A DNA stretch of 64,000 nt from Treponema primitia ZAS-2 (GCF_000214375.1 NC_015578.1:2418001-2482000), one strand, 5' to 3'; positions 1 through 64,000 are shown, counted from the first letter of the stretch. Made by a program: numbers and translations. Notes: generated by a model not told the origin, from the sequence alone.

Positions 1-1953
1 GGGCGCATCATCATTTCCAACCCGGATATGCTCCACGCAGGGATTTTGCCCAACCACCCCCGGTGGATCAAGTTTTTTTCCAACCTCAAATACGTGGTAA
101 TTGACGAGGCCCACGCCTACCGGGGCGTCCTGGGGAGCCATGTGGCGGATGTGCTGCGCCGGCTCAGGCGTATTGCCGCGTTTTACGGCTCAAAGCCCCG
201 GTTCATCCTCTGTTCTGCCACTATTGCCAACCCCCGGGAGCTGGCGGAAGCCCTGATTGGCGACGAGGTCACCCTAATCGACAATAACGGGGCGCCCAGG
301 GGCGAAAAGCGGATCATCCTCTACAACCCGCCCCTGGTTGATGCGGTCCAGGGCATACGGCGCAGCGTGGTGACCGAAAGCCGGCGCTGGATGCTTGCCT
401 TCCTCAAGGAGGGCATCAAGACCATACTCTTTGCCCATTCCCGGATAAAAACTGAGGTGGCCGCCTCCTACGTGAACGAGGACCTGGCGAATTTTTTTAC
501 CGACAACAGCCGTATCCGGGTGGAAGCCTATCGGGGGGGCCTGCTCCCCAACGAGCGCCGGGAAATTGAAAAGGGCTTACGGGAGGGCAGCATACAGGGG
601 GTGGTGTCCACCAATGCCCTGGAACTGGGGATCGACATTGGCGGCCTGGACGCTTCGGTAGTAGCGGGGTTCCCCGGCTCCTTCAACAGTTTCTGGCAGC
701 AGTCCGGTCGGGCAGGCCGGCGCGGCGGGACCTCGGTATCGGTCTTTGTGGCCTCCGCCTCTCCCCTGGACCAGTTCATCATGAACGACCCGGAATGGTT
801 TTTCAGGAAAAGCGCCGAAGAGGCCCGCATAGACCCGGACAATCCCTACATACTCACGGACCACGTTAAATGCGCCGCCTTTGAGCTCCCCTTCCGGGAT
901 GAGGCCATAGCGCAGGGCGAGGAACCCTTTGGAAAAGATGTAGGGGAGGTGCTCGCCTTTCTGGAAGAAGAAGGGGTGGTCCGCCATACCGGGGGCGCGG
1001 TTTCCGCTGAAGGAGCGGCTTCCGCTGAGAGCGCAGTTTCTGCCGAGAGCGCGGCCGCCGCTGACGCCGACCGGGAGCGCCGCCAGGGACGCTGGCATTG
1101 GGCGGACCGCTCTTTCCCCGCCGAGGGAGTAAGCCTCCGCTCAGCCCTGGCGGACAATGTGGTAATCCTGGATGTGACCCAGGGGCGGAACCAGGTGATA
1201 GGCGAGATGGACCGGCCCAGTGCCAAGGAGATGCTCTTCAAAAACGCGGTGTACATACACCGGGGCCGACAGTACCTGGTGGAATCCCTGGACATAGAAA
1301 ACCGCAAGGCCCTGGTCCGGGAAGCGGATGTAAACTACTTTACCGACGGCCTGGTAAAAACAGACATCAAGGTCCTCACGGAGGACGAAGAGGTGACAGT
1401 CACCATTTCCGGCAAAAGCGCTGCCCGGGGCATTTTATGCGATATCCTGGTCCGCTCCCAGGTAGCGCGGTTCAAGAAGATACGCTTCCACACTCATGAA
1501 AATATCGGTTACGGGGAAATTGATCTGCCCGAAGAAGAAATGCAGACCCGGTCCCTGGCCCTGCTTTTTGGGAAAGACACCGGCGCCGGAGAAGTCCTGG
1601 CAGGTTTCGCCGAGGAGGAAGTGGGATCGATACTCTCCGGCGCGGGAACCCTGATCAAGCATATAGCCCCGATCTTCATCCTCTGCGACAGCCGGGACAT
1701 CGGGGTGGCTGAACGGGTCCGGGACCCCCACTTCGGCATACCCGCCCTGTTTATCTACGACAAGTACCCCGGGGGCACCGGTCTGGCAGAAGCCCTGTCC
1801 CGACGCGCCGGGGACCTATTCCAATCCGCAGCGGAAACCCTGTCCCGCTGCCCCTGCAAAACCGGCTGCCCCGCCTGTGTAGGCCCCGGCGGTAACAAAG
1901 AGGGGACCAAGGTGTTCCTGGACGCCCTCATTCAGGAAAAACGTGGCTCCTAA
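1..1953 (+). CDS. mrfA: MrfA/YprA-type DEAD/DEAH-box DNA helicase (5' end outside window)
   Basis: The reading frame is open from base 1, so the N-terminal part, including Walker A, lies outside the window. Visible helicase motifs are VVIDEAHAYRG (motif II, bases 94-126), SATIANP (motif III), STNALELGIDIG (motif V) and QQSGRAGRRGG (motif VI, near base 700). The C-terminus has the DUF1998-type zinc ligands C-x-C-x3-C-x2-C (CPCKTGCPACVG) near residue 610. In Bacillus, MrfA (YprA) is a 3'-5' DNA helicase that works with the exonuclease MrfB in repair of mitomycin damage, and here the next gene is that partner. Around bases 1000-1075 there is an Ala/Ser/Glu-rich run built on a repeated SAE unit, a low-complexity insertion I do not expect in the family. 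It overlaps mrfB by 11 bp, implying translational coupling. Identification is firm; the physiological role is inferred from the family. Confidence 0.9.
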   Translation, partial: GRIIISNPDMLHAGILPNHPRWIKFFSNLKYVVIDEAHAYRGVLGSHVADVLRRLRRIAAFYGSKPRFILCSATIANPRELAEALIGDEVTLIDNNGAPRGEKRIILYNPPLVDAVQGIRRSVVTESRRWMLAFLKEGIKTILFAHSRIKTEVAASYVNEDLANFFTDNSRIRVEAYRGGLLPNERREIEKGLREGSIQGVVSTNALELGIDIGGLDASVVAGFPGSFNSFWQQSGRAGRRGGTSVSVFVASASPLDQFIMNDPEWFFRKSAEEARIDPDNPYILTDHVKCAAFELPFRDEAIAQGEEPFGKDVGEVLAFLEEEGVVRHTGGAVSAEGAASAESAVSAESAAAADADRERRQGRWHWADRSFPAEGVSLRSALADNVVILDVTQGRNQVIGEMDRPSAKEMLFKNAVYIHRGRQYLVESLDIENRKALVREADVNYFTDGLVKTDIKVLTEDEEVTVTISGKSAARGILCDILVRSQVARFKKIRFHTHENIGYGEIDLPEEEMQTRSLALLFGKDTGAGEVLAGFAEEEVGSILSGAGTLIKHIAPIFILCDSRDIGVAERVRDPHFGIPALFIYDKYPGGTGLAEALSRRAGDLFQSAAETLSRCPCKTGCPACVGPGGNKEGTKVFLDALIQEKRGS

Positions 1954-3256
1954 TCTGAAAAACCGGCTCCGGCTTATCCGGGAAAGCCGCCCTGTAAAGC
2001 CCGGTGCTGCTGGTGGCAAGGAAGCAGTTGCCGCCGCCACAGCAGGCCCCAGTGCGGCTTCCGGGGACCCAGCCGCTACGCTGGGCGCCCTTGCCCAGCC
2101 GGACTCCCCTGCCCTACCCGGCTGGACAAGCGCCGGCTATCAAACCCTCATGCGAACAGTCACCCAGGACCTGCCGGCCTTGCCTTCTGATCTGCCCCGG
2201 GCCCTGGGAATCCTGGCGCCGGACCTGCTCAGATACGCCGCCCTTACCGGAGGCGCCGCCGGAATAGACATGCCCGCCCCCGAGAACCTCCTTTTCTTCG
2301 ACCTGGAAACCACGGGCCTCTCCGGGGGTGCCGGTACGGTGGCTTTTCTTGCGGCATTCGGGCGCTTCGTTAAAACCGGCGCCGTTTACAGCCTGGTAAC
2401 AACCCAGTACCTGCTCCTGGACTACCCCGGGGAGCCGGAGTTCCTGGAAGCGGTTTTGGGAGAAATAGGGGCCAACCAGGCTCATACCACCCATGACGGC
2501 CGCACCAATAATGAAACCGGTTTCAATAAAAAAACCGGAAAGCCGCCCCTGGTGGTCAGCTATAACGGCAAAAGTTTTGACTCCCAGATTTTACGGAACC
2601 GCTGCCTCATGAACGGCCTGATACCCCTGGAACTCCACCAGGCCGACTTGCTTCACCCGGCCCGGCGGCTCTGGAAACGGCTGCTCCCCTCCTGCTCCCA
2701 GGGTGAAATCGAAAGTTCCGTCCTGGGCCTGGACCGGAGCGGGGACATTCCCGGGGCCCTGGCGCCGGATATCTGGTTTTCTTTTTTAAAAAACGGGGAA
2801 ACCGGGGATCTTTTGGGCATCTGCGACCACAATCTCCGAGATATACGGGGACTGGCTTCCCTTTTCATCGCCCTGACCCGCTTAGCCACTGATCCCCGGG
2901 GCGAAACCCTTCGCCACGACAGCGAGAACCTGGCCCTGTGGTGGCGGCGTATGGTCCGGCTTCACGGGGAGGCGGCTTTTGGGGAAGGGGCCGCAGAGAC
3001 CGGGGAAGCCCTCTTAGCCCGGGCGGCGGAAGCGGGCCATCCCCGGGCGGCCCATGCCTATTACCGGAAACTGGCCATTGACGCTGAGTGGAAACGGAAG
3101 GATTACGACGCGGCATTGGGGTATGTTGACACGTTCTTGGCGTTAGAAGAAATACAGGATAGTATAAGGGGCGAAATGAACTGCCGCCGGGAACGGCTGC
3201 TGGAAAAGCTGAAAAAATACGGAGGATCCCATGAATATACGGATTCTGACCATTGA
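1943..3256 (+). CDS. mrfB: MrfB/YprB-like DEDD-family 3'-5' exonuclease (RNase H fold)
   Basis: 437 residues starting at a GTG that overlaps the end of mrfA by 11 bp. The exonuclease core lies at about residues 110-320: motif I FFDLETTGLSGG (Asp and Glu metal ligands), motif II VVSYNGKSFDSQIL, and motif III around DHNLRDI. This is the DnaQ-like fold of YprB/MrfB, which in Bacillus pairs with MrfA. The first 60 residues are Ala/Pro/Gly-rich and probably disordered. The C-terminal 110 residues are helical with a TPR-like appearance (AAEAGHPRAAHAYYRKLA), as in YprB. The mrfA-mrfB order matches the Bacillus pair, which supports both calls. It overlaps the next gene by 26 bp. Confidence 0.85.
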   Translation: MAPNLKNRLRLIRESRPVKPGAAGGKEAVAAATAGPSAASGDPAATLGALAQPDSPALPGWTSAGYQTLMRTVTQDLPALPSDLPRALGILAPDLLRYAALTGGAAGIDMPAPENLLFFDLETTGLSGGAGTVAFLAAFGRFVKTGAVYSLVTTQYLLLDYPGEPEFLEAVLGEIGANQAHTTHDGRTNNETGFNKKTGKPPLVVSYNGKSFDSQILRNRCLMNGLIPLELHQADLLHPARRLWKRLLPSCSQGEIESSVLGLDRSGDIPGALAPDIWFSFLKNGETGDLLGICDHNLRDIRGLASLFIALTRLATDPRGETLRHDSENLALWWRRMVRLHGEAAFGEGAAETGEALLARAAEAGHPRAAHAYYRKLAIDAEWKRKDYDAALGYVDTFLALEEIQDSIRGEMNCRRERLLEKLKKYGGSHEYTDSDH

Positions 3257-3662
3257 AGATTATGACGCTGCCTACTCCCTGTGGAAGTCTTCCCAGGGCA
3301 TAGGTTTGCGGACCCTGGATGATTCCGAAACCGGGATCAGAAAATTTCTGGAACGGAACCCCCACACTTGTTTTGCGGCGGAGGAAAATGGGGAACTAGT
3401 GGGAACCATACTGGGGGGCAATGACGGACGCCGGGGCTATATATACCATGTGGCGGTAAAGGCGAGTTTCCGTGACCAGGGCATTGGGAAGTCCCTGCTG
3501 GAGGCAACAGAAAAAGCCCTCATCCAGGAGGGGATCAACAAATCTGCTCTGATATCCATGAAAACCAATGTGGGGGGAAACCGTTTCCTCAAGGCCTGCG
3601 GCTACCCCATCCGGGAAGACATAGTCTACCGGAACAAAGACCTCAACAGCGAAAATACCTGA
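3231..3662 (+). CDS. GNAT family N-acetyltransferase
   Basis: 143 residues. The start is supported by GGAGG six bases upstream, inside the end of mrfB. The acetyl-CoA binding motif A is clear: VAVKASFRDQGIGKSLLEAT (Q/R-x-x-G-x-G/A pattern, residues about 66-85), followed by a motif-B region ending GNRFLKACGYP. This arrangement is typical of RimI-like single-domain GNAT proteins, which transfer an acetyl group from acetyl-CoA to an amine. The substrate cannot be read from sequence. The 26-bp overlap with mrfB puts it in the mrfAB transcription unit, but a role in repair is not implied by that alone. Confidence 0.85.
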   Translation: MNIRILTIEDYDAAYSLWKSSQGIGLRTLDDSETGIRKFLERNPHTCFAAEENGELVGTILGGNDGRRGYIYHVAVKASFRDQGIGKSLLEATEKALIQEGINKSALISMKTNVGGNRFLKACGYPIREDIVYRNKDLNSENT

Positions 3663-3696
3663 GAGATGATCCGACTCAGGGTTATAAGGCGTATGC

Positions 3697-4290
3697 ATGT
3701 TTAACAGTATCCGTGGAACCATTACGGAAAAATTTGAGGATACCCTGCACATCCTCACCGGGGGTGTTGAATGGGAAATCATTTTGCCCAAAAGCGACGC
3801 AGCGAATCTTCCTGCTCCCGGCGAAGAAGGCCGGGTCTTTACCTGGCTCTACCACCGGGAGGACCAGATGCGGCTCTTCGGCTTTGCCGACGAGGTCAGG
3901 CGGGAGACCTTCCTGGAACTCAACAAAGTTGACGGCATAGGCCCCCGGCAGGCGATCAAAATCATGGGGGGCATAGGCCAGGAGGAACTGCAACGCGCCC
4001 TGGACACTGAAGATGTGGGCCGCCTGGAAGCGGTACCCGGGCTGGGGAAAAAAACTGCACAAAAAATGATCCTCACCCTCAAGGGCAAACTTGCAAGCGG
4101 GAGCGGGCGCCCCAATATCGCCTCCCCCCACTCTGAATTAGTAACCGCCCTCACGGAAATGGGCTACGACCAGCGCTCGGCCGCAGAAGCCCTGGAAAAA
4201 GCAGAGGCCCGGCTGCCTGAGGGGCTGAGCGGCGGGGAGCAGGAAAAGTTTCTGTTCAAACAGGCTATACTGTATTTAAGCGGAGTCTAA
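3697..4290 (+). CDS. ruvA: Holliday junction branch migration protein RuvA
   Basis: 197 residues, the usual RuvA length. The N-terminal OB-fold begins MFNSIRGTITEK. The tandem helix-hairpin-helix motifs read VDGIGPRQAIKIMGG (about residues 75-90) and VPGLGKKTAQKMI (about 110-125), which bind the Holliday junction. The C-terminal domain that contacts RuvB is present (LVTALTEMGYDQRSAAEAL). RuvA tetramers hold the four-way junction in a planar form and load the RuvB motor. In many bacteria ruvA is followed directly by ruvB; here ruvB lies 21 kb downstream at 25206, with an accessory island between them. Confidence 0.95.
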   Translation: MFNSIRGTITEKFEDTLHILTGGVEWEIILPKSDAANLPAPGEEGRVFTWLYHREDQMRLFGFADEVRRETFLELNKVDGIGPRQAIKIMGGIGQEELQRALDTEDVGRLEAVPGLGKKTAQKMILTLKGKLASGSGRPNIASPHSELVTALTEMGYDQRSAAEALEKAEARLPEGLSGGEQEKFLFKQAILYLSGV

Positions 4291-4353
4291 CGCTTCTGAG
4301 ACCCAATTGCGGGAAGCTGGATTTATTCATTCCTGTGAGATATTATTTATATC

Positions 4354-5382
4354 ATGCCAAGAAAAAAGCTGCCAAAAACCGCGTTGCCGCGCATTTATTT
4401 CATTGACAAAGAAATAGCGTCCCTTAAGTATCCAAATGGGCCGGCCCTGGCGCGGCAATACGAGACGAGCCTTTCCAGCATCAACCGGGATATTGCCTAT
4501 ATGCGGGACATGTTCCATGCGCCGATTGAGTACGATTTTTTCAAGAAGGGTTTTTACTATACCGATCCGACATTCCGGCTGACCGTGGGCGTAGGCCCGG
4601 CGGGGTTTGCCAGGGCGGATGACATTCTGGCTCTGGGCATGGCCAAGGAGCTTCTTGAGCTCTACGAGGGCACACCGATTCATGAGGCGGCACTGAATTT
4701 GCTTGAAAGTATTTCTGCCCCTTTTAAAAGTATGGACAGCGAATGGTTCAAGGAACGCATCGTGATCCCCCAGGCCGCAGCCGCGCCGATGAACAAAGCG
4801 GTGTGGAATGATCTGGTTGCAGCGATGCGGGAAAACGCTGTGGTCACCTTTCAATACCGGAGGGGTAATTCGCCACTGGAGAAGGACGGCACTGTGGCGC
4901 CGGCTACCGGCAAAGTTTCCAGGGAACTGCGGCGTGTCCGGCCTTACCAGCTTCTTTTCGACAGAACATCATGGTTTCTGTACGCCTATGATGAGGATAA
5001 AAGCGCCATGCGTATGTTCTCCCTGTCCAGGGTACAGGACATAAACCGGACCGGCGCTTTTTTTAAAATTCCCGAAAAGTTTGACTACCGCACCCAGGAA
5101 GGCATGAGTTACTTAGGCATTTTTTCGGGAAGCAAAACCCACAGGGTTACCATTGAAATCGACGGAGACGCCGAATGGATCAGGGAGCGCGAATGGGCGC
5201 CGGATCAGCGTATCAAGGAAAAAGCGGAGGGGATCGAACTCACCTTCACCACCAACCAGCTGCAAAAAACATTGGAATGGATCCTGGCACAGGGGCCCCG
5301 CGCCCGGCCAATTGCCCCCAGGGAGCTGGTGGAACAGTGGAAACAAACGGTACGCGCCATGGCGAAACGGGCGGAAGAATAG
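4354..5382 (+). CDS. WYL-domain transcriptional regulator (HTH + WYL)
   Basis: 342 residues. The N-terminal 65 residues form a winged HTH (LARQYETSLSSINRDIAYMR is the helix-turn-helix region). The WYL domain spans about residues 150-265, with RRVRPYQLLFDRTSWFLYAY and the RMFSLSRVQDI segment, the ligand-sensing fold found in PafBC, DriD, BrxR and CapW. A WCX-like C-terminal extension follows. WYL proteins commonly sense nucleic acid or nucleotides and control stress or phage-defence operons. Its gene is followed immediately by two promoters with 11-bp repeat arms (5395-5405 and 5502-5528), so it is the natural candidate to bind them. A TATTAT box lies 7 bp upstream of the ATG with no Shine-Dalgarno sequence, so the mRNA may be leaderless. 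It is the first gene of the island inserted after ruvA. Confidence 0.88.
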   Translation: MPRKKLPKTALPRIYFIDKEIASLKYPNGPALARQYETSLSSINRDIAYMRDMFHAPIEYDFFKKGFYYTDPTFRLTVGVGPAGFARADDILALGMAKELLELYEGTPIHEAALNLLESISAPFKSMDSEWFKERIVIPQAAAAPMNKAVWNDLVAAMRENAVVTFQYRRGNSPLEKDGTVAPATGKVSRELRRVRPYQLLFDRTSWFLYAYDEDKSAMRMFSLSRVQDINRTGAFFKIPEKFDYRTQEGMSYLGIFSGSKTHRVTIEIDGDAEWIREREWAPDQRIKEKAEGIELTFTTNQLQKTLEWILAQGPRARPIAPRELVEQWKQTVRAMAKRAEE

Positions 5383-5417
5383 TATGCCACTCTATGACAC
5401 GGTGAATGTGTTATACT
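5379..5417 (+). promoter_or_regulatory. Operator-promoter A (half-conserved inverted repeat + -10)
   Basis: The right arm TGACACGGTGA lies at 5395-5405, preceded by the spacer CTCTA and followed after 6 bp by TATACT (5412-5417). The left arm (5379-5389) matches the consensus seen in copies B and C at only about 6 of 11 positions. It overlaps the stop codon of the WYL gene. Arm, spacer and -10 distance agree with copies B (5502) and C (22059). Together with copy B it forms a tandem pair 123 bp apart; both copies are also followed by CCCGAAAAAAA, so the pair probably arose by duplication. Confidence 0.6.
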
Positions 5418-5501
5418 GACAGCATGCCCGAAAAAAATCCAGAAAGCGGAGTCAAATTGATAATTTTTCTAAAAAAAAGTAAAATTTCGTTCATCTTTTG
5501 C

Positions 5502-5540
5502 TCACCATATCACTCTATGACACGGTGAGTATGCTATAAT
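5502..5540 (+). promoter_or_regulatory. Operator-promoter B (11-5-11 inverted repeat + TATAAT)
   Basis: Left arm TCACCATATCA (5502-5512), spacer CTCTA (5513-5517), right arm TGACACGGTGA (5518-5528), 6-bp gap, then TATAAT (5535-5540). The arms pair at 9 of 11 positions. No TTGACA-like -35 box lies 17 bp upstream of the -10; the operator covers that region instead. This suggests a promoter that is either activator-dependent or blocked by a bound repressor. It reads towards the sigma-factor gene 187 bp downstream. The bound protein is inferred to be the adjacent WYL regulator. Confidence 0.65.
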
Positions 5541-5726
5541 AATAGCGTACCCGAAAAAAAGGTACGACTTAAACTGGGTGGATCATTTTCTCCTGAATTC
5601 CCCCTATGCCGCATTGCGGTAAAGAAAACGGACGCCATTGCGTCTGACGTCTCTGTATTTAGCGCTGCCATCCGTATGCTTGGCGCCGCCGGATATGGTG
5701 TCTTCTTTTAGCAGACAGGAGGAAAA
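5541..5726 (+). other. Leader of the sigma-factor gene with two small hairpins
   Basis: This 186-bp non-coding stretch lies between operator-promoter B and the sigma gene. It contains two small hairpins: TGCCGC/GCGGTA at 5607-5621 and GACGC/GCGTC at 5631-5644. The Shine-Dalgarno sequence AGGAGG is close to the ATG at 5727. I see no known riboswitch pattern. Confidence 0.4.
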
Positions 5727-6614
5727 ATGAAACTAAGGGCCGTAAATCAAAACAAAACGAGTAAGACAATCTCCGGTGTATCCTTTGAGGAGGATTCCCT
5801 GGGGATCTACTTCAAAGGTATGGGGAGCGAAAAGCTCCTGACGGCGGAACAGGAACTTGAGCTTGCCAAAGAGGTAGCGGAGGGCAATAAAACCGCCAAA
5901 GATAAAATGATCAGGGCAAACCTGCGCCTGGTTGTTTTCATGGCAAAAAAATACCGGAATTGCGGCCTTTCCCTTTCTGAGCTGGTTCAGGAAGGAAACA
6001 TTGGCCTCATGAGGGCTGTCGAAAAATTTGATTACCGGAAAGGATTCAGATTCTCCGCCTACGCCGGCTGGTGGATATACCAGGGTTTTACCAAAGCGAT
6101 AGCGGAGAAGACAAGAACAATTCGCCTGCCCTCCCATGTTATCACCCGGATCAATAAAATGAAGAAGGGGTCATCCCAACTTCAGGAATTTCTTGGGCGA
6201 AATCCCGAAGATGAGGAAATTGCCGAACACCTGGGATGGACAAGTAAACAGCTCAGGGTGGTAAAGGGTTTTTCCCGGGACGCTGTCTCCTTTGATACGC
6301 CGATTGGAGATGAAGAAGGGGCCGGGTCCCTGATCGATTTTATTGAAGATGAAAAGGTCTCTGATCCGGCGGATACGGCTATACGTACCTTCCTTAAGGA
6401 AGATCTGTACACTGCGCTCTCCACACTCCCTGCCCGTGAGCAGCGGGTATTGGAACTGCGTTTTGGGCTGAATGATGGCTGTCCCCTGAGCCTGAAAGAA
6501 GTTGGGAAGCGTGAAGGTCTTTCCCGGGAACGGATACGCCAGATTGAAGGCATGGGACTGCGGCATCTTCGCCAGCCCCATCGAAGCCGGAAATTGAAAG
6601 CATACATCCTGTAA
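5727..6614 (+). CDS. Sigma-70 family RNA polymerase sigma factor (RpoD-like, short)
   Basis: 295 residues with a good Shine-Dalgarno (GACAGGAGGAAAA-ATG). Region 1.2 is at about residues 24-55. Region 2 contains the core-binding and -10 recognition helix (FSAYAGWWIYQGFTKAIAEK). Region 3 is about 135-215. Region 4 ends with the HTH LSLKEVGKREGLSRERIRQI, which reads the -35. Region 1.1 is absent, so this is a group 2 or group 3 type factor rather than the housekeeping RpoD. It sits downstream of two operator-promoters (5379-5540) and upstream of the AAA ATPase. A hairpin follows the gene. By inference, it could transcribe other parts of the island, including the FGE gene at 22214 that carries the same operator. 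Alternatively it may be one of several paralogous stress sigma factors. Confidence 0.9.
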   Translation: MKLRAVNQNKTSKTISGVSFEEDSLGIYFKGMGSEKLLTAEQELELAKEVAEGNKTAKDKMIRANLRLVVFMAKKYRNCGLSLSELVQEGNIGLMRAVEKFDYRKGFRFSAYAGWWIYQGFTKAIAEKTRTIRLPSHVITRINKMKKGSSQLQEFLGRNPEDEEIAEHLGWTSKQLRVVKGFSRDAVSFDTPIGDEEGAGSLIDFIEDEKVSDPADTAIRTFLKEDLYTALSTLPAREQRVLELRFGLNDGCPLSLKEVGKREGLSRERIRQIEGMGLRHLRQPHRSRKLKAYIL

Positions 6615-6639
6615 ATTTACATTACATTCACCGCATGGG

Positions 6640-6668
6640 AACCCCCAAAATTGACCATTTTGGGGGTT
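6640..6668 (+). terminator. Perfect 12-bp hairpin between sigma factor and AAA gene
   Basis: AACCCCCAAAAT (6640-6651), loop TGACC, ATTTTGGGGGTT (6657-6668): a perfect 12-bp stem. The T-run is not immediate (GTATCGTCTGTTTTT follows), so it is either a weak intrinsic terminator or attenuator, or an RNA-stability element limiting read-through into the ATPase gene. Confidence 0.6.
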
Positions 6669-6697
6669 GTATCGTCTGTTTTTACGAAGGAGACCCT

Positions 6698-8923
6698 ATG
6701 GAAGACCAGAAATACCGGAAAAGCCCCCGGCTTTTGAACGAATTTGAACAAATCGTAGCCGCTGTAGATAAACACAAGGGCATCAACGGCCCTTTCTTTA
6801 AAGAGGTGTGGCCCGCCCTGAGGGACACCGGGAAATTTTTCGATATCAGCGCCCAGGAATCGGCGCTCTTTGCCCTGATACTTGCATCCTCAGGGGAAGA
6901 ACCGGTTTCCGCAGGGGTAATTGCCAAAAGGATCAACTGCAATTATATCCAGTTTCTCAAATACATGGAGTCCTTTGAGAATCTGGAGAAAAAAGGGCTC
7001 ATCCGCCCCTACTCGGGCAACGACACTTTTGAAAGCCCTTCCCGGAATTTCAATCCGATCTACGTGATCCCCATGGATGTGATCACCGCTGTCCGGGAAG
7101 GCCGGAAATACAGGTATGAAGACTGCGAGTCGCCTGTGACCGCCAAGGACCGGGCGCTCAAAGCGCTCAAAGAGCGCGAAACTTGTAACGCAAGGCAGCC
7201 GGTAAACTCCCCCGGAACCGCAAGCCGAAGTTCCACTCCGGATCTGCTGAACAATCTGGATCAGATTAAGCAGCTCGTGGAAAAACACGGGCTGGGTCCC
7301 GAGTTTTTTAACAGTGCGAAGGAAGATCTGGACGCTGTCTGTGGGGTGCTAAAAGTTACCCCGGTCCAGGCAGCGTTGTTTGCCCTGCTGCTGGAAAAGT
7401 CGGGCGCCCCCGAGGCGTGCCTTTCGGGCATTGCCCAGGCCCTGCACTGCGGCAAGATACAGGCCCTGCGATACTCCGGCGACCTTGAAGCCCTGGAGCT
7501 TAAGCATTTAATCGTCGCCTTTGATACTGAGGATGATAATATTTTTAGTTCCCGGCCCTCGTTCCTCAAAAAGCGCCAGAGCCAGGACTCGTGTACCTAT
7601 ATTGTTCCCCGGGATGTTTTCCTGGCCCTTGAAGCCGGACGGGAATACCATTACGCTATTTACCGCGGACTCTCTCCGGAAGAATTTTTTACCGCGGCGG
7701 ACCGTATTTTATCAGCTTTTAGCAAAAGAGAATTAAGCTCCAAGCAGTTTCTTTCCGAAATAAAATACCTCTTTAGCGGTAACCCGGATATAATGTTTGT
7801 ACAAAAAATAAAATCCTGCAATTTCAGCTTCACCCTCGATATGGCGCTCCTCTATTTCTGCGCATCTCTTGTGGAAGACAATAACGAAACGCTGCGGTTT
7901 TCCCATATCCGCTTTCTTTTTGGCAGAAGAAACAGCCAGGAGGCGAAGCGCTCTTTTATGAATGGCAAAAACGATCTTTTCACATCAGAGCTCATTGAGC
8001 ATGTCTGTGACAATGGCCTGGCCGACACCGATGAATACCGCCTTACCAACAAAGCCCGGGACAGCTTTTTGGAGGATCTTGATCTGAAGGAAAATAAAAA
8101 CATCAAGGGGAACAATATCATCCATTCCGGCAGCATTGCGGAAAAGCAGCTCTACTATCCGCCAAAGGTATCTGTTCAGATTGATGAACTGGGCCGTCTT
8201 TTACAGGAAGAGCATTTTTCCGCTATTGTGAAGCGTCTCAGGGAAAGCAACATGAAAACAGGCTTTGCCTGCCTTTTTTCAGGCTCCCCGGGAACCGGCA
8301 AGACCGAAACTGCATACCAGATCGCCCGGGCCACGGGCCGGGACATTTTCTTTGTAGACATCAGCGAGACCAAAAGTATGTGGTTTGGGGAAAGCGAAAA
8401 AAAGATAAAGTCCCTGTTTACCCGTTACAACGGTATGGTCAAACAGGCTAAGCTGGCGCCGATACTGCTCTTTAACGAAGCAGACGCGATCCTGGGAAAA
8501 CGCCAGGAAATCGGCGCCGAACGGCGCGGTCCCGCCCAGACTGAAAACACCATACAGAACATCCTGCTGCAGGAGATCGAAAATCTGGATGGGGGCATTC
8601 TCATCGCCACCACCAATATGGCGGATAACTTTGACGCAGCCTTTGAACGGCGCTTCCTGTATAAAATCAAATTCGAGAAGCCGGATCTGGAGGCAAAAAC
8701 CGCCATCTGGAAAAACATACTGTCTCAGCAGGAAGACAATGAGATGGATCTGAGCGTCCTTGCGGGTCGCTTTGATTTTTCCGGCGGCCAGATAGAGAAT
8801 GTGGCCCGCAAGGCCACCGTAGCGAGCCTTATCAGGGGGAAAGCTCTTTCTTCCGCGGACATTACCGCCCTCTGCGAGGAAGAACAGCCCGGCAGGGAGA
8901 CACATCACATAGGATTTGTATAA
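6698..8923 (+). CDS. AAA+ ATPase with duplicated N-terminal domain
   Basis: The start is set at 6698, where GAAGGAG precedes ATG by 6 bp; the frame is also open 63 bp upstream, but there it reads through the hairpin. The protein has 741 residues. The C-terminal AAA+ module has Walker A SGSPGTGKT (about residue 528), Walker B LLFNEADAI (about 590, with Asn where Asp is usual), sensor IATTNM (about 636) and arginine finger FERRF (about 649). Residues about 9-143 and 179-320 are related copies of one domain. Shared features are LLN...QI near the start, QxALFALxL, an IA....C..IQ segment, LExLExK.LI, and a VP.DV..A...GR.Y.Y ending. The repeats have a winged-helix look. A degenerate third copy may occupy about 350-460. 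No function is assigned; the architecture suggests a substrate-remodelling or sensing ATPase. It follows the sigma factor by 84 bp. Confidence 0.8.
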   Translation: MEDQKYRKSPRLLNEFEQIVAAVDKHKGINGPFFKEVWPALRDTGKFFDISAQESALFALILASSGEEPVSAGVIAKRINCNYIQFLKYMESFENLEKKGLIRPYSGNDTFESPSRNFNPIYVIPMDVITAVREGRKYRYEDCESPVTAKDRALKALKERETCNARQPVNSPGTASRSSTPDLLNNLDQIKQLVEKHGLGPEFFNSAKEDLDAVCGVLKVTPVQAALFALLLEKSGAPEACLSGIAQALHCGKIQALRYSGDLEALELKHLIVAFDTEDDNIFSSRPSFLKKRQSQDSCTYIVPRDVFLALEAGREYHYAIYRGLSPEEFFTAADRILSAFSKRELSSKQFLSEIKYLFSGNPDIMFVQKIKSCNFSFTLDMALLYFCASLVEDNNETLRFSHIRFLFGRRNSQEAKRSFMNGKNDLFTSELIEHVCDNGLADTDEYRLTNKARDSFLEDLDLKENKNIKGNNIIHSGSIAEKQLYYPPKVSVQIDELGRLLQEEHFSAIVKRLRESNMKTGFACLFSGSPGTGKTETAYQIARATGRDIFFVDISETKSMWFGESEKKIKSLFTRYNGMVKQAKLAPILLFNEADAILGKRQEIGAERRGPAQTENTIQNILLQEIENLDGGILIATTNMADNFDAAFERRFLYKIKFEKPDLEAKTAIWKNILSQQEDNEMDLSVLAGRFDFSGGQIENVARKATVASLIRGKALSSADITALCEEEQPGRETHHIGFV

Positions 8924-8924
8924 G

Positions 8925-9068
8925 ATGGAAGAATCATGGATGTTCTATTGGTGGTCCGTAAAAAAGGGGCTTATCACCATCAGCCCTGTTCGCAAACCGT
9001 ACGGAGACTGGGCATGTAACCATATTGATCTTTTTGACAAAATGGTTAATCTGGAGTTTGGTAAATAA
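8925..9068 (+). CDS. Small hypothetical protein (47 aa)
   Basis: ATG at 8925, one base after the stop of the AAA gene, gives a 47-residue frame starting MEESWMFYWWSVKKGL and ending at TAA 9066-9068. It is rich in aromatic residues, with four Trp. The immediate adjacency to the ATPase suggests co-translation. No family is recognised. It could be a truncated remnant, since the following 170 bp look damaged. Confidence 0.45.
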   Translation: MEESWMFYWWSVKKGLITISPVRKPYGDWACNHIDLFDKMVNLEFGK

Positions 9069-9080
9069 GGGGGGAATGAT

Positions 9081-9239
9081 ATGGCTGACAGGCTTTCCAA
9101 AGAAAAAAATGACCTTGCATTGCGCCATACACGGAAGCTATCAGGCGTAGGCCGCATGAGGACGACTATAAAAAGCACTTGGAAGATGCAAAACAAAAAC
9201 TCAGCGAAGGAAGCAGTAACTAGGGGGAATAACCAATGA
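9081..9239 (+). pseudogene. Short ORF, possibly a frameshifted remnant
   Basis: ATG at 9081 has a GGGGGG run 7 bp upstream. The 52-codon frame starts MADRLSKEKNDLALRHT and ends by an ATGA overlap with the next gene at 9236. The second half reads poorly in this frame. In the +1 frame the same bases give a more protein-like ending (DDYKKHLEDAKQKLSEGSSN, stop at 9220-9222). This suggests a frameshift near base 9135, or that the real gene is broken. Confidence 0.35.
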
Positions 9240-9619
9240 AACTTGAAAAAGAAAGGTATTTTCAACTGTTGGAAGACGATTTTATTTATGAAATTCACAA
9301 AGACGTAATAGACAAAGTTGTAAAGGAAATTGAAAATGAAGATAGTCTATTACGTAATGCTTCCGAGAATTTCAGTTCCCCAAAGGAAATCGAGATTTCC
9401 GATACAGCATATGAAGAACTAAAAAAGCATTCTGAATTACTGAATAAGTATGAAGGGAATGATTTTAAATCCTCTTGTTCATTTGAATCGTATCGGGAGA
9501 AATATGAAAAAGAGGTACAGAAAAATTATAAGATGCGAATGATTGTAGAAGGTTTGATGGACGACTATGTAGATGATATGAGTGACAAAATAAGAGTGCT
9601 GCTGGATATATTGTTGTAA
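9236..9619 (+). CDS. Hypothetical protein, acidic and helical (127 aa)
   Basis: 127 residues. The start ATG overlaps the upstream stop, and GGGGG lies 6 bp before it. The protein is charged and helical, with no signal peptide or membrane segment, no cysteine except one and no recognised motif. It has Glu/Lys-rich helices in the first third and a C-terminal helix ending in Leu/Ile. GC content is clearly lower than in ruvA or ruvB, like the neighbours up to 11320, which fits acquisition by transfer. No function can be assigned. Confidence 0.65.
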   Translation: MKLEKERYFQLLEDDFIYEIHKDVIDKVVKEIENEDSLLRNASENFSSPKEIEISDTAYEELKKHSELLNKYEGNDFKSSCSFESYREKYEKEVQKNYKMRMIVEGLMDDYVDDMSDKIRVLLDILL

Positions 9620-9677
9620 TGAATGAGAATTGAATTACCGGGAGATCGGGTACAAACAACTTATTGGAGGTATTTAG

Positions 9678-10442
9678 TTGAACAGGATTTTTATAACCGG
9701 CGATGGGCACGGAGAAATAGATTTTACCAAATTTGATACCCTCCAAAAAACACTTGAAAAGGACAAAAAACCCCTTGATTCATCTGATATAGTAATTGGC
9801 TGCGGAGACGCAGGTATTGTCTGGTATGGCGGAAAAAACAGAGATGAGGAAAAACTTTTAAAGCGGTATGCCCAAAAAAAGGCAACTTTTCTCTGGGTAC
9901 TAGGCAACCATGAAAATTATGGCAGGATTTATACCGATGAATTTCCTGTCATAAGCCTTCCCCTGGTAAACGGGGAAGTACGGCAGGTGAGCGATAATGT
10001 ATTCTTCCTATTGAACAGCCATACATACACCATTGCCGGAAAAAGATTTCTTGTGTTTGGCGGCGGTTTAAGCGTTGATAAAGCATACCGAATACCCGGC
10101 AGAAGCTGGTGGCCCCAGGAAATACCAACCGATGAAGAATTTCATCAACTCCTTGAAATAGCAGGACATGAACGGTTTGACTATATTTTAACACATGCCG
10201 CGCCTCAAAGCTTTGTAAAAAAACTTTTTGATAAAGGGAATAAGATAAACGATCCTGTATCAAAGATGTTAGAAGAAATACTTACGGTGATAAATTATAA
10301 CGCGTGGATTTGTGGACATTATCACGAAGACAAGGTTTCGCCAAATTTAAAACTTGCGTGCCTGTATAACAGAATCATTACACTAGAATCGGTTCATCAG
10401 GAAATTTCAGAAGGCGGAATACTTCTGGAAAATGTGGATTAA
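9678..10442 (+). CDS. Calcineurin-like metallophosphoesterase
   Basis: 254 residues. The start is TTG at 9678 with GGAGG 7 bp upstream. The five metal-binding blocks of the calcineurin-like superfamily are present in order: GDGHGE (residues about 7-12), GCGDAG (about 41), LGNHENY (about 75), LTHAAPQ (about 172) and CGHYHED (about 211). Such enzymes hydrolyse phosphomonoesters or phosphodiesters, or nucleotides, with two metal ions. The substrate here is unknown. It stands in a low-GC run of unknown genes next to an ADP-ribosylglycohydrolase, so nucleotide or ADP-ribose derivatives are a possible substrate class, but that is guesswork. Confidence 0.85.
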   Translation: MNRIFITGDGHGEIDFTKFDTLQKTLEKDKKPLDSSDIVIGCGDAGIVWYGGKNRDEEKLLKRYAQKKATFLWVLGNHENYGRIYTDEFPVISLPLVNGEVRQVSDNVFFLLNSHTYTIAGKRFLVFGGGLSVDKAYRIPGRSWWPQEIPTDEEFHQLLEIAGHERFDYILTHAAPQSFVKKLFDKGNKINDPVSKMLEEILTVINYNAWICGHYHEDKVSPNLKLACLYNRIITLESVHQEISEGGILLENVD

Positions 10443-10502
10443 AACGAGCTTGAAAATACGCTATTGGCGTAATATAACACAACGGTATTTGGAGGATAAC
10501 AC

Positions 10503-10907
10503 ATGGGACATTGGGAAGACGTCGAAAGGTTTGAAGTAGCTATTGAGGGGCTCAAAAACTACCGTAAGGAAGTAAACATGAGGAGAGACCTTAATGCCCC
10601 TATGCCAAAGCTGTCAATAGAATGGTCAGATGTCTATGCGGGTACGAGGCCTTATGAAAAAGGAAGCCAGCTCAAACGCTTGATTGGTAACGTTAATCAG
10701 GCGATAGCGGATGCGTGCCGTGCATGCGGCTATAAGACTATTGATTCAATTTTCTATGATGCTCAGGGAAGAAATGCAAAAGAAAAGCCCGGGGATAAGG
10801 ATGACCCGAAAGCAGTCTTTGAATGGTACGATACGCTTACCATCGGCAAATTTAACGAATGTGTCGATACTATAATCGCTGAGCTGGGCAGGCGCCGTCA
10901 GGTATGA
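10503..10907 (+). CDS. Hypothetical protein (134 aa)
   Basis: 134 residues. GGAGG 9 bp upstream supports the start (TTGGAGGATAACAC-ATG). It is soluble, with no signal peptide, and has two Cys in ADACRACGYKTID. No family is recognised. The stop overlaps the ATG of the next gene (ATGA), so the two are probably translated together. Confidence 0.7.
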   Translation: MGHWEDVERFEVAIEGLKNYRKEVNMRRDLNAPMPKLSIEWSDVYAGTRPYEKGSQLKRLIGNVNQAIADACRACGYKTIDSIFYDAQGRNAKEKPGDKDDPKAVFEWYDTLTIGKFNECVDTIIAELGRRRQV

Positions 10908-11317
10908 AATATCTTGTTTTTATTCAAAAAACTCCCAATAAGATTTCAGAACATATTTTAAATGGATCCCTTAAAGAATTTTTGAAAGAACTTAATGATG
11001 AATCCGATAAAAATATTTTAAACCCAATATATTCTTATGAAACAGCTTGGGCAACGGATGCAGATGAACCGGATTGGTACAATGAAAATTATGATAAAAT
11101 TGTATTTAAGATGGATCTTTATAAAGTTATAAGAGAGTTGATTAGAATTGCAGATAATAATGATCTCCCACATATAGAAATTGATAATTGTAATAGTTGT
11201 TTTAATAAGGATTCCGAAATTGCTCTTCTGATAGGGCCGTTTAAAGATGATCAAATTATTACTATTGTGTCTGAAAAAGAATTTTTTGATCGAATATTTA
11301 AAAATGAGGTAAAATAA
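10904..11317 (+). CDS. Hypothetical protein (137 aa), AT-rich
   Basis: 137 residues beginning MKYLVFIQKTPNKISEHIL; the start overlaps the preceding stop by 4 bp. The base composition is among the most AT-rich in the window, with many AAT, ATT and TTT codons, unlike the flanking core genes. It is acidic with no membrane segment, no signal peptide and no recognised motif. The tight coupling to the 134-aa gene suggests that the two products act together. Confidence 0.65.
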   Translation: MKYLVFIQKTPNKISEHILNGSLKEFLKELNDESDKNILNPIYSYETAWATDADEPDWYNENYDKIVFKMDLYKVIRELIRIADNNDLPHIEIDNCNSCFNKDSEIALLIGPFKDDQIITIVSEKEFFDRIFKNEVK

Positions 11318-11363
11318 TGAGGTACGGACGTACTGTAGATTGAAAAGAAAAAGGAGATGAACC

Positions 11364-12167
11364 ATGCAAAAGCAGCAGGCAATTTTGGGCGCCATTGCGG
11401 GAGATGTTATCGGCTCTACCTACGAGTTCAGTAATGTCAAAAGTACGGATTTCGAACTGTTCACCAGGGAAACCTATTTTACCGACGACAGTGTTATGAC
11501 CATAGCCGCCATGGACGTACTGCTCAATAAATTGAATTACACCGAAACCTATCAAAAATACGGCAGGATCTATTCAAAACGGGGTTACGGCGGTAATTTC
11601 GAAGACTGGCTTTACGAAGATAATCCCCAGCCCTATAACAGTTGGGGTAATGGTTCGGCAATGCGCGCCAGTCCCATAGGCTGGTATTGTAAAAGTATCC
11701 AGGCCGTTATGGAGGAAGCAAAAAAGAGCGCGGAAGTTTCCCATAATCACCCGGAAGGAATTAAGGGCGCCCAGGCTGTTGCCGCCGCAGTCTTTTTGGC
11801 GCGCACAGGAAAAACAAAGGGGGAAATCAAGGAGTTTATTACCAAAACCTTTGACTACAATCTTGACAGAACCCTGGATGAAATACGGCCGGACTATAAA
11901 TTTGAAGTAAGCTGTCAGAAGTCGGTTCCCGAAGCCATTATTGCATTTCTGGAAAGTTCCGATTATAAAAGCGCCGTAAGGCTTGCGGTATCCATAGGCG
12001 GCGACAGCGATACTATTGCCTGCATATCGGGGGCCATAGCCGAAGCTTTTTACGGCGAGATACCGGGGGAAATTTTCGATACCGTGTCGATGATTGTGGG
12101 GCCTGATTTAATGAGGGGCGTCATTCGCCCTTTTTCGCGGAAATACGGCATTAGTGAAAAGGGGTGA
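11364..12167 (+). CDS. ADP-ribosylglycohydrolase (DraG/ARH family)
   Basis: 267 residues with a good Shine-Dalgarno (AAAAGGAGATGAACC-ATG). The two dinuclear-metal motifs of the family are intact: FTDDSVMT (about residues 39-46) and GGDSDTIA (about 212-219). The N-terminal GAIAGDVIGSTYEF and the central GSAMRASPIG are also typical. Family members remove ADP-ribose from protein side chains or hydrolyse ADP-ribose derivatives. The gene ends 8 bp before the ATG of the AddB-like nuclease, and its last codons form the Shine-Dalgarno of that gene. This ties it to the nuclease-helicase pair. Its substrate is unknown, and no ADP-ribosyltransferase is visible in the window. Confidence 0.9.
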   Translation: MQKQQAILGAIAGDVIGSTYEFSNVKSTDFELFTRETYFTDDSVMTIAAMDVLLNKLNYTETYQKYGRIYSKRGYGGNFEDWLYEDNPQPYNSWGNGSAMRASPIGWYCKSIQAVMEEAKKSAEVSHNHPEGIKGAQAVAAAVFLARTGKTKGEIKEFITKTFDYNLDRTLDEIRPDYKFEVSCQKSVPEAIIAFLESSDYKSAVRLAVSIGGDSDTIACISGAIAEAFYGEIPGEIFDTVSMIVGPDLMRGVIRPFSRKYGISEKG

Positions 12168-12175
12168 TAAACGGC

Positions 12176-14812
12176 ATGAAAATTACCTTCGGCTTGAATC
12201 AAAATAACGCGGATTGGTCAGAAAAGCAGGCAGCTTCAGGTGAAATTCACCTTGGTCCCGAAGGGATGCTGTCTTTCCTGCAAACAAAGCTTGGATTAGG
12301 CGGTACCGACTGCTCTGCTGTGGTGCGTATTGACCAATACCGGAAGCGCCTGGCAGCGGTGATTTCTGCAGGTGCAGGCGCAGCTTCCGGTGATCCGTGG
12401 TTTCAGAAATCCTTTGAACTTGATCCATGGTCTACTGCCAAACAGCTTTTGAGCTGGCGGGATGAGTTGATTCTTGCCGGATGGAACCGTGCAGCCCTTC
12501 CTGCCACTAATTCAAAGCGTTTGGCCGCATTATCAGCCATTGAGAGCAGAACCGAACCATTGGCTCAGGGCTTTGCGGATAAATTGCATGAACTAATGGA
12601 TGAACTTGAGTATCTTGATACTTCCTGTATTCAATCAATTCAGTTAGCCGAACCACTGGAACTGCTCCCCCATCTCTGGCAGCTTCTTTTCAACAAACTT
12701 GGTGAATCAGGTGTATCAATAAAAGAACCGCCGCCCCAAGGATCAATTGACTTCTCTGATGATTCACTTATTCTGTTGGAATCTGATACTGAATGGGAAG
12801 CCGCAGAGGCGCTTGCCATGTGGTTAGCCGCAGACAAAGATGCAAACAAAAACGTGAACATGATTGTTTCTGATGCATCCGGCGTATTGGGGACGGCCTT
12901 GCACCGCCTGGGTCTTCCGCGAACCGGCAGCAGGGAATCATCAAAATGGCGGGCCCATTTGCAGATCCTTCCCCTGGTGTTTGCCAACGCATGGCAGCCG
13001 ATTGAACTTGGGGCATTGGTGGCCCTGTTAACACTTCCAATCAGTCCGGTTCCATCGGATGTCAGATACTGGCTTTTGCGGGCATTGAAAGATGAAGCCG
13101 GAGTCAAGGGCAAAGAATGGGACCATGCATTGGAAGAAATCAAAAAACAATATGCTGAACCCAAGGATCCAAAATACAAAGCGAAAACAGAGAAAGAAGT
13201 TGACGAAATACTCAAAAAGATTGATGAAATGCTGGTTTCGGATCGTTACCCTTCCGGGGGTATTCCCGAAGGCGCCATCATAGAACGCTGCAACTGGATA
13301 ATCAAAAGTTTAACCCCCCAATGTAAAGACAATGATTTTCTCAATAAACCAATAGGCCATGCAATGGCATTGAAACAATTGGTAACCGGGCGCAAGACAA
13401 TAGGCCGGATCGAATTGGAGCGGATGATCGATTTACTGGTAACTGAGGAATCTCTTGATATTAAAGCCGAGGCTAGTCCATGGAATATTTCAACCCACCC
13501 CGGGGGAGTAACTGCTTCACGCCCTGTTCTTATCTGGTGGAACTTTATCAATCAGCCAGGGCCCGCAGCAAGCTATTGGAATCCGGCGGAACTGGAAGCA
13601 TTAAACAAAGCCGGTATATACCCGGATGAGAACGGTATGGCCCAGAAACGTGAAGTTTTTGCATGGAAAAACGCTTTTCTAAAAGCAGAGGAAAAGGTCA
13701 TCCTGATCCGCCCAAAAAAGCTGCGGGGCGAGGATACTACAGGGCATCCATTATGGGATATGATTACATCATCTGCGGAGAAGAAATGGGATGAAAAAAC
13801 AGTAAAAATTTTTATTCAAAACAGTACCGATGTATTCTTCACCAATGAAAAATGGGAACTTTTTGGCAGAAAAGGTACGACAATAGGGGCGCCGCAGTTT
13901 GTATTACCCCAGGGGCAGAATGAATACTCTATCTCCAAAAAACTTATTACGATTCCAAAATCAACTTCCTACAGTGATATGAGCACCCTTATTGGCTGCC
14001 CCTTAAAGTGGGTGATGGAAAAAGTCGTCAAAATTCGGCCATCCGATGCTGCGTCAATCCCTGACATAAATCAAAGCATTGGAACACTATGCCATTCTAT
14101 TATTCAGGATATCTATGCGCGGGGAACTACGTTGCAAGTTGCACTCTCCAAACGTTCCTGGACCCCCGCAGATGCTCAAAAAGAAGCTGAACGGCTTTTT
14201 GACAAAAAAGTCGAATCCATGGTTATTGAACTCTGCGCAGAAGGCAAGAAAATCGAAAGAGCCCGTTACCGGCAGGACATAGGCAGAGCTGTTTATGGTT
14301 TGGGTGAATTATTGCAGAAGGAAGATTTCACAGTTGAGGAGGCTGAAGCCAAATTCTCCGGCACCCTTTGTGAAGTGCCTTTTAACGGATTTGTGGATCT
14401 GCTCCTCCGGGATAAAAAAAATAACCCCCTTGTGATTGATTTAAAATGGACCCGGTCAGGAAAATACAAACGCCAGGAAATTAAAGATGGGCTTGATTTG
14501 CAGTTGGCATCTTATGCTTGGCTTATAGAAGAAAAAGAACCGGGCGCAGAAATAAATGCCGGTTATTTTATCATGCCCGAAAATAGCTGGCTGCCGGATA
14601 ATCAAAAGAATCTGCGGCAGGTCTTTCAAAATGCAGCAAAAGCATGGCAAGGGGAATTAAATATACTGGCGGAGGGCCTTGTTGCGAAGGGGCATGATAT
14701 AAATGACGAAAATGATGATGAAAGCTCCACCGCACCCTTTAAGCTAAGTGCGCCCTGCGGTTTTTGCCAGTATAAAGGTTTATGTGAAATAGACGAAAGG
14801 AACGCACAATGA
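12176..14812 (+). CDS. AddB-like nuclease with predicted 4Fe-4S staple
   Basis: 878 residues from ATG 12176. That start is chosen because AGGGGTGAT (12160-12168) is a near-perfect Shine-Dalgarno 7 bp upstream; a GTG at 12164 is possible. The N-terminal 550 residues lack Walker motifs, as expected for the degenerate helicase fold of AddB. The C-terminal PD-(D/E)XK nuclease has GTLCHSII (catalytic-site His, about 640), NGFVDLLL (Asp), VIDLKW (Asp-x-Lys) and QLASY. Four Cys fit the AddB iron-sulfur clasp: one in GCPLKW (about 608) and three in CGFCQYKGLC (C-x2-C-x5-C, about 860). AddAB resects double-strand breaks and also degrades phage DNA. Its ATGA overlap with the AddA-like gene shows coupling. 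Sequence similarity to true AddB looks remote, so a separate AddB-like lineage is possible. Confidence 0.8.
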   Translation: MKITFGLNQNNADWSEKQAASGEIHLGPEGMLSFLQTKLGLGGTDCSAVVRIDQYRKRLAAVISAGAGAASGDPWFQKSFELDPWSTAKQLLSWRDELILAGWNRAALPATNSKRLAALSAIESRTEPLAQGFADKLHELMDELEYLDTSCIQSIQLAEPLELLPHLWQLLFNKLGESGVSIKEPPPQGSIDFSDDSLILLESDTEWEAAEALAMWLAADKDANKNVNMIVSDASGVLGTALHRLGLPRTGSRESSKWRAHLQILPLVFANAWQPIELGALVALLTLPISPVPSDVRYWLLRALKDEAGVKGKEWDHALEEIKKQYAEPKDPKYKAKTEKEVDEILKKIDEMLVSDRYPSGGIPEGAIIERCNWIIKSLTPQCKDNDFLNKPIGHAMALKQLVTGRKTIGRIELERMIDLLVTEESLDIKAEASPWNISTHPGGVTASRPVLIWWNFINQPGPAASYWNPAELEALNKAGIYPDENGMAQKREVFAWKNAFLKAEEKVILIRPKKLRGEDTTGHPLWDMITSSAEKKWDEKTVKIFIQNSTDVFFTNEKWELFGRKGTTIGAPQFVLPQGQNEYSISKKLITIPKSTSYSDMSTLIGCPLKWVMEKVVKIRPSDAASIPDINQSIGTLCHSIIQDIYARGTTLQVALSKRSWTPADAQKEAERLFDKKVESMVIELCAEGKKIERARYRQDIGRAVYGLGELLQKEDFTVEEAEAKFSGTLCEVPFNGFVDLLLRDKKNNPLVIDLKWTRSGKYKRQEIKDGLDLQLASYAWLIEEKEPGAEINAGYFIMPENSWLPDNQKNLRQVFQNAAKAWQGELNILAEGLVAKGHDINDENDDESSTAPFKLSAPCGFCQYKGLCEIDERNAQ

Positions 14813-17800
14813 GCACTATCAATATTATCAATGCCAGCGCCGGTTCCGGAAAGACCTATTGGCTTACCAAATTGGCCGGTGAGAATGTAGTGAACGGCAT
14901 AAGTGCGAATCGCCTTTTTGCCACAACCTTTACAAAAAAAGCGGCCGCAGAGCTGGTAGAACGCCTGCGCCAGCGGCTTCTGTCTGATGGCAAGGAAGAA
15001 GAGGTAAATTTACTATCCGATGGGTTTGTCGGAACGGTAAACAGTGTGTGCGCCCGTTTGCTCACCGAATACGCCATTGACGCCGGTTTATCCCCCGCCC
15101 TTGACGTTATACCTGAAGAGGACACGGGTAAAATTTTTAACATGGCCGTAGAAGAAGCTATCGCCGAACAGGCAGACAAGCTGGAACCGGTTGCCCGGCG
15201 GCTAAGCCGGTATGGCGCTTACCGCCAAGGCGATTGGCGCAATGATGTAAAGGACATAGCCAAGATGGCCCGGGATAACCGCTTGGATTCAGGCGCCATT
15301 GAACAGAGCGCCAAAAAATCATGGGAATCCTTTAGTACCCTCTTGCCTAATACCATTCAGTGCGATACAGCGGCCCTGGTACAGGCCATCCAATCGGCGA
15401 TTGATGCACTCAGCAAATTAGCAAAACTGTCAAAGGGCTCACAAGTCGCATTGGAGGCACTGGAAGAAATTAAAAAAACTGCATCCGATCCAGAAAGGCT
15501 GCCCTGGAGTACCTGGGCAAAACTTGCAAAATTATCAACCCCAAAGGACGGTAAAGACGCGGTAGCTGAAGTTCAGGGACTGGCCGGCGAGTGGTTAAAA
15601 AATCGCCGTTTCCATGAGGATGTTAAAACCATGATTGACGGAGCCTTTTACTGCGCCGCCCTGGCGGTTGAACATTTTCAGACCTACAAGAAGCAGCATG
15701 GCTTGATGGATTTTACCGATCAGGAATCCGGTGTACTGGATTTGTTTGAAGGAACAGAAAGCCAGTTTTTTCAGGATTCCCTAAAAAATCGGCTTTCATT
15801 GCTATTGGTCGACGAATTTCAGGACACCAGCCCTATACAACTGGCAATTTTTCTTGAACTTAACCAATTATGCGGCTCTTCATTCTGGGTTGGGGACCCC
15901 AAACAATCTATTTATGGATTTCGGGGCTCAGACCCTGTTTTAATGAATGTCGCCGCGGATCACTTTAGTAAAATTGCGGATCCCCGCCTCAATAAACCCC
16001 TGTCAGATTCATGGCGTTCACAAAAACTGCTCGTTGATTTTTCAAACGCTGTTTTTAAGAATGTGTTCCATGAAATGCCGGAAAACAAGGTTACCCTGAA
16101 TATTCCCTCTCAACGGGAAAAAGATGCCAAAGGTGGGAATATCGAAGCATGGCTTTTGGATGCCCAAAATAAATCGGATACTGCCATTCGCCTTGCTATT
16201 GCAATCCAAACGCTTTTGGGTGACACCGGCGCCAAACCCGGAGACATCGCTGTTCTGTGCCGTAAAAACGATGATTGCGATGACCTTGCAAATGCCCTGG
16301 AGAGTATCGGGCTCCGGGCATCCACGGCCCGGGGATCACTTGTAAAAACACCGGCTTGCCGTTTAGTTTTAGCGGCCCTGCGTTATCTTGCGGATAAAAA
16401 AGATACCCTCGCGATGATTGAAGTGATTAACTTCCTGGGAAATCATGGGGAATACAAAGACTGGCTTGCAAAACTGGTGAATGACAGGGATGCTTACCTG
16501 GATGAATTAAAATCAAACCCGGTATTCCAAAACCTGGATGCCCGGCGTGACGAATTACGCCGCTTAACCCCCTTAGAGGCCCTTGAGTATGCCATTGATG
16601 CCTCCGGTGTATTGGAAGCGGCAGCGTCCTGGCCGAACACCCCATTGGCGCTGGCAAACCTTGATAAACTGCGCCTTAGCTGTGTGAAATATCTGGATTT
16701 GTGCAGGGCCCGGCATGATTCCGGAAGCCTCTCGGGATATTTGTCCTATTTAACTGAGAATGATATTAAAGAATCAGAAGGCTCTGATGACCAGGCTATT
16801 CAAGTGCTCACCTATCATAAAGCCAAAGGCCTGGAATGGAAGGTAGTCATTCTCTTTAACCTTGATGACGGGCTTAAAGGCAGCGCATTCAATCTTTCTG
16901 CCAAAACAGAAGGAGCATTTGATCCGCAAAATCCTCTGAATAACAGAATACTCCATTTCTGGCCCGACCCCTTGCCGGGAAATCAAACGTCAGATGAGTT
17001 GGAATCCTTACTGCTCGATTGCCCGGAACAACAGGAAGCAATAGACCGGGAGATTAAAGAAAGGCAACGCTTGTTATATGTTGGTTTTACCAGGGCCCGA
17101 GACAGCCTGATTCTTGCGGTGCACAGAAAAACGACCAATGCCGGCGCCAAATTGATGACCGCATGGCTTGATGAATTGACCGATGCCGACCATGAGCCGC
17201 TTATCACCCTGCCGGTGAGTGCCACCGGCAAGCACCTCCTCAATATTGGTGGAACACAAATCCCCATAACAATCAAGGAATATACCGAAAAAACGCAAGC
17301 CCTACAGTTGACACGGCCAGAGTTGAGCAAACGCCGTCCCCTGGTTCCTGCCGACCTGCCGCTGTACCCGCCAGCCCGATACTCCCCAAGCGCTTTGGAA
17401 TGGGAAGCAGAAGCACTGTCTAAAATCACAGTGAGTGAACGGTACAGTTTAGGAAATAGAATAGCAGTAAAAGGAACGCCGGATTATAACCTTTTCGGCA
17501 CCGCAGTTCACAACTTTCTTGCGGTAGAACAGGGAAAACGAAACGCAGCGGAATGGGAAAATACGGCACATCGGCTATTGGAACGCTATGGCATCCTCTC
17601 TGTTATACATCCTGCCGACATGGTTGAAATACATAAAAGAGTAACTCAATTTATAACGAATACCTATCCGGGGGCAAAGATTCGCCGTGAATGGCCTATC
17701 AGCCTTCGTGAAAGGGATAACCGCCTAATGCAGGGCTTTATTGATATGCTCCTTGAGCTGGATAATGGCTTTGTAATCCTTGATCACAAGACCTTTCCGG

Positions 17801-17967
17801 GCGCTAATGCTGAGGAAAAAGCCCGCGAGTATGCCCCCCAGCTTGCCGCTTACCGCCGTGCAGTTGAGGCTGCGGCTATGGAAACCGGGACAGGGAAGAA
17901 GGTGCTGGCTGCCTTGATACATATGCCGGTTATCGGTAAGATATATGAGGTTGAAAATACTCGTTAA
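14809..17967 (+). CDS. AddA-like UvrD-family helicase-nuclease
   Basis: 1052 residues. It starts at an ATGA overlap with the AddB-like gene. Superfamily 1 helicase motifs are complete: Walker A NASAGSGKTYW (about residues 8-18), motif Ia TFTKKAAAEL, motif II LLLVDEFQDTSP (about 330), motif III VGDPKQSIYGFRG, motif V TYHKAKGLEW (about 667) and motif VI LLYVGFTRARD (about 757). The C-terminal RecB/AddA-type nuclease has GTAVHNFL (about 897), GFIDMLL (about 976), LDHKTF (about 991) and QLAAY (about 1011). Both subunits therefore carry nuclease domains, as in AddAB. It is shorter than typical AddA (about 1200). Either this is the organism's own AddAB or a defence-island relative. Its position beside the ADP-ribosylglycohydrolase favours an accessory role, but this is not settled. 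Confidence 0.88.
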   Translation: MSTINIINASAGSGKTYWLTKLAGENVVNGISANRLFATTFTKKAAAELVERLRQRLLSDGKEEEVNLLSDGFVGTVNSVCARLLTEYAIDAGLSPALDVIPEEDTGKIFNMAVEEAIAEQADKLEPVARRLSRYGAYRQGDWRNDVKDIAKMARDNRLDSGAIEQSAKKSWESFSTLLPNTIQCDTAALVQAIQSAIDALSKLAKLSKGSQVALEALEEIKKTASDPERLPWSTWAKLAKLSTPKDGKDAVAEVQGLAGEWLKNRRFHEDVKTMIDGAFYCAALAVEHFQTYKKQHGLMDFTDQESGVLDLFEGTESQFFQDSLKNRLSLLLVDEFQDTSPIQLAIFLELNQLCGSSFWVGDPKQSIYGFRGSDPVLMNVAADHFSKIADPRLNKPLSDSWRSQKLLVDFSNAVFKNVFHEMPENKVTLNIPSQREKDAKGGNIEAWLLDAQNKSDTAIRLAIAIQTLLGDTGAKPGDIAVLCRKNDDCDDLANALESIGLRASTARGSLVKTPACRLVLAALRYLADKKDTLAMIEVINFLGNHGEYKDWLAKLVNDRDAYLDELKSNPVFQNLDARRDELRRLTPLEALEYAIDASGVLEAAASWPNTPLALANLDKLRLSCVKYLDLCRARHDSGSLSGYLSYLTENDIKESEGSDDQAIQVLTYHKAKGLEWKVVILFNLDDGLKGSAFNLSAKTEGAFDPQNPLNNRILHFWPDPLPGNQTSDELESLLLDCPEQQEAIDREIKERQRLLYVGFTRARDSLILAVHRKTTNAGAKLMTAWLDELTDADHEPLITLPVSATGKHLLNIGGTQIPITIKEYTEKTQALQLTRPELSKRRPLVPADLPLYPPARYSPSALEWEAEALSKITVSERYSLGNRIAVKGTPDYNLFGTAVHNFLAVEQGKRNAAEWENTAHRLLERYGILSVIHPADMVEIHKRVTQFITNTYPGAKIRREWPISLRERDNRLMQGFIDMLLELDNGFVILDHKTFPGANAEEKAREYAPQLAAYRRAVEAAAMETGTGKKVLAALIHMPVIGKIYEVENTR

Positions 17968-17973
17968 AACATT

Positions 17974-18018
17974 TGCAAATTACACGCTGAAAAACACGCA
18001 ATTTGCATATGATATAAT
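17974..18018 (+). promoter_or_regulatory. Promoter of the DUF262 module with 8-bp inverted repeat
   Basis: TGCAAATT (17974-17981) and AATTTGCA (18000-18007) form perfect 8-bp arms 18 bp apart. Five bases further on is TATAAT (18013-18018), 34 bp before the ATG at 18052. The arms straddle the -35 region, so a dimeric repressor is likely. This repeat differs from the operator at 5502 and 22059, indicating a separately controlled unit. Confidence 0.6.
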
Positions 18019-18051
18019 ACGGGAAGAAATAACATTACAGGAGAAAAAACA

Positions 18052-18645
18052 ATGGCAATCGTAGATGTTCCTGAAATTTCTAAAAACTACAAGACCAAAC
18101 AATTTGGAGCTTCTGATATTAGATGGGTAAAAAATGTAAATGATGAAAAAACAAGTAGTGCGTATTTACGTCCGGACAAAAGGGTTATTATAAATCCGAA
18201 TGGTGTGTTTTTTTGCCTTCAGGTAAATACACCAAGCTTTAAAAAATCCTTGAATTCAGTCCACTTTGGAGAGCTTATTCTCCTTTATCAATATTTAAAT
18301 AATCAAACCGTTAAATGTTTCACCCATTTGGTTACCCCTATCGCCGACGAGGTAATTCAAAATCCTTATTCAGATGACGGCGGGCCGGGAAGATGGGTGA
18401 AAGTAATTGGGATGACTAATAATCAAGCAAAAAATAGCATTCCTATAACAGATACAGAATGGCGAACTATAGGATTCAAATTTGGTGTCCATCGTGATTT
18501 AAGTTATCAGCAAGGAATAGCTTTTGAAATTAATCCTGATAAACAATTATCCGAACAACAATTCACCAATCTACAAAATAATATTTGGAGCAAATTTCAA
18601 CGTCCTGCGTTTAATGTCAATATAACGGATATACCTGTAAAGTAA
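18052..18645 (+). CDS. Hypothetical protein, possible EVE/PUA-like fold (197 aa)
   Basis: 197 residues with an AGGAG Shine-Dalgarno 8 bp before ATG. It is AT-rich like the two genes that follow. No family is recognised with confidence. The segment from about residue 45 to 150 (FCLQVNTPSF, GELILLYQYL, PGRWVKVIGM) has the strand order and the W-V pattern seen in EVE/YTH/PUA-like domains, which read modified bases and often accompany restriction enzymes. That resemblance is weak and only by eye. It is first in a unit of three genes with the two DUF262 proteins, separated by 70 bp, and has its own promoter with an inverted repeat. Confidence 0.65.
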   Translation: MAIVDVPEISKNYKTKQFGASDIRWVKNVNDEKTSSAYLRPDKRVIINPNGVFFCLQVNTPSFKKSLNSVHFGELILLYQYLNNQTVKCFTHLVTPIADEVIQNPYSDDGGPGRWVKVIGMTNNQAKNSIPITDTEWRTIGFKFGVHRDLSYQQGIAFEINPDKQLSEQQFTNLQNNIWSKFQRPAFNVNITDIPVK

Positions 18646-18715
18646 TTGCGAGCCAGGTAAGCAACGGACCTGACAAGCTTTGAACTAAAACCAGAGGAAT
18701 GGGGGTAATATTTAT

Positions 18716-20041
18716 ATGGAAACAAAAACAGAAGTTACAGTCAGCATTAAATCAATAGATGAGATTTTACAAGAACGTAATTTAAAAATACCTGATTATC
18801 AAAGACCATATAAATGGGAACGTAGTCATATTCGCAACCTTTTTTATGATATCAGAGAAACGATTAGCAAAGGTATCAATGAATACAGAATTGGTTCAAT
18901 AATTCTGCACGCCAAAGACAAGAACAATCTTGAAATTGTTGATGGACAGCAGCGACTATTGTCAATATCGTTATTATATTTTTATCTTAATGAAAAAAAA
19001 TCTTTACCACAGGGAGTAGCCAACCTTTTGAGTAATCAGTTTGTTGAAATTTCGCTTTTACATGCAAAGGAAAATTTCAATGAATGGAAATCATTGTGTG
19101 ATTTAATTAAAGCCAATGAACAAAAGCATCTTTTTTCCTACATTAAAAATAATTGTAAGGTTTCAGTAATAGAAATGCCTGGCAATAATCTATCCGAAGC
19201 GTTCCAGCTTTTTGATTCTCAAAACAACCGGGGCAAATCACTTGATCCGCATGATTTATTAAAGGCTTACCATCTAAGATCAATAAATCGCCCGAGTGAA
19301 CAGACAATTAAAAAGTGGGAACTATTTATAAATGATGAAATTTTTCCTCTAAAAGAATTATTTAATAAGCATTTATTCAGGATCAGACACTGGTCAAACG
19401 GCGATACAGGAATAACCAGGAAAAAGCATGGCAGTGAGTTAAGGTTTAGCGAACGGTTTATTGACGATTTTAAAGGGGTTTCTCTTGTCAATGAATCATA
19501 TCCTTATCTATACCTATATGAGAAACTAAAAGAAAATAATATTGACTTCCCAAATTCATTAAATATGCCTATTATTGACGGTGAAGCATTTTTCAGGTAT
19601 ATTGAATATGCGTACAGTTTGTTTTATGAAAATTTTTATAAACGCAATAAACTTTGTGATAAATTAAGCGATAACATAAGAAACCATATTTTTGAAAGCG
19701 GCAATAATAAATTTACAAGGAATATTAACCTTTATGTCAATTTACTCACATTGTTCATCGATAGATTCGGTGAACAATATGTTGACAAAGAGGTTTCCGA
19801 AATAACTTTTGTTTGGGCATTTTACCCCAGGGTAATAGCAAAATTAATATATGATTCTACAATCGCCAACTATGCATCCGGAGGGATGTTCCAGCGCAAG
19901 CCAGGATATCAAAAGATGTTTCAGGTTCTTATGTCGGCGGTAACCCCGCGAGGGTTTGTAGCAAATATTAATACAGATATCTTAAATAATTTTACTGCTG
20001 ATGGAATTATTCAAAAGCTTATGGAAGGAGACAAAAAATGA
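18716..20041 (+). CDS. DUF262 protein (GmrS-like), no HNH domain
   Basis: 441 residues. The N-terminal DUF262 (ParB-like nucleotide-hydrolysing) domain shows IPDYQRPYKWERSHI at about residues 21-35 and the signature EIVDGQQRLLSISLLY at about 75-90. A later FQLFDSQNNRGKSLDPHDLL block (about 160-180) is also typical. The rest is helical and ends without the H-x2-P HNH (DUF1524) motif, so this protein has only the GmrS half. GmrSD enzymes are NTP-dependent type IV nucleases that cut modified phage DNA. It overlaps the next gene by 4 bp (ATGA). Low GC suggests transfer. Confidence 0.85.
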   Translation: METKTEVTVSIKSIDEILQERNLKIPDYQRPYKWERSHIRNLFYDIRETISKGINEYRIGSIILHAKDKNNLEIVDGQQRLLSISLLYFYLNEKKSLPQGVANLLSNQFVEISLLHAKENFNEWKSLCDLIKANEQKHLFSYIKNNCKVSVIEMPGNNLSEAFQLFDSQNNRGKSLDPHDLLKAYHLRSINRPSEQTIKKWELFINDEIFPLKELFNKHLFRIRHWSNGDTGITRKKHGSELRFSERFIDDFKGVSLVNESYPYLYLYEKLKENNIDFPNSLNMPIIDGEAFFRYIEYAYSLFYENFYKRNKLCDKLSDNIRNHIFESGNNKFTRNINLYVNLLTLFIDRFGEQYVDKEVSEITFVWAFYPRVIAKLIYDSTIANYASGGMFQRKPGYQKMFQVLMSAVTPRGFVANINTDILNNFTADGIIQKLMEGDKK

Positions 20042-22005
20042 AAAATCCTTTATCCATATTTGAGTTACTGTGTAATGACAGCATAAAATACAGTATTCCA
20101 CTTTACCAAAGAAATTTTTCCTGGACAGATCGTGAGATATCGCAGCTACTAATTGATATTCTCGATTCCATAAAAGAAGAAAGGAAGCAATATTATATAG
20201 GCACATTAGTAATTTGTAAAAATGGTGATAAATTTTCAATTATTGATGGCCAACAAAGATTTACTGCTATATTATTAATTTCTTTGGCAATACAAAATAA
20301 ATATTCTAATATTGAAAAATTTGTTGAAAAAATCAATCTTTCCTTTGAAGCAAGGCAAAAATCAGATTTAACGATTAAAAAGCTACTTGTCAATGAAATA
20401 GTTAACGATACCAAAGATAACGAGTTATTAAGAGGTTATCAGGATACATTGGATGCATTGAAAGAATTTGTCGGAAAAGATGATTACGTCAATATCAATA
20501 TGAAAGATTTTTATAATTATTTGTTTCATAAAGTGACAATATTTATTAACGAAATGCCGGAAAATACGAATGTAAATTTGTATTTTGAGCGATTCAACTC
20601 CCGGGGCGAACAATTAGAATCCCATGAAATAATCAAAGCCGAGCTTATGCAAAAGCTTGTTGACGAAAAGACGGACATGTTGACCATTCAAAAATTTGCC
20701 AAAATTTGGGACGCTTGTTCAGAGCTTGAAACTCCGTGCATAAAATTCTTTAGAAAGAAAATAAAGGGCGCCGATCCCAATGACGAACGCGAAAAAGTAT
20801 TCAATTGTCAATGGGATGACTATACGCCTGGCAGCAACAGCTGGCGCTATGGTTATGATATTGCTGATGTTTACAAAAATATTCACGTAAATAATGAGAA
20901 TAAAAAATCCATATTGAGTGTACTGGAAAACGGCATCGACCCTCATGCTATCGATACGGTAAATGATGGGAATGAATCAGCAACAAACGATGAAACAGAC
21001 AGATACCGATGTATCATAAACTTTGATACCTTATTATATTATGTCTTATATATTTCTGATGGCAAGGAAGTGGACGAAGTCCAACTTGATGATAAAAAAT
21101 TACAAAAATCATTTAAAGTTTCTTCGCGAAACAGTGAATGGATATTAAAATTTGGTGAAAACCTTCTAAAGATTAAATTCATTTTTGACAGTTTTATTAT
21201 CCGAACTTCATTAGAAAATACGCATGGCTTAAAAGAAGGACAATGGTTTTTACGTAAGGCGCATAGAATCGATAAAAACGAAAAAACAAGGGGACATCTT
21301 TATGTTCAAACCCAATTTGATAAAATTTCTTTTGACGAACGAAATGATGAAATAATAATGTTACAGAGTATGTTTGCTGTAACCTTTACGGCTTACAAAG
21401 ATACGAGGTGGCTTTTTTCAACAGTGAAATACTTATATGAAAATGCCAAAAATTTGAATAGCCCTGCTTTTTCACATAATTTCCATGGATTTCTGGAAAA
21501 ATTATCAAAACAATATGCAAAAAAAAGAATTTGCAATGAAGCTGGGCAGACAGACAAAAGCAAACTTAGGTATAACAATGGGGTTCCGATATTTGCATTT
21601 AACTTGATGGATTATGTTTTGTGGAAAAAAAGAAGCAACTTAAGACCAATGTACAAAGAAGTTAATTTTAATGATTTTGAATTTACATACAGGCGTTCGA
21701 TTGAACATTGGTATCCGCAAAATCCGGACGAAAATGTTGGTTACAACAAAATGAATGATGACTTATTGCATTCATTTGGCAACTTGTGTAATGTCGTAGC
21801 AAGTCAAAATTCTGCTTTTGGAAATCTCTATCCCCCGGCGAAACTTAATCAATGGCAGCATATATTCGCGTCACAGAGTTTGAAACTTCAAATAATGGCG
21901 ATACTAACAAAAAAATTGAATGGATGGGATGAAAGTAAAACCAATGAAATTAGAAATGCTGAAACCGAAATGATTACATGGTTGAATCAATATATGCAAA
22001 GTTAG
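20038..22005 (+). CDS. DUF262-DUF1524 protein (GmrSD-like restriction nuclease)
   Basis: 655 residues. GGAG lies 7 bp upstream of the ATG, which overlaps the previous stop. The N-terminal DUF262 has IPLYQRNFSWTDREI (about residues 20-34), FSIIDGQQRFTAILLI (about 63-78) and FERFNSRGEQLESHEII (about 180-196). The C-terminal DUF1524 HNH-type nuclease has SIEHWYPQNP (about 560-570) followed by SFGNLCNVVASQNSAFGN, the usual His-x-x-Pro and Asn-rich block. In GmrSD-family enzymes the N-terminal domain hydrolyses NTP and the HNH domain cuts DNA, usually DNA with modified bases. Pairing a full GmrSD-like protein with a nuclease-less DUF262 partner is the notable feature. Likely phage defence, inferred. 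Confidence 0.87.
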   Translation: MKNPLSIFELLCNDSIKYSIPLYQRNFSWTDREISQLLIDILDSIKEERKQYYIGTLVICKNGDKFSIIDGQQRFTAILLISLAIQNKYSNIEKFVEKINLSFEARQKSDLTIKKLLVNEIVNDTKDNELLRGYQDTLDALKEFVGKDDYVNINMKDFYNYLFHKVTIFINEMPENTNVNLYFERFNSRGEQLESHEIIKAELMQKLVDEKTDMLTIQKFAKIWDACSELETPCIKFFRKKIKGADPNDEREKVFNCQWDDYTPGSNSWRYGYDIADVYKNIHVNNENKKSILSVLENGIDPHAIDTVNDGNESATNDETDRYRCIINFDTLLYYVLYISDGKEVDEVQLDDKKLQKSFKVSSRNSEWILKFGENLLKIKFIFDSFIIRTSLENTHGLKEGQWFLRKAHRIDKNEKTRGHLYVQTQFDKISFDERNDEIIMLQSMFAVTFTAYKDTRWLFSTVKYLYENAKNLNSPAFSHNFHGFLEKLSKQYAKKRICNEAGQTDKSKLRYNNGVPIFAFNLMDYVLWKKRSNLRPMYKEVNFNDFEFTYRRSIEHWYPQNPDENVGYNKMNDDLLHSFGNLCNVVASQNSAFGNLYPPAKLNQWQHIFASQSLKLQIMAILTKKLNGWDESKTNEIRNAETEMITWLNQYMQS

Positions 22006-22058
22006 GTATAAGAATAAAATCCCCGGGGTCCGGGGTGAAAAACAATGAGCATTCTCTT

Positions 22059-22097
22059 TCACCATGTCATTATATGACACGGTGAATAGGCTATACT
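22059..22097 (+). promoter_or_regulatory. Operator-promoter C (best inverted repeat + TATACT)
   Basis: Left arm TCACCATGTCA (22059-22069), spacer TTATA, right arm TGACACGGTGA (22075-22085), 6 bp, then TATACT (22092-22097). The arms pair at 10 of 11 positions, the best of the three copies. The right arm and the distance to the -10 are identical to copies A and B, 17 kb away. It drives the FGE-domain gene at 22214. Binding by the WYL protein encoded at 4354 is inferred. Confidence 0.65.
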
Positions 22098-22165
22098 GGC
22101 AACATGACAGAGAATCATTGAAAATAAAACCCACAACAGCCACAGATTGAAGATCCCCAAAAAAA

Positions 22166-22180
22166 TCACCCATTGGGTGA
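22166..22180. repeat. 15-bp perfect palindrome in the FGE gene leader
   Basis: TCACCCATTGGGTGA is a perfect palindrome around a central T, 34 bp before the FGE start codon. The half-site TCACC resembles the outer end of the operator arms at 22059. It could be a second binding site or a small attenuating hairpin in the leader. Confidence 0.45.
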
Positions 22181-22213
22181 AAAATATCTCATCCCTTTAA
22201 TAAGGAGCAATAA

Positions 22214-23764
22214 ATGGCAAAAAAAACTTTCGCTATCTTTTTAACTGCGGGCATATTGACCGCCTGGTATCCCGGTGTTATGTGGGGCGGCGGCCAGGGG
22301 GACTACTCAACGCCTGCGAACTATGCCGAATGGGCAGGAAACGCGGCGCCTTACCAAACGACCTCCCGCAACCTTGCAGGGAGCGGCGACACTTTGGGTA
22401 TCGGAGTGGACACCAGGAACGAAATCGCCGGGCGCAGGGAGTGGGTGGAAAAGCTCAACCAGTGCGATAATTACGTGGCAAATTATATACAGAACACGCC
22501 GCTGCCTACCTACCTGGTGTACTCTACCGAGCTGGGGATGGGCGAAATTGACTGGGACCGGGAAACTCGCGCCCTCAGTTTCAGGATAGCCTTGTATCCT
22601 GACAAAAACTGGGCCGCACCCATACAGAGGGCGGTGAACGAGGTTTACGCAGGGCTTGCCGCCACAGGCAAGGCTTCAGCCTGGGAGCTTCTCTGGCCGG
22701 GAAAGACCGCTGCAGGGGGCGAGTCTCCTGCCAGGGCGGAAGTAAAACGCGAATACCTCACTGCCATTGAACTGGTAAATGAGAGCGGACAGGTGATAGG
22801 AAATCAGTCGGTATCCCTCACAGCGGGCTGGAAGACCGGAATCGGCAGCCAGTATGCGGAACATGCAGAAGTCGCAAGCGCAAGCGACTACCTATTTCCC
22901 CGGGTGGTTGCAAAAAGTACCCAAACCGCTAAAACCGTCACCTTTCCCTACGTGGACGCACAAAAAATCACCGGCAAACTTAGCATCAGAATTGCACGGC
23001 TCAACGGGAGGAGCGCGGAAACTGCGGCGCGGGAAAATGGGGTACACATTTTAACGGAAACCAATTACGCCCGTATTCTTGAGCAGCAGCTCAACATGAA
23101 AAGTGTCAGTGGCGGGACCTTTATGATGGGAGGCACGGAAAAGGACGAACAGCCCCGGCGCCGGGAAACCGTAGCAGGTTTTTACATGGGGAAGTACGAG
23201 GTAACGGAAGGAGAATACAATACTTTCTTAAGCGCCACCGGGCGCAGGGGAGCGGATAATCATAACAGTGATGATGTGCCCGTTTCCGTAAACTGGTTTG
23301 ATGCGGTACGGTATTGTAACTGGCTTAGTGAGATGACCGGACGGAGACCGGCGTATACGATAAACCGGGACAACGTCACCTGGAACCAAAATGCCGACGG
23401 CTTCCGGCTACCCACAGAAGCGGAATGGGAATACGCCTGCCGGGCCGGGACTACCACAGCGTACAGCTTCGGCGCCTCAATTTCCGAAAGTCAGGCGAAT
23501 TATAACGGAGAATACGGACGACGCAAGGCCGGATTATGGGGGCGGATGCCCGTGGGGAGCTTCGCGCCGAATCCCTGGGGGTTCTACGATATGCACGGGA
23601 ATGTATGGGAGTGGTGCTGGGATGCTAAGGGCATGCAGCGCGCCGAGCGCGGCGGCGATTATCTATCCTGGGGCGAATACCTCCGTTCGGCTTTTCGGAA
23701 CTGGAGCAATCCCACAAACGGCGCCGGTTTCCGTATTGTAAGTTCCGCAAGGACAATGGGATGA
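22214..23764 (+). CDS. Exported FGE/SUMF1-domain protein
   Basis: 516 residues with an AAGGAGC Shine-Dalgarno 5 bp upstream of the ATG. A signal peptide is apparent (MAKKTFAIFLTAGILTAW, cleavage probably near residue 25). The N-terminal 290 residues are unassigned. The C-terminal 220 residues are a formylglycine-generating-enzyme-like (C-type lectin fold) domain: GGTFMMGGTEKDEQPRR, YEVTEGEYNTFL, FRLPTEAEWEYACRAGT, NPWGFYDMHGNVWEWCWD, and the ending AGFRIV. True FGE oxidises sulfatase cysteines using a Cys pair, but many bacterial members are not catalytic and act in binding or surface display. The operator upstream links expression to the sigma/WYL locus. It is translationally coupled to the next gene (ATGA). 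Confidence 0.87.
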   Translation: MAKKTFAIFLTAGILTAWYPGVMWGGGQGDYSTPANYAEWAGNAAPYQTTSRNLAGSGDTLGIGVDTRNEIAGRREWVEKLNQCDNYVANYIQNTPLPTYLVYSTELGMGEIDWDRETRALSFRIALYPDKNWAAPIQRAVNEVYAGLAATGKASAWELLWPGKTAAGGESPARAEVKREYLTAIELVNESGQVIGNQSVSLTAGWKTGIGSQYAEHAEVASASDYLFPRVVAKSTQTAKTVTFPYVDAQKITGKLSIRIARLNGRSAETAARENGVHILTETNYARILEQQLNMKSVSGGTFMMGGTEKDEQPRRRETVAGFYMGKYEVTEGEYNTFLSATGRRGADNHNSDDVPVSVNWFDAVRYCNWLSEMTGRRPAYTINRDNVTWNQNADGFRLPTEAEWEYACRAGTTTAYSFGASISESQANYNGEYGRRKAGLWGRMPVGSFAPNPWGFYDMHGNVWEWCWDAKGMQRAERGGDYLSWGEYLRSAFRNWSNPTNGAGFRIVSSARTMG

Positions 23765-24384
23765 AAAATATAGTTGTGGTTTGTTTGTTCTTTGTCTGCG
23801 GTTTCGGACCTGCTGTGTCCGCCGTCTTCGCAAAAGAAGAGCTGGGGTATGTATATTTTAAGTACCAGGTAATAGATACCCCGTGGACCGGTTATGTTCC
23901 GCCAAACGCGGCTAATTTGCAGCACATGGTTTGTCTGGATATTACGTTTATCAGTAATCTGCCCAGGGAATATACGGACTATTTTGTGGACATGTATGAA
24001 AATAACGAGATTAACGTGGGCCTTAGCCATCAAGTTTTTGGGGGCAGCCGTAAATCCTTTGCACTATTTACCAGGACCAAAGATGGTTTTATAAGCAGGA
24101 GGCCCTTTGCGAAAAAATGGGATCACCCGAATGGCGCCTTGGATACTCCCAATCTGGGGAGCTATGAATTTTTCTATACTGAGGGAGAAATTCAACAGAC
24201 CATGGCCAGGTGCGCACAAGTTATTATAAATACTATCTGCGGACACAGTAGGTCCGGTGGAAATGTATCCGCTCATGCAGTGGGCAATACTTCCGTACCG
24301 GATATTTTTGATGATGCAGAGCAGGGCTTTCGTTTCAGAAAAACCAATCTTTTTGAAAGAAAATGGATTGTGTATAGAGAATGA
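23761..24384 (+). CDS. Secreted hypothetical protein (207 aa)
   Basis: 207 residues starting at an ATGA overlap with the FGE gene. A signal peptide is clear (MKNIVVVCLFFVCGFGPAVS, cleavage probably after VFA near residue 24). The mature part is mixed alpha/beta with a few Cys (MVCLDI, ARCAQ, TICGH) and no recognised family. It is probably exported with the FGE-domain protein and may be its partner. No terminator is obvious in the 50 bp that follow before the convergent toxin gene. Confidence 0.7.
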   Translation: MKNIVVVCLFFVCGFGPAVSAVFAKEELGYVYFKYQVIDTPWTGYVPPNAANLQHMVCLDITFISNLPREYTDYFVDMYENNEINVGLSHQVFGGSRKSFALFTRTKDGFISRRPFAKKWDHPNGALDTPNLGSYEFFYTEGEIQQTMARCAQVIINTICGHSRSGGNVSAHAVGNTSVPDIFDDAEQGFRFRKTNLFERKWIVYRE

Positions 24385-24436
24385 TGAAAAGATAAGCGCG
24401 ATAATACTGCTTGGGGAGATAATACAGAGGAGGTGA

Positions 24437-24772
24437 CTACTTTTCTAAAAATGCAATCAAAAACTCTATGTCCTCTTGTGTCAATTTTCCTATAGGTTTG
24501 GCCTTGCTTACAACGTCCGGAGGTAACTTTAGCAGTCTAACTGTATCAACATAAGATTGCTTTTCAAGTCCTGCCAGTTTCCAATCGACTATTTTGTAAT
24601 ATTTTGCCTTTATCGTTTCGCTTTTATTAGCGTATTGTGTTGTGATCCCAAAACCGTATGCGGCGGATGCAGTAGGTCCGTTGTTATCGCCAGTCGAAAT
24701 CATCAAAACCGGGCGGCGTTTCCCTCCGGTTTTCCAGGAAATATACGCAACAAAAATATCGAAGGGCTTCAT
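24437..24772 (-). CDS. MazF/PemK-like toxin
   Basis: 111 residues. Features of the PemK/MazF-like fold are GKRRPVLMIS (about residues 17-26), the YKIVDWKLAGLEKQSYVDT block (about 59-77) and the following LLKLPPDVV. Members cut RNA at short sequences and are held inactive by an adjacent antitoxin. The ATG shares one base with the antitoxin stop (TAATG), so antitoxin and toxin are translated in order from one message. Together with the RelB/DinJ-type antitoxin it forms a mixed pair. The exact RNA target is unknown. Confidence 0.8.
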   Translation of the reverse strand: MKPFDIFVAYISWKTGGKRRPVLMISTGDNNGPTASAAYGFGITTQYANKSETIKAKYYKIVDWKLAGLEKQSYVDTVRLLKLPPDVVSKAKPIGKLTQEDIEFLIAFLEK

Positions 24773-25077
24773 TAGCCATTTACTCCCCAGTCGTAAAGTT
24801 CGGGGGTTTTCTCTTTATCGATAATGATATTGCCCTTACCGTCTGATTCAAGTTCAACTATTTGCATTTTCCTGTTTTGTAAGGCTTTGATTAGTTTTTC
24901 GTCGGGGGTCGGTAAAGGTTCGGGCTGAAAGGGTAAACGGCGTTCTACAATAATTTTACGATAGAACATCTCGATTGCTGTCGTCTGGTCAATCCCCATC
25001 CTTGAAAGTAAATCAACGGCCTGAGCCTTTATGCTCTTATCAATCTTGACGTTTACGTTTGACTTTGCGTTAGTCAT
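24772..25077 (-). CDS. RelB/DinJ-family antitoxin
   Basis: 101 residues. The N-terminal ribbon-helix-helix (VNVKIDKSIKAQAVDLLSRM, about residues 8-27) and GIDQTTAIEMFYRKII are typical of RelB/DinJ proteins, which bind their own promoter as dimers. The C-terminal part, which would wrap the toxin, is charged. The start has AAGGAGAT 5 bp upstream. The promoter is at 25098-25126. Autoregulation is expected from the family. Confidence 0.85.
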   Translation of the reverse strand: MTNAKSNVNVKIDKSIKAQAVDLLSRMGIDQTTAIEMFYRKIIVERRLPFQPEPLPTPDEKLIKALQNRKMQIVELESDGKGNIIIDKEKTPELYDWGVNG

Positions 25078-25097
25078 AGCTTATCTCCTTAAGGAAC

Positions 25098-25126
25098 AAT
25101 ATAGCACTTTATAACGACACTGTCAA
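25098..25126 (-). promoter_or_regulatory. Sigma-70 promoter of the toxin-antitoxin operon
   Basis: On the minus strand TTGACA (25126-25121), 17-bp spacer, TATATT (25103-25098). This is a near-consensus promoter 20 bp upstream of the antitoxin start codon, close to its Shine-Dalgarno. Confidence 0.75.
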
Positions 25127-25169
25127 CATAAATGCATCAATGTGGGTAATATCCACCGAGTATGATCCC

Positions 25170-25199
25170 TTGTGAAAACAAGCCTTCCCGGCTTATAAT
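25170..25199 (+). promoter_or_regulatory. ruvB promoter, probably giving a leaderless mRNA
   Basis: TTGTGA (25170-25175), 18-bp spacer, TATAAT (25194-25199). The ruvB ATG begins 6 bp after the -10, exactly where transcription should start, and no Shine-Dalgarno is present (ACCCCC only). It gives ruvB its own promoter, which makes sense now that the island separates it from ruvA. Confidence 0.6.
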
Positions 25200-25205
25200 A
25201 CCCCC

Positions 25206-26285
25206 ATGGGCAAACGTAAACCCGACAACCCCGTGCTTCCCGAAGATGATATCCCCCCGGGGACTTTACCCCCCGGCCTGCTCCACCCCGAGGCCATGGA
25301 AGAGGATACCCGGGACTACTCCCTTCGCCCCCGGAGCCTGAAGGAATTCCTGGGCCAGGCGGCTATGAAGGAAAACCTGGAAGTTTTCATCCGCGCAGCC
25401 AAGGAACGGAAGGAAAACCTGGATCACCTGTTTTTGATAGGCCCCCCGGGACTGGGCAAAACCACCCTTGCCCAGGTAATAGCCAACGAACTGGAAACCG
25501 AAATCGTCCAGACTTCAGCGCCGGCCCTGGAAAAGCCCAAGGACCTGGTAGGGATACTCACCAGCCTGAAAGAACGGAACGTCTTTTTTATCGACGAAAT
25601 TCACCGGCTCAAACCGGCTATCGAGGAAATGCTCTATATCGCAATGGAGGACTACGGGATCGACTGGATCATCGGCCAGGGGCCCGGGGCGCGGACCCTG
25701 CGGATCCCCATCAAGCCCTTTACCCTGATCGGGGCCACCACCAAGGCGGGGAATGTTTCCAGCCCCCTGGTGAGCCGCTTCGGCATACCCTGCCGGTTTT
25801 CCTTTTATGAACACGCAGACATGGAGGCCATAGTCCGTCGATCCGCAGGGATACTGGAGACAAAGATCGACGATGACGCGGCAGCCCTGTTGGCGGCCTC
25901 GGCCCGGGGCACTCCCCGGGTGGCGAACCGGCTCCTGCGGCGCATGCGGGACTTTGCCCAGGTGGCCGGGGCGGCTTCAATCACAAAAAAAGTGGTAGCA
26001 GAAGGACTGCGCCGGCTGGAAATAGATCACCTGGGCCTGGAAAAACAGGACCGGGAAATCCTGGCCATGATCATCAAGCGCTACAACGGGGGCCCTGTGG
26101 GCGCAGAAACCCTGGCGATCTCCATGGGTGAAGGGGTGGACACCCTGGAGGATTACTACGAACCCTACCTGATCCAGGCGGGGCTGCTCCAGCGCACTCC
26201 CCGGGGCCGTATGGCCACCGCCCAGGCCTACGAACACCTCAAACTTCCCAAGGGCATCAATGAAACTAACGGACTTCTCTTTTGA
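25206..26285 (+). CDS. ruvB: Holliday junction branch migration ATPase RuvB
   Basis: 359 residues. Conserved blocks are [13 protein letters not shown] (about 38-50), Walker [13 protein letters not shown] (about 79), Walker [12 protein letters not shown], sensor [10 protein letters not shown], arginine finger PLVSRFG, and the C-terminal winged helix ([28 protein letters not shown]). RuvB hexamers drive branch migration with RuvA. The N-terminus is about 20 residues longer than usual before LRP, and an internal ATG (codon 31) is an alternative start. It overlaps queA by 26 bp. Its partner ruvA lies 21 kb upstream. Confidence 0.96.
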
Positions 26286-27282
26286 TCTCCCCCAAAACCT
26301 GATTGCCCAGTTTCCGCCGGAACAGCGGGGGCAGAGCAGGCTTTTGGTTCTGGACCGTATGCAGCGCAGTCGATCCCATCACCATATAGCGGATCTTCCG
26401 TCCCTGCTTGAACCGGGAGACCTTCTGGTCTTCAATAATTCCAAGGTGAGGAAAGCCCGGATCTACGGGACCGGGGCAGGCGGCGGCAGGGTAGAATTTC
26501 TGCTCCTGAAACAGCAGGATCCCCAAACCTGGACCGTCATGGCCCAGCGGACAAAACGCCGCCGCATGGGGACCCGCTATATTTTTGATGATGCCCTGGA
26601 AGCTGAAATCATTGGCGAAGAGGGGGAGCTCCGTTTGCTCCGCTTTGACCGCCCAATTGATGAGGCATGGCTGGACCGGCACGGACACATTCCCCTGCCC
26701 CCCTACATCAGGCGCGAGGACAGCCCGGCGGACAGTGAGCGCTACCAGACCGTTTACGCCGCCGTCCCGGGCTCCGCAGCAGCGCCTACAGCAGGGCTTC
26801 ACTTTACCGAAGAACTCCTCGCACACCTTACTGAGCGGGGCATAGAAAGCGCCTTTGTCACTCTCCATGTGGGGCTTGGCACTTTCCTTCCGGTGCGCAG
26901 CGAAACCATTGAGGACCACTTGATGCACGAGGAAAACTATTCTATTGACGAAGAAAACGCCGCCAGGATCGAACGGGCAAAAGCTGAGAAGCGCAGGGTT
27001 ATCGCCGTGGGCACCACCAGCGTCCGCACCCTGGAGTCCGCCTGGGACAGCAATGCAGGGAAGCTTTGCCGGGGCGAAGGGGCGACATCGATCTTCATCT
27101 ACCCAGGCTATACTTTTAAGGTGGTGGACGCCCTGTTCACCAACTTCCACACCCCCGAATCGACACTGCTGATGCTGGTATCGGCTTTTGCTGACAGGAA
27201 TTTTATCCTGGATTCCTACCGGGAGGCGGCAGATCAGGGCTACCGCTTTTTCAGCTATGGCGACGCCATGTTAATCGTCTAA
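26260..27282 (+). CDS. queA: S-adenosylmethionine:tRNA ribosyltransferase-isomerase QueA
   Basis: 340 residues, normal length. Signatures are [20 protein letters not shown] at the N-terminus, [35 protein letters not shown] and [11 protein letters not shown], ending YGDAMLIV. It transfers and isomerises the ribosyl part of SAM onto 7-aminomethyl-7-deazaguanine in tRNA to make epoxyqueuosine. The ruvB-queA neighbourhood is common in bacteria. The start codon lies inside the end of ruvB, so they are co-translated. Confidence 0.96.
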
Positions 27283-27342
27283 ACATTCCACCGGAATTAC
27301 CGATAATTGAAGGAGGTTCTAAAAATTTTTCGGAGGATGATG

Positions 27343-27558
27343 ATGATAAAACGTTACTATATAAAATGCGGATTAAACCAGACTGCGTATTTTGATATTC
27401 TTGAACAGACTGCCGAGGGATACCGGGTCCGCATAACCAGGACAAGCAACGGATATGAAAAAACAGCGGACGAATTTCTGGACAACCGGCTTTTTGATAC
27501 CTGCCTTAAAACCGGGTATATCTTTGAAATGAAAGAAAGCGCCAGTTCTGTTGCCTGA
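27343..27558 (+). CDS. Small conserved-looking hypothetical protein (71 aa)
   Basis: The start is chosen at the third of three consecutive ATG codons (27343), 6 bp after CGGAGG; the frame is open from 27307. 71 residues beginning MIKRYYIKCGL, with alternating hydrophobic strands (YFDILEQTAEGYRVRITR) and an amphipathic helix. No family is recognised. It ends 8 bp inside the TTG start of the GH13 gene, so it probably belongs to the same message. Confidence 0.6.
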   Translation: MIKRYYIKCGLNQTAYFDILEQTAEGYRVRITRTSNGYEKTADEFLDNRLFDTCLKTGYIFEMKESASSVA

Positions 27559-29377
27559 AAAGAAATCAATTCTGAAAGAAAAAATGCCCCTAGTGTTCCA
27601 CCACTCCGCCCTTCCCTGGCGCTGGCATGATAAATACGAATCCATAGTAACTCTGCGTATCCAGGCATCGGTGGACGTGGATGAGGTGACTCTACTGTAT
27701 GGGGACCCCTACGACTGGACCGGCCCGAGCAATCCCGGATCAGGCCCCACCCGCTGGAACTTCGCCGAACAGGTCATGGGACATCAGTTTTCAGGAAGCG
27801 ATACTGTTATCTGGCGGACTGCTATTCCGGTACCTAAATACCGGCGCCTCAAATACGGTTTCCGGCTGAAAACCGTATACGGGCAGTTTTACTATTCCGA
27901 AAACGGTGTCCAGGCCTATACTCAGGATGCGGTGAACCGTATCCCCTACAACCACTTTTCCTACCCCTTTATCCATACTCTGGATTCACCGAATATTCCC
28001 TCCTGGGCACAGGACACGGTTTGGTACGAAATATTTCCCGAGCGTTTTCGCAATGGGAACCCCGCCATCTCACCCGCCGGGTCCGAAGACTGGGAAACCG
28101 GAAAGCCGGAACTGAACAATTTTTTTGGCGGGGATCTGGCTGGAATACGCAGCGAATTACCCTATCTTTCGGATCTCGGGATAAACGGCATCTATCTGAC
28201 CCCAATATTTCCTTCTCCCTCAAACCACAAGTATAACATTCAGGATTACTACGCTGTGGATGAACAGTTCGGCGATTTAGGGGAACTGAAAGCCCTGATT
28301 GCCGAGGCCCATGAACGGGGGATCCGGGTCATGCTGGATGCGGTATTTAACCACGCCGGGGAAAGCCACCCCTTCTGGCAGGATGTGCTGAAGAACCAGG
28401 AACAGTCCCCTTACAGAGATTATTTTCACATTCACCGCTTTCCCGTAAAAAGTTCCTACAGTGAAAAATACGCCATGGACTTTGACGCCTTCGGCTTTTA
28501 CCCCAACATGCCCAAGTGGAACACCGAAAACCCTGCTGTCCGCAAATACCTGCTTGAGGCCGCCGCTTACTGGATACGGGAAGCGGACATCGACGGCTGG
28601 CGTCTTGACGTGGCCAACGAGGTATCCCTGGATTTCTGGAAAGATTTTTCCCGTTCTGTACGTTCCCTGAAAGAAGATTTTTACATTGTAGGCGAAGTCT
28701 GGTTCAATGCCTCCACCTGGATACACAGCGGCTGCTTTGACGCCGCCATGAACTACCCCCTGAATTCGGCTGTGTCCGATTTTTTCCTTGAAAAAAAAAT
28801 TGATGCACTTCAATTCACAGAAAAACTGTTCGCCGTCCTTTCCCGGTACAGTGATATTCACAACCGCGAAGCCTTTAACCTCCTGGACTCTCACGACACT
28901 GACCGCGCCCTGACCAGGGCCAGGGGTGACAAGCAAGCCCTCCGCAATGCCTTTACCATGCTGTCTCTGCTCCCAGGCTCACCCTGCATTTATTACGGCA
29001 CCGAAATTGGCATGGAAGGGGGCAACGATCCTGACTGCCGCAGGCCCATGGTGTGGGATGAAAACAAACAGGATTTGGAGCTGAAAGAATTTTTTAAAGC
29101 CCTTATGGGGTTTAGAAAAAAATACGCCCCTATTATCCGGAATAATATTATTGAATACCGCGAAGAAGAAGGTTTCCACTATTGGGTGTTTTCCGGGGAG
29201 AATGAAACCCTCACAGCAATTTATGCAGAAGGGAGCGCACCCTCAGGGTTTACGGCCCCGGGGCGTATCGTATTTTCTACAGGCAATCCAACCGGGGCCA
29301 ATGCCGGAGGAGAATTGGCGCCACATACGCTCACAATTTTTTTTCAAAGTCCTGTTTCCGCCATATACAAAAACTGA
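27551..29377 (+). CDS. GH13 neopullulanase/cyclomaltodextrinase-like enzyme
   Basis: 608 residues from a TTG overlapping the upstream stop; ATG 27584 (597 residues) is an alternative. No signal peptide, so cytoplasmic. The N-terminal 130 residues fit the CBM34 domain of neopullulanase-type enzymes. The (beta/alpha)8 barrel carries all GH13 motifs: MLDAVFNHAGE, DGWRLDVANEV (nucleophile Asp near residue 350), IVGEVWF (acid/base Glu near 382) and NLLDSHDTDRA. Enzymes of this subgroup hydrolyse cyclodextrins, pullulan or maltodextrins to small sugars, typically inside the cell after uptake. Close spacing to the glycerate kinase gene suggests a sugar-metabolism cluster. Confidence 0.88.
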   Translation: MPEKKSILKEKMPLVFHHSALPWRWHDKYESIVTLRIQASVDVDEVTLLYGDPYDWTGPSNPGSGPTRWNFAEQVMGHQFSGSDTVIWRTAIPVPKYRRLKYGFRLKTVYGQFYYSENGVQAYTQDAVNRIPYNHFSYPFIHTLDSPNIPSWAQDTVWYEIFPERFRNGNPAISPAGSEDWETGKPELNNFFGGDLAGIRSELPYLSDLGINGIYLTPIFPSPSNHKYNIQDYYAVDEQFGDLGELKALIAEAHERGIRVMLDAVFNHAGESHPFWQDVLKNQEQSPYRDYFHIHRFPVKSSYSEKYAMDFDAFGFYPNMPKWNTENPAVRKYLLEAAAYWIREADIDGWRLDVANEVSLDFWKDFSRSVRSLKEDFYIVGEVWFNASTWIHSGCFDAAMNYPLNSAVSDFFLEKKIDALQFTEKLFAVLSRYSDIHNREAFNLLDSHDTDRALTRARGDKQALRNAFTMLSLLPGSPCIYYGTEIGMEGGNDPDCRRPMVWDENKQDLELKEFFKALMGFRKKYAPIIRNNIIEYREEEGFHYWVFSGENETLTAIYAEGSAPSGFTAPGRIVFSTGNPTGANAGGELAPHTLTIFFQSPVSAIYKN

Positions 29378-29402
29378 ATAATGCACTATAATTTCTGTCA
29401 TT

Positions 29403-30650
29403 ATGGATAAGATAAACATTGACGCCAATACGCTTATTACCCGTTCCATTGCGGCGAACCTGCCCGGCATTGCCGTGAAAAAGGCCCTGGGCGCCCACCA
29501 TTTTTCCGGGCAGCTTTCAGTGATAGCCATAGGAAAAGCAGCATGGACCATGGCTCAGGCTGCCCATGAAGAACTGGGGAACCGCATTGCAAGGGGAATT
29601 GTTATAACCAAGTACGAACATTCCCAGGGTTCAATTCCGGGTATGGAAATCATCGAAGCCGGGCATCCCCTGTCGGATGAGAATACCATCAAGGGCACAG
29701 AAAAAGCTTTGGCCCTGGCGGAAAGCCTTGGGGCGGGTGATGAACTGCTCTTTCTTATTTCAGGCGGCGGGTCCGCCCTTTTTGAAAAACCCCTCCCCGG
29801 CCTCAGTTTGGCGGACATTGTTACTGTTAATAACCAGTTGCTTGCCTCGGGGGCGGATATCGTGGAAATAAACATGATCCGCAAACGGCTTTCCTGCGTC
29901 AAGGGCGGCCGCTTCGCCCAGGCCTGCGCCCCCGCCAAGGTCTTTACTGTGGTATTATCCGATGTGTTGGGGGACCGGCTGGACTCCATAGCCTCAGGGC
30001 CCGCCGCGCCTGACAGGTCCACCGCAGAAGAAGCCCTGGCTGTAGCAGCGCGGTACAAATTAAAACTAAGCGACACCATCCTGGAATATCTCGCCAAAGA
30101 AACCCCAAAGCAGTTGGACAATGTAGAAACCGTGATCACCGGCAGCGTCCGTACCCTCTGTGCCAGCGCTGCAGAAATCGCAAAAGAACTGGGCTATGCC
30201 CCGCAGATTCTCTGTTCCGACATGAACGGTGAAGCCCGTGAGGTAGGGATTCTTATGGCTGCCATAGCCCGGCAAATTGCCGGCGGGCAGTACTCCCCTT
30301 CCCGTCCTTGCGCTATCATCCTGGGAGGTGAAACCATCGTGCACCTAAAAGGAAAAGGCAAGGGAGGCCGCAACCAGGAAATCGCCCTGGCCGCCGCGGA
30401 AGGTATTGCAGGCATAGCTAATCTGACTATATTTTCAGTAGGTTCCGATGGGACCGATGGCCCCACCGATGCTGCGGGGGGAATTGTGGATGGATCCACC
30501 GCTGCAAAACTTAAGGCAAAGGGGCTCAAACCCCTGGATATCCTTGATAATAACGATGCTTACAACGGCCTTAAGACAGTAGACAGCCTGGTACTAACCG
30601 GCCCTACCGGCACAAATGTTAACGATCTGTCAATAATACTGGCGCGTTGA
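29403..30650 (+). CDS. Glycerate 2-kinase (MOFRL family)
   Basis: 415 residues. Conserved blocks are AIGKAAWTMAQAAHE, EAGHPLSDENTIKGTE, LFLISGGGSALFEKP, MIRKRLSCVKGGRFAQA, VLSDVLGDRLDSIASGPA and the C-terminal MOFRL domain (ILGGETIVHLKGKGKGGRNQE, SVGSDGTDGPTDAAGGIVDG). This family phosphorylates glycerate to 2-phosphoglycerate, although members are often misnamed hydroxypyruvate reductase. TATAAT lies at 29387-29392, only 10 bp before the ATG, and there is no Shine-Dalgarno, so a nearly leaderless mRNA is possible. A nearby GH13_18 phosphorylase (31080) could supply glycerate from glucosylglycerate. Confidence 0.9.
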   Translation: MDKINIDANTLITRSIAANLPGIAVKKALGAHHFSGQLSVIAIGKAAWTMAQAAHEELGNRIARGIVITKYEHSQGSIPGMEIIEAGHPLSDENTIKGTEKALALAESLGAGDELLFLISGGGSALFEKPLPGLSLADIVTVNNQLLASGADIVEINMIRKRLSCVKGGRFAQACAPAKVFTVVLSDVLGDRLDSIASGPAAPDRSTAEEALAVAARYKLKLSDTILEYLAKETPKQLDNVETVITGSVRTLCASAAEIAKELGYAPQILCSDMNGEAREVGILMAAIARQIAGGQYSPSRPCAIILGGETIVHLKGKGKGGRNQEIALAAAEGIAGIANLTIFSVGSDGTDGPTDAAGGIVDGSTAAKLKAKGLKPLDILDNNDAYNGLKTVDSLVLTGPTGTNVNDLSIILAR

Positions 30651-30880
30651 TACAGCCAAGTCCGATGCTGAGGAATAATTAGTACCCCATGGGCTCATGA
30701 TTTTTATAGTTTGAAGTAACCCGGATTTCTGCGGTACCCTGGCTGGTGTTTTGGTTTCGATTTTAGACCAAGGGATCGATTGTTTATTTCGTTATATAGG
30801 GCTCACCCAAAATGCCGGTCATAAACTGTTGGCACGGCTAATGGGAAACCAAAACTTGCTTTTGTTTTAGGACAACACCG
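30651..30880. other. Intergenic, no feature seen
   Basis: I see no convincing gene, RNA motif or repeat in these 230 bases between glycerate kinase and the tRNA terminator. Confidence 0.5.
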
Positions 30881-30881
30881 T

Positions 30882-30921
30882 AAAAAAGCCGTAAATCCTT
30901 GTATTACAAAGATTTACGGCT
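30882..30921 (-). terminator. Rho-independent terminator of tRNA-Pro
   Basis: Read on the minus strand, AGCCGTAAATC (30921-30911) pairs perfectly with GATTTACGGCT (30897-30887), with an inner TTGT/ACAA extension, followed directly by TTTTTT. It lies 22 bp past the tRNA 3' end. Confidence 0.85.
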
Positions 30922-30942
30922 CACAGGGCCAAGACCCCTTAA

Positions 30943-31016
30943 TCGGGCAACCCGGATTCGAACCGGGGACCCCAAGTCCCCCAGACTTGTACGCTAACCA
31001 ACTGCGCTATTACCCG
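30943..31016 (-). tRNA. tRNA-Pro (anticodon GGG)
   Basis: A full cloverleaf on the minus strand, 74 nt. Acceptor CGGGTAA/TTGCCCG (one G-T pair), D arm GCGC/GCGT, anticodon arm CAAGT-CTGGGGG-ACTTG with anticodon GGG, a 5-nt variable loop, and T arm CCCGG-TTCGAAT-CCGGG. The C1-G72 pair with A73 is the bacterial tRNA-Pro identity pattern. CCA is not encoded. It reads CCC (and probably CCU) codons. Confidence 0.95.
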
Positions 31017-31044
31017 AACAAGTGCATACACACTAGTAGAAAAG

Positions 31045-31074
31045 ACTTTATCACAAAAAAGACAGGTGTGTCAA
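31045..31074 (-). promoter_or_regulatory. Promoter of tRNA-Pro
   Basis: TTGACA (31074-31069), 18-bp spacer, TAAAGT (31050-31045) on the minus strand, about 28 bp before the tRNA 5' end. The -35 lies 6 bp past the stop codon of the upstream GH13_18 gene, so the tRNA can be transcribed independently of it. Confidence 0.65.
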
Positions 31075-31079
31075 CGCAT

Positions 31080-32915
31080 TCATGTCGATAATTCCCGCTT
31101 TTCTCCACCCCCGTAGGCGATCCACCGGGTTTCCCAGGGCGCCAGGGCCAGTTCTTCCCCCGCAATACCTTCAAGGGGAATGCCATTCTCTCGGAGCCGC
31201 AGTGTCGCAGGCTTAGCCCCCAGGTTCTGGGCGCAGAGTACATAACGGCTTGAGATCCCGGCGCTGCCGGCCTTGGCTTTAGCGGGAAATCCCCCCACGG
31301 GACCCCGCAGCACGGCGAAAACCGCCCCATCTGCGTCAAGTATGCGCTGGGGAATCTCCGGGGAAAAGGCTTCCTCGGCCTTTCTAAATTGGAGGAAGCC
31401 CTTGATCCCCCGGTATATCAGGGAGCGCAGGGAGTGGGGATCATCCAGTTCACGATCAACCCGATCTATTGGGGGGCGTTCCCGGTTTATAGCCCGGTTA
31501 TAGCCCAGAAGTTCCGGCCCTTCTGTCCAGGCTTCGGAGCCTATCCAGCTGTGGAAGTACACCGCCGGGAGCCCTGCCAGGGAGAGGAGCACACCCTGGG
31601 AGGCCAGAAAGGCCCGGGCGCGGATTTCCGCTGAGCCCAAGGACGGGGGGGCGGCCAGGCTTACATAGGAACAGTTCAGTTCGTAGGGGATGGGGCCCTC
31701 GGGAGTAGCCTTGTAGCTGACCAGGGCGCCGCGTCGCTGGGCTTCTTCTATGGAAAGGGCAAAGGCAGCATCATCCACCAGGCCCTTGGCGGGGCCCAAG
31801 CCTACACCATCGTGGCTTGCCAGGTAGTTGAGGAAAAGCCAGCCTTTTTCCGAATAGGGGGGCAGGGTTTTGGCCCAGCTGCGCAGGGGGCCGCTGTCAG
31901 CGGAAAGCAGGCTGTGGAGGACCAGGGGCGGCAGGGCAAAGTTGTACACCATGTGGGCCTCGTCCCCAGTACCAAAGTAGGCCACATTCTGGAGGTGGGG
32001 CACGTTGGTTTCCGTGAGTAAAAGCAGGTCCAGGCCCAGGGTTTCGGCGATGGCCCGGAAGAGTTTTACCACAGCATGGGTCTTGGCATGGTGGATGCAG
32101 GGGTGGCCATCCTCCTTCCAAAGGTAGCCGATGGCGTCAAGGCGAATTATCCGTGCGCCCCTTTTGGCAAATTCCAGAAAGATCCTGATAAATTCCAGAA
32201 GCACTTCCGGGTTGCTGAAGTCATAATCAACTTGATCGGCGCTGAAAGTGGTCCATACGTATACTTCTGAACCATCCTTACGTGTAAAGGGGGTCAGCAA
32301 GGGGTGGGTCCGGGGACGGGTCACGGCGGAATAGTCATAGTCCTTAGGCCGGGTGGTGTACCAGCCCTCATAGCGTTTGTCCCCGGCCAGGAAGCCCTGA
32401 AACCAGGGGCTTTTTACGCTGCCGTGGTTCACCACAAAATCAAAGGCCAGCTTAAAGCCCTTGCCCAGGGCGGCGATGTCCTCCCAGGTTCCAAAACGGG
32501 GGTCCACCTCCCGGTAATCCACCACGGAAAAGCCGTCATCGGAACTATAGGGGTGAAAGGGGAGCAGGTGGAGGTAGGTGAAAGCACCTTCGTTGCGGCG
32601 TTCCAGGAAGTTTCCCAGCCAGGACAGGCCGGTTTCCGCAGGGAACGTGTCGGCTAAAGCCGACCCCGGGAGTTCAGCCACAGCTTCCCCGCTTGGATCT
32701 TCCGCCGCACTTCCCCGGTCCCCACCTGCAGGGGCCAGCATATCCCCGTAGCTGATCAGAAAGGCATCCCGGTGGGTAAATCCCTGCAGGCCCGGGCCAT
32801 GTTCGACTCCTTCCAGTATCGAAAGCAGTTTTGCATGGGTCTCCCGGCCCGGCTTATCGCCATAAATAAAGACAAGCAAGTTTTGCAGAGCTTCGCTCTT
32901 TTCGTTATCCCCCAT
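31080..32915 (-). CDS. GH13_18 sucrose phosphorylase-family enzyme, possibly glucosylglycerate phosphorylase
   Basis: 611 residues. It has the GH13_18 pattern: LHLLPFHPYSSDDGFSVVDY, AFDFVVNHGS, IRLDAIGYLWKEDG (nucleophile Asp), LLLLTETNVPHLQNVAYFG (acid/base Glu) and NYLASHDGVGL. Enzymes of this subfamily phosphorolyse sucrose, sucrose 6-phosphate or glucosylglycerate to glucose 1-phosphate. The length exceeds classic sucrose phosphorylase (about 490-505); a Gly/Ala-rich stretch at about residues 62-95 looks like an insertion. Substrate specificity cannot be read directly. The glycerate kinase 430 bp away favours glucosylglycerate, an inference. It shares TAATG with the cytidine deaminase stop. 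Confidence 0.85.
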   Translation of the reverse strand: MGDNEKSEALQNLLVFIYGDKPGRETHAKLLSILEGVEHGPGLQGFTHRDAFLISYGDMLAPAGGDRGSAAEDPSGEAVAELPGSALADTFPAETGLSWLGNFLERRNEGAFTYLHLLPFHPYSSDDGFSVVDYREVDPRFGTWEDIAALGKGFKLAFDFVVNHGSVKSPWFQGFLAGDKRYEGWYTTRPKDYDYSAVTRPRTHPLLTPFTRKDGSEVYVWTTFSADQVDYDFSNPEVLLEFIRIFLEFAKRGARIIRLDAIGYLWKEDGHPCIHHAKTHAVVKLFRAIAETLGLDLLLLTETNVPHLQNVAYFGTGDEAHMVYNFALPPLVLHSLLSADSGPLRSWAKTLPPYSEKGWLFLNYLASHDGVGLGPAKGLVDDAAFALSIEEAQRRGALVSYKATPEGPIPYELNCSYVSLAAPPSLGSAEIRARAFLASQGVLLSLAGLPAVYFHSWIGSEAWTEGPELLGYNRAINRERPPIDRVDRELDDPHSLRSLIYRGIKGFLQFRKAEEAFSPEIPQRILDADGAVFAVLRGPVGGFPAKAKAGSAGISSRYVLCAQNLGAKPATLRLRENGIPLEGIAGEELALAPWETRWIAYGGGEKRELST

Positions 32916-33313
32916 TAGGTTGCCAAATCGTGGAGGGAGTCAAAGGGCAGCAAGGCGCCCAGGGTGATATCCACCGTTTTATCCCCGCTACCCCGGAAAC
33001 GGACCTGGGCTTCTGGGGCCATGAATTCGCTCAGAACCTGTCGGCAGGCGCCACAGGGACCTACGGGGTCCCGGGAATCCGGGGTGGAAATTGCCAGGGC
33101 AGTGAAGGAGCGCTGCCCCCGGCTTACCGCAGAAACAACGGCGCTCCGCTCGGCGCAAATAGCGAGGCCGAAGGAACGGTTTTCCACATTACAGCCCGTA
33201 TAGACCGTCCCGTCATCCCCTAGGAGCGCGGCACCTACCCGGAATTTTGAATAGGGGGCATAGGCCGCATCGGCGGCTTTGCGGGCGGCCAGGAAAAGTT
33301 CATCCATATCCAT
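32915..33313 (-). CDS. cdd: Cytidine deaminase
   Basis: The start is placed at 33313 (132 residues, normal length) because GGAGG lies 7 bp upstream; an ATG at 33352 is in frame but that Shine-Dalgarno would then be inside the gene. Zinc-site motifs are complete: CAERSAVVSA (Cys and the proton-shuttling Glu) and PCGACRQVLSEF (two Cys). It converts cytidine and deoxycytidine to uridine and deoxyuridine in pyrimidine salvage. Co-transcribed with the following GH13_18 gene. Confidence 0.95.
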   Translation of the reverse strand: MDMDELFLAARKAADAAYAPYSKFRVGAALLGDDGTVYTGCNVENRSFGLAICAERSAVVSAVSRGQRSFTALAISTPDSRDPVGPCGACRQVLSEFMAPEAQVRFRGSGDKTVDITLGALLPFDSLHDLAT

Positions 33314-33402
33314 ATCAAATCCTCCATAAAGTTGAATTGCGTAATCGTCCATTAACGTATATCATAAAATTCATACTATACGTAATGAAAGGATTAATTA
33401 TA

Positions 33403-35517
33403 ATGCGAAAAAACTATTTGATGTATCCCCTGCTGCTTACCCTGGCCTTCTCCCTGAATGGGACAGGTTTTTTTGCCCAGTCCATGCAGGACCGGGAGCC
33501 CCCGGGAACACGGGGCGGATCAGGCGGCCCGGCAAACTCAGGCCCCGCAGCGGAAGGGGAACTGCCCCTGCGCAGGGTTTCCCTTTTTTCCTCCGGGGTG
33601 GCTTACTTTGAACATGCCGGGGAGCTTTCGGGTTCCGCCGAAATTCCCCTCCCCTTCAATGCCGGCGCGGTCAATGACGCGTTAAAATCCCTGGTGATCA
33701 ACGACTCCGGTTCCCACTCCCCTTCTGTGCAGTACCCTTCGGAACAGACCCTGTACCGCACCCTGCGGAGCCTCCGCATCGATCTGTCGGGGAATCCCGG
33801 GGCCGCAGAAATACTGCAAGGATTGCGGGGCGCAGAGATACTGGTCAATGCCACGCCGCCTGTGAGCGGCCGCATTCTGGGTATCGAATACCGGAGCACA
33901 CCGGGAAGCGGAATCTACGGGGGCGAACCGGTCCGGGAAGCCTGGCTTTCCCTGGTGACTTCCCAGGGCATACGGGTTATGGCAGTTAAGGATATGGTTT
34001 CTTTTTCCTTTACCGACCCTTCCCTTAATGGGGACATCCAAAGGGCCCTGGACCTAATCATGGAATCCCGGCAAGCCGAGACCCGGACTCTCAGGGTTGT
34101 CTTGCCTGCCCAGGATCGCCGCACAGTATCCCTGAGCTACGTAATCCCCGCGCCGGTATGGAAGGTTTCCTACCGCCTTGATCTCAGCAGGGAACAGCCC
34201 CTGCTCCAGGGCTGGGCTATCGTGGACAACGATGGTGACACCGACTGGAACCGGGTTGAACTTTCCCTGGTAACAGGCCGGCCTGTTTCCTTTATTCAGA
34301 ATCTCTACCCCCCCTATTACCTTGACCGCCCTACCCTTCCCCTGGCCATTGCAGGGGCTGCCGAAGCGCGGAGCTACGACTCAGGCTGGGGTGGCGCGGC
34401 TGACGCCGAGGCACTTATGGAGACCCGTGAGTATGCCCCCCAGGCAAAGTCCTTGAGCCGGGCACCGGTACCCGCGCCTCCCCGAGACGGGGCTGCTTAT
34501 AACTCCGCCATGCAAAGCCTTGCGGGGGGCGCCGAAAGCGCCTCAGGCCGGGAACTGGGGGACCAGTTTGAATTCACCCTGAAAGATCCGGTCACCCTGG
34601 CGCGGCAGCAGAGCGCCATGTTCCCCCTGGTGGAGGGGACCGTGGGGGTGAAAAAAACGTTAGTGTTCAGCGGGGAACGGGCTGCTCAAGAGGGGATCAT
34701 CCACCCGGCTATCAGCGCGGAGCTGACCAACACCACGGGCATGAAGCTCCCCGCAGGGCCGGTCACGGTTTTTGACGGCGGTTCCTATGCCGGGGACGCG
34801 CTGCTGGGATTCTTTCCTACCGGGGAAAAGCGGCTCATCTCATACGGAGAGGATCTTTCCGTATCCGGGGCGGTCATTGCCTCATCAACCCCGGTGGTCA
34901 GAACAGTTACCATAAGCGGTGGGGTCATGGTAATAGCACGGAGGATCAGCTTTGAACGATCCTACACCATCAATAACGCTTCCGGTGAACGGAAACAACT
35001 GATCCTGGAGCACCCCATAACTGCGGGAACAGCATTGGTGATGCCCGCAGAATTCGACGAGCGCACAGATACTCTCTATCGTTTCAGCATGAACCTTTCT
35101 GCTGAACGGGAACTTACCATTACTATCCGCGAAGAACTCCCCCTGGAGGAACGAATAGTCCTGACCCAGCTCCTGGCGGAGAATTTTGCGGCCTACGCCA
35201 CAAACCAGGAAATACCCGCCAATGCCCGGGCAGCCCTCCAGCAGGCTATAGAACTGAAGAAGGCCGCAGACACCGCAAAGGCGGCGCAGCTTGAAATTGA
35301 GGGGCAGCGGACTTACCGCACAGCCGAACAGGACCGTATCCGGCGCAACCTGGAAGCGGCGGGAAACCAGACGCCCCAGGGGCAGGAGTACCTTAAACGG
35401 CTGGTCGCCATGGATACAGAAATCGATGCACTTTCCGCCAGTGTTGACGAAGCCAGGAAAACTGCACAGGCCGCGCAGAAAGAGTACGAGGATTATCTGG
35501 GGAGACTTGATATATAG
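33403..35517 (+). CDS. Exported DUF4139 protein
   Basis: The start is set at 33403 (704 residues), giving a signal peptide MRKNYLMYPLLLTLAFSLNG with cleavage near FAQS; ATG 33385 is possible. The DUF4140/DUF4139 architecture is seen: the N-terminal segment RVSLFSSGVAYFEHAG, the central SLSYVIPAPVWKVSYRLDL block (about residues 240-260) and GWAIVDNDGDTDWNRVELSLV. The C-terminus is a Lys/Ala-rich coiled coil (AAQLEIEGQRTYRTAEQDR). Members are periplasmic or envelope beta-strand proteins of poorly known role, sometimes annotated as mucoidy inhibitor-like. It is divergent from cytidine deaminase. Confidence 0.82.
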   Translation: MRKNYLMYPLLLTLAFSLNGTGFFAQSMQDREPPGTRGGSGGPANSGPAAEGELPLRRVSLFSSGVAYFEHAGELSGSAEIPLPFNAGAVNDALKSLVINDSGSHSPSVQYPSEQTLYRTLRSLRIDLSGNPGAAEILQGLRGAEILVNATPPVSGRILGIEYRSTPGSGIYGGEPVREAWLSLVTSQGIRVMAVKDMVSFSFTDPSLNGDIQRALDLIMESRQAETRTLRVVLPAQDRRTVSLSYVIPAPVWKVSYRLDLSREQPLLQGWAIVDNDGDTDWNRVELSLVTGRPVSFIQNLYPPYYLDRPTLPLAIAGAAEARSYDSGWGGAADAEALMETREYAPQAKSLSRAPVPAPPRDGAAYNSAMQSLAGGAESASGRELGDQFEFTLKDPVTLARQQSAMFPLVEGTVGVKKTLVFSGERAAQEGIIHPAISAELTNTTGMKLPAGPVTVFDGGSYAGDALLGFFPTGEKRLISYGEDLSVSGAVIASSTPVVRTVTISGGVMVIARRISFERSYTINNASGERKQLILEHPITAGTALVMPAEFDERTDTLYRFSMNLSAERELTITIREELPLEERIVLTQLLAENFAAYATNQEIPANARAALQQAIELKKAADTAKAAQLEIEGQRTYRTAEQDRIRRNLEAAGNQTPQGQEYLKRLVAMDTEIDALSASVDEARKTAQAAQKEYEDYLGRLDI

Positions 35518-35531
35518 AAAAAACAGGAATA

Positions 35532-35620
35532 ACCACAGAGGCGCAGAGAGAAGAAAAGGGCAGAAAACTTCCTCCCCCTTCCTCCGTGTACTCTGTGTTC
35601 TTCCTCTGCGACTCTGTGGT
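35532..35620. repeat. Palindromic repeat element (ACCACAGAG type)
   Basis: ACCACAGAGGCGCAGAG (35532-35548) pairs with CTCTGCGACTCTGTGGT (35604-35620) at 16 of 17 positions around a 55-bp centre that itself contains CTCTGTG. Elements with this CCACAGAG core are widely dispersed in bacterial genomes. It lies between the convergent DUF4139 and acyl-CoA synthetase genes, where it may act as a bidirectional terminator. Confidence 0.65.
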
Positions 35621-35644
35621 AAATCTTCTTATGTATTTTCTCCA

Positions 35645-37387
35645 TTAATCCGGGGAAAGCCCTGGCCCGCCGGTATCCGCGCTTCCCGTATCTTCCGCCC
35701 GGATCTGTACCCGGCGAATTTTACCGCTGATGGTCTTGGGAAGTTCGCTTACAAACTCTATTATCCGGGGGTACTTATAGGGTGCGGTAGTCTTCTTCAC
35801 ATGGTTCTGGAGCTCCAGCTTCAGTTCCTCCGAAGCGGACCAGCCCTTGGCGAGGATTACTGTGGCTTTGACCACTGTGCCCCGGTCTGCATCGGGGACA
35901 CCGGTGATGGCGCATTCCAGGACTGCTGGATGTTCCATGAGGGCGCTTTCCACTTCAAAAGGGCCAATGCGGTAGCCTGAGCTTTTGATCACATCGTCGG
36001 AACGGCCCACAAACCAGTAGTAACCGTCTTCATCCCGCCAGGCAACATCACCGGTATGGTAGACATCATCGTGCCACACACTTTTAGTGAGCGCTTCATC
36101 CCGGTAATAGCCGTGAAACATTCCTATGGGCCTACGCCGGTCTGTGCGGACCACCAGCTGGCCTTCTTCCCCCATATCGCAGGAGCTGCCATCTTCCCGG
36201 AGGAGGTCCACGTCATAGCCCGGGGAGGGCCTACCCATGGAGCCGGGCTTAGGTTCCATCCATTGTAAGGTAACCATTGTAACCGTGAGTTCGGTCTGGC
36301 CGTAACATTCGTGGAGCTTGAGCCCCGTACCCGCGAGAAACTGCTCGAATATCTCCGGGTTCAGGGGTTCCCCCGCAACGGTACAGTGTTTCAGGGAAGA
36401 AAAATCGTATTTTTTCAGATCTTCCTTGATAAAGAAGCGATACACCGTAGGGGGGGCGCAAAAGGTGGTAAGCCGGTTTTTGGAAATAATTTCCAGCATC
36501 GCCGGGGGATCAAAGCGATCGTAATCGTACACAAATATTGCGGTCCCGCAGAGCCACTGCCCGTAAATTTTGCCCCAGGCGGCCTTGGCCCAGCCGGTGT
36601 CTGAAACGGTAAGGTGGAGTCCCCCGGGGACCACCTGGTGCCAGTATTTTGCGGTGGCAATGTGCCCCAGGGGATAGGCAAAGTCATGCTGCACCATCTT
36701 GGGCATCCCCGTGGTGCCCGAGGTAAAGTAGAGGAGCATGGTGTCATTATTGGTGTTCACCTTTGGAGGGCGGGTAAAATTATCCGGAGCTTTTTCCACA
36801 AGAAAATTAAAATCAGCCCATGGCGACTTGGCTGCTTTTCCGGGCTGTGCCTCTTTAGGGGAATGGACGGATCGCACAAAGGCCTTGTAGCGCAGGGATA
36901 CTTTTCTCGCAGTATTACTATGCATTTTTGCCAGAGCCTCATCAACACGATTCATCACCTGTTCATCGTCCACGCAGACAATCCCGGCTATGTCCGCAGC
37001 CTCAACCCTGTAAACAATATCCTTGACGGTCAGGAGATGGGTCGCAGGAATGGCAATGGCGCCGATTTTGTGGAGGGCCAGGAGCGTGGGCCAGTATTCA
37101 TGGCGGCGCTTGAGGATAATCATCACCGGGTCTCCCTTGCCTATGCCCGCATCCAGGAACACCTGGGCCGCCTTATCCGAGAGCCGTTTTATATCGCCGT
37201 AGGTAAATTCCGCTTCGGCGCCTTTTTCGTCACGCCATACCAGAGCCCGATCATTTCCTCGCTCAGCAGCAATGGTATCCATCACATCCCAGGCAAAGTT
37301 AAAATTTTCCGGTATGTTCACAGAATAATTGTTGTAATAATCCTCATAGGAATCAAAGGTATCCCGGGATAAATATTTCTCCAGCAT
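35645..37387 (-). CDS. Acyl-CoA synthetase, medium-chain/acetyl type (AMP-binding)
   Basis: 580 residues. ANL-superfamily motifs are present: P-loop LLYFTSGTTGMPKMVQH, HECYGQTELT, YHTGDVAWRDEDGYYWFVGR (A8 hinge region) and the catalytic Lys near the end (PKTISGKIRR). The overall pattern (VSDTGWAKAAWGKIYGQWL, APPTVYRFF) matches the medium-chain acyl-CoA synthetase group. It activates a carboxylic acid to acyl-AMP and then acyl-CoA. The exact acid is unknown. It follows an XRE-cupin regulator by 28 bp, a frequent pair in anaerobes, which suggests that the regulator senses a substrate-related small molecule. Confidence 0.88.
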   Translation of the reverse strand: MLEKYLSRDTFDSYEDYYNNYSVNIPENFNFAWDVMDTIAAERGNDRALVWRDEKGAEAEFTYGDIKRLSDKAAQVFLDAGIGKGDPVMIILKRRHEYWPTLLALHKIGAIAIPATHLLTVKDIVYRVEAADIAGIVCVDDEQVMNRVDEALAKMHSNTARKVSLRYKAFVRSVHSPKEAQPGKAAKSPWADFNFLVEKAPDNFTRPPKVNTNNDTMLLYFTSGTTGMPKMVQHDFAYPLGHIATAKYWHQVVPGGLHLTVSDTGWAKAAWGKIYGQWLCGTAIFVYDYDRFDPPAMLEIISKNRLTTFCAPPTVYRFFIKEDLKKYDFSSLKHCTVAGEPLNPEIFEQFLAGTGLKLHECYGQTELTVTMVTLQWMEPKPGSMGRPSPGYDVDLLREDGSSCDMGEEGQLVVRTDRRRPIGMFHGYYRDEALTKSVWHDDVYHTGDVAWRDEDGYYWFVGRSDDVIKSSGYRIGPFEVESALMEHPAVLECAITGVPDADRGTVVKATVILAKGWSASEELKLELQNHVKKTTAPYKYPRIIEFVSELPKTISGKIRRVQIRAEDTGSADTGGPGLSPD

Positions 37388-37414
37388 CGGAAAAGCCTCC
37401 TTTTAGAAAAGTTG

Positions 37415-37969
37415 TTAAAGAACCATGGCGAGAAAACGGGCGCGCTGCCCTCCCAGGGCTTTCATACCGTGGGGCTCGCCGGAATCATAGTAGATACTGT
37501 CACCGGGACCCAGTTCCATTTCATGACCCCCGACAGAAATCAAGAGCCGACCCTCCAGGACATAGTCAAATTCCTGCCCCGGATGGGTGTTGAAGCTCAG
37601 GGGTTTCTGCTCTGTGTCTGCGGCTGCTTCCACCAAGAAGGGTTCCCCCTTTTTGTGGTGAAAATTGTGGGCCAGGTTCCAGTGGGTATACATGGGGCGC
37701 CGGATCACTTCAGTGCCTTGAGCCGCACGGGTCAGGCAAAAAGTCCTGAGCCGGGACGGCTTGCCCATGACCAATTCGGTCAGATCCACACCGAAATGGT
37801 TTGCTATTTCCACCAGGGCGCCCACGGAAATTTCCGCTTCACCGGACTCCCATTTTTTGTACTCCGGGGTATCAAAACCCAATTCATCGGCCAGGGCTTC
37901 CGCACTGATCCCCTCTATTTCCCGCAATACCCGCATACGGGCGGCAATCTCGATCTTCTCTTCTGCCAT
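37415..37969 (-). CDS. XRE-family regulator with C-terminal cupin domain
   Basis: 184 residues. The HTH is at about 8-62 (MRVLREIEGISAEALADELG, YKKWESGEAEISVGALVEIA). The cupin fold is at about 105-184 (HPGQEFDYVLEGRLLISVGG, LGPGDSIYYDSGEPHGMKAL), with the His and Glu pattern of the small-molecule-binding beta barrel. This PuuR-like architecture usually represses a neighbouring catabolic gene. Here it is followed by the acyl-CoA synthetase and preceded 12 bp upstream by aroDE. Confidence 0.9.
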   Translation of the reverse strand: MAEEKIEIAARMRVLREIEGISAEALADELGFDTPEYKKWESGEAEISVGALVEIANHFGVDLTELVMGKPSRLRTFCLTRAAQGTEVIRRPMYTHWNLAHNFHHKKGEPFLVEAAADTEQKPLSFNTHPGQEFDYVLEGRLLISVGGHEMELGPGDSIYYDSGEPHGMKALGGQRARFLAMVL

Positions 37970-37980
37970 AAAGCCTCCTT

Positions 37981-39501
37981 TTAACCCGACCTTGCCCGGG
38001 ATACGAGCTTGGAAGGATACTCTTTTCCAAGATAATAGGAATACTGATACTTAGCCTGACGGATAAGCATATCATGCCCGTTCATAACACGACAGCCTGC
38101 TGCAGCGGCCCGGATCAGGAACCGGGTACGCTCGGGCTTGTAGATGAGGTCCATCACCACTTCTGTTCCCTTAAATGCGTAGATCTCCAGAGGGTCTCCC
38201 TCAATATCCGGGTCCATACCCACTGAAGTGGTCTGCACAATAATATCGCTGTAAGCGTTCATCAGCTCGGCGCCATGTGTGTCCAAGCTGCCCCAGGCGA
38301 AGCGGTAGGGGGCCGCTTCTTCCCGGGCCCGTGGTACGGTACGGTTCAGAATCAGGGCCTTTCCCTTAAGGCGGAATATTTCCGCCGCCACTGCCTTGGA
38401 CACCCCGCCTGCGCCAATGATGGTGATCCGGCAGCCCTTGAAATTTGTCTTTCCGATAAAATCCAGGAGGGAATCCGAAAAGCCCCGGGCATCGGTATTA
38501 GCTCCGGTCCAGCCATCTTCTTCTGCTATGAGGGTATTACAGGCGCCCAATGTTTCTACATCGCCTAACTTCTTATTCAAATAAGGAATGACCTTCTCCT
38601 TATAAGGAATGGTTACCGACACGCCCTGGAGCTTGATCTCAGCGGCAAGCTGCATGAAGGGGTCCACCGAATCCGAAGGGAAAGGTACATATACTGCGTC
38701 GGTATTTTCCGAAGTAAAGACTGCGTTGAAAAAAGCAGGACTGGAGCTTACCTTAAGGGGATAGCCCAGGATGCCGAAAAGCCTGGTCTGGGAAGTGAGT
38801 TCCCTGAAACGGTACAGCTCCACCAGTTCCCGTGGGGAGATTTGACCCGGAGCGGCCGGGGGGAAATCGGAATCCTGCTCCGTGCCCTCGGCGGAGGCAT
38901 AACTCAGGTGGCTGCCCAGATATTCCGCCAGAATACGGGTGCTGGTCCCCATGTGTCCCATACAGAGCAGTATCTTTTCGATACCCGCAGTATCTTTAGC
39001 GGCCCGGTACACCCGAAGCACATCATCAAAACCGTGGGGCATCACCGCTACTTTTGCAATTTCATCCCCCACATGAAGCAGTCCCCGGATCTTTCCGGGC
39101 AAATCCTCATCCACCCCCTGAAGGTTATGGTAAGACCGGATGATCCGGGTACCAAAGGTGCGGGCCGCTTCTTCAAGGCTAGGGACATTGAGGTCTTCCT
39201 CCAGATCCACATAGGCAAAATTATGCCGCCGGTCCGCCTCCGCAAAGGCCAGGCCTTTGGAAAAGAGGCTAATCCGGGCGCCTTCACCGCCGGCAAACTT
39301 GCCGCCGTCCATTTTTCTGCGTATGGTTAACAGCACCGGCAAGCCCGCCTGTTCGGGGAAACGACGGATCAGCAGGCGTTCATCCGGCTCCAGATGGTCA
39401 ACCCGCAGCTCCGCCATATCAACATACTTCCGGTGTTTTTCCAAAACCTCCAGATCTTTGGCAATGGTTTTTCCGGTGAGGCAGAGACATATCTTCGCCA
39501 T
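37981..39501 (-). CDS. aroDE: Bifunctional 3-dehydroquinate dehydratase / shikimate dehydrogenase
   Basis: 506 residues. Residues about 1-225 are a type I dehydroquinase: MAELRVDHL, RIIRSYHNLQG, IAKVAVMPHGFDD (Schiff-base Lys) and MGHMGTSTRI. Residues about 240-506 are shikimate dehydrogenase: LFGILGYPLKVSSSPAFFNA, GVSVTIPYKEKV (catalytic Lys), GANTDARGF and the NADP-binding IIGAGGVSKAVA. The fusion catalyses steps 3 and 4 of the shikimate pathway, as in plants and some bacteria. It lies in the minus-strand block that starts at metG. Confidence 0.93.
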   Translation of the reverse strand: MAKICLCLTGKTIAKDLEVLEKHRKYVDMAELRVDHLEPDERLLIRRFPEQAGLPVLLTIRRKMDGGKFAGGEGARISLFSKGLAFAEADRRHNFAYVDLEEDLNVPSLEEAARTFGTRIIRSYHNLQGVDEDLPGKIRGLLHVGDEIAKVAVMPHGFDDVLRVYRAAKDTAGIEKILLCMGHMGTSTRILAEYLGSHLSYASAEGTEQDSDFPPAAPGQISPRELVELYRFRELTSQTRLFGILGYPLKVSSSPAFFNAVFTSENTDAVYVPFPSDSVDPFMQLAAEIKLQGVSVTIPYKEKVIPYLNKKLGDVETLGACNTLIAEEDGWTGANTDARGFSDSLLDFIGKTNFKGCRITIIGAGGVSKAVAAEIFRLKGKALILNRTVPRAREEAAPYRFAWGSLDTHGAELMNAYSDIIVQTTSVGMDPDIEGDPLEIYAFKGTEVVMDLIYKPERTRFLIRAAAAGCRVMNGHDMLIRQAKYQYSYYLGKEYPSKLVSRARSG

Positions 39502-39537
39502 AACAACTCCTCATAAATCGCAGATAGAAATCAAGCC

Positions 39538-40053
39538 TTAAAAATCGGAACGATAAATAAAAATCGACTCCACCCGTCCGGCGTTATCCAGGTTCACCCG
39601 CAATTGCAGGGGCCAGGATCGGGAAGGCAGAGCATAGAGCAGGTACCCGCTGAAGCTTTGTACCCCATCCCCCAGGATCAGAGAAACCACCCCCCCGGGA
39701 TCGCCCAGGGTAATACCGTAGGCGGTTCTTACCGAAACCTGCCATACCCGGTCTTTAAAAACATACATATCCCGGTCATTATACACAAAAACCACATCGT
39801 CCTGCCACTCCTCAGCTCCTCGGATCGTATATACCGATTCGGGAACCCCGTAGCGGGCATACACCAAGCTAAGGGTAAGCCCTATGGGCTGGGCAGGGTC
39901 CCCGGGGAGTTCCTGCTCCCCGGAAAAGGACTGAGGGAAAAGGCTTACCCCACCCAGAAACAGAAAAGCTACCAAACAGGTAAAGAAGCGAGCCCTGGGC
40001 TGAATGAAGCGTAATTTGCAACGAAGTTTCCCGCATAACAGTATTGCTATCAC
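39538..40053 (-). CDS. Exported hypothetical protein (171 aa)
   Basis: 171 residues with a basic N-terminus and a hydrophobic segment (FFTCLVAFLFLGGVSLFPQS, about residues 23-42), a probable signal peptide. The mature part has the pattern YGVPESVYTIRGAEEW, DDVVFVYNDRDMYVFKDRVW and repeated beta strands. I know no name for the family; it looks like an outer-envelope or periplasmic protein. The ATG overlaps the end of the femX-like gene (ATGA). Confidence 0.65.
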   Translation of the reverse strand: MIAILLCGKLRCKLRFIQPRARFFTCLVAFLFLGGVSLFPQSFSGEQELPGDPAQPIGLTLSLVYARYGVPESVYTIRGAEEWQDDVVFVYNDRDMYVFKDRVWQVSVRTAYGITLGDPGGVVSLILGDGVQSFSGYLLYALPSRSWPLQLRVNLDNAGRVESIFIYRSDF

Positions 40054-41168
40054 GATGGTTTCTTCCCCTTTTTCTTTTTCCTAAGATTCCATAAGACTTT
40101 CCGCAGGGCTTCTGCGATAGAAAAAAGGTTCCGTATGAGGGGTTTATAGGTATAGTCCCAGGTTCCCGGGCGGTGAATGATCCGCCCTCCAAAGCCGGTT
40201 TTAAAAAGGTAAAGCCCTGCCATGGGATGGCCCGGATCGGCGGACGGAGGTATACCGAAAAGATCATACACCCTACACCCCGCAGCCTTGGCATCCTCCA
40301 TGGCCTTCCACTGGAGGGCATAAGCCGCCATGAGGTTACGGTCCTGGTTTGAGGTAGCGCCGTAGAGATAGGTCGCCTCAGTTTTCCTGAAAAGCACGAT
40401 ATTGGCAGCCAGCGCCCTCCCCTGGTATTCTGCAATATAGAGCCGCAGTTCCTGGCCGGAATCGGCGGGATACTCCCCGCAATGGGAAAACAGGGTTTCA
40501 TAATAGGAAATGTCATGAATGCTGATGCCGTCCCGTTTTGCGGTCTCCTGGAAAAGGGCATAAAAGGTACCCAGTTCCTCCGCCCCTGTAAATCGTACGG
40601 TTACTCCCTTCTTTTTCGCCAACCCTATGTTGTAGCGCCACTTGGGTTTCATCTGCTTGAGGATATCCTCCTCAGACGGAACAAGGTCCACCAGGGCCGT
40701 GTCCGGGGGCTGCACCGATGCTGCGGCCCGGGAAAAAGGCGGGTAGATCTGCGGCGGGGGAGTTTCCGCGCCCTCGGTATACCAGGGGGGATCGAAACGG
40801 ATAAAGGCGGTATTTTCAGGCAGCAGGGGTTGCAGGGCCCGGGCAAGTTCCAGGAGGATCCGGCTCTTTCCCTCATCATCGGGGAAAAATCCCGGGGGCA
40901 GTTCGGGCCCCCAAGGCACATAAGCGAAGGAAGCCCCAAAGGCCAGGCGCCGGCGTATCACCAGAAGAGGCATGGCAACCGGGCCCCGGGGGCCGGTCCC
41001 GGCATCTGCATACCAGCTGATCAGGAAGGATCGGGCAGTCCACCCGAACCGCGCCTTAAAGCTGCCCCAAAACCCTGATTGCAGGAAAGAGGCGGCCCCA
41101 TTACAGGCGGCAAGATCCGCGAGAACTATCCCCCGGATCCCGTAGGGGGATTTTCCGGGGGCGCTCAT
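40050..41168 (-). CDS. FemAB/FemX-family aminoacyl-tRNA-dependent acyltransferase
   Basis: 372 residues. Two GNAT-like halves are visible. The first ends MKPKWRYNIGLAKKKGVTVRF, typical of Fem proteins. The second has FYALFQETAKRDGI, LYIAEYQGRALAANIVLFRK, TYLYGATSNQDRN and YDLFGIPPSADPGHPMAGLY. Fem enzymes add amino acids from aminoacyl-tRNA to the peptidoglycan interpeptide bridge or related acceptors. The ATG overlaps the metG stop (ATGA). No long coiled coil is visible between the halves. The acceptor and amino acid are unknown. The coupling to methionyl-tRNA synthetase may be incidental. Confidence 0.83.
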   Translation of the reverse strand: MSAPGKSPYGIRGIVLADLAACNGAASFLQSGFWGSFKARFGWTARSFLISWYADAGTGPRGPVAMPLLVIRRRLAFGASFAYVPWGPELPPGFFPDDEGKSRILLELARALQPLLPENTAFIRFDPPWYTEGAETPPPQIYPPFSRAAASVQPPDTALVDLVPSEEDILKQMKPKWRYNIGLAKKKGVTVRFTGAEELGTFYALFQETAKRDGISIHDISYYETLFSHCGEYPADSGQELRLYIAEYQGRALAANIVLFRKTEATYLYGATSNQDRNLMAAYALQWKAMEDAKAAGCRVYDLFGIPPSADPGHPMAGLYLFKTGFGGRIIHRPGTWDYTYKPLIRNLFSIAEALRKVLWNLRKKKKGKKPS

Positions 41169-43642
41169 CAGTGAACTTCTCCTGTGGAAATAATTTTTGT
41201 TTTAAGCGGAATGCCGCCGGCGTTCAGAGCTTTACCCCCAACAGTAACCTGGTGATCCTTCACCAGTATGGGGATGGTAAAAAATGTGTCGATGCTTATT
41301 TCCCCGGCATCCCGAAGCTCCTGCCCCTCAATGCCCACACGGGTTCCCGTAGGCAGTTCCCCGGCGTCCAGCACCTCTACCCGCTCGTTGCCCTCAGCAT
41401 CCCTATCCGAAGCGGCCAGGAGCATACCCCGGCTTTCAACCCCCCGGAGCTTGGCGGCCTTGAGATTGTACGCAACGATAATGCGCTTGTGGAGCAGCTC
41501 CTCTTCTTTATAAAAGGGAACCAGCCCGGAAACAATGATCCGTTCTTCCAAAACGCCCTCAGTATTGGTGATATTCAGGGTTTCTATGTAGAGTTTGTCC
41601 GCTTTGGGGTGCCGCTCTATCTTTACAATTTCTGCAACCCGGAGATCCAGGGTAAGCGCAAAAGCTGCGGGAAGCTCCGCCTCAGGAATCGGGGCGCTCT
41701 CCGGCTTTGCAGGAGCAGCCGGCTTCGGTGCCCCGGCCTGGCCGGACCCTTGACTAGCGACAGCTTTGTTAGCGGCGGCGTCCCCGGCAGCAGTTTGAGC
41801 GACGGCTGTCTTGTCGGCAGCATCCCGGTCGGCCCGTTCCTTCTGGCTTCCGGAATAACGTTCCCGCAGTTCCGCTATTTGCTCATCCTCCAACTTGGTG
41901 AAAAGGACCTCGCTTTTTACCACCTCGTGGAGCCCCTTGTCCCGGCCTATATCGTCCCAGGTAATAACCTTGTCTATCGCAGCAATCTTGATCTCAGGGA
42001 TATTGTGCCCCGCTATCCTGAGTCCCGGCAATTTTATTCCCTCCTTCTTCTTCCCAATGGAAAGGCCGAAGAAGGAGGCAATTTTTTCTGCCGCCTGGGG
42101 CATATAGGGCTCGATCATTACCGCAATATCCCGGACCACATGGCAGAGGTCCCGAATCAGGGCTTCCGCAGCCGGGGGGTCATCCTTTCGGGTCCGCCAG
42201 GGTTCGCCGTCCTGGAAGGTCTTATTGGCAAATGAAGAAAGTTCAAAGATCGCCCGAAACGCATCCCGCAGGTCAGAGCGCTCCAGCTTTTCCGCAATAT
42301 CCGCCTCAAAGTCCCGCACGGTTTCCCAGAGGCCGGTATTTTCGGGAAGCAGGATACCCCCGGGGGCCAGAATCCCGGTACCGGGAATTTTCCCGTCATA
42401 GTAGCGGGTCACAAAGGACAGGGTCCTATTTACCAAGTTGCCCAGGTTACCGATCAGTTCCCCATTCACCTTTTCCTGAAAATCTTTCCAGGTAAAGAGG
42501 GCATCCGCCTTTTCCGGCCGGTTGTAGAAAATGTAGAAACGCCAAATATCCGCCGCAATGCCGGTCTCCATCACATCGGTTCCAAAGACCCCCACCCCTC
42601 TGGTCTTGGAAAACTTGCCGCTTTCGTAGTTCAGGTATTCCGTGCTGGACATGTGATGAAGCATGGTCCAGTTATCCCCGGACCCTAAAAGGCTGGAAGG
42701 GAAGATCACCGTGTGGAAGGGGATATTGTCCTTCCCGATAAACTGGAACAGTTCCACCTCATCGGGGTTTTTCCACCAGTCATCCAGGAAGGCATGCCAA
42801 CTCTGGGTCTTAAGTCCCTTGGCAGTCTCCGCACCCAGGTTCCCGGTAATGGAAATATAGCCGATGCAGGCGTCAAACCACACGTAAAAAACTTTATTTT
42901 CATACCCTTCTTTGGGCACCGGGATCCCCCATTTAAGGTCCCGGGTAATGGCCCGTTCCCGCAGGCCGTCCCTGAGCCAGGCCTGGGTCATCTGTACGGC
43001 ATTTTTTGACCAAAAGCCCTTTACTGAAGCTTCCTGTATCCAGGGATCAAACTTATCCCGGAGCTTGGGGAGATCCAGGTAGAGGTGTTTGGTGGATTTT
43101 AAGGCCGGGGTGGAACCACAGCTTGCACAGCGAGGCTCTTTAAGCTCCGTAGGGTCCAGGAGCTTACCGCAAGATTCGCATTGGTCCCCCCGGGCGTCGG
43201 CATAGCCGCAATGGGGGCAGGTCCCCCGGACATAGCGGTCCGCCAGGAACCGGTCACAATGGCTGCAATGAAGCTGCTCGATGGTATGTTCGGTGATAAA
43301 CCCGTTGGCATCCAGTTTTTTGAAAATATCCTGGGTAACCTCGGTCTGAATTGGGGTGGAAGTGCGCCCGAATTTGTCAAACCCGATATTGAACCAGCGG
43401 TAAATCTCCGCATGGATGGTATAGTACCGGTCGCATAGTTCCTGGGGACCAATCCCCTCCTCGGCGGCCCGGGTTTCCGTGGCGGTGCCGTATTCGTCGG
43501 TGCCGCAGATGTAGAGGGTGTCGTAACCCCTGAGCCGGCAGAACCGGGCAAAGGCATCGGCGGAAAGAACCTGAATCAAGTTACCCAGATGGGGAACATT
43601 GTTTACATAAGGAAGTGCAGAGGTAATTAATCGTCGCTTCAT
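41168..43642 (-). CDS. metG: Methionyl-tRNA synthetase with C-terminal tRNA-binding domain
   Basis: 824 residues from ATG 43642. Core signatures are ITSALPYVNNVPHLGNL (HIGH variant), the zinc knuckles CSHCDRFLADRYVRGTCPHC and CESCGKLLDPTELKEPRCASC, and KFSKTRG (KMSKS variant). The anticodon domain follows. After about residue 610 a disordered Ala/Lys/Asp-rich linker leads to an EMAP/Trbp111-type tRNA-binding domain (LRVAEIVKIERHPKADKLY ... RGMLLAAS). There is no Shine-Dalgarno; TATAGT with TTGTAA 17 bp further upstream lies 8 bp from the ATG, so the mRNA is probably leaderless. First gene of a minus-strand operon. Confidence 0.96.
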   Translation of the reverse strand: MKRRLITSALPYVNNVPHLGNLIQVLSADAFARFCRLRGYDTLYICGTDEYGTATETRAAEEGIGPQELCDRYYTIHAEIYRWFNIGFDKFGRTSTPIQTEVTQDIFKKLDANGFITEHTIEQLHCSHCDRFLADRYVRGTCPHCGYADARGDQCESCGKLLDPTELKEPRCASCGSTPALKSTKHLYLDLPKLRDKFDPWIQEASVKGFWSKNAVQMTQAWLRDGLRERAITRDLKWGIPVPKEGYENKVFYVWFDACIGYISITGNLGAETAKGLKTQSWHAFLDDWWKNPDEVELFQFIGKDNIPFHTVIFPSSLLGSGDNWTMLHHMSSTEYLNYESGKFSKTRGVGVFGTDVMETGIAADIWRFYIFYNRPEKADALFTWKDFQEKVNGELIGNLGNLVNRTLSFVTRYYDGKIPGTGILAPGGILLPENTGLWETVRDFEADIAEKLERSDLRDAFRAIFELSSFANKTFQDGEPWRTRKDDPPAAEALIRDLCHVVRDIAVMIEPYMPQAAEKIASFFGLSIGKKKEGIKLPGLRIAGHNIPEIKIAAIDKVITWDDIGRDKGLHEVVKSEVLFTKLEDEQIAELRERYSGSQKERADRDAADKTAVAQTAAGDAAANKAVASQGSGQAGAPKPAAPAKPESAPIPEAELPAAFALTLDLRVAEIVKIERHPKADKLYIETLNITNTEGVLEERIIVSGLVPFYKEEELLHKRIIVAYNLKAAKLRGVESRGMLLAASDRDAEGNERVEVLDAGELPTGTRVGIEGQELRDAGEISIDTFFTIPILVKDHQVTVGGKALNAGGIPLKTKIISTGEVH

Positions 43643-43650
43643 AAGAGTCA

Positions 43651-43679
43651 ACTATAGTAAAAGGAAGGGGATTTTACAA
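43651..43679 (-). promoter_or_regulatory. metG promoter
   Basis: On the minus strand TTGTAA (43679-43674), 17-bp spacer, TATAGT (43656-43651). The start codon begins 8 bp after the -10, so transcription should begin at or within a base or two of the ATG. Confidence 0.55.
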
Positions 43680-43731
43680 TCCCATAATGCAAAGCCCGCC
43701 GCAGGAGGTCCATAGACCGTCCGCATATCAT

Positions 43732-43785
43732 TCGATTATAGTCGATATTTATATCATTTTTCACATATATGTCGATTATATTCGA
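43732..43785 (+). repeat. Pair of TCGA-flanked repeats upstream of the DUF4143 ATPase
   Basis: TCGATTATAGTCGA (43732-43745) and TCGATTATATTCGA (43772-43785) are near-identical 14-bp imperfect palindromes spaced 40 bp apart, centre to centre. About four helical turns separate them, which would place bound dimers on the same face. They precede the ATPase gene at 43829. Confidence 0.5.
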
Positions 43786-43828
43786 CGATTTACTTGATAA
43801 AAGCCGATTAATTGAGTATTATTATACT

Positions 43829-45067
43829 ATGAAAATTGAAAGGGAATCATACTTGTCCCAAATCAGGCCCTTTATAAATACCCCGTTCATCAAAGTTTTA
43901 ACCGGTATCAGGCGCTGCGGGAAATCGACAATTTTAGAATTGCTAAAAGATGAGCTTATCGCCTCGGGTATAAATGAAAAAGCGGTGGTCCACATCAATC
44001 TTGAATTGTATAGTATAGAGGACATCCTGATCCCGGAAAAATTGGTGAAGGAAATAACCGAGCGCCTGGAAATCAGTCCTAAGATATACCTTCTGTTGGA
44101 TGAGGTACAATTGCTTTCCGGTTGGGAACGGGTGATAAATTCATTTTTTGCTGCAAAGAACGCCGACATATTTATTACCGGCTCAAACTCCACCCTTCTT
44201 TCATCAGAGTTAGCAACCCTGTTATCAGGACGATATGTGCAATTTACCATACGACCACTTTCTTTTGCGGAGTACCTCACTTTTATCCGGGATATCAGAA
44301 ATAGTTCCATTAGTGATCCTACGGCCCATATTTGGGATTATATTAAACTGGGAGGATTTCCTACAATTCACTATTTCAAAGAAATGAACAGTGCCCTGAT
44401 TTACAAAGCAGTTTCCGATATCTATTCTACGGTTGTTCTAAAAGATGTGATGCAAAGGAATGGCCTGCGAAATACTGATATGTTGGAACGGGTGGTACGA
44501 TTTGTTTTTGACAATGTGGGCAAGCTGTTTTCGGCCCGGAGCATATCAGGTTATTTTACCAGCCATGGACGAAAATTAAGCGTGGATACGATTTTAGATT
44601 ATATTACGGCCCTTGAAAGGGCCTATATTATTGAAAAGGTCCACCGTTATGATATTAAGGGCAAAAAATTACTGAACCTTCAGGAAAAATATTTTGTGTC
44701 CGATGTCTCTTTCATCCATGCCCTGTTAGGGTACGATGATAACAGAATTGCCGGAATTATGGAGAACATTGTATACAATGAACTTAGGCGCAAGGGATGG
44801 GAGGTATTCACCGGACAGCTTAATGATAAGGAAATTGATTTTGTATGCACGAAACAAAATGAAAAAATGTATATTCAGGTTACCTACATTATTAATAACG
44901 ATCTAAAGATTATTGAACGAGAATTTGGCAATCTTTTAAAAATAAAGGATCAATTTCCAAAATATGTAGTCAGCCTGGATAAAAACCGAACGAGTTCCGT
45001 TGAAGGGGTACAGCATATCTACCTGCCGGACTTTTTATTGATGGAGAATGCTGACTACAAATCATGA
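43829..45067 (+). CDS. AAA_14/DUF4143 ATPase
   Basis: 412 residues from ATG 43829, chosen because family members start close to the IKVLTGIRRCGKSTIL Walker A; ATG 43769 is in frame. Walker B is KIYLLLDEVQLL; sensor IFITGSNS; LLSGRYVQF and LRPLSFAEYL-like segments follow. The C-terminal DUF4143 part has ENIVYNELRRKGW and KEIDFVC ... YIQVTYI, resembling a PD-(D/E)XK nuclease fold. The family is abundant and frequently multi-copy in anaerobes and Treponema; the function is unknown. TCGA repeats sit in its upstream region. Confidence 0.88.
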   Translation: MKIERESYLSQIRPFINTPFIKVLTGIRRCGKSTILELLKDELIASGINEKAVVHINLELYSIEDILIPEKLVKEITERLEISPKIYLLLDEVQLLSGWERVINSFFAAKNADIFITGSNSTLLSSELATLLSGRYVQFTIRPLSFAEYLTFIRDIRNSSISDPTAHIWDYIKLGGFPTIHYFKEMNSALIYKAVSDIYSTVVLKDVMQRNGLRNTDMLERVVRFVFDNVGKLFSARSISGYFTSHGRKLSVDTILDYITALERAYIIEKVHRYDIKGKKLLNLQEKYFVSDVSFIHALLGYDDNRIAGIMENIVYNELRRKGWEVFTGQLNDKEIDFVCTKQNEKMYIQVTYIINNDLKIIEREFGNLLKIKDQFPKYVVSLDKNRTSSVEGVQHIYLPDFLLMENADYKS

Positions 45068-45162
45068 ATTACAATGTCATTTTTAATTTACCGCAAAAAC
45101 AAGGGGAAGGTGAAAGAAAAGAGAGGTAACGCAAAGGCGCCTGGCGCCACTGGCAAAAGAAA

Positions 45163-45188
45163 GGCCCGGCTTATTGCTAAACCGGGCC
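45163..45188 (-). terminator. Hairpin terminator between convergent genes
   Basis: GGCCCGG (45163-45169) pairs with CCGGGCC (45182-45188). Read on the minus strand the stem is followed by TTTCTTTT, so it most likely ends the lipoprotein message. The adjacent frame at 45074-45256 is not considered a gene. Confidence 0.6.
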
Positions 45189-45246
45189 GAAGAAATTCAG
45201 TGTACCACCGCTGGTCTTTTGCAGTCCCTCAAAGCCGTAACAATAT

Positions 45247-46617
45247 TTACGGATAATTAGTGGTAAATGTATCGATAGAAGGACGATAAACAATATACGA
45301 AATTTTGTCACCGTCTGTGCTTGTACATTTTAACCGGAGGTATAATCTATCTTCCTCAACATAACTTGCATAATTTTTAAGGGTGTACGTTTTTGCACTC
45401 CCTGCAAGAGTAGCACCATCTAAATACACACCATCTGACTGTATTGAAATCACAATGTTATCAGGCGCTTTATAAGTGTATAAGCCATTGGGAGTCTTTC
45501 CCGATGTTTTAAGCGTCCAGTTAAAAACCAGATCGTTGCCGCTTTTTTTTGTAGTGCTGATGGTGAAGAGCGCTTGATCAATTCTATATTCGATTTTTTC
45601 TTCCGCAGCGCTCACCGTAATACTAAAATCCTTTGTGTAGTCAGAAGAAGCAGTGGCTCCATTGGTGATAGTTGCCGTAACCGTTACCGTGCCCGCCTTT
45701 GTGGTGCTGAGGGTACTACCGGAAATAGAAGCCCCGGTAGTTCCTGCGGCACTTACACTCCATTTGATGGTTTTGTTCGTGGCGCCAACCGGTGCAACCG
45801 TACCAGTCAGGGTAAGATTGGTTCCCGCAGTAGCCTTAGTAGGGACGCCGGTGATACCGGTTACTGCAACAAATTCATCATCGTCGTCACCACCTTTATT
45901 GTCACCACCACTTTGATCATCACCATCACCGTCTTTCGCACCAACAGTAATAGTAAAATTCTTTGTGTAATTACCAGAAGCAGTACCATTGGTGATAGTT
46001 GCCGTAACCGTTACTGTACCCGCTTTTGTGGTGCTGAGCGTAGTTCCGGAAATAGAAGCCCCGGTGGTTCCTGCTGAATTTACACTCCACTTGATAGTTT
46101 TGTTCGTGGCACCGGTCGGAACAACCGTACCGCTCAGAGTAATATTGGTTCCCGCAGTAGCCTTAGTGGTGACTCCGGTAATATTCGTAACTGCGACAAA
46201 TTCACCATCATCATCATCCTTGTCATCCTTGTCATCCTTGTCATCACTAGTTGTGCTTTTGGTAAAAGTCATAGGCGTACTACCGTTAGCCGGAGTAACC
46301 GTCAGATTTGTCCCTGAAATGATGGCGGTACCGTATATTTTGCCGCTTTCTGTTAATGTCGCGGTATTACCCAAAATGGTATAGGCTCCGGTACCAGAGA
46401 AGCCGCCGCTTACAGCCCAGGTACCGACAGAAGGAAAGGTTAATGTCAGTGCCTGATCGCCTGTTCCGCTGGTCCAAGTCCCCACAAAAAGATTGGTATA
46501 ACTGCCACTGGGGGGGCTAGTGGGGTCACCTGAATTGCTATCACCACAGCCAACAAAAACTATTCCGAATACCAGTAAAATAGCCAGCATTCCCACAAAA
46601 AAACCATGTTTTTTCAT
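45247..46617 (-). CDS. Lipoprotein with two Ig-like (Big_2) domains
   Basis: 456 residues from ATG 46617. A type II signal peptide ends in the lipobox VFVGC near residue 23. The first domain (about 40-140) is a lipocalin-like or beta-rich fold (VGTWTSGTGDQALTLTFPSV). Two near-identical Ig-like group 2 repeats follow (AVTNITGVTTKATAGTNITL; TNKTIKWSV; GTVTVTATITNG). They are separated by Asp-rich linkers DDKDDKDDKDDDD and GDDDDEF, which could bind calcium. A C-terminal beta domain of about 110 residues is unassigned. The repeats are similar at DNA level (about 45650-45800 and 45990-46130), so recent duplication or exchange is likely. Probably outer-surface anchored. Confidence 0.87.
   Translation of the reverse strand: MKKHGFFVGMLAILLVFGIVFVGCGDSNSGDPTSPPSGSYTNLFVGTWTSGTGDQALTLTFPSVGTWAVSGGFSGTGAYTILGNTATLTESGKIYGTAIISGTNLTVTPANGSTPMTFTKSTTSDDKDDKDDKDDDDGEFVAVTNITGVTTKATAGTNITLSGTVVPTGATNKTIKWSVNSAGTTGASISGTTLSTTKAGTVTVTATITNGTASGNYTKNFTITVGAKDGDGDDQSGGDNKGGDDDDEFVAVTGITGVPTKATAGTNLTLTGTVAPVGATNKTIKWSVSAAGTTGASISGSTLSTTKAGTVTVTATITNGATASSDYTKDFSITVSAAEEKIEYRIDQALFTISTTKKSGNDLVFNWTLKTSGKTPNGLYTYKAPDNIVISIQSDGVYLDGATLAGSAKTYTLKNYASYVEEDRLYLRLKCTSTDGDKISYIVYRPSIDTFTTNYP
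46206..46250 (-). repeat. 9-bp tandem repeat encoding DKD in the lipoprotein linker
   Basis: Three copies of CTTGTCATC, next to short CATCATC runs, encode the DDK/DKD linker. A change in copy number in frame would alter linker length without breaking the protein. Confidence 0.7.
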
Positions 46618-46752
46618 AATCGCATCCCCTTTGCCATCTGGCACTGAACCGGGTTCCCCACCCTTTCTGGTGGAGAAAACACCAGTGCGTCCCCCATGAG
46701 ACTACCCGGCGTTTTCCGGTAAAACAGGCAAAATTTTCTAAATTTCACCCTC
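46618..46752 (-). ncRNA. Candidate structured 5' leader of the lipoprotein gene
   Basis: The leader between the promoter (46760-46788) and the ATG can form two competing folds. Fold 1 pairs CCGGGT (minus strand, 46709-46704) with ACCCGG (46654-46649) around a CTGGTG/CACCAG hairpin (46685-46667). Fold 2 pairs GCACTG (46688-46683) with CAGTGC (46646-46641) around a CCACC/GGTGG hairpin (46673-46658). The two share bases and exclude each other. Not a known riboswitch class to my eye. Confidence 0.45.
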
Positions 46753-46759
46753 GAATTTC

Positions 46760-46788
46760 AAAATATCATGCAAAATATTATCTGTCAA
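46760..46788 (-). promoter_or_regulatory. Promoter of the lipoprotein gene
   Basis: TTGACA (46788-46783), 17-bp spacer, TATTTT (46765-46760) on the minus strand, giving a leader of about 135 nt. Confidence 0.7.
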
Positions 46789-46868
46789 GTAATAATAAAT
46801 ATCCAATAGATAGTTATCAGAAAAAGATAAGTCTATATTATTACCTTACAGATAAGCAGGCTGAAAAA

Positions 46869-47198
46869 ATGGCACGGCTTCGTGAAATTTTTGCAAATAA
46901 CTTGAAAGAAAACCGTAAAAAATGTGGGTTTTCCCAAGAAAAACTGGCCGAAATGGCCGAAGTATCTACTCATTATATCGCCATGATAGAACTTGCCCGT
47001 AATTTTCCTACATCAGAAATTATTGAACGCCTTGCTGCCGTTCTGGACATCGAAATCTATGAACTATTTGTGGTTTCCCATTCTCCTAAAGAGGAACTGG
47101 AGAAACTTCGCCGGACACTTGTTACTGAAATACGGCAGATGGTTGAAGAGGCGGTGGAAACCGCTTTTGCAAAGCGGGATAAGAAGCCGAAAGGGTAA
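46869..47198 (+). CDS. XRE-family HTH regulator (109 aa)
   Basis: 109 residues. The HTH_3 domain is at about 8-62 (LKENRKKCGFSQEKLAEMAE, VSTHYIAMIELARNFPTSEII). The C-terminal 40 residues form a charged helix (KEELEKLRRTLVTEIRQMVE), likely a dimerisation or partner surface. There is no obvious Shine-Dalgarno; TTATC/GATAA arms lie in the AT-rich upstream region shared with the divergent lipoprotein promoter, so it may control itself or the lipoprotein. It is convergent with the pseudouridine synthase. Confidence 0.85.
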   Translation: MARLREIFANNLKENRKKCGFSQEKLAEMAEVSTHYIAMIELARNFPTSEIIERLAAVLDIEIYELFVVSHSPKEELEKLRRTLVTEIRQMVEEAVETAFAKRDKKPKG

Positions 47199-47205
47199 TT
47201 CTTCA

Positions 47206-47850
47206 CTACAGAAACGGCCCAAAGTAATCAGGCAGGGGTGCACTCAGATCCAGCGCAAACCCGCAGAGGCTTTCCGGTATAAGCAGCCGGCTGGAATGGA
47301 GCAGCAGCCGCTTAAGCCCCTGTTCTTTGCGGAGCTTTTTGTTCAGGGGAAAGTCGCCGTACTTATCGTCCCCCAGGATGGGGTTCCCGATGGACGCCAA
47401 GTGTCGGCGTATCTGGTGCATACGCCCAGTGCCCAGCTCCAGTTCCAGCAAGGAGAAGTCCAAAAGGTGACTGTCACCATTAATGCAGCGGTAAGTGGTT
47501 TTAGCTTTCCGGGATGCCCCCCGGATTTCCAGGTCCGTTTCTATGGTCCCCGACTCAGGCTTAGGGCAGCCTGAGCAAACCGCCAGGTACAGCTTTAAAA
47601 CGGTACCTGGCACGGATCGTGCGAAGATGCCTGAAAAAAGGGCCGCCGCCTCTTTGCTTTTGGCAACAAGGATGAGCCCTGAGGTGTCCTTGTCCAGGCG
47701 GTGGACTAGGAGGGGCCGGGGGCTGAATTCCGCAGCCAGGAGGGAGTCCAGGGACACCCCTACCCCTTCCCCGCCCTGCACCGCCAGGCCCGCAGGTTTG
47801 TTCAGGACCATGCAGAGTTCATTTTCAAAAACAAGGTCAATATGCTTCAA
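47206..47850 (-). CDS. RluA-family pseudouridine synthase
   Basis: About 214 residues from a TTG at 47850, preceded by a weak GGGTG; the frame is open to 47934, but that would overlap the divergent gene. The catalytic motif LLVHRLDKDTSGLILVAKS (Asp nucleophile) and VLNKPAGLAVQGG are diagnostic; TGRMHQIRRHLASIGNPILGDDKYG follows. There is no S4 domain, so the enzyme is a short RluA type. It isomerises uridines in rRNA or tRNA; the site is unknown. Confidence 0.85.
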   Translation of the reverse strand: MKHIDLVFENELCMVLNKPAGLAVQGGEGVGVSLDSLLAAEFSPRPLLVHRLDKDTSGLILVAKSKEAAALFSGIFARSVPGTVLKLYLAVCSGCPKPESGTIETDLEIRGASRKAKTTYRCINGDSHLLDFSLLELELGTGRMHQIRRHLASIGNPILGDDKYGDFPLNKKLRKEQGLKRLLLHSSRLLIPESLCGFALDLSAPLPDYFGPFL

Positions 47851-47922
47851 TTGAAATACACCCTTTTTATCAACGAAAAAAAACAAGAGGAGTTTTCCCA
47901 ATATACCGATTATCATAGTACC

Positions 47923-49137
47923 ATGATCAAGCAAAAAATGTTTATCCCACCCCTACGGAACTCTCTGATGGCAGCCTTGCTAGGGGCCCTGCTTTCCATA
48001 CCCGTTTTCGCGGAGCCCCTGGTCTCACCCACCTGGGGATTTCGTCTGGATTTGCCCGAAGAGTACCAGTACCTGAGCGGCGATGGGAAGGACAAGTTTT
48101 CTTTCCGATCAACCGAAGGCGCAAACTTTGAAATGGTGGTGTACCCTCCGGGCTCGCAACAGGCCCAGTCCCTGGAAGCCCTGGCCCAGGATACCCAGAA
48201 GAGGCTTAATAATAAGGGGGAGATAAGCTTTTTTACCTATCAGGATAAAAAGGCCGCTCTGATAGAGCTTGATTTTTCAATCCCCGCCGCTCAGACCGGG
48301 GGCAGAAACACGGGAAAGAATACTCCCCTGAAAGGATGGGGGCTTTGTGTGGAAATGGACGCCCGAGCAAACGGGGTTCCCATACTCCTTGCCCTGGCAT
48401 ACGGGGATGCGGGGAATGCGGCCCTGGAAATACTCCATCTTTCCGCCCTGGATTCCATTGCCCCAACCAATGCCGACCGGCGGGTTCCCGGGCCGGTTAC
48501 GGATTTTTCCTATCCCCGGGGAAACCTGGTACAGGTTAGCCTGGCGGGCCTGGGGGTGAAGGCCCAGGTCGGCGAGTTTGATGAAGAGGGCGCCCAGTAT
48601 TTGGTGGACCGGGAATTCGAAGTGCTGCAACTTTCAGCCTCCACCCCCCGGTGGAAGCAGGCCTGGACCCGTTTCTACCGGGCTATATACCGGGACTCCT
48701 TCAGCCGTCTGGGTGAAGCCGCCTTTGCCCTGGAACGGTACTGGGATGTGCCGGCAGGAACGGGCCCATCCGAAGCTGAAGCCCTGGTTACCGCAGGGAA
48801 GGCCCTGGCTTGGGTACAATCCTTTAACTATGAGCGGAATCTTTTGGGCAGTGACTTTATAAACCTGATCAGCGCCGCCGTCCAGGGCCGGGGTGACTGC
48901 GACAGCCGCGCCATGCTCTGGGCTATCATCATGGAACAGGCGAACATCCCTGCGGCTATCATGGTTTCCGCAGACTACGGCCACGCCATGGGGCTCATCG
49001 ATCTTGCAGGGCCCGGAGCCCGCTTTGATTGGGAAGGAAAGCGCTGGCTGGTTGCGGAAACCACAGCGAAGGTTTCCCTGGGACTCATCGGGCAAAATGT
49101 GAGCGATCCCGCCCACTGGCTGGGGGTTGTGTTTTAG
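47923..49137 (+). CDS. Exported transglutaminase-like protein
   Basis: 404 residues from ATG 47923 (ATG 47938 also possible). Signal peptide LRNSLMAALLGALLSIPVFA, cleavage near residue 32. The C-terminal third resembles a transglutaminase-like cysteine fold: AAVQGRGDCDSRAMLWAII (Cys), VSADYGHAMGLIDL (His) and a later Glu/Asp in WLVAETTAK. The central region is unassigned. The -10-like TATCAT lies 6 bp before the ATG with no Shine-Dalgarno. Likely periplasmic; function unknown. Confidence 0.75.
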   Translation: MIKQKMFIPPLRNSLMAALLGALLSIPVFAEPLVSPTWGFRLDLPEEYQYLSGDGKDKFSFRSTEGANFEMVVYPPGSQQAQSLEALAQDTQKRLNNKGEISFFTYQDKKAALIELDFSIPAAQTGGRNTGKNTPLKGWGLCVEMDARANGVPILLALAYGDAGNAALEILHLSALDSIAPTNADRRVPGPVTDFSYPRGNLVQVSLAGLGVKAQVGEFDEEGAQYLVDREFEVLQLSASTPRWKQAWTRFYRAIYRDSFSRLGEAAFALERYWDVPAGTGPSEAEALVTAGKALAWVQSFNYERNLLGSDFINLISAAVQGRGDCDSRAMLWAIIMEQANIPAAIMVSADYGHAMGLIDLAGPGARFDWEGKRWLVAETTAKVSLGLIGQNVSDPAHWLGVVF

Positions 49138-49159
49138 ACTCCGTTTTTTTCAAAACTAA

Positions 49160-49188
49160 TTGACACTTGGTTTGATTTGTTTTATACA
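49160..49188 (+). promoter_or_regulatory. Promoter of the oligopeptide transporter operon
   Basis: TTGACA (49160-49165), 17-bp spacer, TATACA (49183-49188): a near-consensus sigma-70 promoter 27 bp before the first ATG of the operon at 49215. Confidence 0.8.
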
Positions 49189-49214
49189 AAAAGAAATTCC
49201 GATTAAAGGTGCTT

Positions 49215-50195
49215 ATGCCGGAACAACTGCTTTGTATAAAAAATTTTTCTCTTACGGTCAGCAAAAATAACCTGCGCCTGATAGATCGGGTGGATCTTTC
49301 TATTGATAGGGGAGAAATAGTAGGGGTTGTAGGCGAATCGGGCTGCGGTAAAAGCATCACCGCCCTTTCTATAATGAACCTGCACCCTGCAAAAATGTTC
49401 CAAACCGGGGGAGAAATACTCTTTGAGGGGCAAAACCTGCGGGACCTGGATGAAGATCGGATGATCAAGGTTCGGGGGGACCGGATTGCCATGATTTTCC
49501 AGGAACCCATGACCTCCCTGAACCCTGTTTATACTATAGGCTGGCAGATTGCCGAAATGTTGACCCTCCACCGGCAAATGAGCAAACGGGAAGCCATGCG
49601 CGAAGCCTTGGAACGGCTCAATTTGGTGGCGATTTCATCCCCCGAGGATGTGCTGCTCCGGTATCCCCATCAGTTATCGGGGGGCATGCGCCAGAGGGTG
49701 ATGATCGCCATGGCCATGGCCAACAACCCAAAGCTCCTCATCGCCGATGAGCCCACCACTGCCCTGGATGTGACCATCCAGGCCCAAATCTTAGACCTGA
49801 TGCTGGAACTCCGTGAAAAAACCCAGGCGGGAATTATGCTGATCACCCATAACCTGGGGATGGTGGCGGAAATGTGCGATCGGGTGACGGTCATGTATGC
49901 CGGCCAGGTGGTGGAGGAAGCGGAAGTAAAAGAGCTTTTCCAGAACCCCAAACATCCCTATACAATTGGCCTTATGGCTTCCCTTCCCCGGCTTGACGAT
50001 GAACGAACCAGGCTTGACGCCATTCCCGGAAGCGTACCCGCTCCCCAGAGCTTTGATAAAACCGCCTGTCGTTTCGCCCCCCGTTGCGGTTATGCCCGGG
50101 AAGAATGTAAGACTGTCAAACCTGTCATGATACGAATCAGCGAAACCCACCATGCTTGCTGTCATCTGATAAAAGGCCAAGGGGCCGTGGCATGA
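49215..50195 (+). CDS. oppD: Oligopeptide ABC transporter ATP-binding protein OppD/DppD-like
   Basis: 326 residues from ATG 49215, with AAAGG 6 bp upstream; a GTG at 49209 is in frame. Walker [16 protein letters not shown], signature [15 protein letters not shown], Walker [15 protein letters not shown] and the switch His (LITHNLG) are complete. The C-terminal oligopeptide-transporter extension has Cys in [16 protein letters not shown], typical of the OppD/OppF family, where it may bind an iron-sulfur cluster. Pairs with OppF to energise import through OppBC. Start of an eight-gene operon. Confidence 0.93.
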
Positions 50196-51154
50196 GCCCC
50201 TTATTGACGGTAAAAAACCTTACCAAGCATTTTCCCGTTTCTCACCGTTTGTTTTTTGCCGGTAAAAAACGCCTGCGAGCCCTGGACGGCATCAGTTTTG
50301 AGGTAGCCGAGGGGGAAACCCTGGGGATAGTTGGCGAAAGCGGTTCCGGAAAATCCACCGCCGCCAGGACCATCCTGCGGCTCATTGAGCCTACCGGGGG
50401 GGAAGTAATTTTCGACGGCCAGGATATCATGAAGCTCCAGGGGGAAACCCTGCGCAAATTCCGCAAGAACGCCCAGATGATCTTCCAGGATCCCTACGCC
50501 TCCCTGAATCCCCGGCTCACCATTGGCGAAATTATTGAAGAACCCATGAAATACCATGGCTTCGACGATCATACGGACAGGAAAGAAAAGGTCATGAGCC
50601 TCCTTAGGGAGGTGGGGCTTCACCCGGATTATCATGCCCGGTTCCCTTTCCAGTTTTCCGGGGGGCAACGGCAGCGAATTGGCATCGCCCGGGCGCTGTC
50701 CCTGCAACCCCGGCTGATCATTGCTGATGAGCCCGTATCGGCGCTGGACGTTTCTGTGCAGGCTCAAATTCTCAACCTCTTCATGGATCTTCAGTACGTG
50801 CATAAGTTTACCTATATTTTCATCGCCCACGATCTCAGTGTGGTTAAACATATCAGTAACCGTATCGCAGTCATGTACCTGGGGGAAATTGTGGAAATTG
50901 CGGAAAAACATGAACTGTTTAAAAACCCTCTGCATCCATACACCCAGGCGCTTATCAGCGCTATTCCTGAGCCAAACCCTTTAAAAAAACGAAGCCGGAT
51001 AATCCTTACCGGGGATATACCCAGCCCCATAGATGTACCTAAGGGCTGCCGGTTTTACAGCCGATGCCGATTCTGTACAGTCCTTTGCAGGGATGAACGT
51101 CCTAAACCCTTTGAAAAAAACGGGCATAAGACGCTTTGCCATTTGTATCACTAG
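50192..51154 (+). CDS. oppF: Oligopeptide ABC transporter ATP-binding protein OppF/DppF-like
   Basis: 320 residues from ATG 50192, overlapping the oppD stop (ATGA). Walker A GESGSGKSTAARTIL, LKFRKNAQMIFQDPYASLNP-type Q-loop, signature FSGGQRQRIGIARAL, Walker B LIIADEPVSALDVS and IAHDLSVV are present. The C-terminal Cys cluster (CRFYSRCRFCTVLC) matches the family. Second ATPase of the transporter. Confidence 0.93.
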   Translation: MSPLLTVKNLTKHFPVSHRLFFAGKKRLRALDGISFEVAEGETLGIVGESGSGKSTAARTILRLIEPTGGEVIFDGQDIMKLQGETLRKFRKNAQMIFQDPYASLNPRLTIGEIIEEPMKYHGFDDHTDRKEKVMSLLREVGLHPDYHARFPFQFSGGQRQRIGIARALSLQPRLIIADEPVSALDVSVQAQILNLFMDLQYVHKFTYIFIAHDLSVVKHISNRIAVMYLGEIVEIAEKHELFKNPLHPYTQALISAIPEPNPLKKRSRIILTGDIPSPIDVPKGCRFYSRCRFCTVLCRDERPKPFEKNGHKTLCHLYH

Positions 51155-51176
51155 GACCATAAAAAGGGGTGTAAAC

Positions 51177-52133
51177 TTGGGTAAATATTTATTGGGCCGC
51201 CTTGTCCGGGGTGTTATAACGTTTTTTATCGCCGCCACGATTACTTTTTTGATCCTGCGCCTTATGCCCAGCGACCCGGCCACGATTATGATGGATCCCC
51301 GGATGAGCCAGTTGGACAGGGATCTGATGCTCCACAATTTTGGCCTGGACAGGCCGGTTCCGGTTCAGTACGCATATTATCTCAAGAATATGCTCCATGG
51401 TGACCTGGGCCTCTCTTTCTCCACCAGGGCGCCCGTAGGAAAGATGCTCATGGAACGTATACCCTGGACCCTGCTCCTTATGGTCTGCGTTATTATTAAC
51501 TGTTTTATCTGGGGCATACCCATTGGGGTTGTTGCGGCAAAGCGGCGCAATACCTGGCTGGATCGATTCATAAATGTGTTCACCGTCATTGGAACTTCCA
51601 TATTCGTACCATCCCTGGGAGTATCCCTGCTCTATCTTTTTGGCCTCAAGTTTCCAATCCTGCCAATAGGCGGTACCCATACGCCGGGGGTTACCGGGGT
51701 CGCCTATGTGATAGACGTTGTCCGGCACATGATCCTCCCGATTTTTACATTGACTTTTGTGAACCTGGCTAATTATGTGTGGTATATGCGGGCTTCAATG
51801 ATAGAAATACTGAATGAGGATTATATGCGCACAGCCAGAAGCAAAGGAATGACGGAAAACCGCGCTGTGTGGCGCCACGGCGTCAGGAACGCTTTGATCC
51901 CCACAGTAACCATGACCGGGCTTCTCATGGGCGCAATGGTGGGCGGTTCCATTCTGACCGAGACCGTTTACTCCTACCCCGGGGTTGGCAGGCTGATTTA
52001 TGAAGCCGTTCAACGGCTTGATTTTCCTGTACTCCAGGGGGCGTTCCTGATGCTCTCATTTGTAGTTATCCTCCTGGGAGTAGTGGTAGATATACTATAC
52101 ATTACGCTGGATCCCAGGATAAACCTGAGTTAA
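51177..52133 (+). CDS. oppB: Oligopeptide ABC transporter permease OppB/DppB-like
   Basis: 318 residues from TTG 51177, where AAAAGGGG gives a Shine-Dalgarno; the longer open frame reaches back into oppF and is out of phase with it. Six membrane helices are expected, and the pattern LGRLVRGVITFFIAATITFL at the start and YMRTARSKGMTENRAVWRHG (the EAA loop contacting the ATPases) is typical of the BPD_transp_1 family. Confidence 0.92.
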   Translation: MGKYLLGRLVRGVITFFIAATITFLILRLMPSDPATIMMDPRMSQLDRDLMLHNFGLDRPVPVQYAYYLKNMLHGDLGLSFSTRAPVGKMLMERIPWTLLLMVCVIINCFIWGIPIGVVAAKRRNTWLDRFINVFTVIGTSIFVPSLGVSLLYLFGLKFPILPIGGTHTPGVTGVAYVIDVVRHMILPIFTLTFVNLANYVWYMRASMIEILNEDYMRTARSKGMTENRAVWRHGVRNALIPTVTMTGLLMGAMVGGSILTETVYSYPGVGRLIYEAVQRLDFPVLQGAFLMLSFVVILLGVVVDILYITLDPRINLS

Positions 52134-52144
52134 GGGAGAAAACG

Positions 52145-53083
52145 GTGCCCAATAGTGAATTCGAGCTTCAAAAACCACTGCCCTCTCAAAGGGCCACAGG
52201 AGACGCTCCGGATTTTTCGGAGGACAGCTATGAGAAACTTCCCAAGCCTAAGAGCATATTTTATACCTTTTTTCGCCACAAGCTGGGGGTCGCAGGTTTT
52301 ATCGGGGTACTCGTCATCCTGCTGGTCGCCCTGCTGGCGCCTGCGATAACTCCCCTGCCCCAGGGCTACGGCGCCTATGAGGATGTGGTAAAATCGCCGG
52401 GGGGTAAATACGCCTTTGGAACCGATGCCATGGGCCTGGATGTTTTTAGCGAGGTTATCTGGGGCGCCAGAACTTCCATTCGGGTTGGGATAATGGTGGC
52501 GCTGTACTCGTCCCTTATTGGGGTTCCCCTGGGTCTCCTGGCGGGTTATTTCGGCGGAAAGCTGGACGGCCTTATTATGGCCGTAACGGATCTGTTTTTA
52601 ACCCTCCCTATGCTGCCCTTGATGATTATCATGGCTGCTATCATGGGGGCCAGTATTTCTAACGTGGCCTTTGTCATAGGCATACTGTCCTGGCCCCGCA
52701 TCGCCAAGGTAACCCGGGCATCAGCCCTGGAGGTAATGGGGATGCAGTACATTGAGGCGGCGAAATGCCTGGGTATCCCTACCAGGGTCATCATCACCAA
52801 ACATGTGATGCTTTACGCAGGCTCTTTTATCCTGGTGGAAATGACCATGCTTATGGCCACTGCGATCCTGACCGAGTCGGGGATCAGTTTTCTGGGCTTG
52901 GGGGATCCCCTGGCATGGAGCTGGGGCAAGATCCTGCAGAACGCCCAGCTTAACGGCATATTCGTCAAAGCCTGGTGGTGTTCGCTTTTTCCGAGCATCG
53001 CAATTATCTTTTTTGTGCTGTCCTTCAGTTTTTTAGGAATAGGATTCAGGGAAGCGTTAAACCCCAAACTCAGGGAAATGTAA
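52145..53083 (+). CDS. oppC: Oligopeptide ABC transporter permease OppC/DppC-like
   Basis: 312 residues from GTG 52145, 11 bp after oppB, with GGGAG upstream. The N-terminal 60 residues are cytoplasmic, then FRHKLGVAGFIGVLVILLVA starts the first helix, the usual OppC layout. GTDAMGLDVFSEVIWGARTS and the EAA-loop YIEAAKCLGIPTRVIITKH are family signatures. It forms the channel with OppB. Confidence 0.92.
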   Translation: MPNSEFELQKPLPSQRATGDAPDFSEDSYEKLPKPKSIFYTFFRHKLGVAGFIGVLVILLVALLAPAITPLPQGYGAYEDVVKSPGGKYAFGTDAMGLDVFSEVIWGARTSIRVGIMVALYSSLIGVPLGLLAGYFGGKLDGLIMAVTDLFLTLPMLPLMIIMAAIMGASISNVAFVIGILSWPRIAKVTRASALEVMGMQYIEAAKCLGIPTRVIITKHVMLYAGSFILVEMTMLMATAILTESGISFLGLGDPLAWSWGKILQNAQLNGIFVKAWWCSLFPSIAIIFFVLSFSFLGIGFREALNPKLREM

Positions 53084-53107
53084 GCAATAAATTCTGGAGG
53101 CTAAATT

Positions 53108-54241
53108 ATGGTTGAATGGGCCGAATTTCAGAATAGAAAAAAACTGCTGGGGAACTACATAAAGGAACAAGGGATTGATGTATTTTTTGTATTCAACCCT
53201 TATAACCTGTTTTACCTGACCCGTTTTTTTCATGTTTCCACTGAGCGCCCCCTGGTCTATGCCATGACCGCCGATGGAAAAGCGCACATACTCTCCCCCG
53301 CCCTGGAGGAAGGGGAAGCGCGAAAATTGCCTGTAGTGGATTCGGTAAAGGGTTATTTCGAATTCCCCGGAACCGGCGATATATTGGGAGATTTTTTTGC
53401 GTCCCTTGCCCGGGATGGGAATATCAAAGCCCGGGCGGACAGCCTTTCCCTGGGCCGGTACCAGGACTTACAGAAACGCTTTCAGGATGTGGGCCTCTCT
53501 GACGCGGTAGAAAAGATGCGGCTTATTAAATCCCCCTATGAGATTGGCCTTCTTAAAAAAGCTGCGGTTTACGCAAATTTTATTGTCACTGAAGGATTTA
53601 AAATTGCAAAACCCGGCATGACTGAAATGGAACTCCTCTCTATCATAGAACAGAAGACGATTAGTAAAATGGTCCAGGAGCTGGATGAGATAATCTACGT
53701 CCCCGGCGGCCCCGCAGGCGGCTTGGTTCCCAGTGGGGACCGCACTGCCCTGCCCCATGCCCTGCCCAGCGCGCGGATAATCAATCAGGGGGAAAACATG
53801 ATCCTGAGCTGCGGCGCTAATGTTGAGGGGTATCGGATTGAATGCGAACGCACCTTCTTCCTGGGACAGCCTTCGGCGCGACACCGGGAAGCGTTCCTAC
53901 TCATGGCCCAGGCGCAGAAGATGGCTGTAAGCCTGATGAAACCCGGCGCCGGATGCCGGGATATTGACAATACAGTTCTGGACTTTATCCGCGACAAAGG
54001 ATATAGTGATGCGCTGAAACACCGGGTAGGACACGGCAAGGGGCTCGAGGAACATGAGGCGCCCTGGATAGAAAGCGGGGACCCTACGGCGCTGGCGCCG
54101 GGTATGGTAGTTTCCGCCGAGCCGGGACTCTATATTGACGGCTTCGCCGGCTTCCGTCACTCCGATACGGTGTTGATCACCGAAACGGGCAATGAATTAC
54201 TATCCAGCGTCACTAGGGAATTGGAAGAACTTATCTACTGA
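53108..54241 (+). CDS. M24-family (Xaa-Pro peptidase/creatinase-like) protein with altered metal site
   Basis: 377 residues with GGAGG upstream of ATG. The creatinase-like N-domain (about 1-135) precedes a pita-bread domain. Conserved positions are RVGHGKGLEEHEAPWIESGD, LAPGMVVSAEPGLYIDGFAG and FRHSDTVLITETG. The two Asp metal ligands are replaced: the DxG position reads LSCGANVEGY, and the DITRT position reads IECERTF. That fits a creatinase-like, metal-independent or inactive member rather than a classic Xaa-Pro peptidase. In the operon it would act on imported peptides or a related amide. Confidence 0.8.
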   Translation: MVEWAEFQNRKKLLGNYIKEQGIDVFFVFNPYNLFYLTRFFHVSTERPLVYAMTADGKAHILSPALEEGEARKLPVVDSVKGYFEFPGTGDILGDFFASLARDGNIKARADSLSLGRYQDLQKRFQDVGLSDAVEKMRLIKSPYEIGLLKKAAVYANFIVTEGFKIAKPGMTEMELLSIIEQKTISKMVQELDEIIYVPGGPAGGLVPSGDRTALPHALPSARIINQGENMILSCGANVEGYRIECERTFFLGQPSARHREAFLLMAQAQKMAVSLMKPGAGCRDIDNTVLDFIRDKGYSDALKHRVGHGKGLEEHEAPWIESGDPTALAPGMVVSAEPGLYIDGFAGFRHSDTVLITETGNELLSSVTRELEELIY

Positions 54242-54279
54242 GCTGCAGAACCGGAGAGTGAATTTTAAAGGGGGCATAT

Positions 54280-55893
54280 ATGTACGATGTGATATTAAAA
54301 AACGGTTTTGTAATAAACGGTTCCGGTAACCCCGGCATTTTTACTGATGTGGCGGTACAGGACGGAAAGATCGCCATTGTAGGAAAACTGCCCCAGGGCG
54401 CGGAGGCCCGGGAGACCCTGGATGTCCGGGGGCTTACGGTGTGTCCGGGTCTTGTGGATCCCCATTTGCACGAGGAACTGCCTCTCCTGGACGGGACCTC
54501 CATGGAAACCTACATCCGCGAGGGTATCGCCACTGTGGTAAACGGGAACTGCGGCCATTCGATAACTCCGGGCAAACACGACAGCATCCTTCGCTATATG
54601 TACGAAAATGGCCTTCAAAACGAGACAGGCTATAAAAAACTGATCCATGCCCTCACCCCATGGAGCGATTTTTCAGGCTACTGCAAGGCCCTGAACGCAA
54701 AAAAACCTCCCCTTAACTCCTCTCTGCTTTTGGGGTATGGAACTATTCGCTGGACCGTCATGGGAGGTTCCAAGGACCGGCGCCCCACCGCCGAGGAGGA
54801 ACGCCAAATTTTCGAAGTCATTGAGGAAGGGATGAAACAGGGCGCCGCGGGAATATCCACCGGGCTCGCGTATATTCCCTGCCGCTACGCTGATTACGAA
54901 GAACTCCGAAAGGTATGTGAGATTGTCGCCAAATACGACGGAGTGTACGCCTCCCACATCCGTTACGAAATCGGCCATCTCAACGCCGTCAGGGAATGTA
55001 TTGACCTGGGCCGGGATACAGGGGTGCGGGTACAAATATCCCACCTGACTCCCACCAGCCTGGAAAGCTACCGGGCCATAGCCGAAGCCCGCAAAGAAGG
55101 CATAGAAATCGCCGTGGATACCATCCCAAAATCCAGCGGCCATTGTATGAAAAAAGATCGCTTCATCCGTTTTGTCTGCGCCACGGTCTCGGAAATGTTC
55201 AACATGACCGACGATGAATTCCGGAAGGCTGCGCAAACCCCGGAAGGAAGAAAACTTACCCTGTCCAGCGTACTCTTTAACGATCCTAATATCCGTTTAA
55301 TCCGAACCTCCGTTCCGGAATACGAAAATCAAAGCATTGATGATCTGGCTAAAAAGGAAGGTCGGGATCCTGCGGAAATGCTCCTGGACATTATCTGTAA
55401 TGATACGATCGACTGTCTTATCTGGACCGGCGGGCTTAACCGCAATGATTTTTCCGGCAAGCCCTACGATCCTGAAGTATGGGGGAATCCGGTAATTATG
55501 GCCGGCAGCGATCGTATCTTCGGAGACGCCGATGATCCCTATTCCTGGTACGAGCTTTTCAGGCCCGGCTCCATGCCTAATTTTATCAACAATATGACCG
55601 GCTGCGGAGTTTCCCTGGAGGAAGTAATCCGCCACGTAACATCCCTGCCGGCCCAGCAGTTCCGATTATCAGGCAGAGGGCTGCTCCTGCCGGGTTATGC
55701 CGCGGATATCTTCGTGATGAACAGAGAGGAATACCGTTTCCCGGACAACCAGGAAGTGGACTACAACAATCCCCTGGCCATGGCCAAGGGCGTATACCAT
55801 GTGTTGATCAACGGAACGTTCGCCTTAAAAAACAAAAAATACTTGTCCTCTGGTTCCGGGATGACCCTCGGCCCCAATGGCAGGATTTTATAA
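54280..55893 (+). CDS. N-acyl-D-amino-acid deacylase family amidohydrolase
   Basis: 537 residues. It has the amidohydrolase start VILKNGFVINGSGNPGIFTD, the first metal motif in the form LVDPHLHEELP (D-aminoacylases usually have DxHxHxD), the bridging-ligand segment VVNGNCGHSITPG (the Cys of D-aminoacylase), and a VYASHIRYE block (His ligand). A long insertion is typical of the D-aminoacylase group. It hydrolyses N-acyl-D-amino acids or D-configured dipeptides; exact substrate not known. Placed between the M24 and dipeptidase genes in the opp operon. Confidence 0.85.
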   Translation: MYDVILKNGFVINGSGNPGIFTDVAVQDGKIAIVGKLPQGAEARETLDVRGLTVCPGLVDPHLHEELPLLDGTSMETYIREGIATVVNGNCGHSITPGKHDSILRYMYENGLQNETGYKKLIHALTPWSDFSGYCKALNAKKPPLNSSLLLGYGTIRWTVMGGSKDRRPTAEEERQIFEVIEEGMKQGAAGISTGLAYIPCRYADYEELRKVCEIVAKYDGVYASHIRYEIGHLNAVRECIDLGRDTGVRVQISHLTPTSLESYRAIAEARKEGIEIAVDTIPKSSGHCMKKDRFIRFVCATVSEMFNMTDDEFRKAAQTPEGRKLTLSSVLFNDPNIRLIRTSVPEYENQSIDDLAKKEGRDPAEMLLDIICNDTIDCLIWTGGLNRNDFSGKPYDPEVWGNPVIMAGSDRIFGDADDPYSWYELFRPGSMPNFINNMTGCGVSLEEVIRHVTSLPAQQFRLSGRGLLLPGYAADIFVMNREEYRFPDNQEVDYNNPLAMAKGVYHVLINGTFALKNKKYLSSGSGMTLGPNGRIL

Positions 55894-55923
55894 ATTTAGC
55901 CCAAAATCTAAGGAGGAAAAGTA

Positions 55924-57138
55924 ATGGGACTAAACAAAAAATACGATGGGTATAAAGCCTGGGGATATCTGACCCCCGGGGATGACTACCAGGACTTCGG
56001 GATGATCGACACCAATGGTCTCTGGCCGGGAATGAAACCTTTTTATTTCCCACTGACCGCAGATCAAGAGAAACGGGTAGAAAAAATAGCGGCGGATAAT
56101 ATTATTATCTCCCTCCATGATCACCCCTGCCTCTTCCCAAAGGACATGAACCAGGTCTTCGCCTATAACCGGGAAGGCCGGGAAGCTTGCGCTTATGAAG
56201 CGCTTTCCCAGTCATATCTGGACGCGGTTTTCGATAACATGATGGACGGGACCTGTACCATCACATCCAAGGGCGGCTGGAAATGGTCGGACATCATTGC
56301 CGATATCGGGATCCGCCTTTGCGATCTTGCCCACCAGAAATTCCTTATCAAGGCCGAAAAAGTTGAGGATATTGAACGGGCTCACCGGGAGGGCAAACTC
56401 GCCTGGGTTGGCGCCATCGAAGGAGCGGCCCCCATTGAGAACGAACTGGATCGCATCGACATACTCTATGGCCTTGGAATCCGCCTCTTGGGGGTAACCT
56501 ATTCGGAAGGAAACCAATTGGGCAGCGGAATCAAGGAAAAGAATGACGGTGGACTCACCATTTTTGGTGAAAAAGCAGTTGAACGGATGAACAAAGTCGG
56601 TATGGCCATTGACTGTTCCCATGTGGGCGTAAAAACCACCCTGGACACTATCCGGGTCAGCAAGAAACCTATTTTTATCACCCACTGCGGCGCCCGGGCG
56701 CTCTGGGATATTAACCGCCTGGCTCCGGATGATGTTATCAAAGCCTGCGCCGACAAGGGAGGCGTCATCGGCATTGAAGCGGCCCCTCACACCACCATTA
56801 CCAAGAATAATAACGCGGAACATTGTGTGGAATCGGTAATGGAACATTTTGAATATGTGAAAAACCTGGTGGGCATTGATCATGTGACCTTTGGACCGGA
56901 CACCCTTTATGGAGACCACGTGGGACTCCATGACGCCTTTGCCCAGCATCTTTCGATTAAACAGACATCCAGCGGGGTCCAGCATCCAAAAATGCCCTAT
57001 GTCCGGGGATTTGAGAATCCCACCGAGGCCTCCAAGAATATCGTCCGCTATCTGGTGATGAAAAATTATTCCGATACGGACATTGCAAAAGCGGTCGGAG
57101 GAAATGTCCTCCGGGTATTAAAGGAAGTATGGGCGTAA
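55924..57138 (+). CDS. Membrane dipeptidase family (M19) zinc dipeptidase
   Basis: 404 residues, AGGAGG 8 bp before ATG. Metal motif IISLHDHPCLF (HxD form), GAIEGAAPIENELDRI (bridging Glu), IDCSHVG (His), FITHCGARALWDINRLAPDD (His) and the FGPDTLYGDH block identify the family. M19 enzymes hydrolyse dipeptides, including those with a C-terminal D-residue. There is no signal peptide, so it acts in the cytoplasm on imported material. Length is at the upper end of the family. Confidence 0.88.
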   Translation: MGLNKKYDGYKAWGYLTPGDDYQDFGMIDTNGLWPGMKPFYFPLTADQEKRVEKIAADNIIISLHDHPCLFPKDMNQVFAYNREGREACAYEALSQSYLDAVFDNMMDGTCTITSKGGWKWSDIIADIGIRLCDLAHQKFLIKAEKVEDIERAHREGKLAWVGAIEGAAPIENELDRIDILYGLGIRLLGVTYSEGNQLGSGIKEKNDGGLTIFGEKAVERMNKVGMAIDCSHVGVKTTLDTIRVSKKPIFITHCGARALWDINRLAPDDVIKACADKGGVIGIEAAPHTTITKNNNAEHCVESVMEHFEYVKNLVGIDHVTFGPDTLYGDHVGLHDAFAQHLSIKQTSSGVQHPKMPYVRGFENPTEASKNIVRYLVMKNYSDTDIAKAVGGNVLRVLKEVWA

Positions 57139-57191
57139 ACTTCGGTTACCCCCGCATTTCAACGAAAAAGTTATAATGAGGAGAACTTTAT

Positions 57192-58832
57192 ATGAGTACG
57201 AACAAGAAATTCACCCTGGGAATTCTACTGGGCATGGCCCTGATTCTCACCCTCGGTTCCTGCGGCGGAAGCGGAAAGGCTTCCGGCTCCTCAGGAAAAG
57301 TGCGGCTATCCGTGGGCATCACCGCGGATCCTGACACCTTAAATCCCATCGTTTCCCGCGATCGGGCAGGCAACTGGCTTGGCTGTATCCAGTACCCAAC
57401 TCTTTTAAAGAGGGGTACTGACGCTTCCATGCAGCCCTATGGCGCCGACAGTTTTTCTATCAGCCCCGATGGGCTTGAGGTGACTTTTAACCTCAGAAAG
57501 GATCTTAAATGGTCCGATGGAACCCCCTTTACCTCAGCCGATGTGGCGTACACAAAGTACCTAGTCGGGGATCTCAGGCTCGCCAATTTTGCCAGCAGTT
57601 TTGATATAGTAACAGAAACGCTGACGCCGGATGATCATACCATCATCTTTAAGCTGAGTACCCCTTCCTACGTGTTTGTGGGAAGCATCGGCCCCTGGAT
57701 GAAGATAATCCCCAAGCATGTGTGGGAAAAAATCAGCGATCCCGGAACCTATCTGAACGATACGAATGTAGTCGCCATGGGCCCGTTCCTTATGACAGAG
57801 GCCAAACGGGGCGAATACTATATCTACAAGGCGGTGGATAGCTGGTTCCAGGCGCCCGGCGCCGGAAAACCTGCGGTGGATGAACTTGTCTTCCGGGTTT
57901 ATCCGGATATCAACGCCATGGTTATTGCCGTGCAAAGTGGCGAAATTGATTTTACCGCCAAAGAAATTCCCTTTGACTCCGCTGAGGCGCTCAAATCCCA
58001 GGGCTTTATTATCGAAAGCAACGAAAGCCTGGGGTATACCCACACCTCCTTTAACGCCTCCAGCGAATTCCTGAGGGATGTCAATCTGCGGAGGGCCCTG
58101 GCAGCGGCTATCGACAAAAAAACTATCATACAGTTTGCCATTAAAAATGAAGGAGAAGTAATGGACAGCATCATTTCTCCGGTTTTTGGAGATCTGCCCA
58201 GCAAATCCCCGGCGGCGAAATATCCCACCTATAATCCCAATACGGCAAAACAGATACTCGCCGACGCAGGCTATCGGGATACTGACGGCGACGGTATCCT
58301 GAATGCCCCCAGAGGCGGCAAGAATGTCTCTTTCAGTATGATGTACGACGGTAACGATATTGTGGTAAAGAACAGTTCCGATATTGTCTATCAGAATTAC
58401 AAAGATATCGGCATAGATCTCAAACTTCTCCCAATGGAAAAAACCACCTATACTGAAAAGCTCAAGGTCAAGGATTTTGATTCCTGGCTTGGAAACTGGG
58501 GTATCATGGAAGTCCTGAACGGCGATATGAATGTGGTGTATGAATCAAACTCGGCAATGTATTACTATGGCATTCCATTTGCTGATATCGATGCATCCCT
58601 TTTGACTATAAAAGAAGCGGGAACCTATGATCAGATAGTGGTCGGCATCCATCAGTTTGAAGAAGCCATGGCAGCCGAATGTATCGCCATTCCTATCTTC
58701 GTGCAGCATTTTGCCTATCCCCACAACACAAAATATGTCGGATTTGAGGTTTACCCCTCGGATCTCGGCGGGATCATCGACCCCCAGGGCATGGCAAACG
58801 TACGACCGGCTAAATCAACAACCTCGCCCTAA
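57192..58832 (+). CDS. oppA: Peptide-binding lipoprotein of the ABC transporter (SBP family 5)
   Basis: 546 residues. Lipoprotein signal: ALILTLGSCGGSG (lipobox LGSC near residue 24). Family 5 signatures are ADPDTLNPIVSRDRAGNWLG, LKWSDGTPFTSADVAYT and VNLRRALAAAIDKKTII. It binds peptides or related compounds outside the membrane and delivers them to OppBC. It is the last gene of the operon, which is unusual since oppA is often first. The gene ends in a strong hairpin region. Confidence 0.92.
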   Translation: MSTNKKFTLGILLGMALILTLGSCGGSGKASGSSGKVRLSVGITADPDTLNPIVSRDRAGNWLGCIQYPTLLKRGTDASMQPYGADSFSISPDGLEVTFNLRKDLKWSDGTPFTSADVAYTKYLVGDLRLANFASSFDIVTETLTPDDHTIIFKLSTPSYVFVGSIGPWMKIIPKHVWEKISDPGTYLNDTNVVAMGPFLMTEAKRGEYYIYKAVDSWFQAPGAGKPAVDELVFRVYPDINAMVIAVQSGEIDFTAKEIPFDSAEALKSQGFIIESNESLGYTHTSFNASSEFLRDVNLRRALAAAIDKKTIIQFAIKNEGEVMDSIISPVFGDLPSKSPAAKYPTYNPNTAKQILADAGYRDTDGDGILNAPRGGKNVSFSMMYDGNDIVVKNSSDIVYQNYKDIGIDLKLLPMEKTTYTEKLKVKDFDSWLGNWGIMEVLNGDMNVVYESNSAMYYYGIPFADIDASLLTIKEAGTYDQIVVGIHQFEEAMAAECIAIPIFVQHFAYPHNTKYVGFEVYPSDLGGIIDPQGMANVRPAKSTTSP

Positions 58833-58843
58833 AGGGACGAGGT
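58821..58843 (+). repeat. Hairpin overlapping the oppA stop codon
   Basis: ACCTCG-CCC taaa GGG-A-CGAGGT: a stem of about 9 bp with a TAAA loop that includes the oppA stop codon. Its core CGCCCTAAAGGG recurs in the larger inverted repeat at 58872-58920. Confidence 0.55.
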
Positions 58844-58871
58844 ATGTTGTTCTGATAAGGTATTTGTATTC

Positions 58872-58920
58872 GGGGTTTAATACCCTTTAAAACGCCCTAA
58901 AGGGCGGGGTATTAAACCCC
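58872..58920. repeat. Large inverted repeat, 14-bp perfect arms with nested hairpin
   Basis: GGGGTTTAATACCC (58872-58885) pairs perfectly with GGGTATTAAACCCC (58907-58920). A second hairpin CGCCC/GGGCG (58893-58906) with a TAAA loop is nested inside. It may be a terminator, a transcript-stabilising structure or a dispersed REP-like element. Confidence 0.65.
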
Positions 58921-58950
58921 TCAACACGAATAAAAATAAACCTTTTTAAA

Positions 58951-58980
58951 AAAATCCCGTCTCAGGACGGGATTTTTTTT
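58951..58980 (+). terminator. Bidirectional intrinsic terminator after oppA
   Basis: ATCCCGT (58954-58960), loop CTCAGG, ACGGGAT (58967-58973... ), flanked by A-rich and T-rich runs on both sides. It can end the opp operon on the plus strand and the HTH-EIIA gene on the minus strand. Confidence 0.85.
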
Positions 58981-58987
58981 GCCCCGA

Positions 58988-59641
58988 TCAGGCTCTGTTC
59001 ACCAGAAGGGCGTAGGCATCCTGGGTATTTTCCGCACCGAGTAGTGCATCCCGGAGGCCGGTGTTTTTCAGCCGGGCACTGAAGAAGGCTATGGTCTGTA
59101 AATAGTAGGCGTGCTGGTTATGGGCAGCGGCGATCATGAAGAGAAGCTTCACCGGCTCATCGTCCAAGGGCTGGAAGTCAACGATATCGATACGGCTGAT
59201 CCCCACGGAAATTACCATGTCGGTCACCGAGGCGAGCCGCACATGGGGAATGGCGATACCCCGGCCCATGGCAGTGGTCATCAGCTCCTCCCGCTTGAGG
59301 ATCTCCTGAACCAGTTCCTTGGGGTTCTTGACCTGGGGGGCCGTGGCAAGATTATTCGCCAGTGCAATAAGGGCTTCCCGCTTGGTAGAAAAATTGAGAA
59401 AAAGAACCCGGTCCGGGGAAATGAAGGTCTCCGCCGCTATGCCTTCCATAAGAGGGGTCATGGTATGGGTGGAAAGCCGATCATTCACCCATTTTTCGAT
59501 CTCCGATTTCTTAAAACGCCAGACAGTCCCTATCTTTCCCGCCGGGATATCCCCCTTCTGGGCCCAGTCGTAAACGGTCCGCTCGGAAACCCGCAAGTAC
59601 TTAGCCACCTCATCTATGGTAAGTATATCATCGTCAATCAT
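58988..59641 (-). CDS. MerR/excisionase-type HTH fused to PTS EIIA (fructose/nitrogen type)
   Basis: 217 residues from ATG 59641, with GAGGAG 5 bp upstream. Residues about 5-55 form an HTH_17 winged helix (DDILTIDEVAKYLRVSERTV, WAQKGDIPAGKIG). Residues about 68-217 form a PTS EIIA type 2 domain, with the phosphorylated His in GRGIAIPHVRL (about residue 125). A DNA-binding domain joined to a phosphorylatable EIIA suggests a regulator that reports PTS or nitrogen phosphorylation state. The target is unknown. Confidence 0.85.
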   Translation of the reverse strand: MIDDDILTIDEVAKYLRVSERTVYDWAQKGDIPAGKIGTVWRFKKSEIEKWVNDRLSTHTMTPLMEGIAAETFISPDRVLFLNFSTKREALIALANNLATAPQVKNPKELVQEILKREELMTTAMGRGIAIPHVRLASVTDMVISVGISRIDIVDFQPLDDEPVKLLFMIAAAHNQHAYYLQTIAFFSARLKNTGLRDALLGAENTQDAYALLVNRA

Positions 59642-59743
59642 CAGCACTCCTCGGGTTCATTAAAGGGAATTAAGTGCTAACACTTTACACTATATGTCAG
59701 GATATGTCAAGTCATTCTATTGGATTCATGGGGTGTGTGGACT

Positions 59744-60188
59744 TATTGGGGTAATGACCGGGGCGGGCAGGATATTCCCCTGCCCCCCTAACTTGTAGAG
59801 TCTGCCTCCGTCAGCCCCGCTTCGCAGGTCTGCTACGGCAGGGAATTCCAAAGACGGGGGTCAGGGGAATATCCCGCCCGTCCCTGCCGTTGTCACAGTA
59901 GCGACATCATAACCTATCAGGCGGACGATTGCAGCGCCCCTTCCAACGAAAGAGCATCCACCTTGGTAACCACCACCGAGACACGCCGAGTCCAAGTCCC
60001 CCCACCCTTTTGTGGGGCTATGGTGGCTATAATATCTGCAACTGAGATAAGGCAGGGGCGGGTGGGCGATTCCCCTGCTCCCGTCTCTGGAATTCCTCCC
60101 CGTAGCAGACCCGCAGGGGCTGACGGAGGGGAATTCTACAGGTTAGGGAGCAGGGGAATTGCCCACCCGCCCCGATCATTACCCCAAT
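59744..60188. repeat. 445-bp structure with two ~140-bp inverted copies
   Basis: Bases 59744-59888 and 60051-60188 are inverted copies with strong similarity, from the shared outer end ATTGGGGTAATGA through GGGGCGGG and the CCGTCAGCCCC core. Each copy can also fold on itself: GGGCGGG...ATTCCCCTG pairs with CAGGGGAAT...CCCGCCC. A 160-bp non-repeated centre lies between. No open frame of interest is seen inside. It sits upstream of the HTH-EIIA gene and downstream of hemerythrin. Possible MITE, compound REP or large RNA structure. Confidence 0.7.
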
Positions 60189-60205
60189 CCGCCGTCCATC
60201 ATAGG

Positions 60206-60655
60206 CTACATCCCAATAGTCTCAGCCAGAACCCCCTGCTTCTTGAGGTTCTGTATATATAGAGCGTAGTTTTGGTCCTCCACGGCGATATGGGAAAGTA
60301 TCCAGTCTTTGAGAAACCGGACAAAGGTGTTGGGGACAAATTTTTTTCCGTCCTCAAAATTTTGGGCATCCTCCAGGACCTGTTTGACAAAACTTTCATG
60401 CCATTTTTTATGGTTCCCTATATCAGGGTATTTGATATTTTCCAGGAGCTTTTCCTCTGCGGCAAAATGGTACTTTACATAGTCCACCGTGGCCTTTATG
60501 GTGGTCGTAAAATATGCCCGGGCAGCCTCATCACTTGCCAGGCAGCTCTTGTAAAGCTCATTGGTCAGTCTGATAAGCTCTTTATGCTGATCATCCATGA
60601 GCTGAATCCCTACCGAATAACGGTCTTCCCATTTAACTAGGTCTTCGCTTTCCAT
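60206..60655 (-). CDS. Bacteriohemerythrin
   Basis: 149 residues. All ligand positions of the di-iron four-helix bundle are present: MDDQHKEL (His), YVKYHFAAEEKLL (His and Glu), HKKWHESF (two His) and SHIAVEDQNY (His and Asp). The protein binds O2 reversibly and in anaerobes may sense or scavenge oxygen. No signal peptide. Its own upstream region is AT-rich. Confidence 0.93.
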   Translation of the reverse strand: MESEDLVKWEDRYSVGIQLMDDQHKELIRLTNELYKSCLASDEAARAYFTTTIKATVDYVKYHFAAEEKLLENIKYPDIGNHKKWHESFVKQVLEDAQNFEDGKKFVPNTFVRFLKDWILSHIAVEDQNYALYIQNLKKQGVLAETIGM

Positions 60656-60889
60656 AACAGATCCTTTTCATTCGAAGTATACTACAAAAAATATAAAAAG
60701 AATAGTATTTTATCAAAGAATGGAATCACTGGGTAAAAAGGTGAAATTAGGAATCAAAAATGTGATTTTAAAGGTATTTTCCCTGGATGAAAGTGAATTT
60801 TGGATGTTTTTTAATTTTTCGTTCTTTATTTTTCAAAATTACTTGTATATTTTGCGAAAAACCGCGTATTATTGAGACCGGAGGCGGGT
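60656..60889. other. AT-rich intergenic region before carA
   Basis: About 230 bp with T-rich runs (60806-60850). It must hold the divergent promoters for hemerythrin and carA, but I cannot point to a convincing -35/-10 pair. No pyrimidine-attenuator hairpin is apparent. Confidence 0.4.
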
Positions 60890-62008
60890 ATGAAAAAACA
60901 GGCGCGATTGGTCTTGGAGGACGGGTCGGAATTTGCGGGGTGGTCCTTCGGGAAAGGGCGTTCCCAGGCGGGGGAAGTGGTCTTTACCACCGGCATGACC
61001 GGCTACCCCCAGTCATTGACGGACCCCAGCTTCCGGGGGCAGATACTGGTGGCCACCTATCCCCTGATGGGAAACTACGGGGTCCCGGTGAAGCCCAAAA
61101 CTGCCGAGCCTTTTTACGACGAACTGGGCATACCCACCCATTTTGAATCCTCCATGGTCCAAGTCTCGGGCTTTGTGGTGGCCGAGGCCTGCGAGGAACC
61201 CAGCCATTTTGCTTCCGGCGCCTCCCTTTCGGTCTGGCTGGAAAAAAACAATGTGCCGGGCATTTACGGCATCGACACCCGCTCCCTCACCGAGCGGCTC
61301 CGGGAACACGGAGTCATGCAGGGGAAGATCCTGGTGGAAGGGACCCGGGACGTGACCATGGACTCCGGGATCATTGCCCACCCGGTAGCGGAAGTTTCCC
61401 CCCGGGAAATCAGGCGATACCGCCCAGCAGGAATCCCCCAAGGGGAAAAACTCCCCCGGATCGCCCTGGTAGACTGCGGGGCCAAGGCGAATATACTCCG
61501 CTGTTTCCTTGCCCGAAAAGTAGAACTTATCTGCCTGCCCTGGGACACAGATCTAAAAGACATCGAATACGACGGCCTCTTCCTCTCCAACGGACCCGGG
61601 GACCCCAAGGCGTGCAATAAAACTATCGCCACCCTCCGCCGGGCCTTTGACCAGAGCAAGCCCATCTTCGGCATCTGCCTGGGCAACCAGATCATGGCCC
61701 TAGCCGCCGGGGCCGACACCTACAAACTCCCCTACGGCCACCGGGGCCAGAACCAGCCCTGCATCGACACAGAAACTAACCGCTGTTACATCACCAGCCA
61801 GAACCACGGCTATGCGGTCCGTGGAGAAACCCTCCCCAAGGGCTGGGAACCCTGGTTCATCAACGCCAATGACAATACCATTGAAGGGATACGATCCACG
61901 GGACACCCCTTCTCAGCAGTACAGTTCCACCCCGAAGGCTGCCCTGGGCCCCGGGACACGGAGTACCTCATCGACCGCTTCCTGGAACAGGTGAAGGAAA
62001 GAATATGA
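60890..62008 (+). CDS. carA: Carbamoyl-phosphate synthase, glutamine-hydrolysing small subunit
   Basis: 372 residues from ATG 60890, with GGAGG 5 bp upstream. The CPSase_sm_chain domain is at about 1-135 ([20 protein letters not shown]). The class I amidotransferase domain has nucleophile Cys in [13 protein letters not shown], with His and Glu in AVQFHPEG. It releases ammonia from glutamine and channels it to CarB to make carbamoyl phosphate for pyrimidines and arginine. ATGA overlap with carB. Confidence 0.96.
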
Positions 62009-64000
62009 ACAAGTCAATAAAAGACACGATAAAAAAAGTCCTGGTCCTTGGTTCCGGGGGCTTGAAGATAGGCCAAGCCGGGGAGTTTGATTACTCCGGG
62101 TCCCAGGCCCTCAAGGCACTGCGGGAAGAGGGCATTAAAACTGTTCTTATCAACCCCAATATCGCTACCATCCAGACCAGCGAGGGCATGGCGGATTCCA
62201 CCTACTTTCTGCCCGTAACTCCCGAGTATGTCAGGCAGGTGATCGAAAAGGAAAAGCCCAACGGCCTCCTCCTCTCCTTTGGGGGACAGACCGCCCTGAA
62301 CTGCGGGGTTGAGCTGGACCGGGACGGGACCCTGTATAAGTACGGGGTCAAGGTGCTGGGCACGCCGGTTAAGGCTATCGAAGATACCGAGGACCGGGAG
62401 CTGTTCGTAAACCGGCTCAATGAGATCGGGGCGCTGACACCCCGCAGTATCGCTGCTACAAACACTGATGCTGCGGCAGCGGCGGCTGAAAAGATAGGCT
62501 ACCCCGTGATGGTCCGTATCGCCTATGCCCTGGGAGGGGCCGGTTCGGGGATCTGCCGCAATGAAGGAGACATACGCCGCCGCTGCGACCGGGCCTTTGC
62601 CCATACAACCCAGGTGCTGGTGGAGGAATGGCTGGGGGGCTGGAAGGAAATTGAGTACGAAGTGGTGCGGGACAGGTTTGATAACTGTATCACCGTTTGT
62701 AATATGGAAAATTTTGACCCCCTGGGCATACATACCGGAGAGAGTATCGTTATTGCCCCTTCACAAACACTCACCGATTCTGAGTACCACAAACTCAGGC
62801 GTATTGCCATTGAGGTGATCCGCCACCTGGGCATCGTGGGGGAATGTAATGTCCAGTACGCCCTGGACCCGGAATCGGAAGACTACCGCATCATCGAAGT
62901 GAACGCCCGGCTTTCCCGAAGTTCCGCCCTGGCTTCCAAGGCCACAGGCTACCCCTTAGCTTTTGTGGCGGCAAAACTCGCCCTGGGCTATTCCCTGGTG
63001 GATATAGAAAACCGCATTACCAGGGTTACCAAATCCTGCTTTGAACCCGCCCTGGACTACTGCGTAGTAAAGGTACCCCGCTGGGACCTGAGCAAGTTTA
63101 AAAATGTAGACCTCCGCATCGGTTCTGAGATGAAGTCCGTAGGGGAGGTGATGTCCATAGGCCGCAGTTTTGAAGAAGCCCTGCAAAAGGCCCTGCGTAT
63201 GACCGGCATCGGGGCGCCCGGGCTTTCCGCCGATGACGCCCTCTGCGGCGGGGGTCTCAGCAATATCCGGGACGCCCTGGTCAAGCCCACGGACCGGCGC
63301 ATCTTCATCATTTACCGGGCCTTACTGGACGGCTGGACCGTGGAACGGATCCACAGGCTTACTAAAATTGACAAGTGGTTCCTCTACAAAATCGCCAATG
63401 CTTTGAATACGGAGAAGGAACTGCGGGAAGCAGGGAAACTGGATAAAGAAGCGGGCAGTAAAGGTGCGTCCCTGAACCGGAACCTCCTTGCCCGGGCCAA
63501 AGGCCTCGGGTTTTCAGATTTCAGGATCGGTGAATTTCTCGGGCTATCGGAAATGCAGATCCGGACCATACGGGAAGGATTTAGGATACGGCCCCAGATT
63601 AAACAGATCGACACCTTAGCTGCGGAATACCCCGCAAAAACCAACTACCTGTACATGAGCTACGGCAGTTCGGCTCCGGGAAGCGGGGCCAGTGATGATG
63701 TGGCGCCTTCAGGGCGGGGGGTGATGGTCCTGGGTTCAGGGGCTTACCGGATCGGGAGCAGCGTTGAATTTGACTGGTGCTGCGTCAACGCCGTGGAGAC
63801 CGCACGAAAACTGGGGCGCTATTCCATCATGGTGAACTGCAATCCTGAAACTGTGTCCACAGATTACGATATGTGCGACCGGCTCTACTTTGAAGAACTT
63901 ACCCTAGAACGGGTGCTGGATATCTATGAACGGGAACGGCCCGAGGGAGTAATACTCTCCATGGGCGGCCAGATACCCAACAACCTTGCTACCAAGCTCT
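62005..64000 (+). CDS. carB: Carbamoyl-phosphate synthase large subunit (3' end outside window)
   Basis: Starts at an ATGA overlap with carA and stays open to the window edge (665 codons, about 60% of the protein). The first half has [49 protein letters not shown] and [20 protein letters not shown], the first ATP-grasp domain. The second half begins [20 protein letters not shown], where E. coli-type enzymes read IGQGIEFD; the SSVEFDWC form is the one I associate with CAD-type enzymes. It makes carbamoyl phosphate from bicarbonate, ammonia and two ATP. Confidence 0.96.

What the first reader, a model, noticed from the sequence alone, without database searches (positions are those of the whole stretch)
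17974..22005. Three-gene unit: possible base reader, DUF262-only protein and full DUF262-DUF1524 nuclease
Seen: an inverted-repeat promoter; a 197-aa protein that may have an EVE/PUA-like core; a GmrS-only protein (DUF262 DGQQR motif, no HNH); then a GmrSD-like protein (DGQQR plus EHWYPQ HNH), coupled by ATGA. All are AT-rich. Known: GmrSD-family nucleases cut modified phage DNA, and EVE-type readers accompany modification-dependent restriction. Inference: a two-ATPase modification-dependent restriction system in which the nuclease-less DUF262 paralogue regulates or heterodimerises with the nuclease. I cannot match it to a named system.
Basis: partly seen in the sequence, partly recalled or inferred. 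Interest (0 to 1): 0.62.

Follow-up and report, generated by a model that had tools for sequence, protein, structure and literature searches.

The report
TgvAB-type restriction pair beside stray reader
In a termite-gut-type spirochaete genome, two adjacent genes form an already described two-protein enzyme (TgvAB type) that cuts phage DNA carrying modified bases; the small gene in front probably makes a modified-base reader, but it travels separately and is not shown to belong to the system.

Summary
All three ORFs exist where stated. Genes 2 and 3 (DUF262+DUF7834 without nuclease; DUF262+DUF1524 with nuclease; ATGA overlap) form a known system: the two-protein, modification-dependent type IV restriction enzyme TgvAB, described in Vibrio cholerae in 2024 (PMC11411939). 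The same two-gene architecture occurs in many spirochaetes and on plasmids, often beside type I or other R-M genes, and the trees of the two proteins match closely (r = 0.93). Gene 1 has no domain hit by sequence. The three-gene unit is not supported. Gene 1's relatives in other genomes never lie next to DUF262 genes. One genome of the same genus has both gene 1 and the pair on different contigs, and none of 26 other pair loci examined carries gene 1. Gene 1 rides a roughly 2 kb cassette in two relatives. The three genes do share a low GC here (32-35%), so they may have arrived together. Verdict: a new member of a known kind with a probably independent EVE-like neighbour. A functional link is possible but unlikely.

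The parts
17974..18018 (+). 8-bp inverted repeat (17974-17981/18000-18007) followed by an extended -10-like TGATATAAT (18010-18018); possible promoter of gene 1
   Evidence: 41 of 2000 shuffles reach the arm length; not listed by the sigma-70 scan; not conserved upstream of relatives; inference only
18052..18645 (+). gene 1: 197-aa EVE/YTH-like (PUA superfamily) protein, stand-alone; probably an independent mobile gene
18716..20041 (+). gene 2: TgvA-type protein, DUF262 (DGQQR) + DUF7834, no nuclease domain
20038..22005 (+). gene 3: TgvB-type protein, DUF262 + DUF1524 His-Me (HNH) nuclease; overlaps gene 2 by ATGA
12164..17967 (+). context: accessory AddB-like (PD-(D/E)XK) and AddA-like (UvrD helicase + PD-(D/E)XK) gene pair just upstream; not part of the unit by composition

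Best explanation
Genes 2 and 3 are a TgvAB-type two-protein, modification-dependent (type IV) restriction enzyme. Both proteins bind and hydrolyse NTP through DUF262, sense hypermodified (for example sugar-hydroxymethylated) cytosine in incoming phage DNA as a complex, and the DUF1524 His-Me nuclease of gene 3 cuts it. Gene 1 is an EVE/YTH-like base reader encoded by an independently moving gene that happens to sit upstream. Shown here: domains, motifs, gene coupling, recurrence and co-evolution of the pair, non-recurrence of gene 1, fold resemblance of gene 1. Taken from the Vibrio literature: need for both proteins, substrate, need for DGQQR and His-Me residues. Inferred: that this copy is active and has similar targets.
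For: Pfam architecture of genes 2 and 3 is identical to that of a type I R-M-embedded pair on a Vibrio plasmid and matches the description of TgvA/TgvB. Gene 3 is 29% identical over its length to that Vibrio partner (1e-66), and gene 2 is 32% identical over 93% (1e-47). DGQQR is invariant in 24 of 24 B proteins, EHxxPQ and GNL...N are kept in 21-23 of 24, and DGQQR is kept in 23-24 of 24 A proteins at every position. A and B are adjacent, mostly overlapping or within 20 nt, in the window and 26 other loci, a few of them truncated or broken. The A and B distance matrices correlate at r = 0.927 (0 of 5000 permutations). About 1005 plasmids carry a gene 2 relative, while tblastn with three members of the gene 1 family found none on plasmids. 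Gene 1 relatives stand alone in G486, G522, G523, G282 and G699 or are fused to a McrA-like HNH in G351. G522 has both gene 1 and a pair, on different contigs. In the same-genus genomes compared, DNA similarity to the window covers gene 1 only.
Against: No activity data exist for any spirochaete copy. The V. cholerae sequences themselves could not be fetched, so Vibrio plasmid relatives stood in. The three genes share the same low GC and GC3 and gene 1 lies 70 nt from gene 2, which fits joint arrival and possibly joint transcription. The gene 1 family is small (few relatives, mostly from one family), so non-recurrence is a weaker test than it would be for a common gene.
Confidence: 0.8

Rival explanations
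1. All three genes form one system: the EVE-like protein is a third, separate specificity subunit that delivers or widens base recognition for the TgvAB-type nuclease.
For: Same strand, 70-nt gap, matching low GC and GC3. EVE-like fold. A relative of gene 1 is fused to a McrA-like HNH nuclease. Rare EVE-GmrSD fusions and stand-alone EVE genes paired with a restriction system have been reported (PMC7641849).
Against: No gene 1 relative next to any DUF262 pair in 26 other loci. Gene 1 and the pair are unlinked in G522, and G524 has the pair without gene 1. TgvAB in Vibrio needs no third protein.
Confidence: 0.12
2. Gene 3 alone is a classical single-chain GmrSD enzyme and gene 2 is a degenerate duplicate or a regulator that is not needed.
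For: Gene 3 has the complete DUF262-DUF1524 architecture of single-chain GmrSD.
Against: Gene 2 keeps its DGQQR motif and its own conserved C-terminal domain DUF7834, shared across distant pairs. The A and B trees match. In TgvAB both proteins are needed.
Confidence: 0.07

Closest known systems
TgvAB of Vibrio cholerae VPI-2 (PMC11411939)
   Same: Two adjacent genes in the order A then B; A is DUF262 without DUF1524; B is DUF262 + DUF1524 with DGQQR and His-Me residues.
   Different: The window pair lies downstream of an AddAB-like pair and an EVE-like gene, not inside a type I R-M operon. Sequence is about 30% identical to Vibrio-type relatives. Activity not shown.
GrwAB of WASA V. cholerae (PMC12137116)
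   Same: Two-protein DUF262 system with one DUF1524 partner.
   Different: The nuclease gene comes first in Grw, and GrwB has a long multi-domain C-terminus distinct from TgvA; gene 2 here is 441 aa with DUF7834.
Single-chain GmrSD / BrxU / SspE
   Same: Gene 3 has their DUF262-DUF1524 architecture; weak sequence match to SspE.
   Different: Those act without a DUF262-only partner gene.
EVE-HNH endonuclease VcaM4I (PMC7897488)
   Same: The gene 1 relative in L068 has an EVE-like N-terminal part (VIA-align Z 7.8 to 6yex over 121 residues) and a McrA-like HNH C-terminal part.
   Different: Gene 1 itself has no nuclease domain.

Membership tests
TgvAB | A protein with N-terminal DUF262 (DGQQR) and no DUF1524 | tested here: met
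   gene 2 has GmrSD_N + DUF7834, DGQQR present, no EHxxP
TgvAB | B protein with DUF262 plus DUF1524 His-Me nuclease residues | tested here: met
   GmrSD_C 5.4e-8; EHWYPQ, GNL and following N conserved
TgvAB | A and B adjacent, A first | tested here: met
   ATGA overlap, as in most of the other pairs
TgvAB | Direct sequence similarity to VC1767/VC1766 | not tested
   V. cholerae sequences not held; the type I R-M-embedded Vibrio aerogenes pair stood in: 32% and 29%
TgvAB | Location inside a type I R-M operon (namesake feature, not required of homologues) | tested here: not met
   Neighbours are AddB/AddA-like genes, gene 1 and an SUMF-like gene. Not essential: most tgvAB homologues reported lie outside such operons. 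Same-genus pairs in G522 and G524 do lie by HsdM-type genes.
TgvAB | Both proteins required for protection against phages with sugar-modified hydroxymethylcytosine | not testable with these tools
   needs phage plating
GrwAB | Nuclease gene first and partner with a long multi-domain C-terminus | tested here: not met
   nuclease gene is second here; gene 2 is 441 aa with DUF7834
EVE domain family PF01878 (gene 1) | Match to the Pfam EVE profile | tested here: not met
   no match; hhalign to EVE members gives 4.6% probability, barely above column shuffles (max 3.4)
EVE/YTH (PUA-like) fold (gene 1) | PUA-like fold closest to EVE or YTH structures | tested here: met
   top Foldseek and VIA-align rows are EVE and YTH (best Foldseek E 1.7e-3; Z up to 7.9) but from a low-confidence model (pLDDT 52.6); the model of the HNH-fused relative gives Z up to 9.7
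EVE-HNH type IV endonuclease | HNH nuclease in the same chain as the EVE domain | tested here: not met
   gene 1 has no HNH; its relative L068 does

The most novel reading that the evidence does not exclude
A three-protein variant of TgvAB in which a separate EVE/YTH-like reader adds base specificity to the two-DUF262 nuclease, seen so far in one strain.
Probability: 0.12. Interest if true: 0.5.

Novelty: new member of a known kind. Interest (0 to 1): 0.22.

Why it matters
It adds treponemes to the known range of two-protein GmrSD-like restriction and gives natural pairs, with DUF7834 as the constant C-terminal domain of the A protein in those scanned, for asking why a second DUF262 protein is needed, a question left open in the Vibrio papers. 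The small EVE-like family, with one member fused to a McrA-like HNH, is a candidate new branch of modified-base readers. As a three-gene system it would matter more, but the evidence is against it.

Tried and rejected
Three-gene system: rejected as the default because gene 1's relatives do not recur beside DUF262 genes. Plasmids and phages for gene 1: no match. Viral contigs for gene 1: none; first genome-contig scan: none. Pfam, PADLOC and NCBIfam for gene 1: only chance-level hits. PDB by sequence for gene 1: nothing. Profile-profile link to EVE: not significant. Viral fold library: no clear match. Considered whether AddAB-like genes and TgvAB form one unit, since Aliarcobacter pACIB has the pair nested between PD-(D/E)XK and UvrD genes: those proteins are only 21% identical or barely alignable to the window's, and composition differs. 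An empty-site comparison in G525 failed because its contig ends inside the AddA-like gene. Flanking repeats of the block: none convincing. The paper of Gomez and Waters on TgvAB is not held and was used only as quoted in the other papers.

Full report
The window is positions 2,418,001-2,482,000 of a complete 4,059,867-bp single-contig spirochaete genome. From memory, that size fits Treponema primitia ZAS-2; this was not checked. Relatives named in the collections are Treponema and Spirochaetia records.

Observation. The three ORFs are present as described. Gene 2 has an N-terminal GmrSD_N (DUF262) domain and a C-terminal DUF7834; gene 3 has GmrSD_N and GmrSD_C (DUF1524); gene 1 has no significant domain in Pfam, PADLOC or NCBIfam. 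Genes 2 and 3 overlap by ATGA. All three have GC of 32-35% and GC3 of 27-31%, against 46-49% GC in the AddAB-like genes just upstream and 56-60% downstream. The upstream inverted repeat exists but is only mildly unusual (41 of 2000 shuffles) and is not conserved upstream of gene 1's relatives.

What genes 2 and 3 are. A paper on V. cholerae VPI-2 (PMC11411939) describes TgvAB: TgvA with DUF262 only, TgvB with DUF262 plus DUF1524, neither active alone, active against Tevenvirinae, and dependent on the His-Me residues of DUF1524; it reports 1,341 homologous operons. [quoted passage not shown] In spirochaetes, 101 of 393 genomes have a match to gene 2, and the strongest hits are followed by a second DUF262 gene. 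On plasmids 1005 records have a match. In the plasmid records opened, the pair lies behind HsdR-HsdM-HsdS (Vibrio aerogenes), between HsdS and HsdR (E. coli), behind a methyltransferase and helicase (Citrobacter), or between PD-(D/E)XK and UvrD genes (Aliarcobacter). The Vibrio aerogenes pair has the same Pfam architecture as the window pair, DUF7834 included.

I collected the window pair and 26 other pair loci (some truncated or broken). In the intact ones the A protein has DGQQR and lacks an EHxxP nuclease motif of the B type, the B protein has DGQQR and EHxxP, and the genes touch or nearly touch (two A proteins contain a QHxxP string, L034 and L088, the latter without a DUF1524 match). In 24 usable pairs DGQQR is invariant in B, EHxxPQ is kept in 23, and the A and B tree distances correlate at 0.927, with 0 of 5000 permutations reaching it. 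Shared host ancestry contributes to such a correlation, but it fits two proteins that evolve as partners.

What gene 1 is. Searches with gene 1 and its profile find homologues only in spirochaetes in the data searched. AlphaFold2 with five sequences gave a low-confidence model (pLDDT 52.6, pTM 0.58), yet its best matches are consistently EVE (human THYN1, 2eve, PH1033) and YTH domains. A second model, of a 288-aa relative (L068), has a better N-terminal part. It matches EVE/YTH structures at Z up to 9.7, including the EVE-HNH endonuclease VcaM4I at Z 7.8 over 121 residues. That relative's C-terminal part is an HNH domain (PF01844) similar to E. coli McrA in the PDB (6.9e-6). By sequence profile the link to EVE is not significant. 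So an EVE-like reader is likely by fold and by the fused relative, but homology is not proven.

Do the three genes belong together? In every other genome examined, gene 1's relatives lie away from DUF262 genes, within the contig lengths available. G522, of the same genus, has a gene 1 relative on contig 127 and a pair beside HsdM/HsdS-type genes on contig 63; G524 has a pair and no gene 1 match. DNA similarity between the window and the same-genus gene 1 loci covers gene 1 alone. In G522 and G523, gene 1 and an upstream leucine-rich-repeat-type ORF form a roughly 2.2 kb block in two different genomic surroundings, so gene 1 looks like a mobile cassette. A profile search of all ORFs in the pair loci finds gene 1 only in the window. 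What remains for a link is proximity and shared base composition. Gene 1's relatives elsewhere are also AT-richer than their surroundings, which weakens the composition argument.

Mechanism. Following TgvAB, BrxU and SspE, the most likely mechanism is sensing of hypermodified phage bases by the two DUF262 proteins with NTP binding and hydrolysis, and cleavage by the DUF1524 domain of gene 3. The steps specific to this copy are inferred. Gene 1 may read modified bases, but for what purpose is open.

Conclusion. A new member of the TgvAB-type family, with a probably coincidental EVE-like neighbour; ordinary as a defence locus.

Noticed in passing
window 12164-17967: Accessory AddB-like and AddA-like helicase-nuclease pair, distinct from another RecB/AddA-like frame elsewhere in the genome. 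Relatives on rhizobial, Methylocystis and Lysinibacillus plasmids lie near SNF2, PLD/helicase or AAA genes, suggesting a defence role.
   Followed up: partly
L091 (Aliarcobacter cibarius pACIB) 3660-12329: A TgvAB-type pair is nested between a PD-(D/E)XK nuclease gene and a UvrD-helicase gene.
   Followed up: partly
L068 5968-6834 (L002): A 288-aa protein in a Treponema MAG joins the gene 1-like EVE domain to a McrA-like HNH: a candidate new EVE-HNH type IV endonuclease.
   Followed up: partly
L062 5268-7513 and L063 4280-6590: About 2.2 kb block (leucine-rich-repeat-type ORF plus gene 1 relative) 93-95% identical in two same-genus genomes but in different surroundings, ending just after gene 1: a small mobile cassette.
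   Followed up: partly
L069 5983-6432: Gene 1 relative cut short next to a transposase-like ORF.
   Followed up: no
L087 3083-6492 and L054 3765-4994: Shorter gene 1 relatives in two treponemes of another genus lie near the same kind of amidohydrolase-like gene.
   Followed up: no
window 9678-12167: Metallophosphoesterase and ADP-ribosylglycohydrolase genes in the lower-GC stretch before the AddAB-like pair; a related ADP-ribosylglycohydrolase also precedes that pair in G525.
   Followed up: no
window 24437-25077: MazF-like toxin and RelB/DinJ-like antitoxin ORFs on the minus strand just before ruvB (judged by eye).
   Followed up: no
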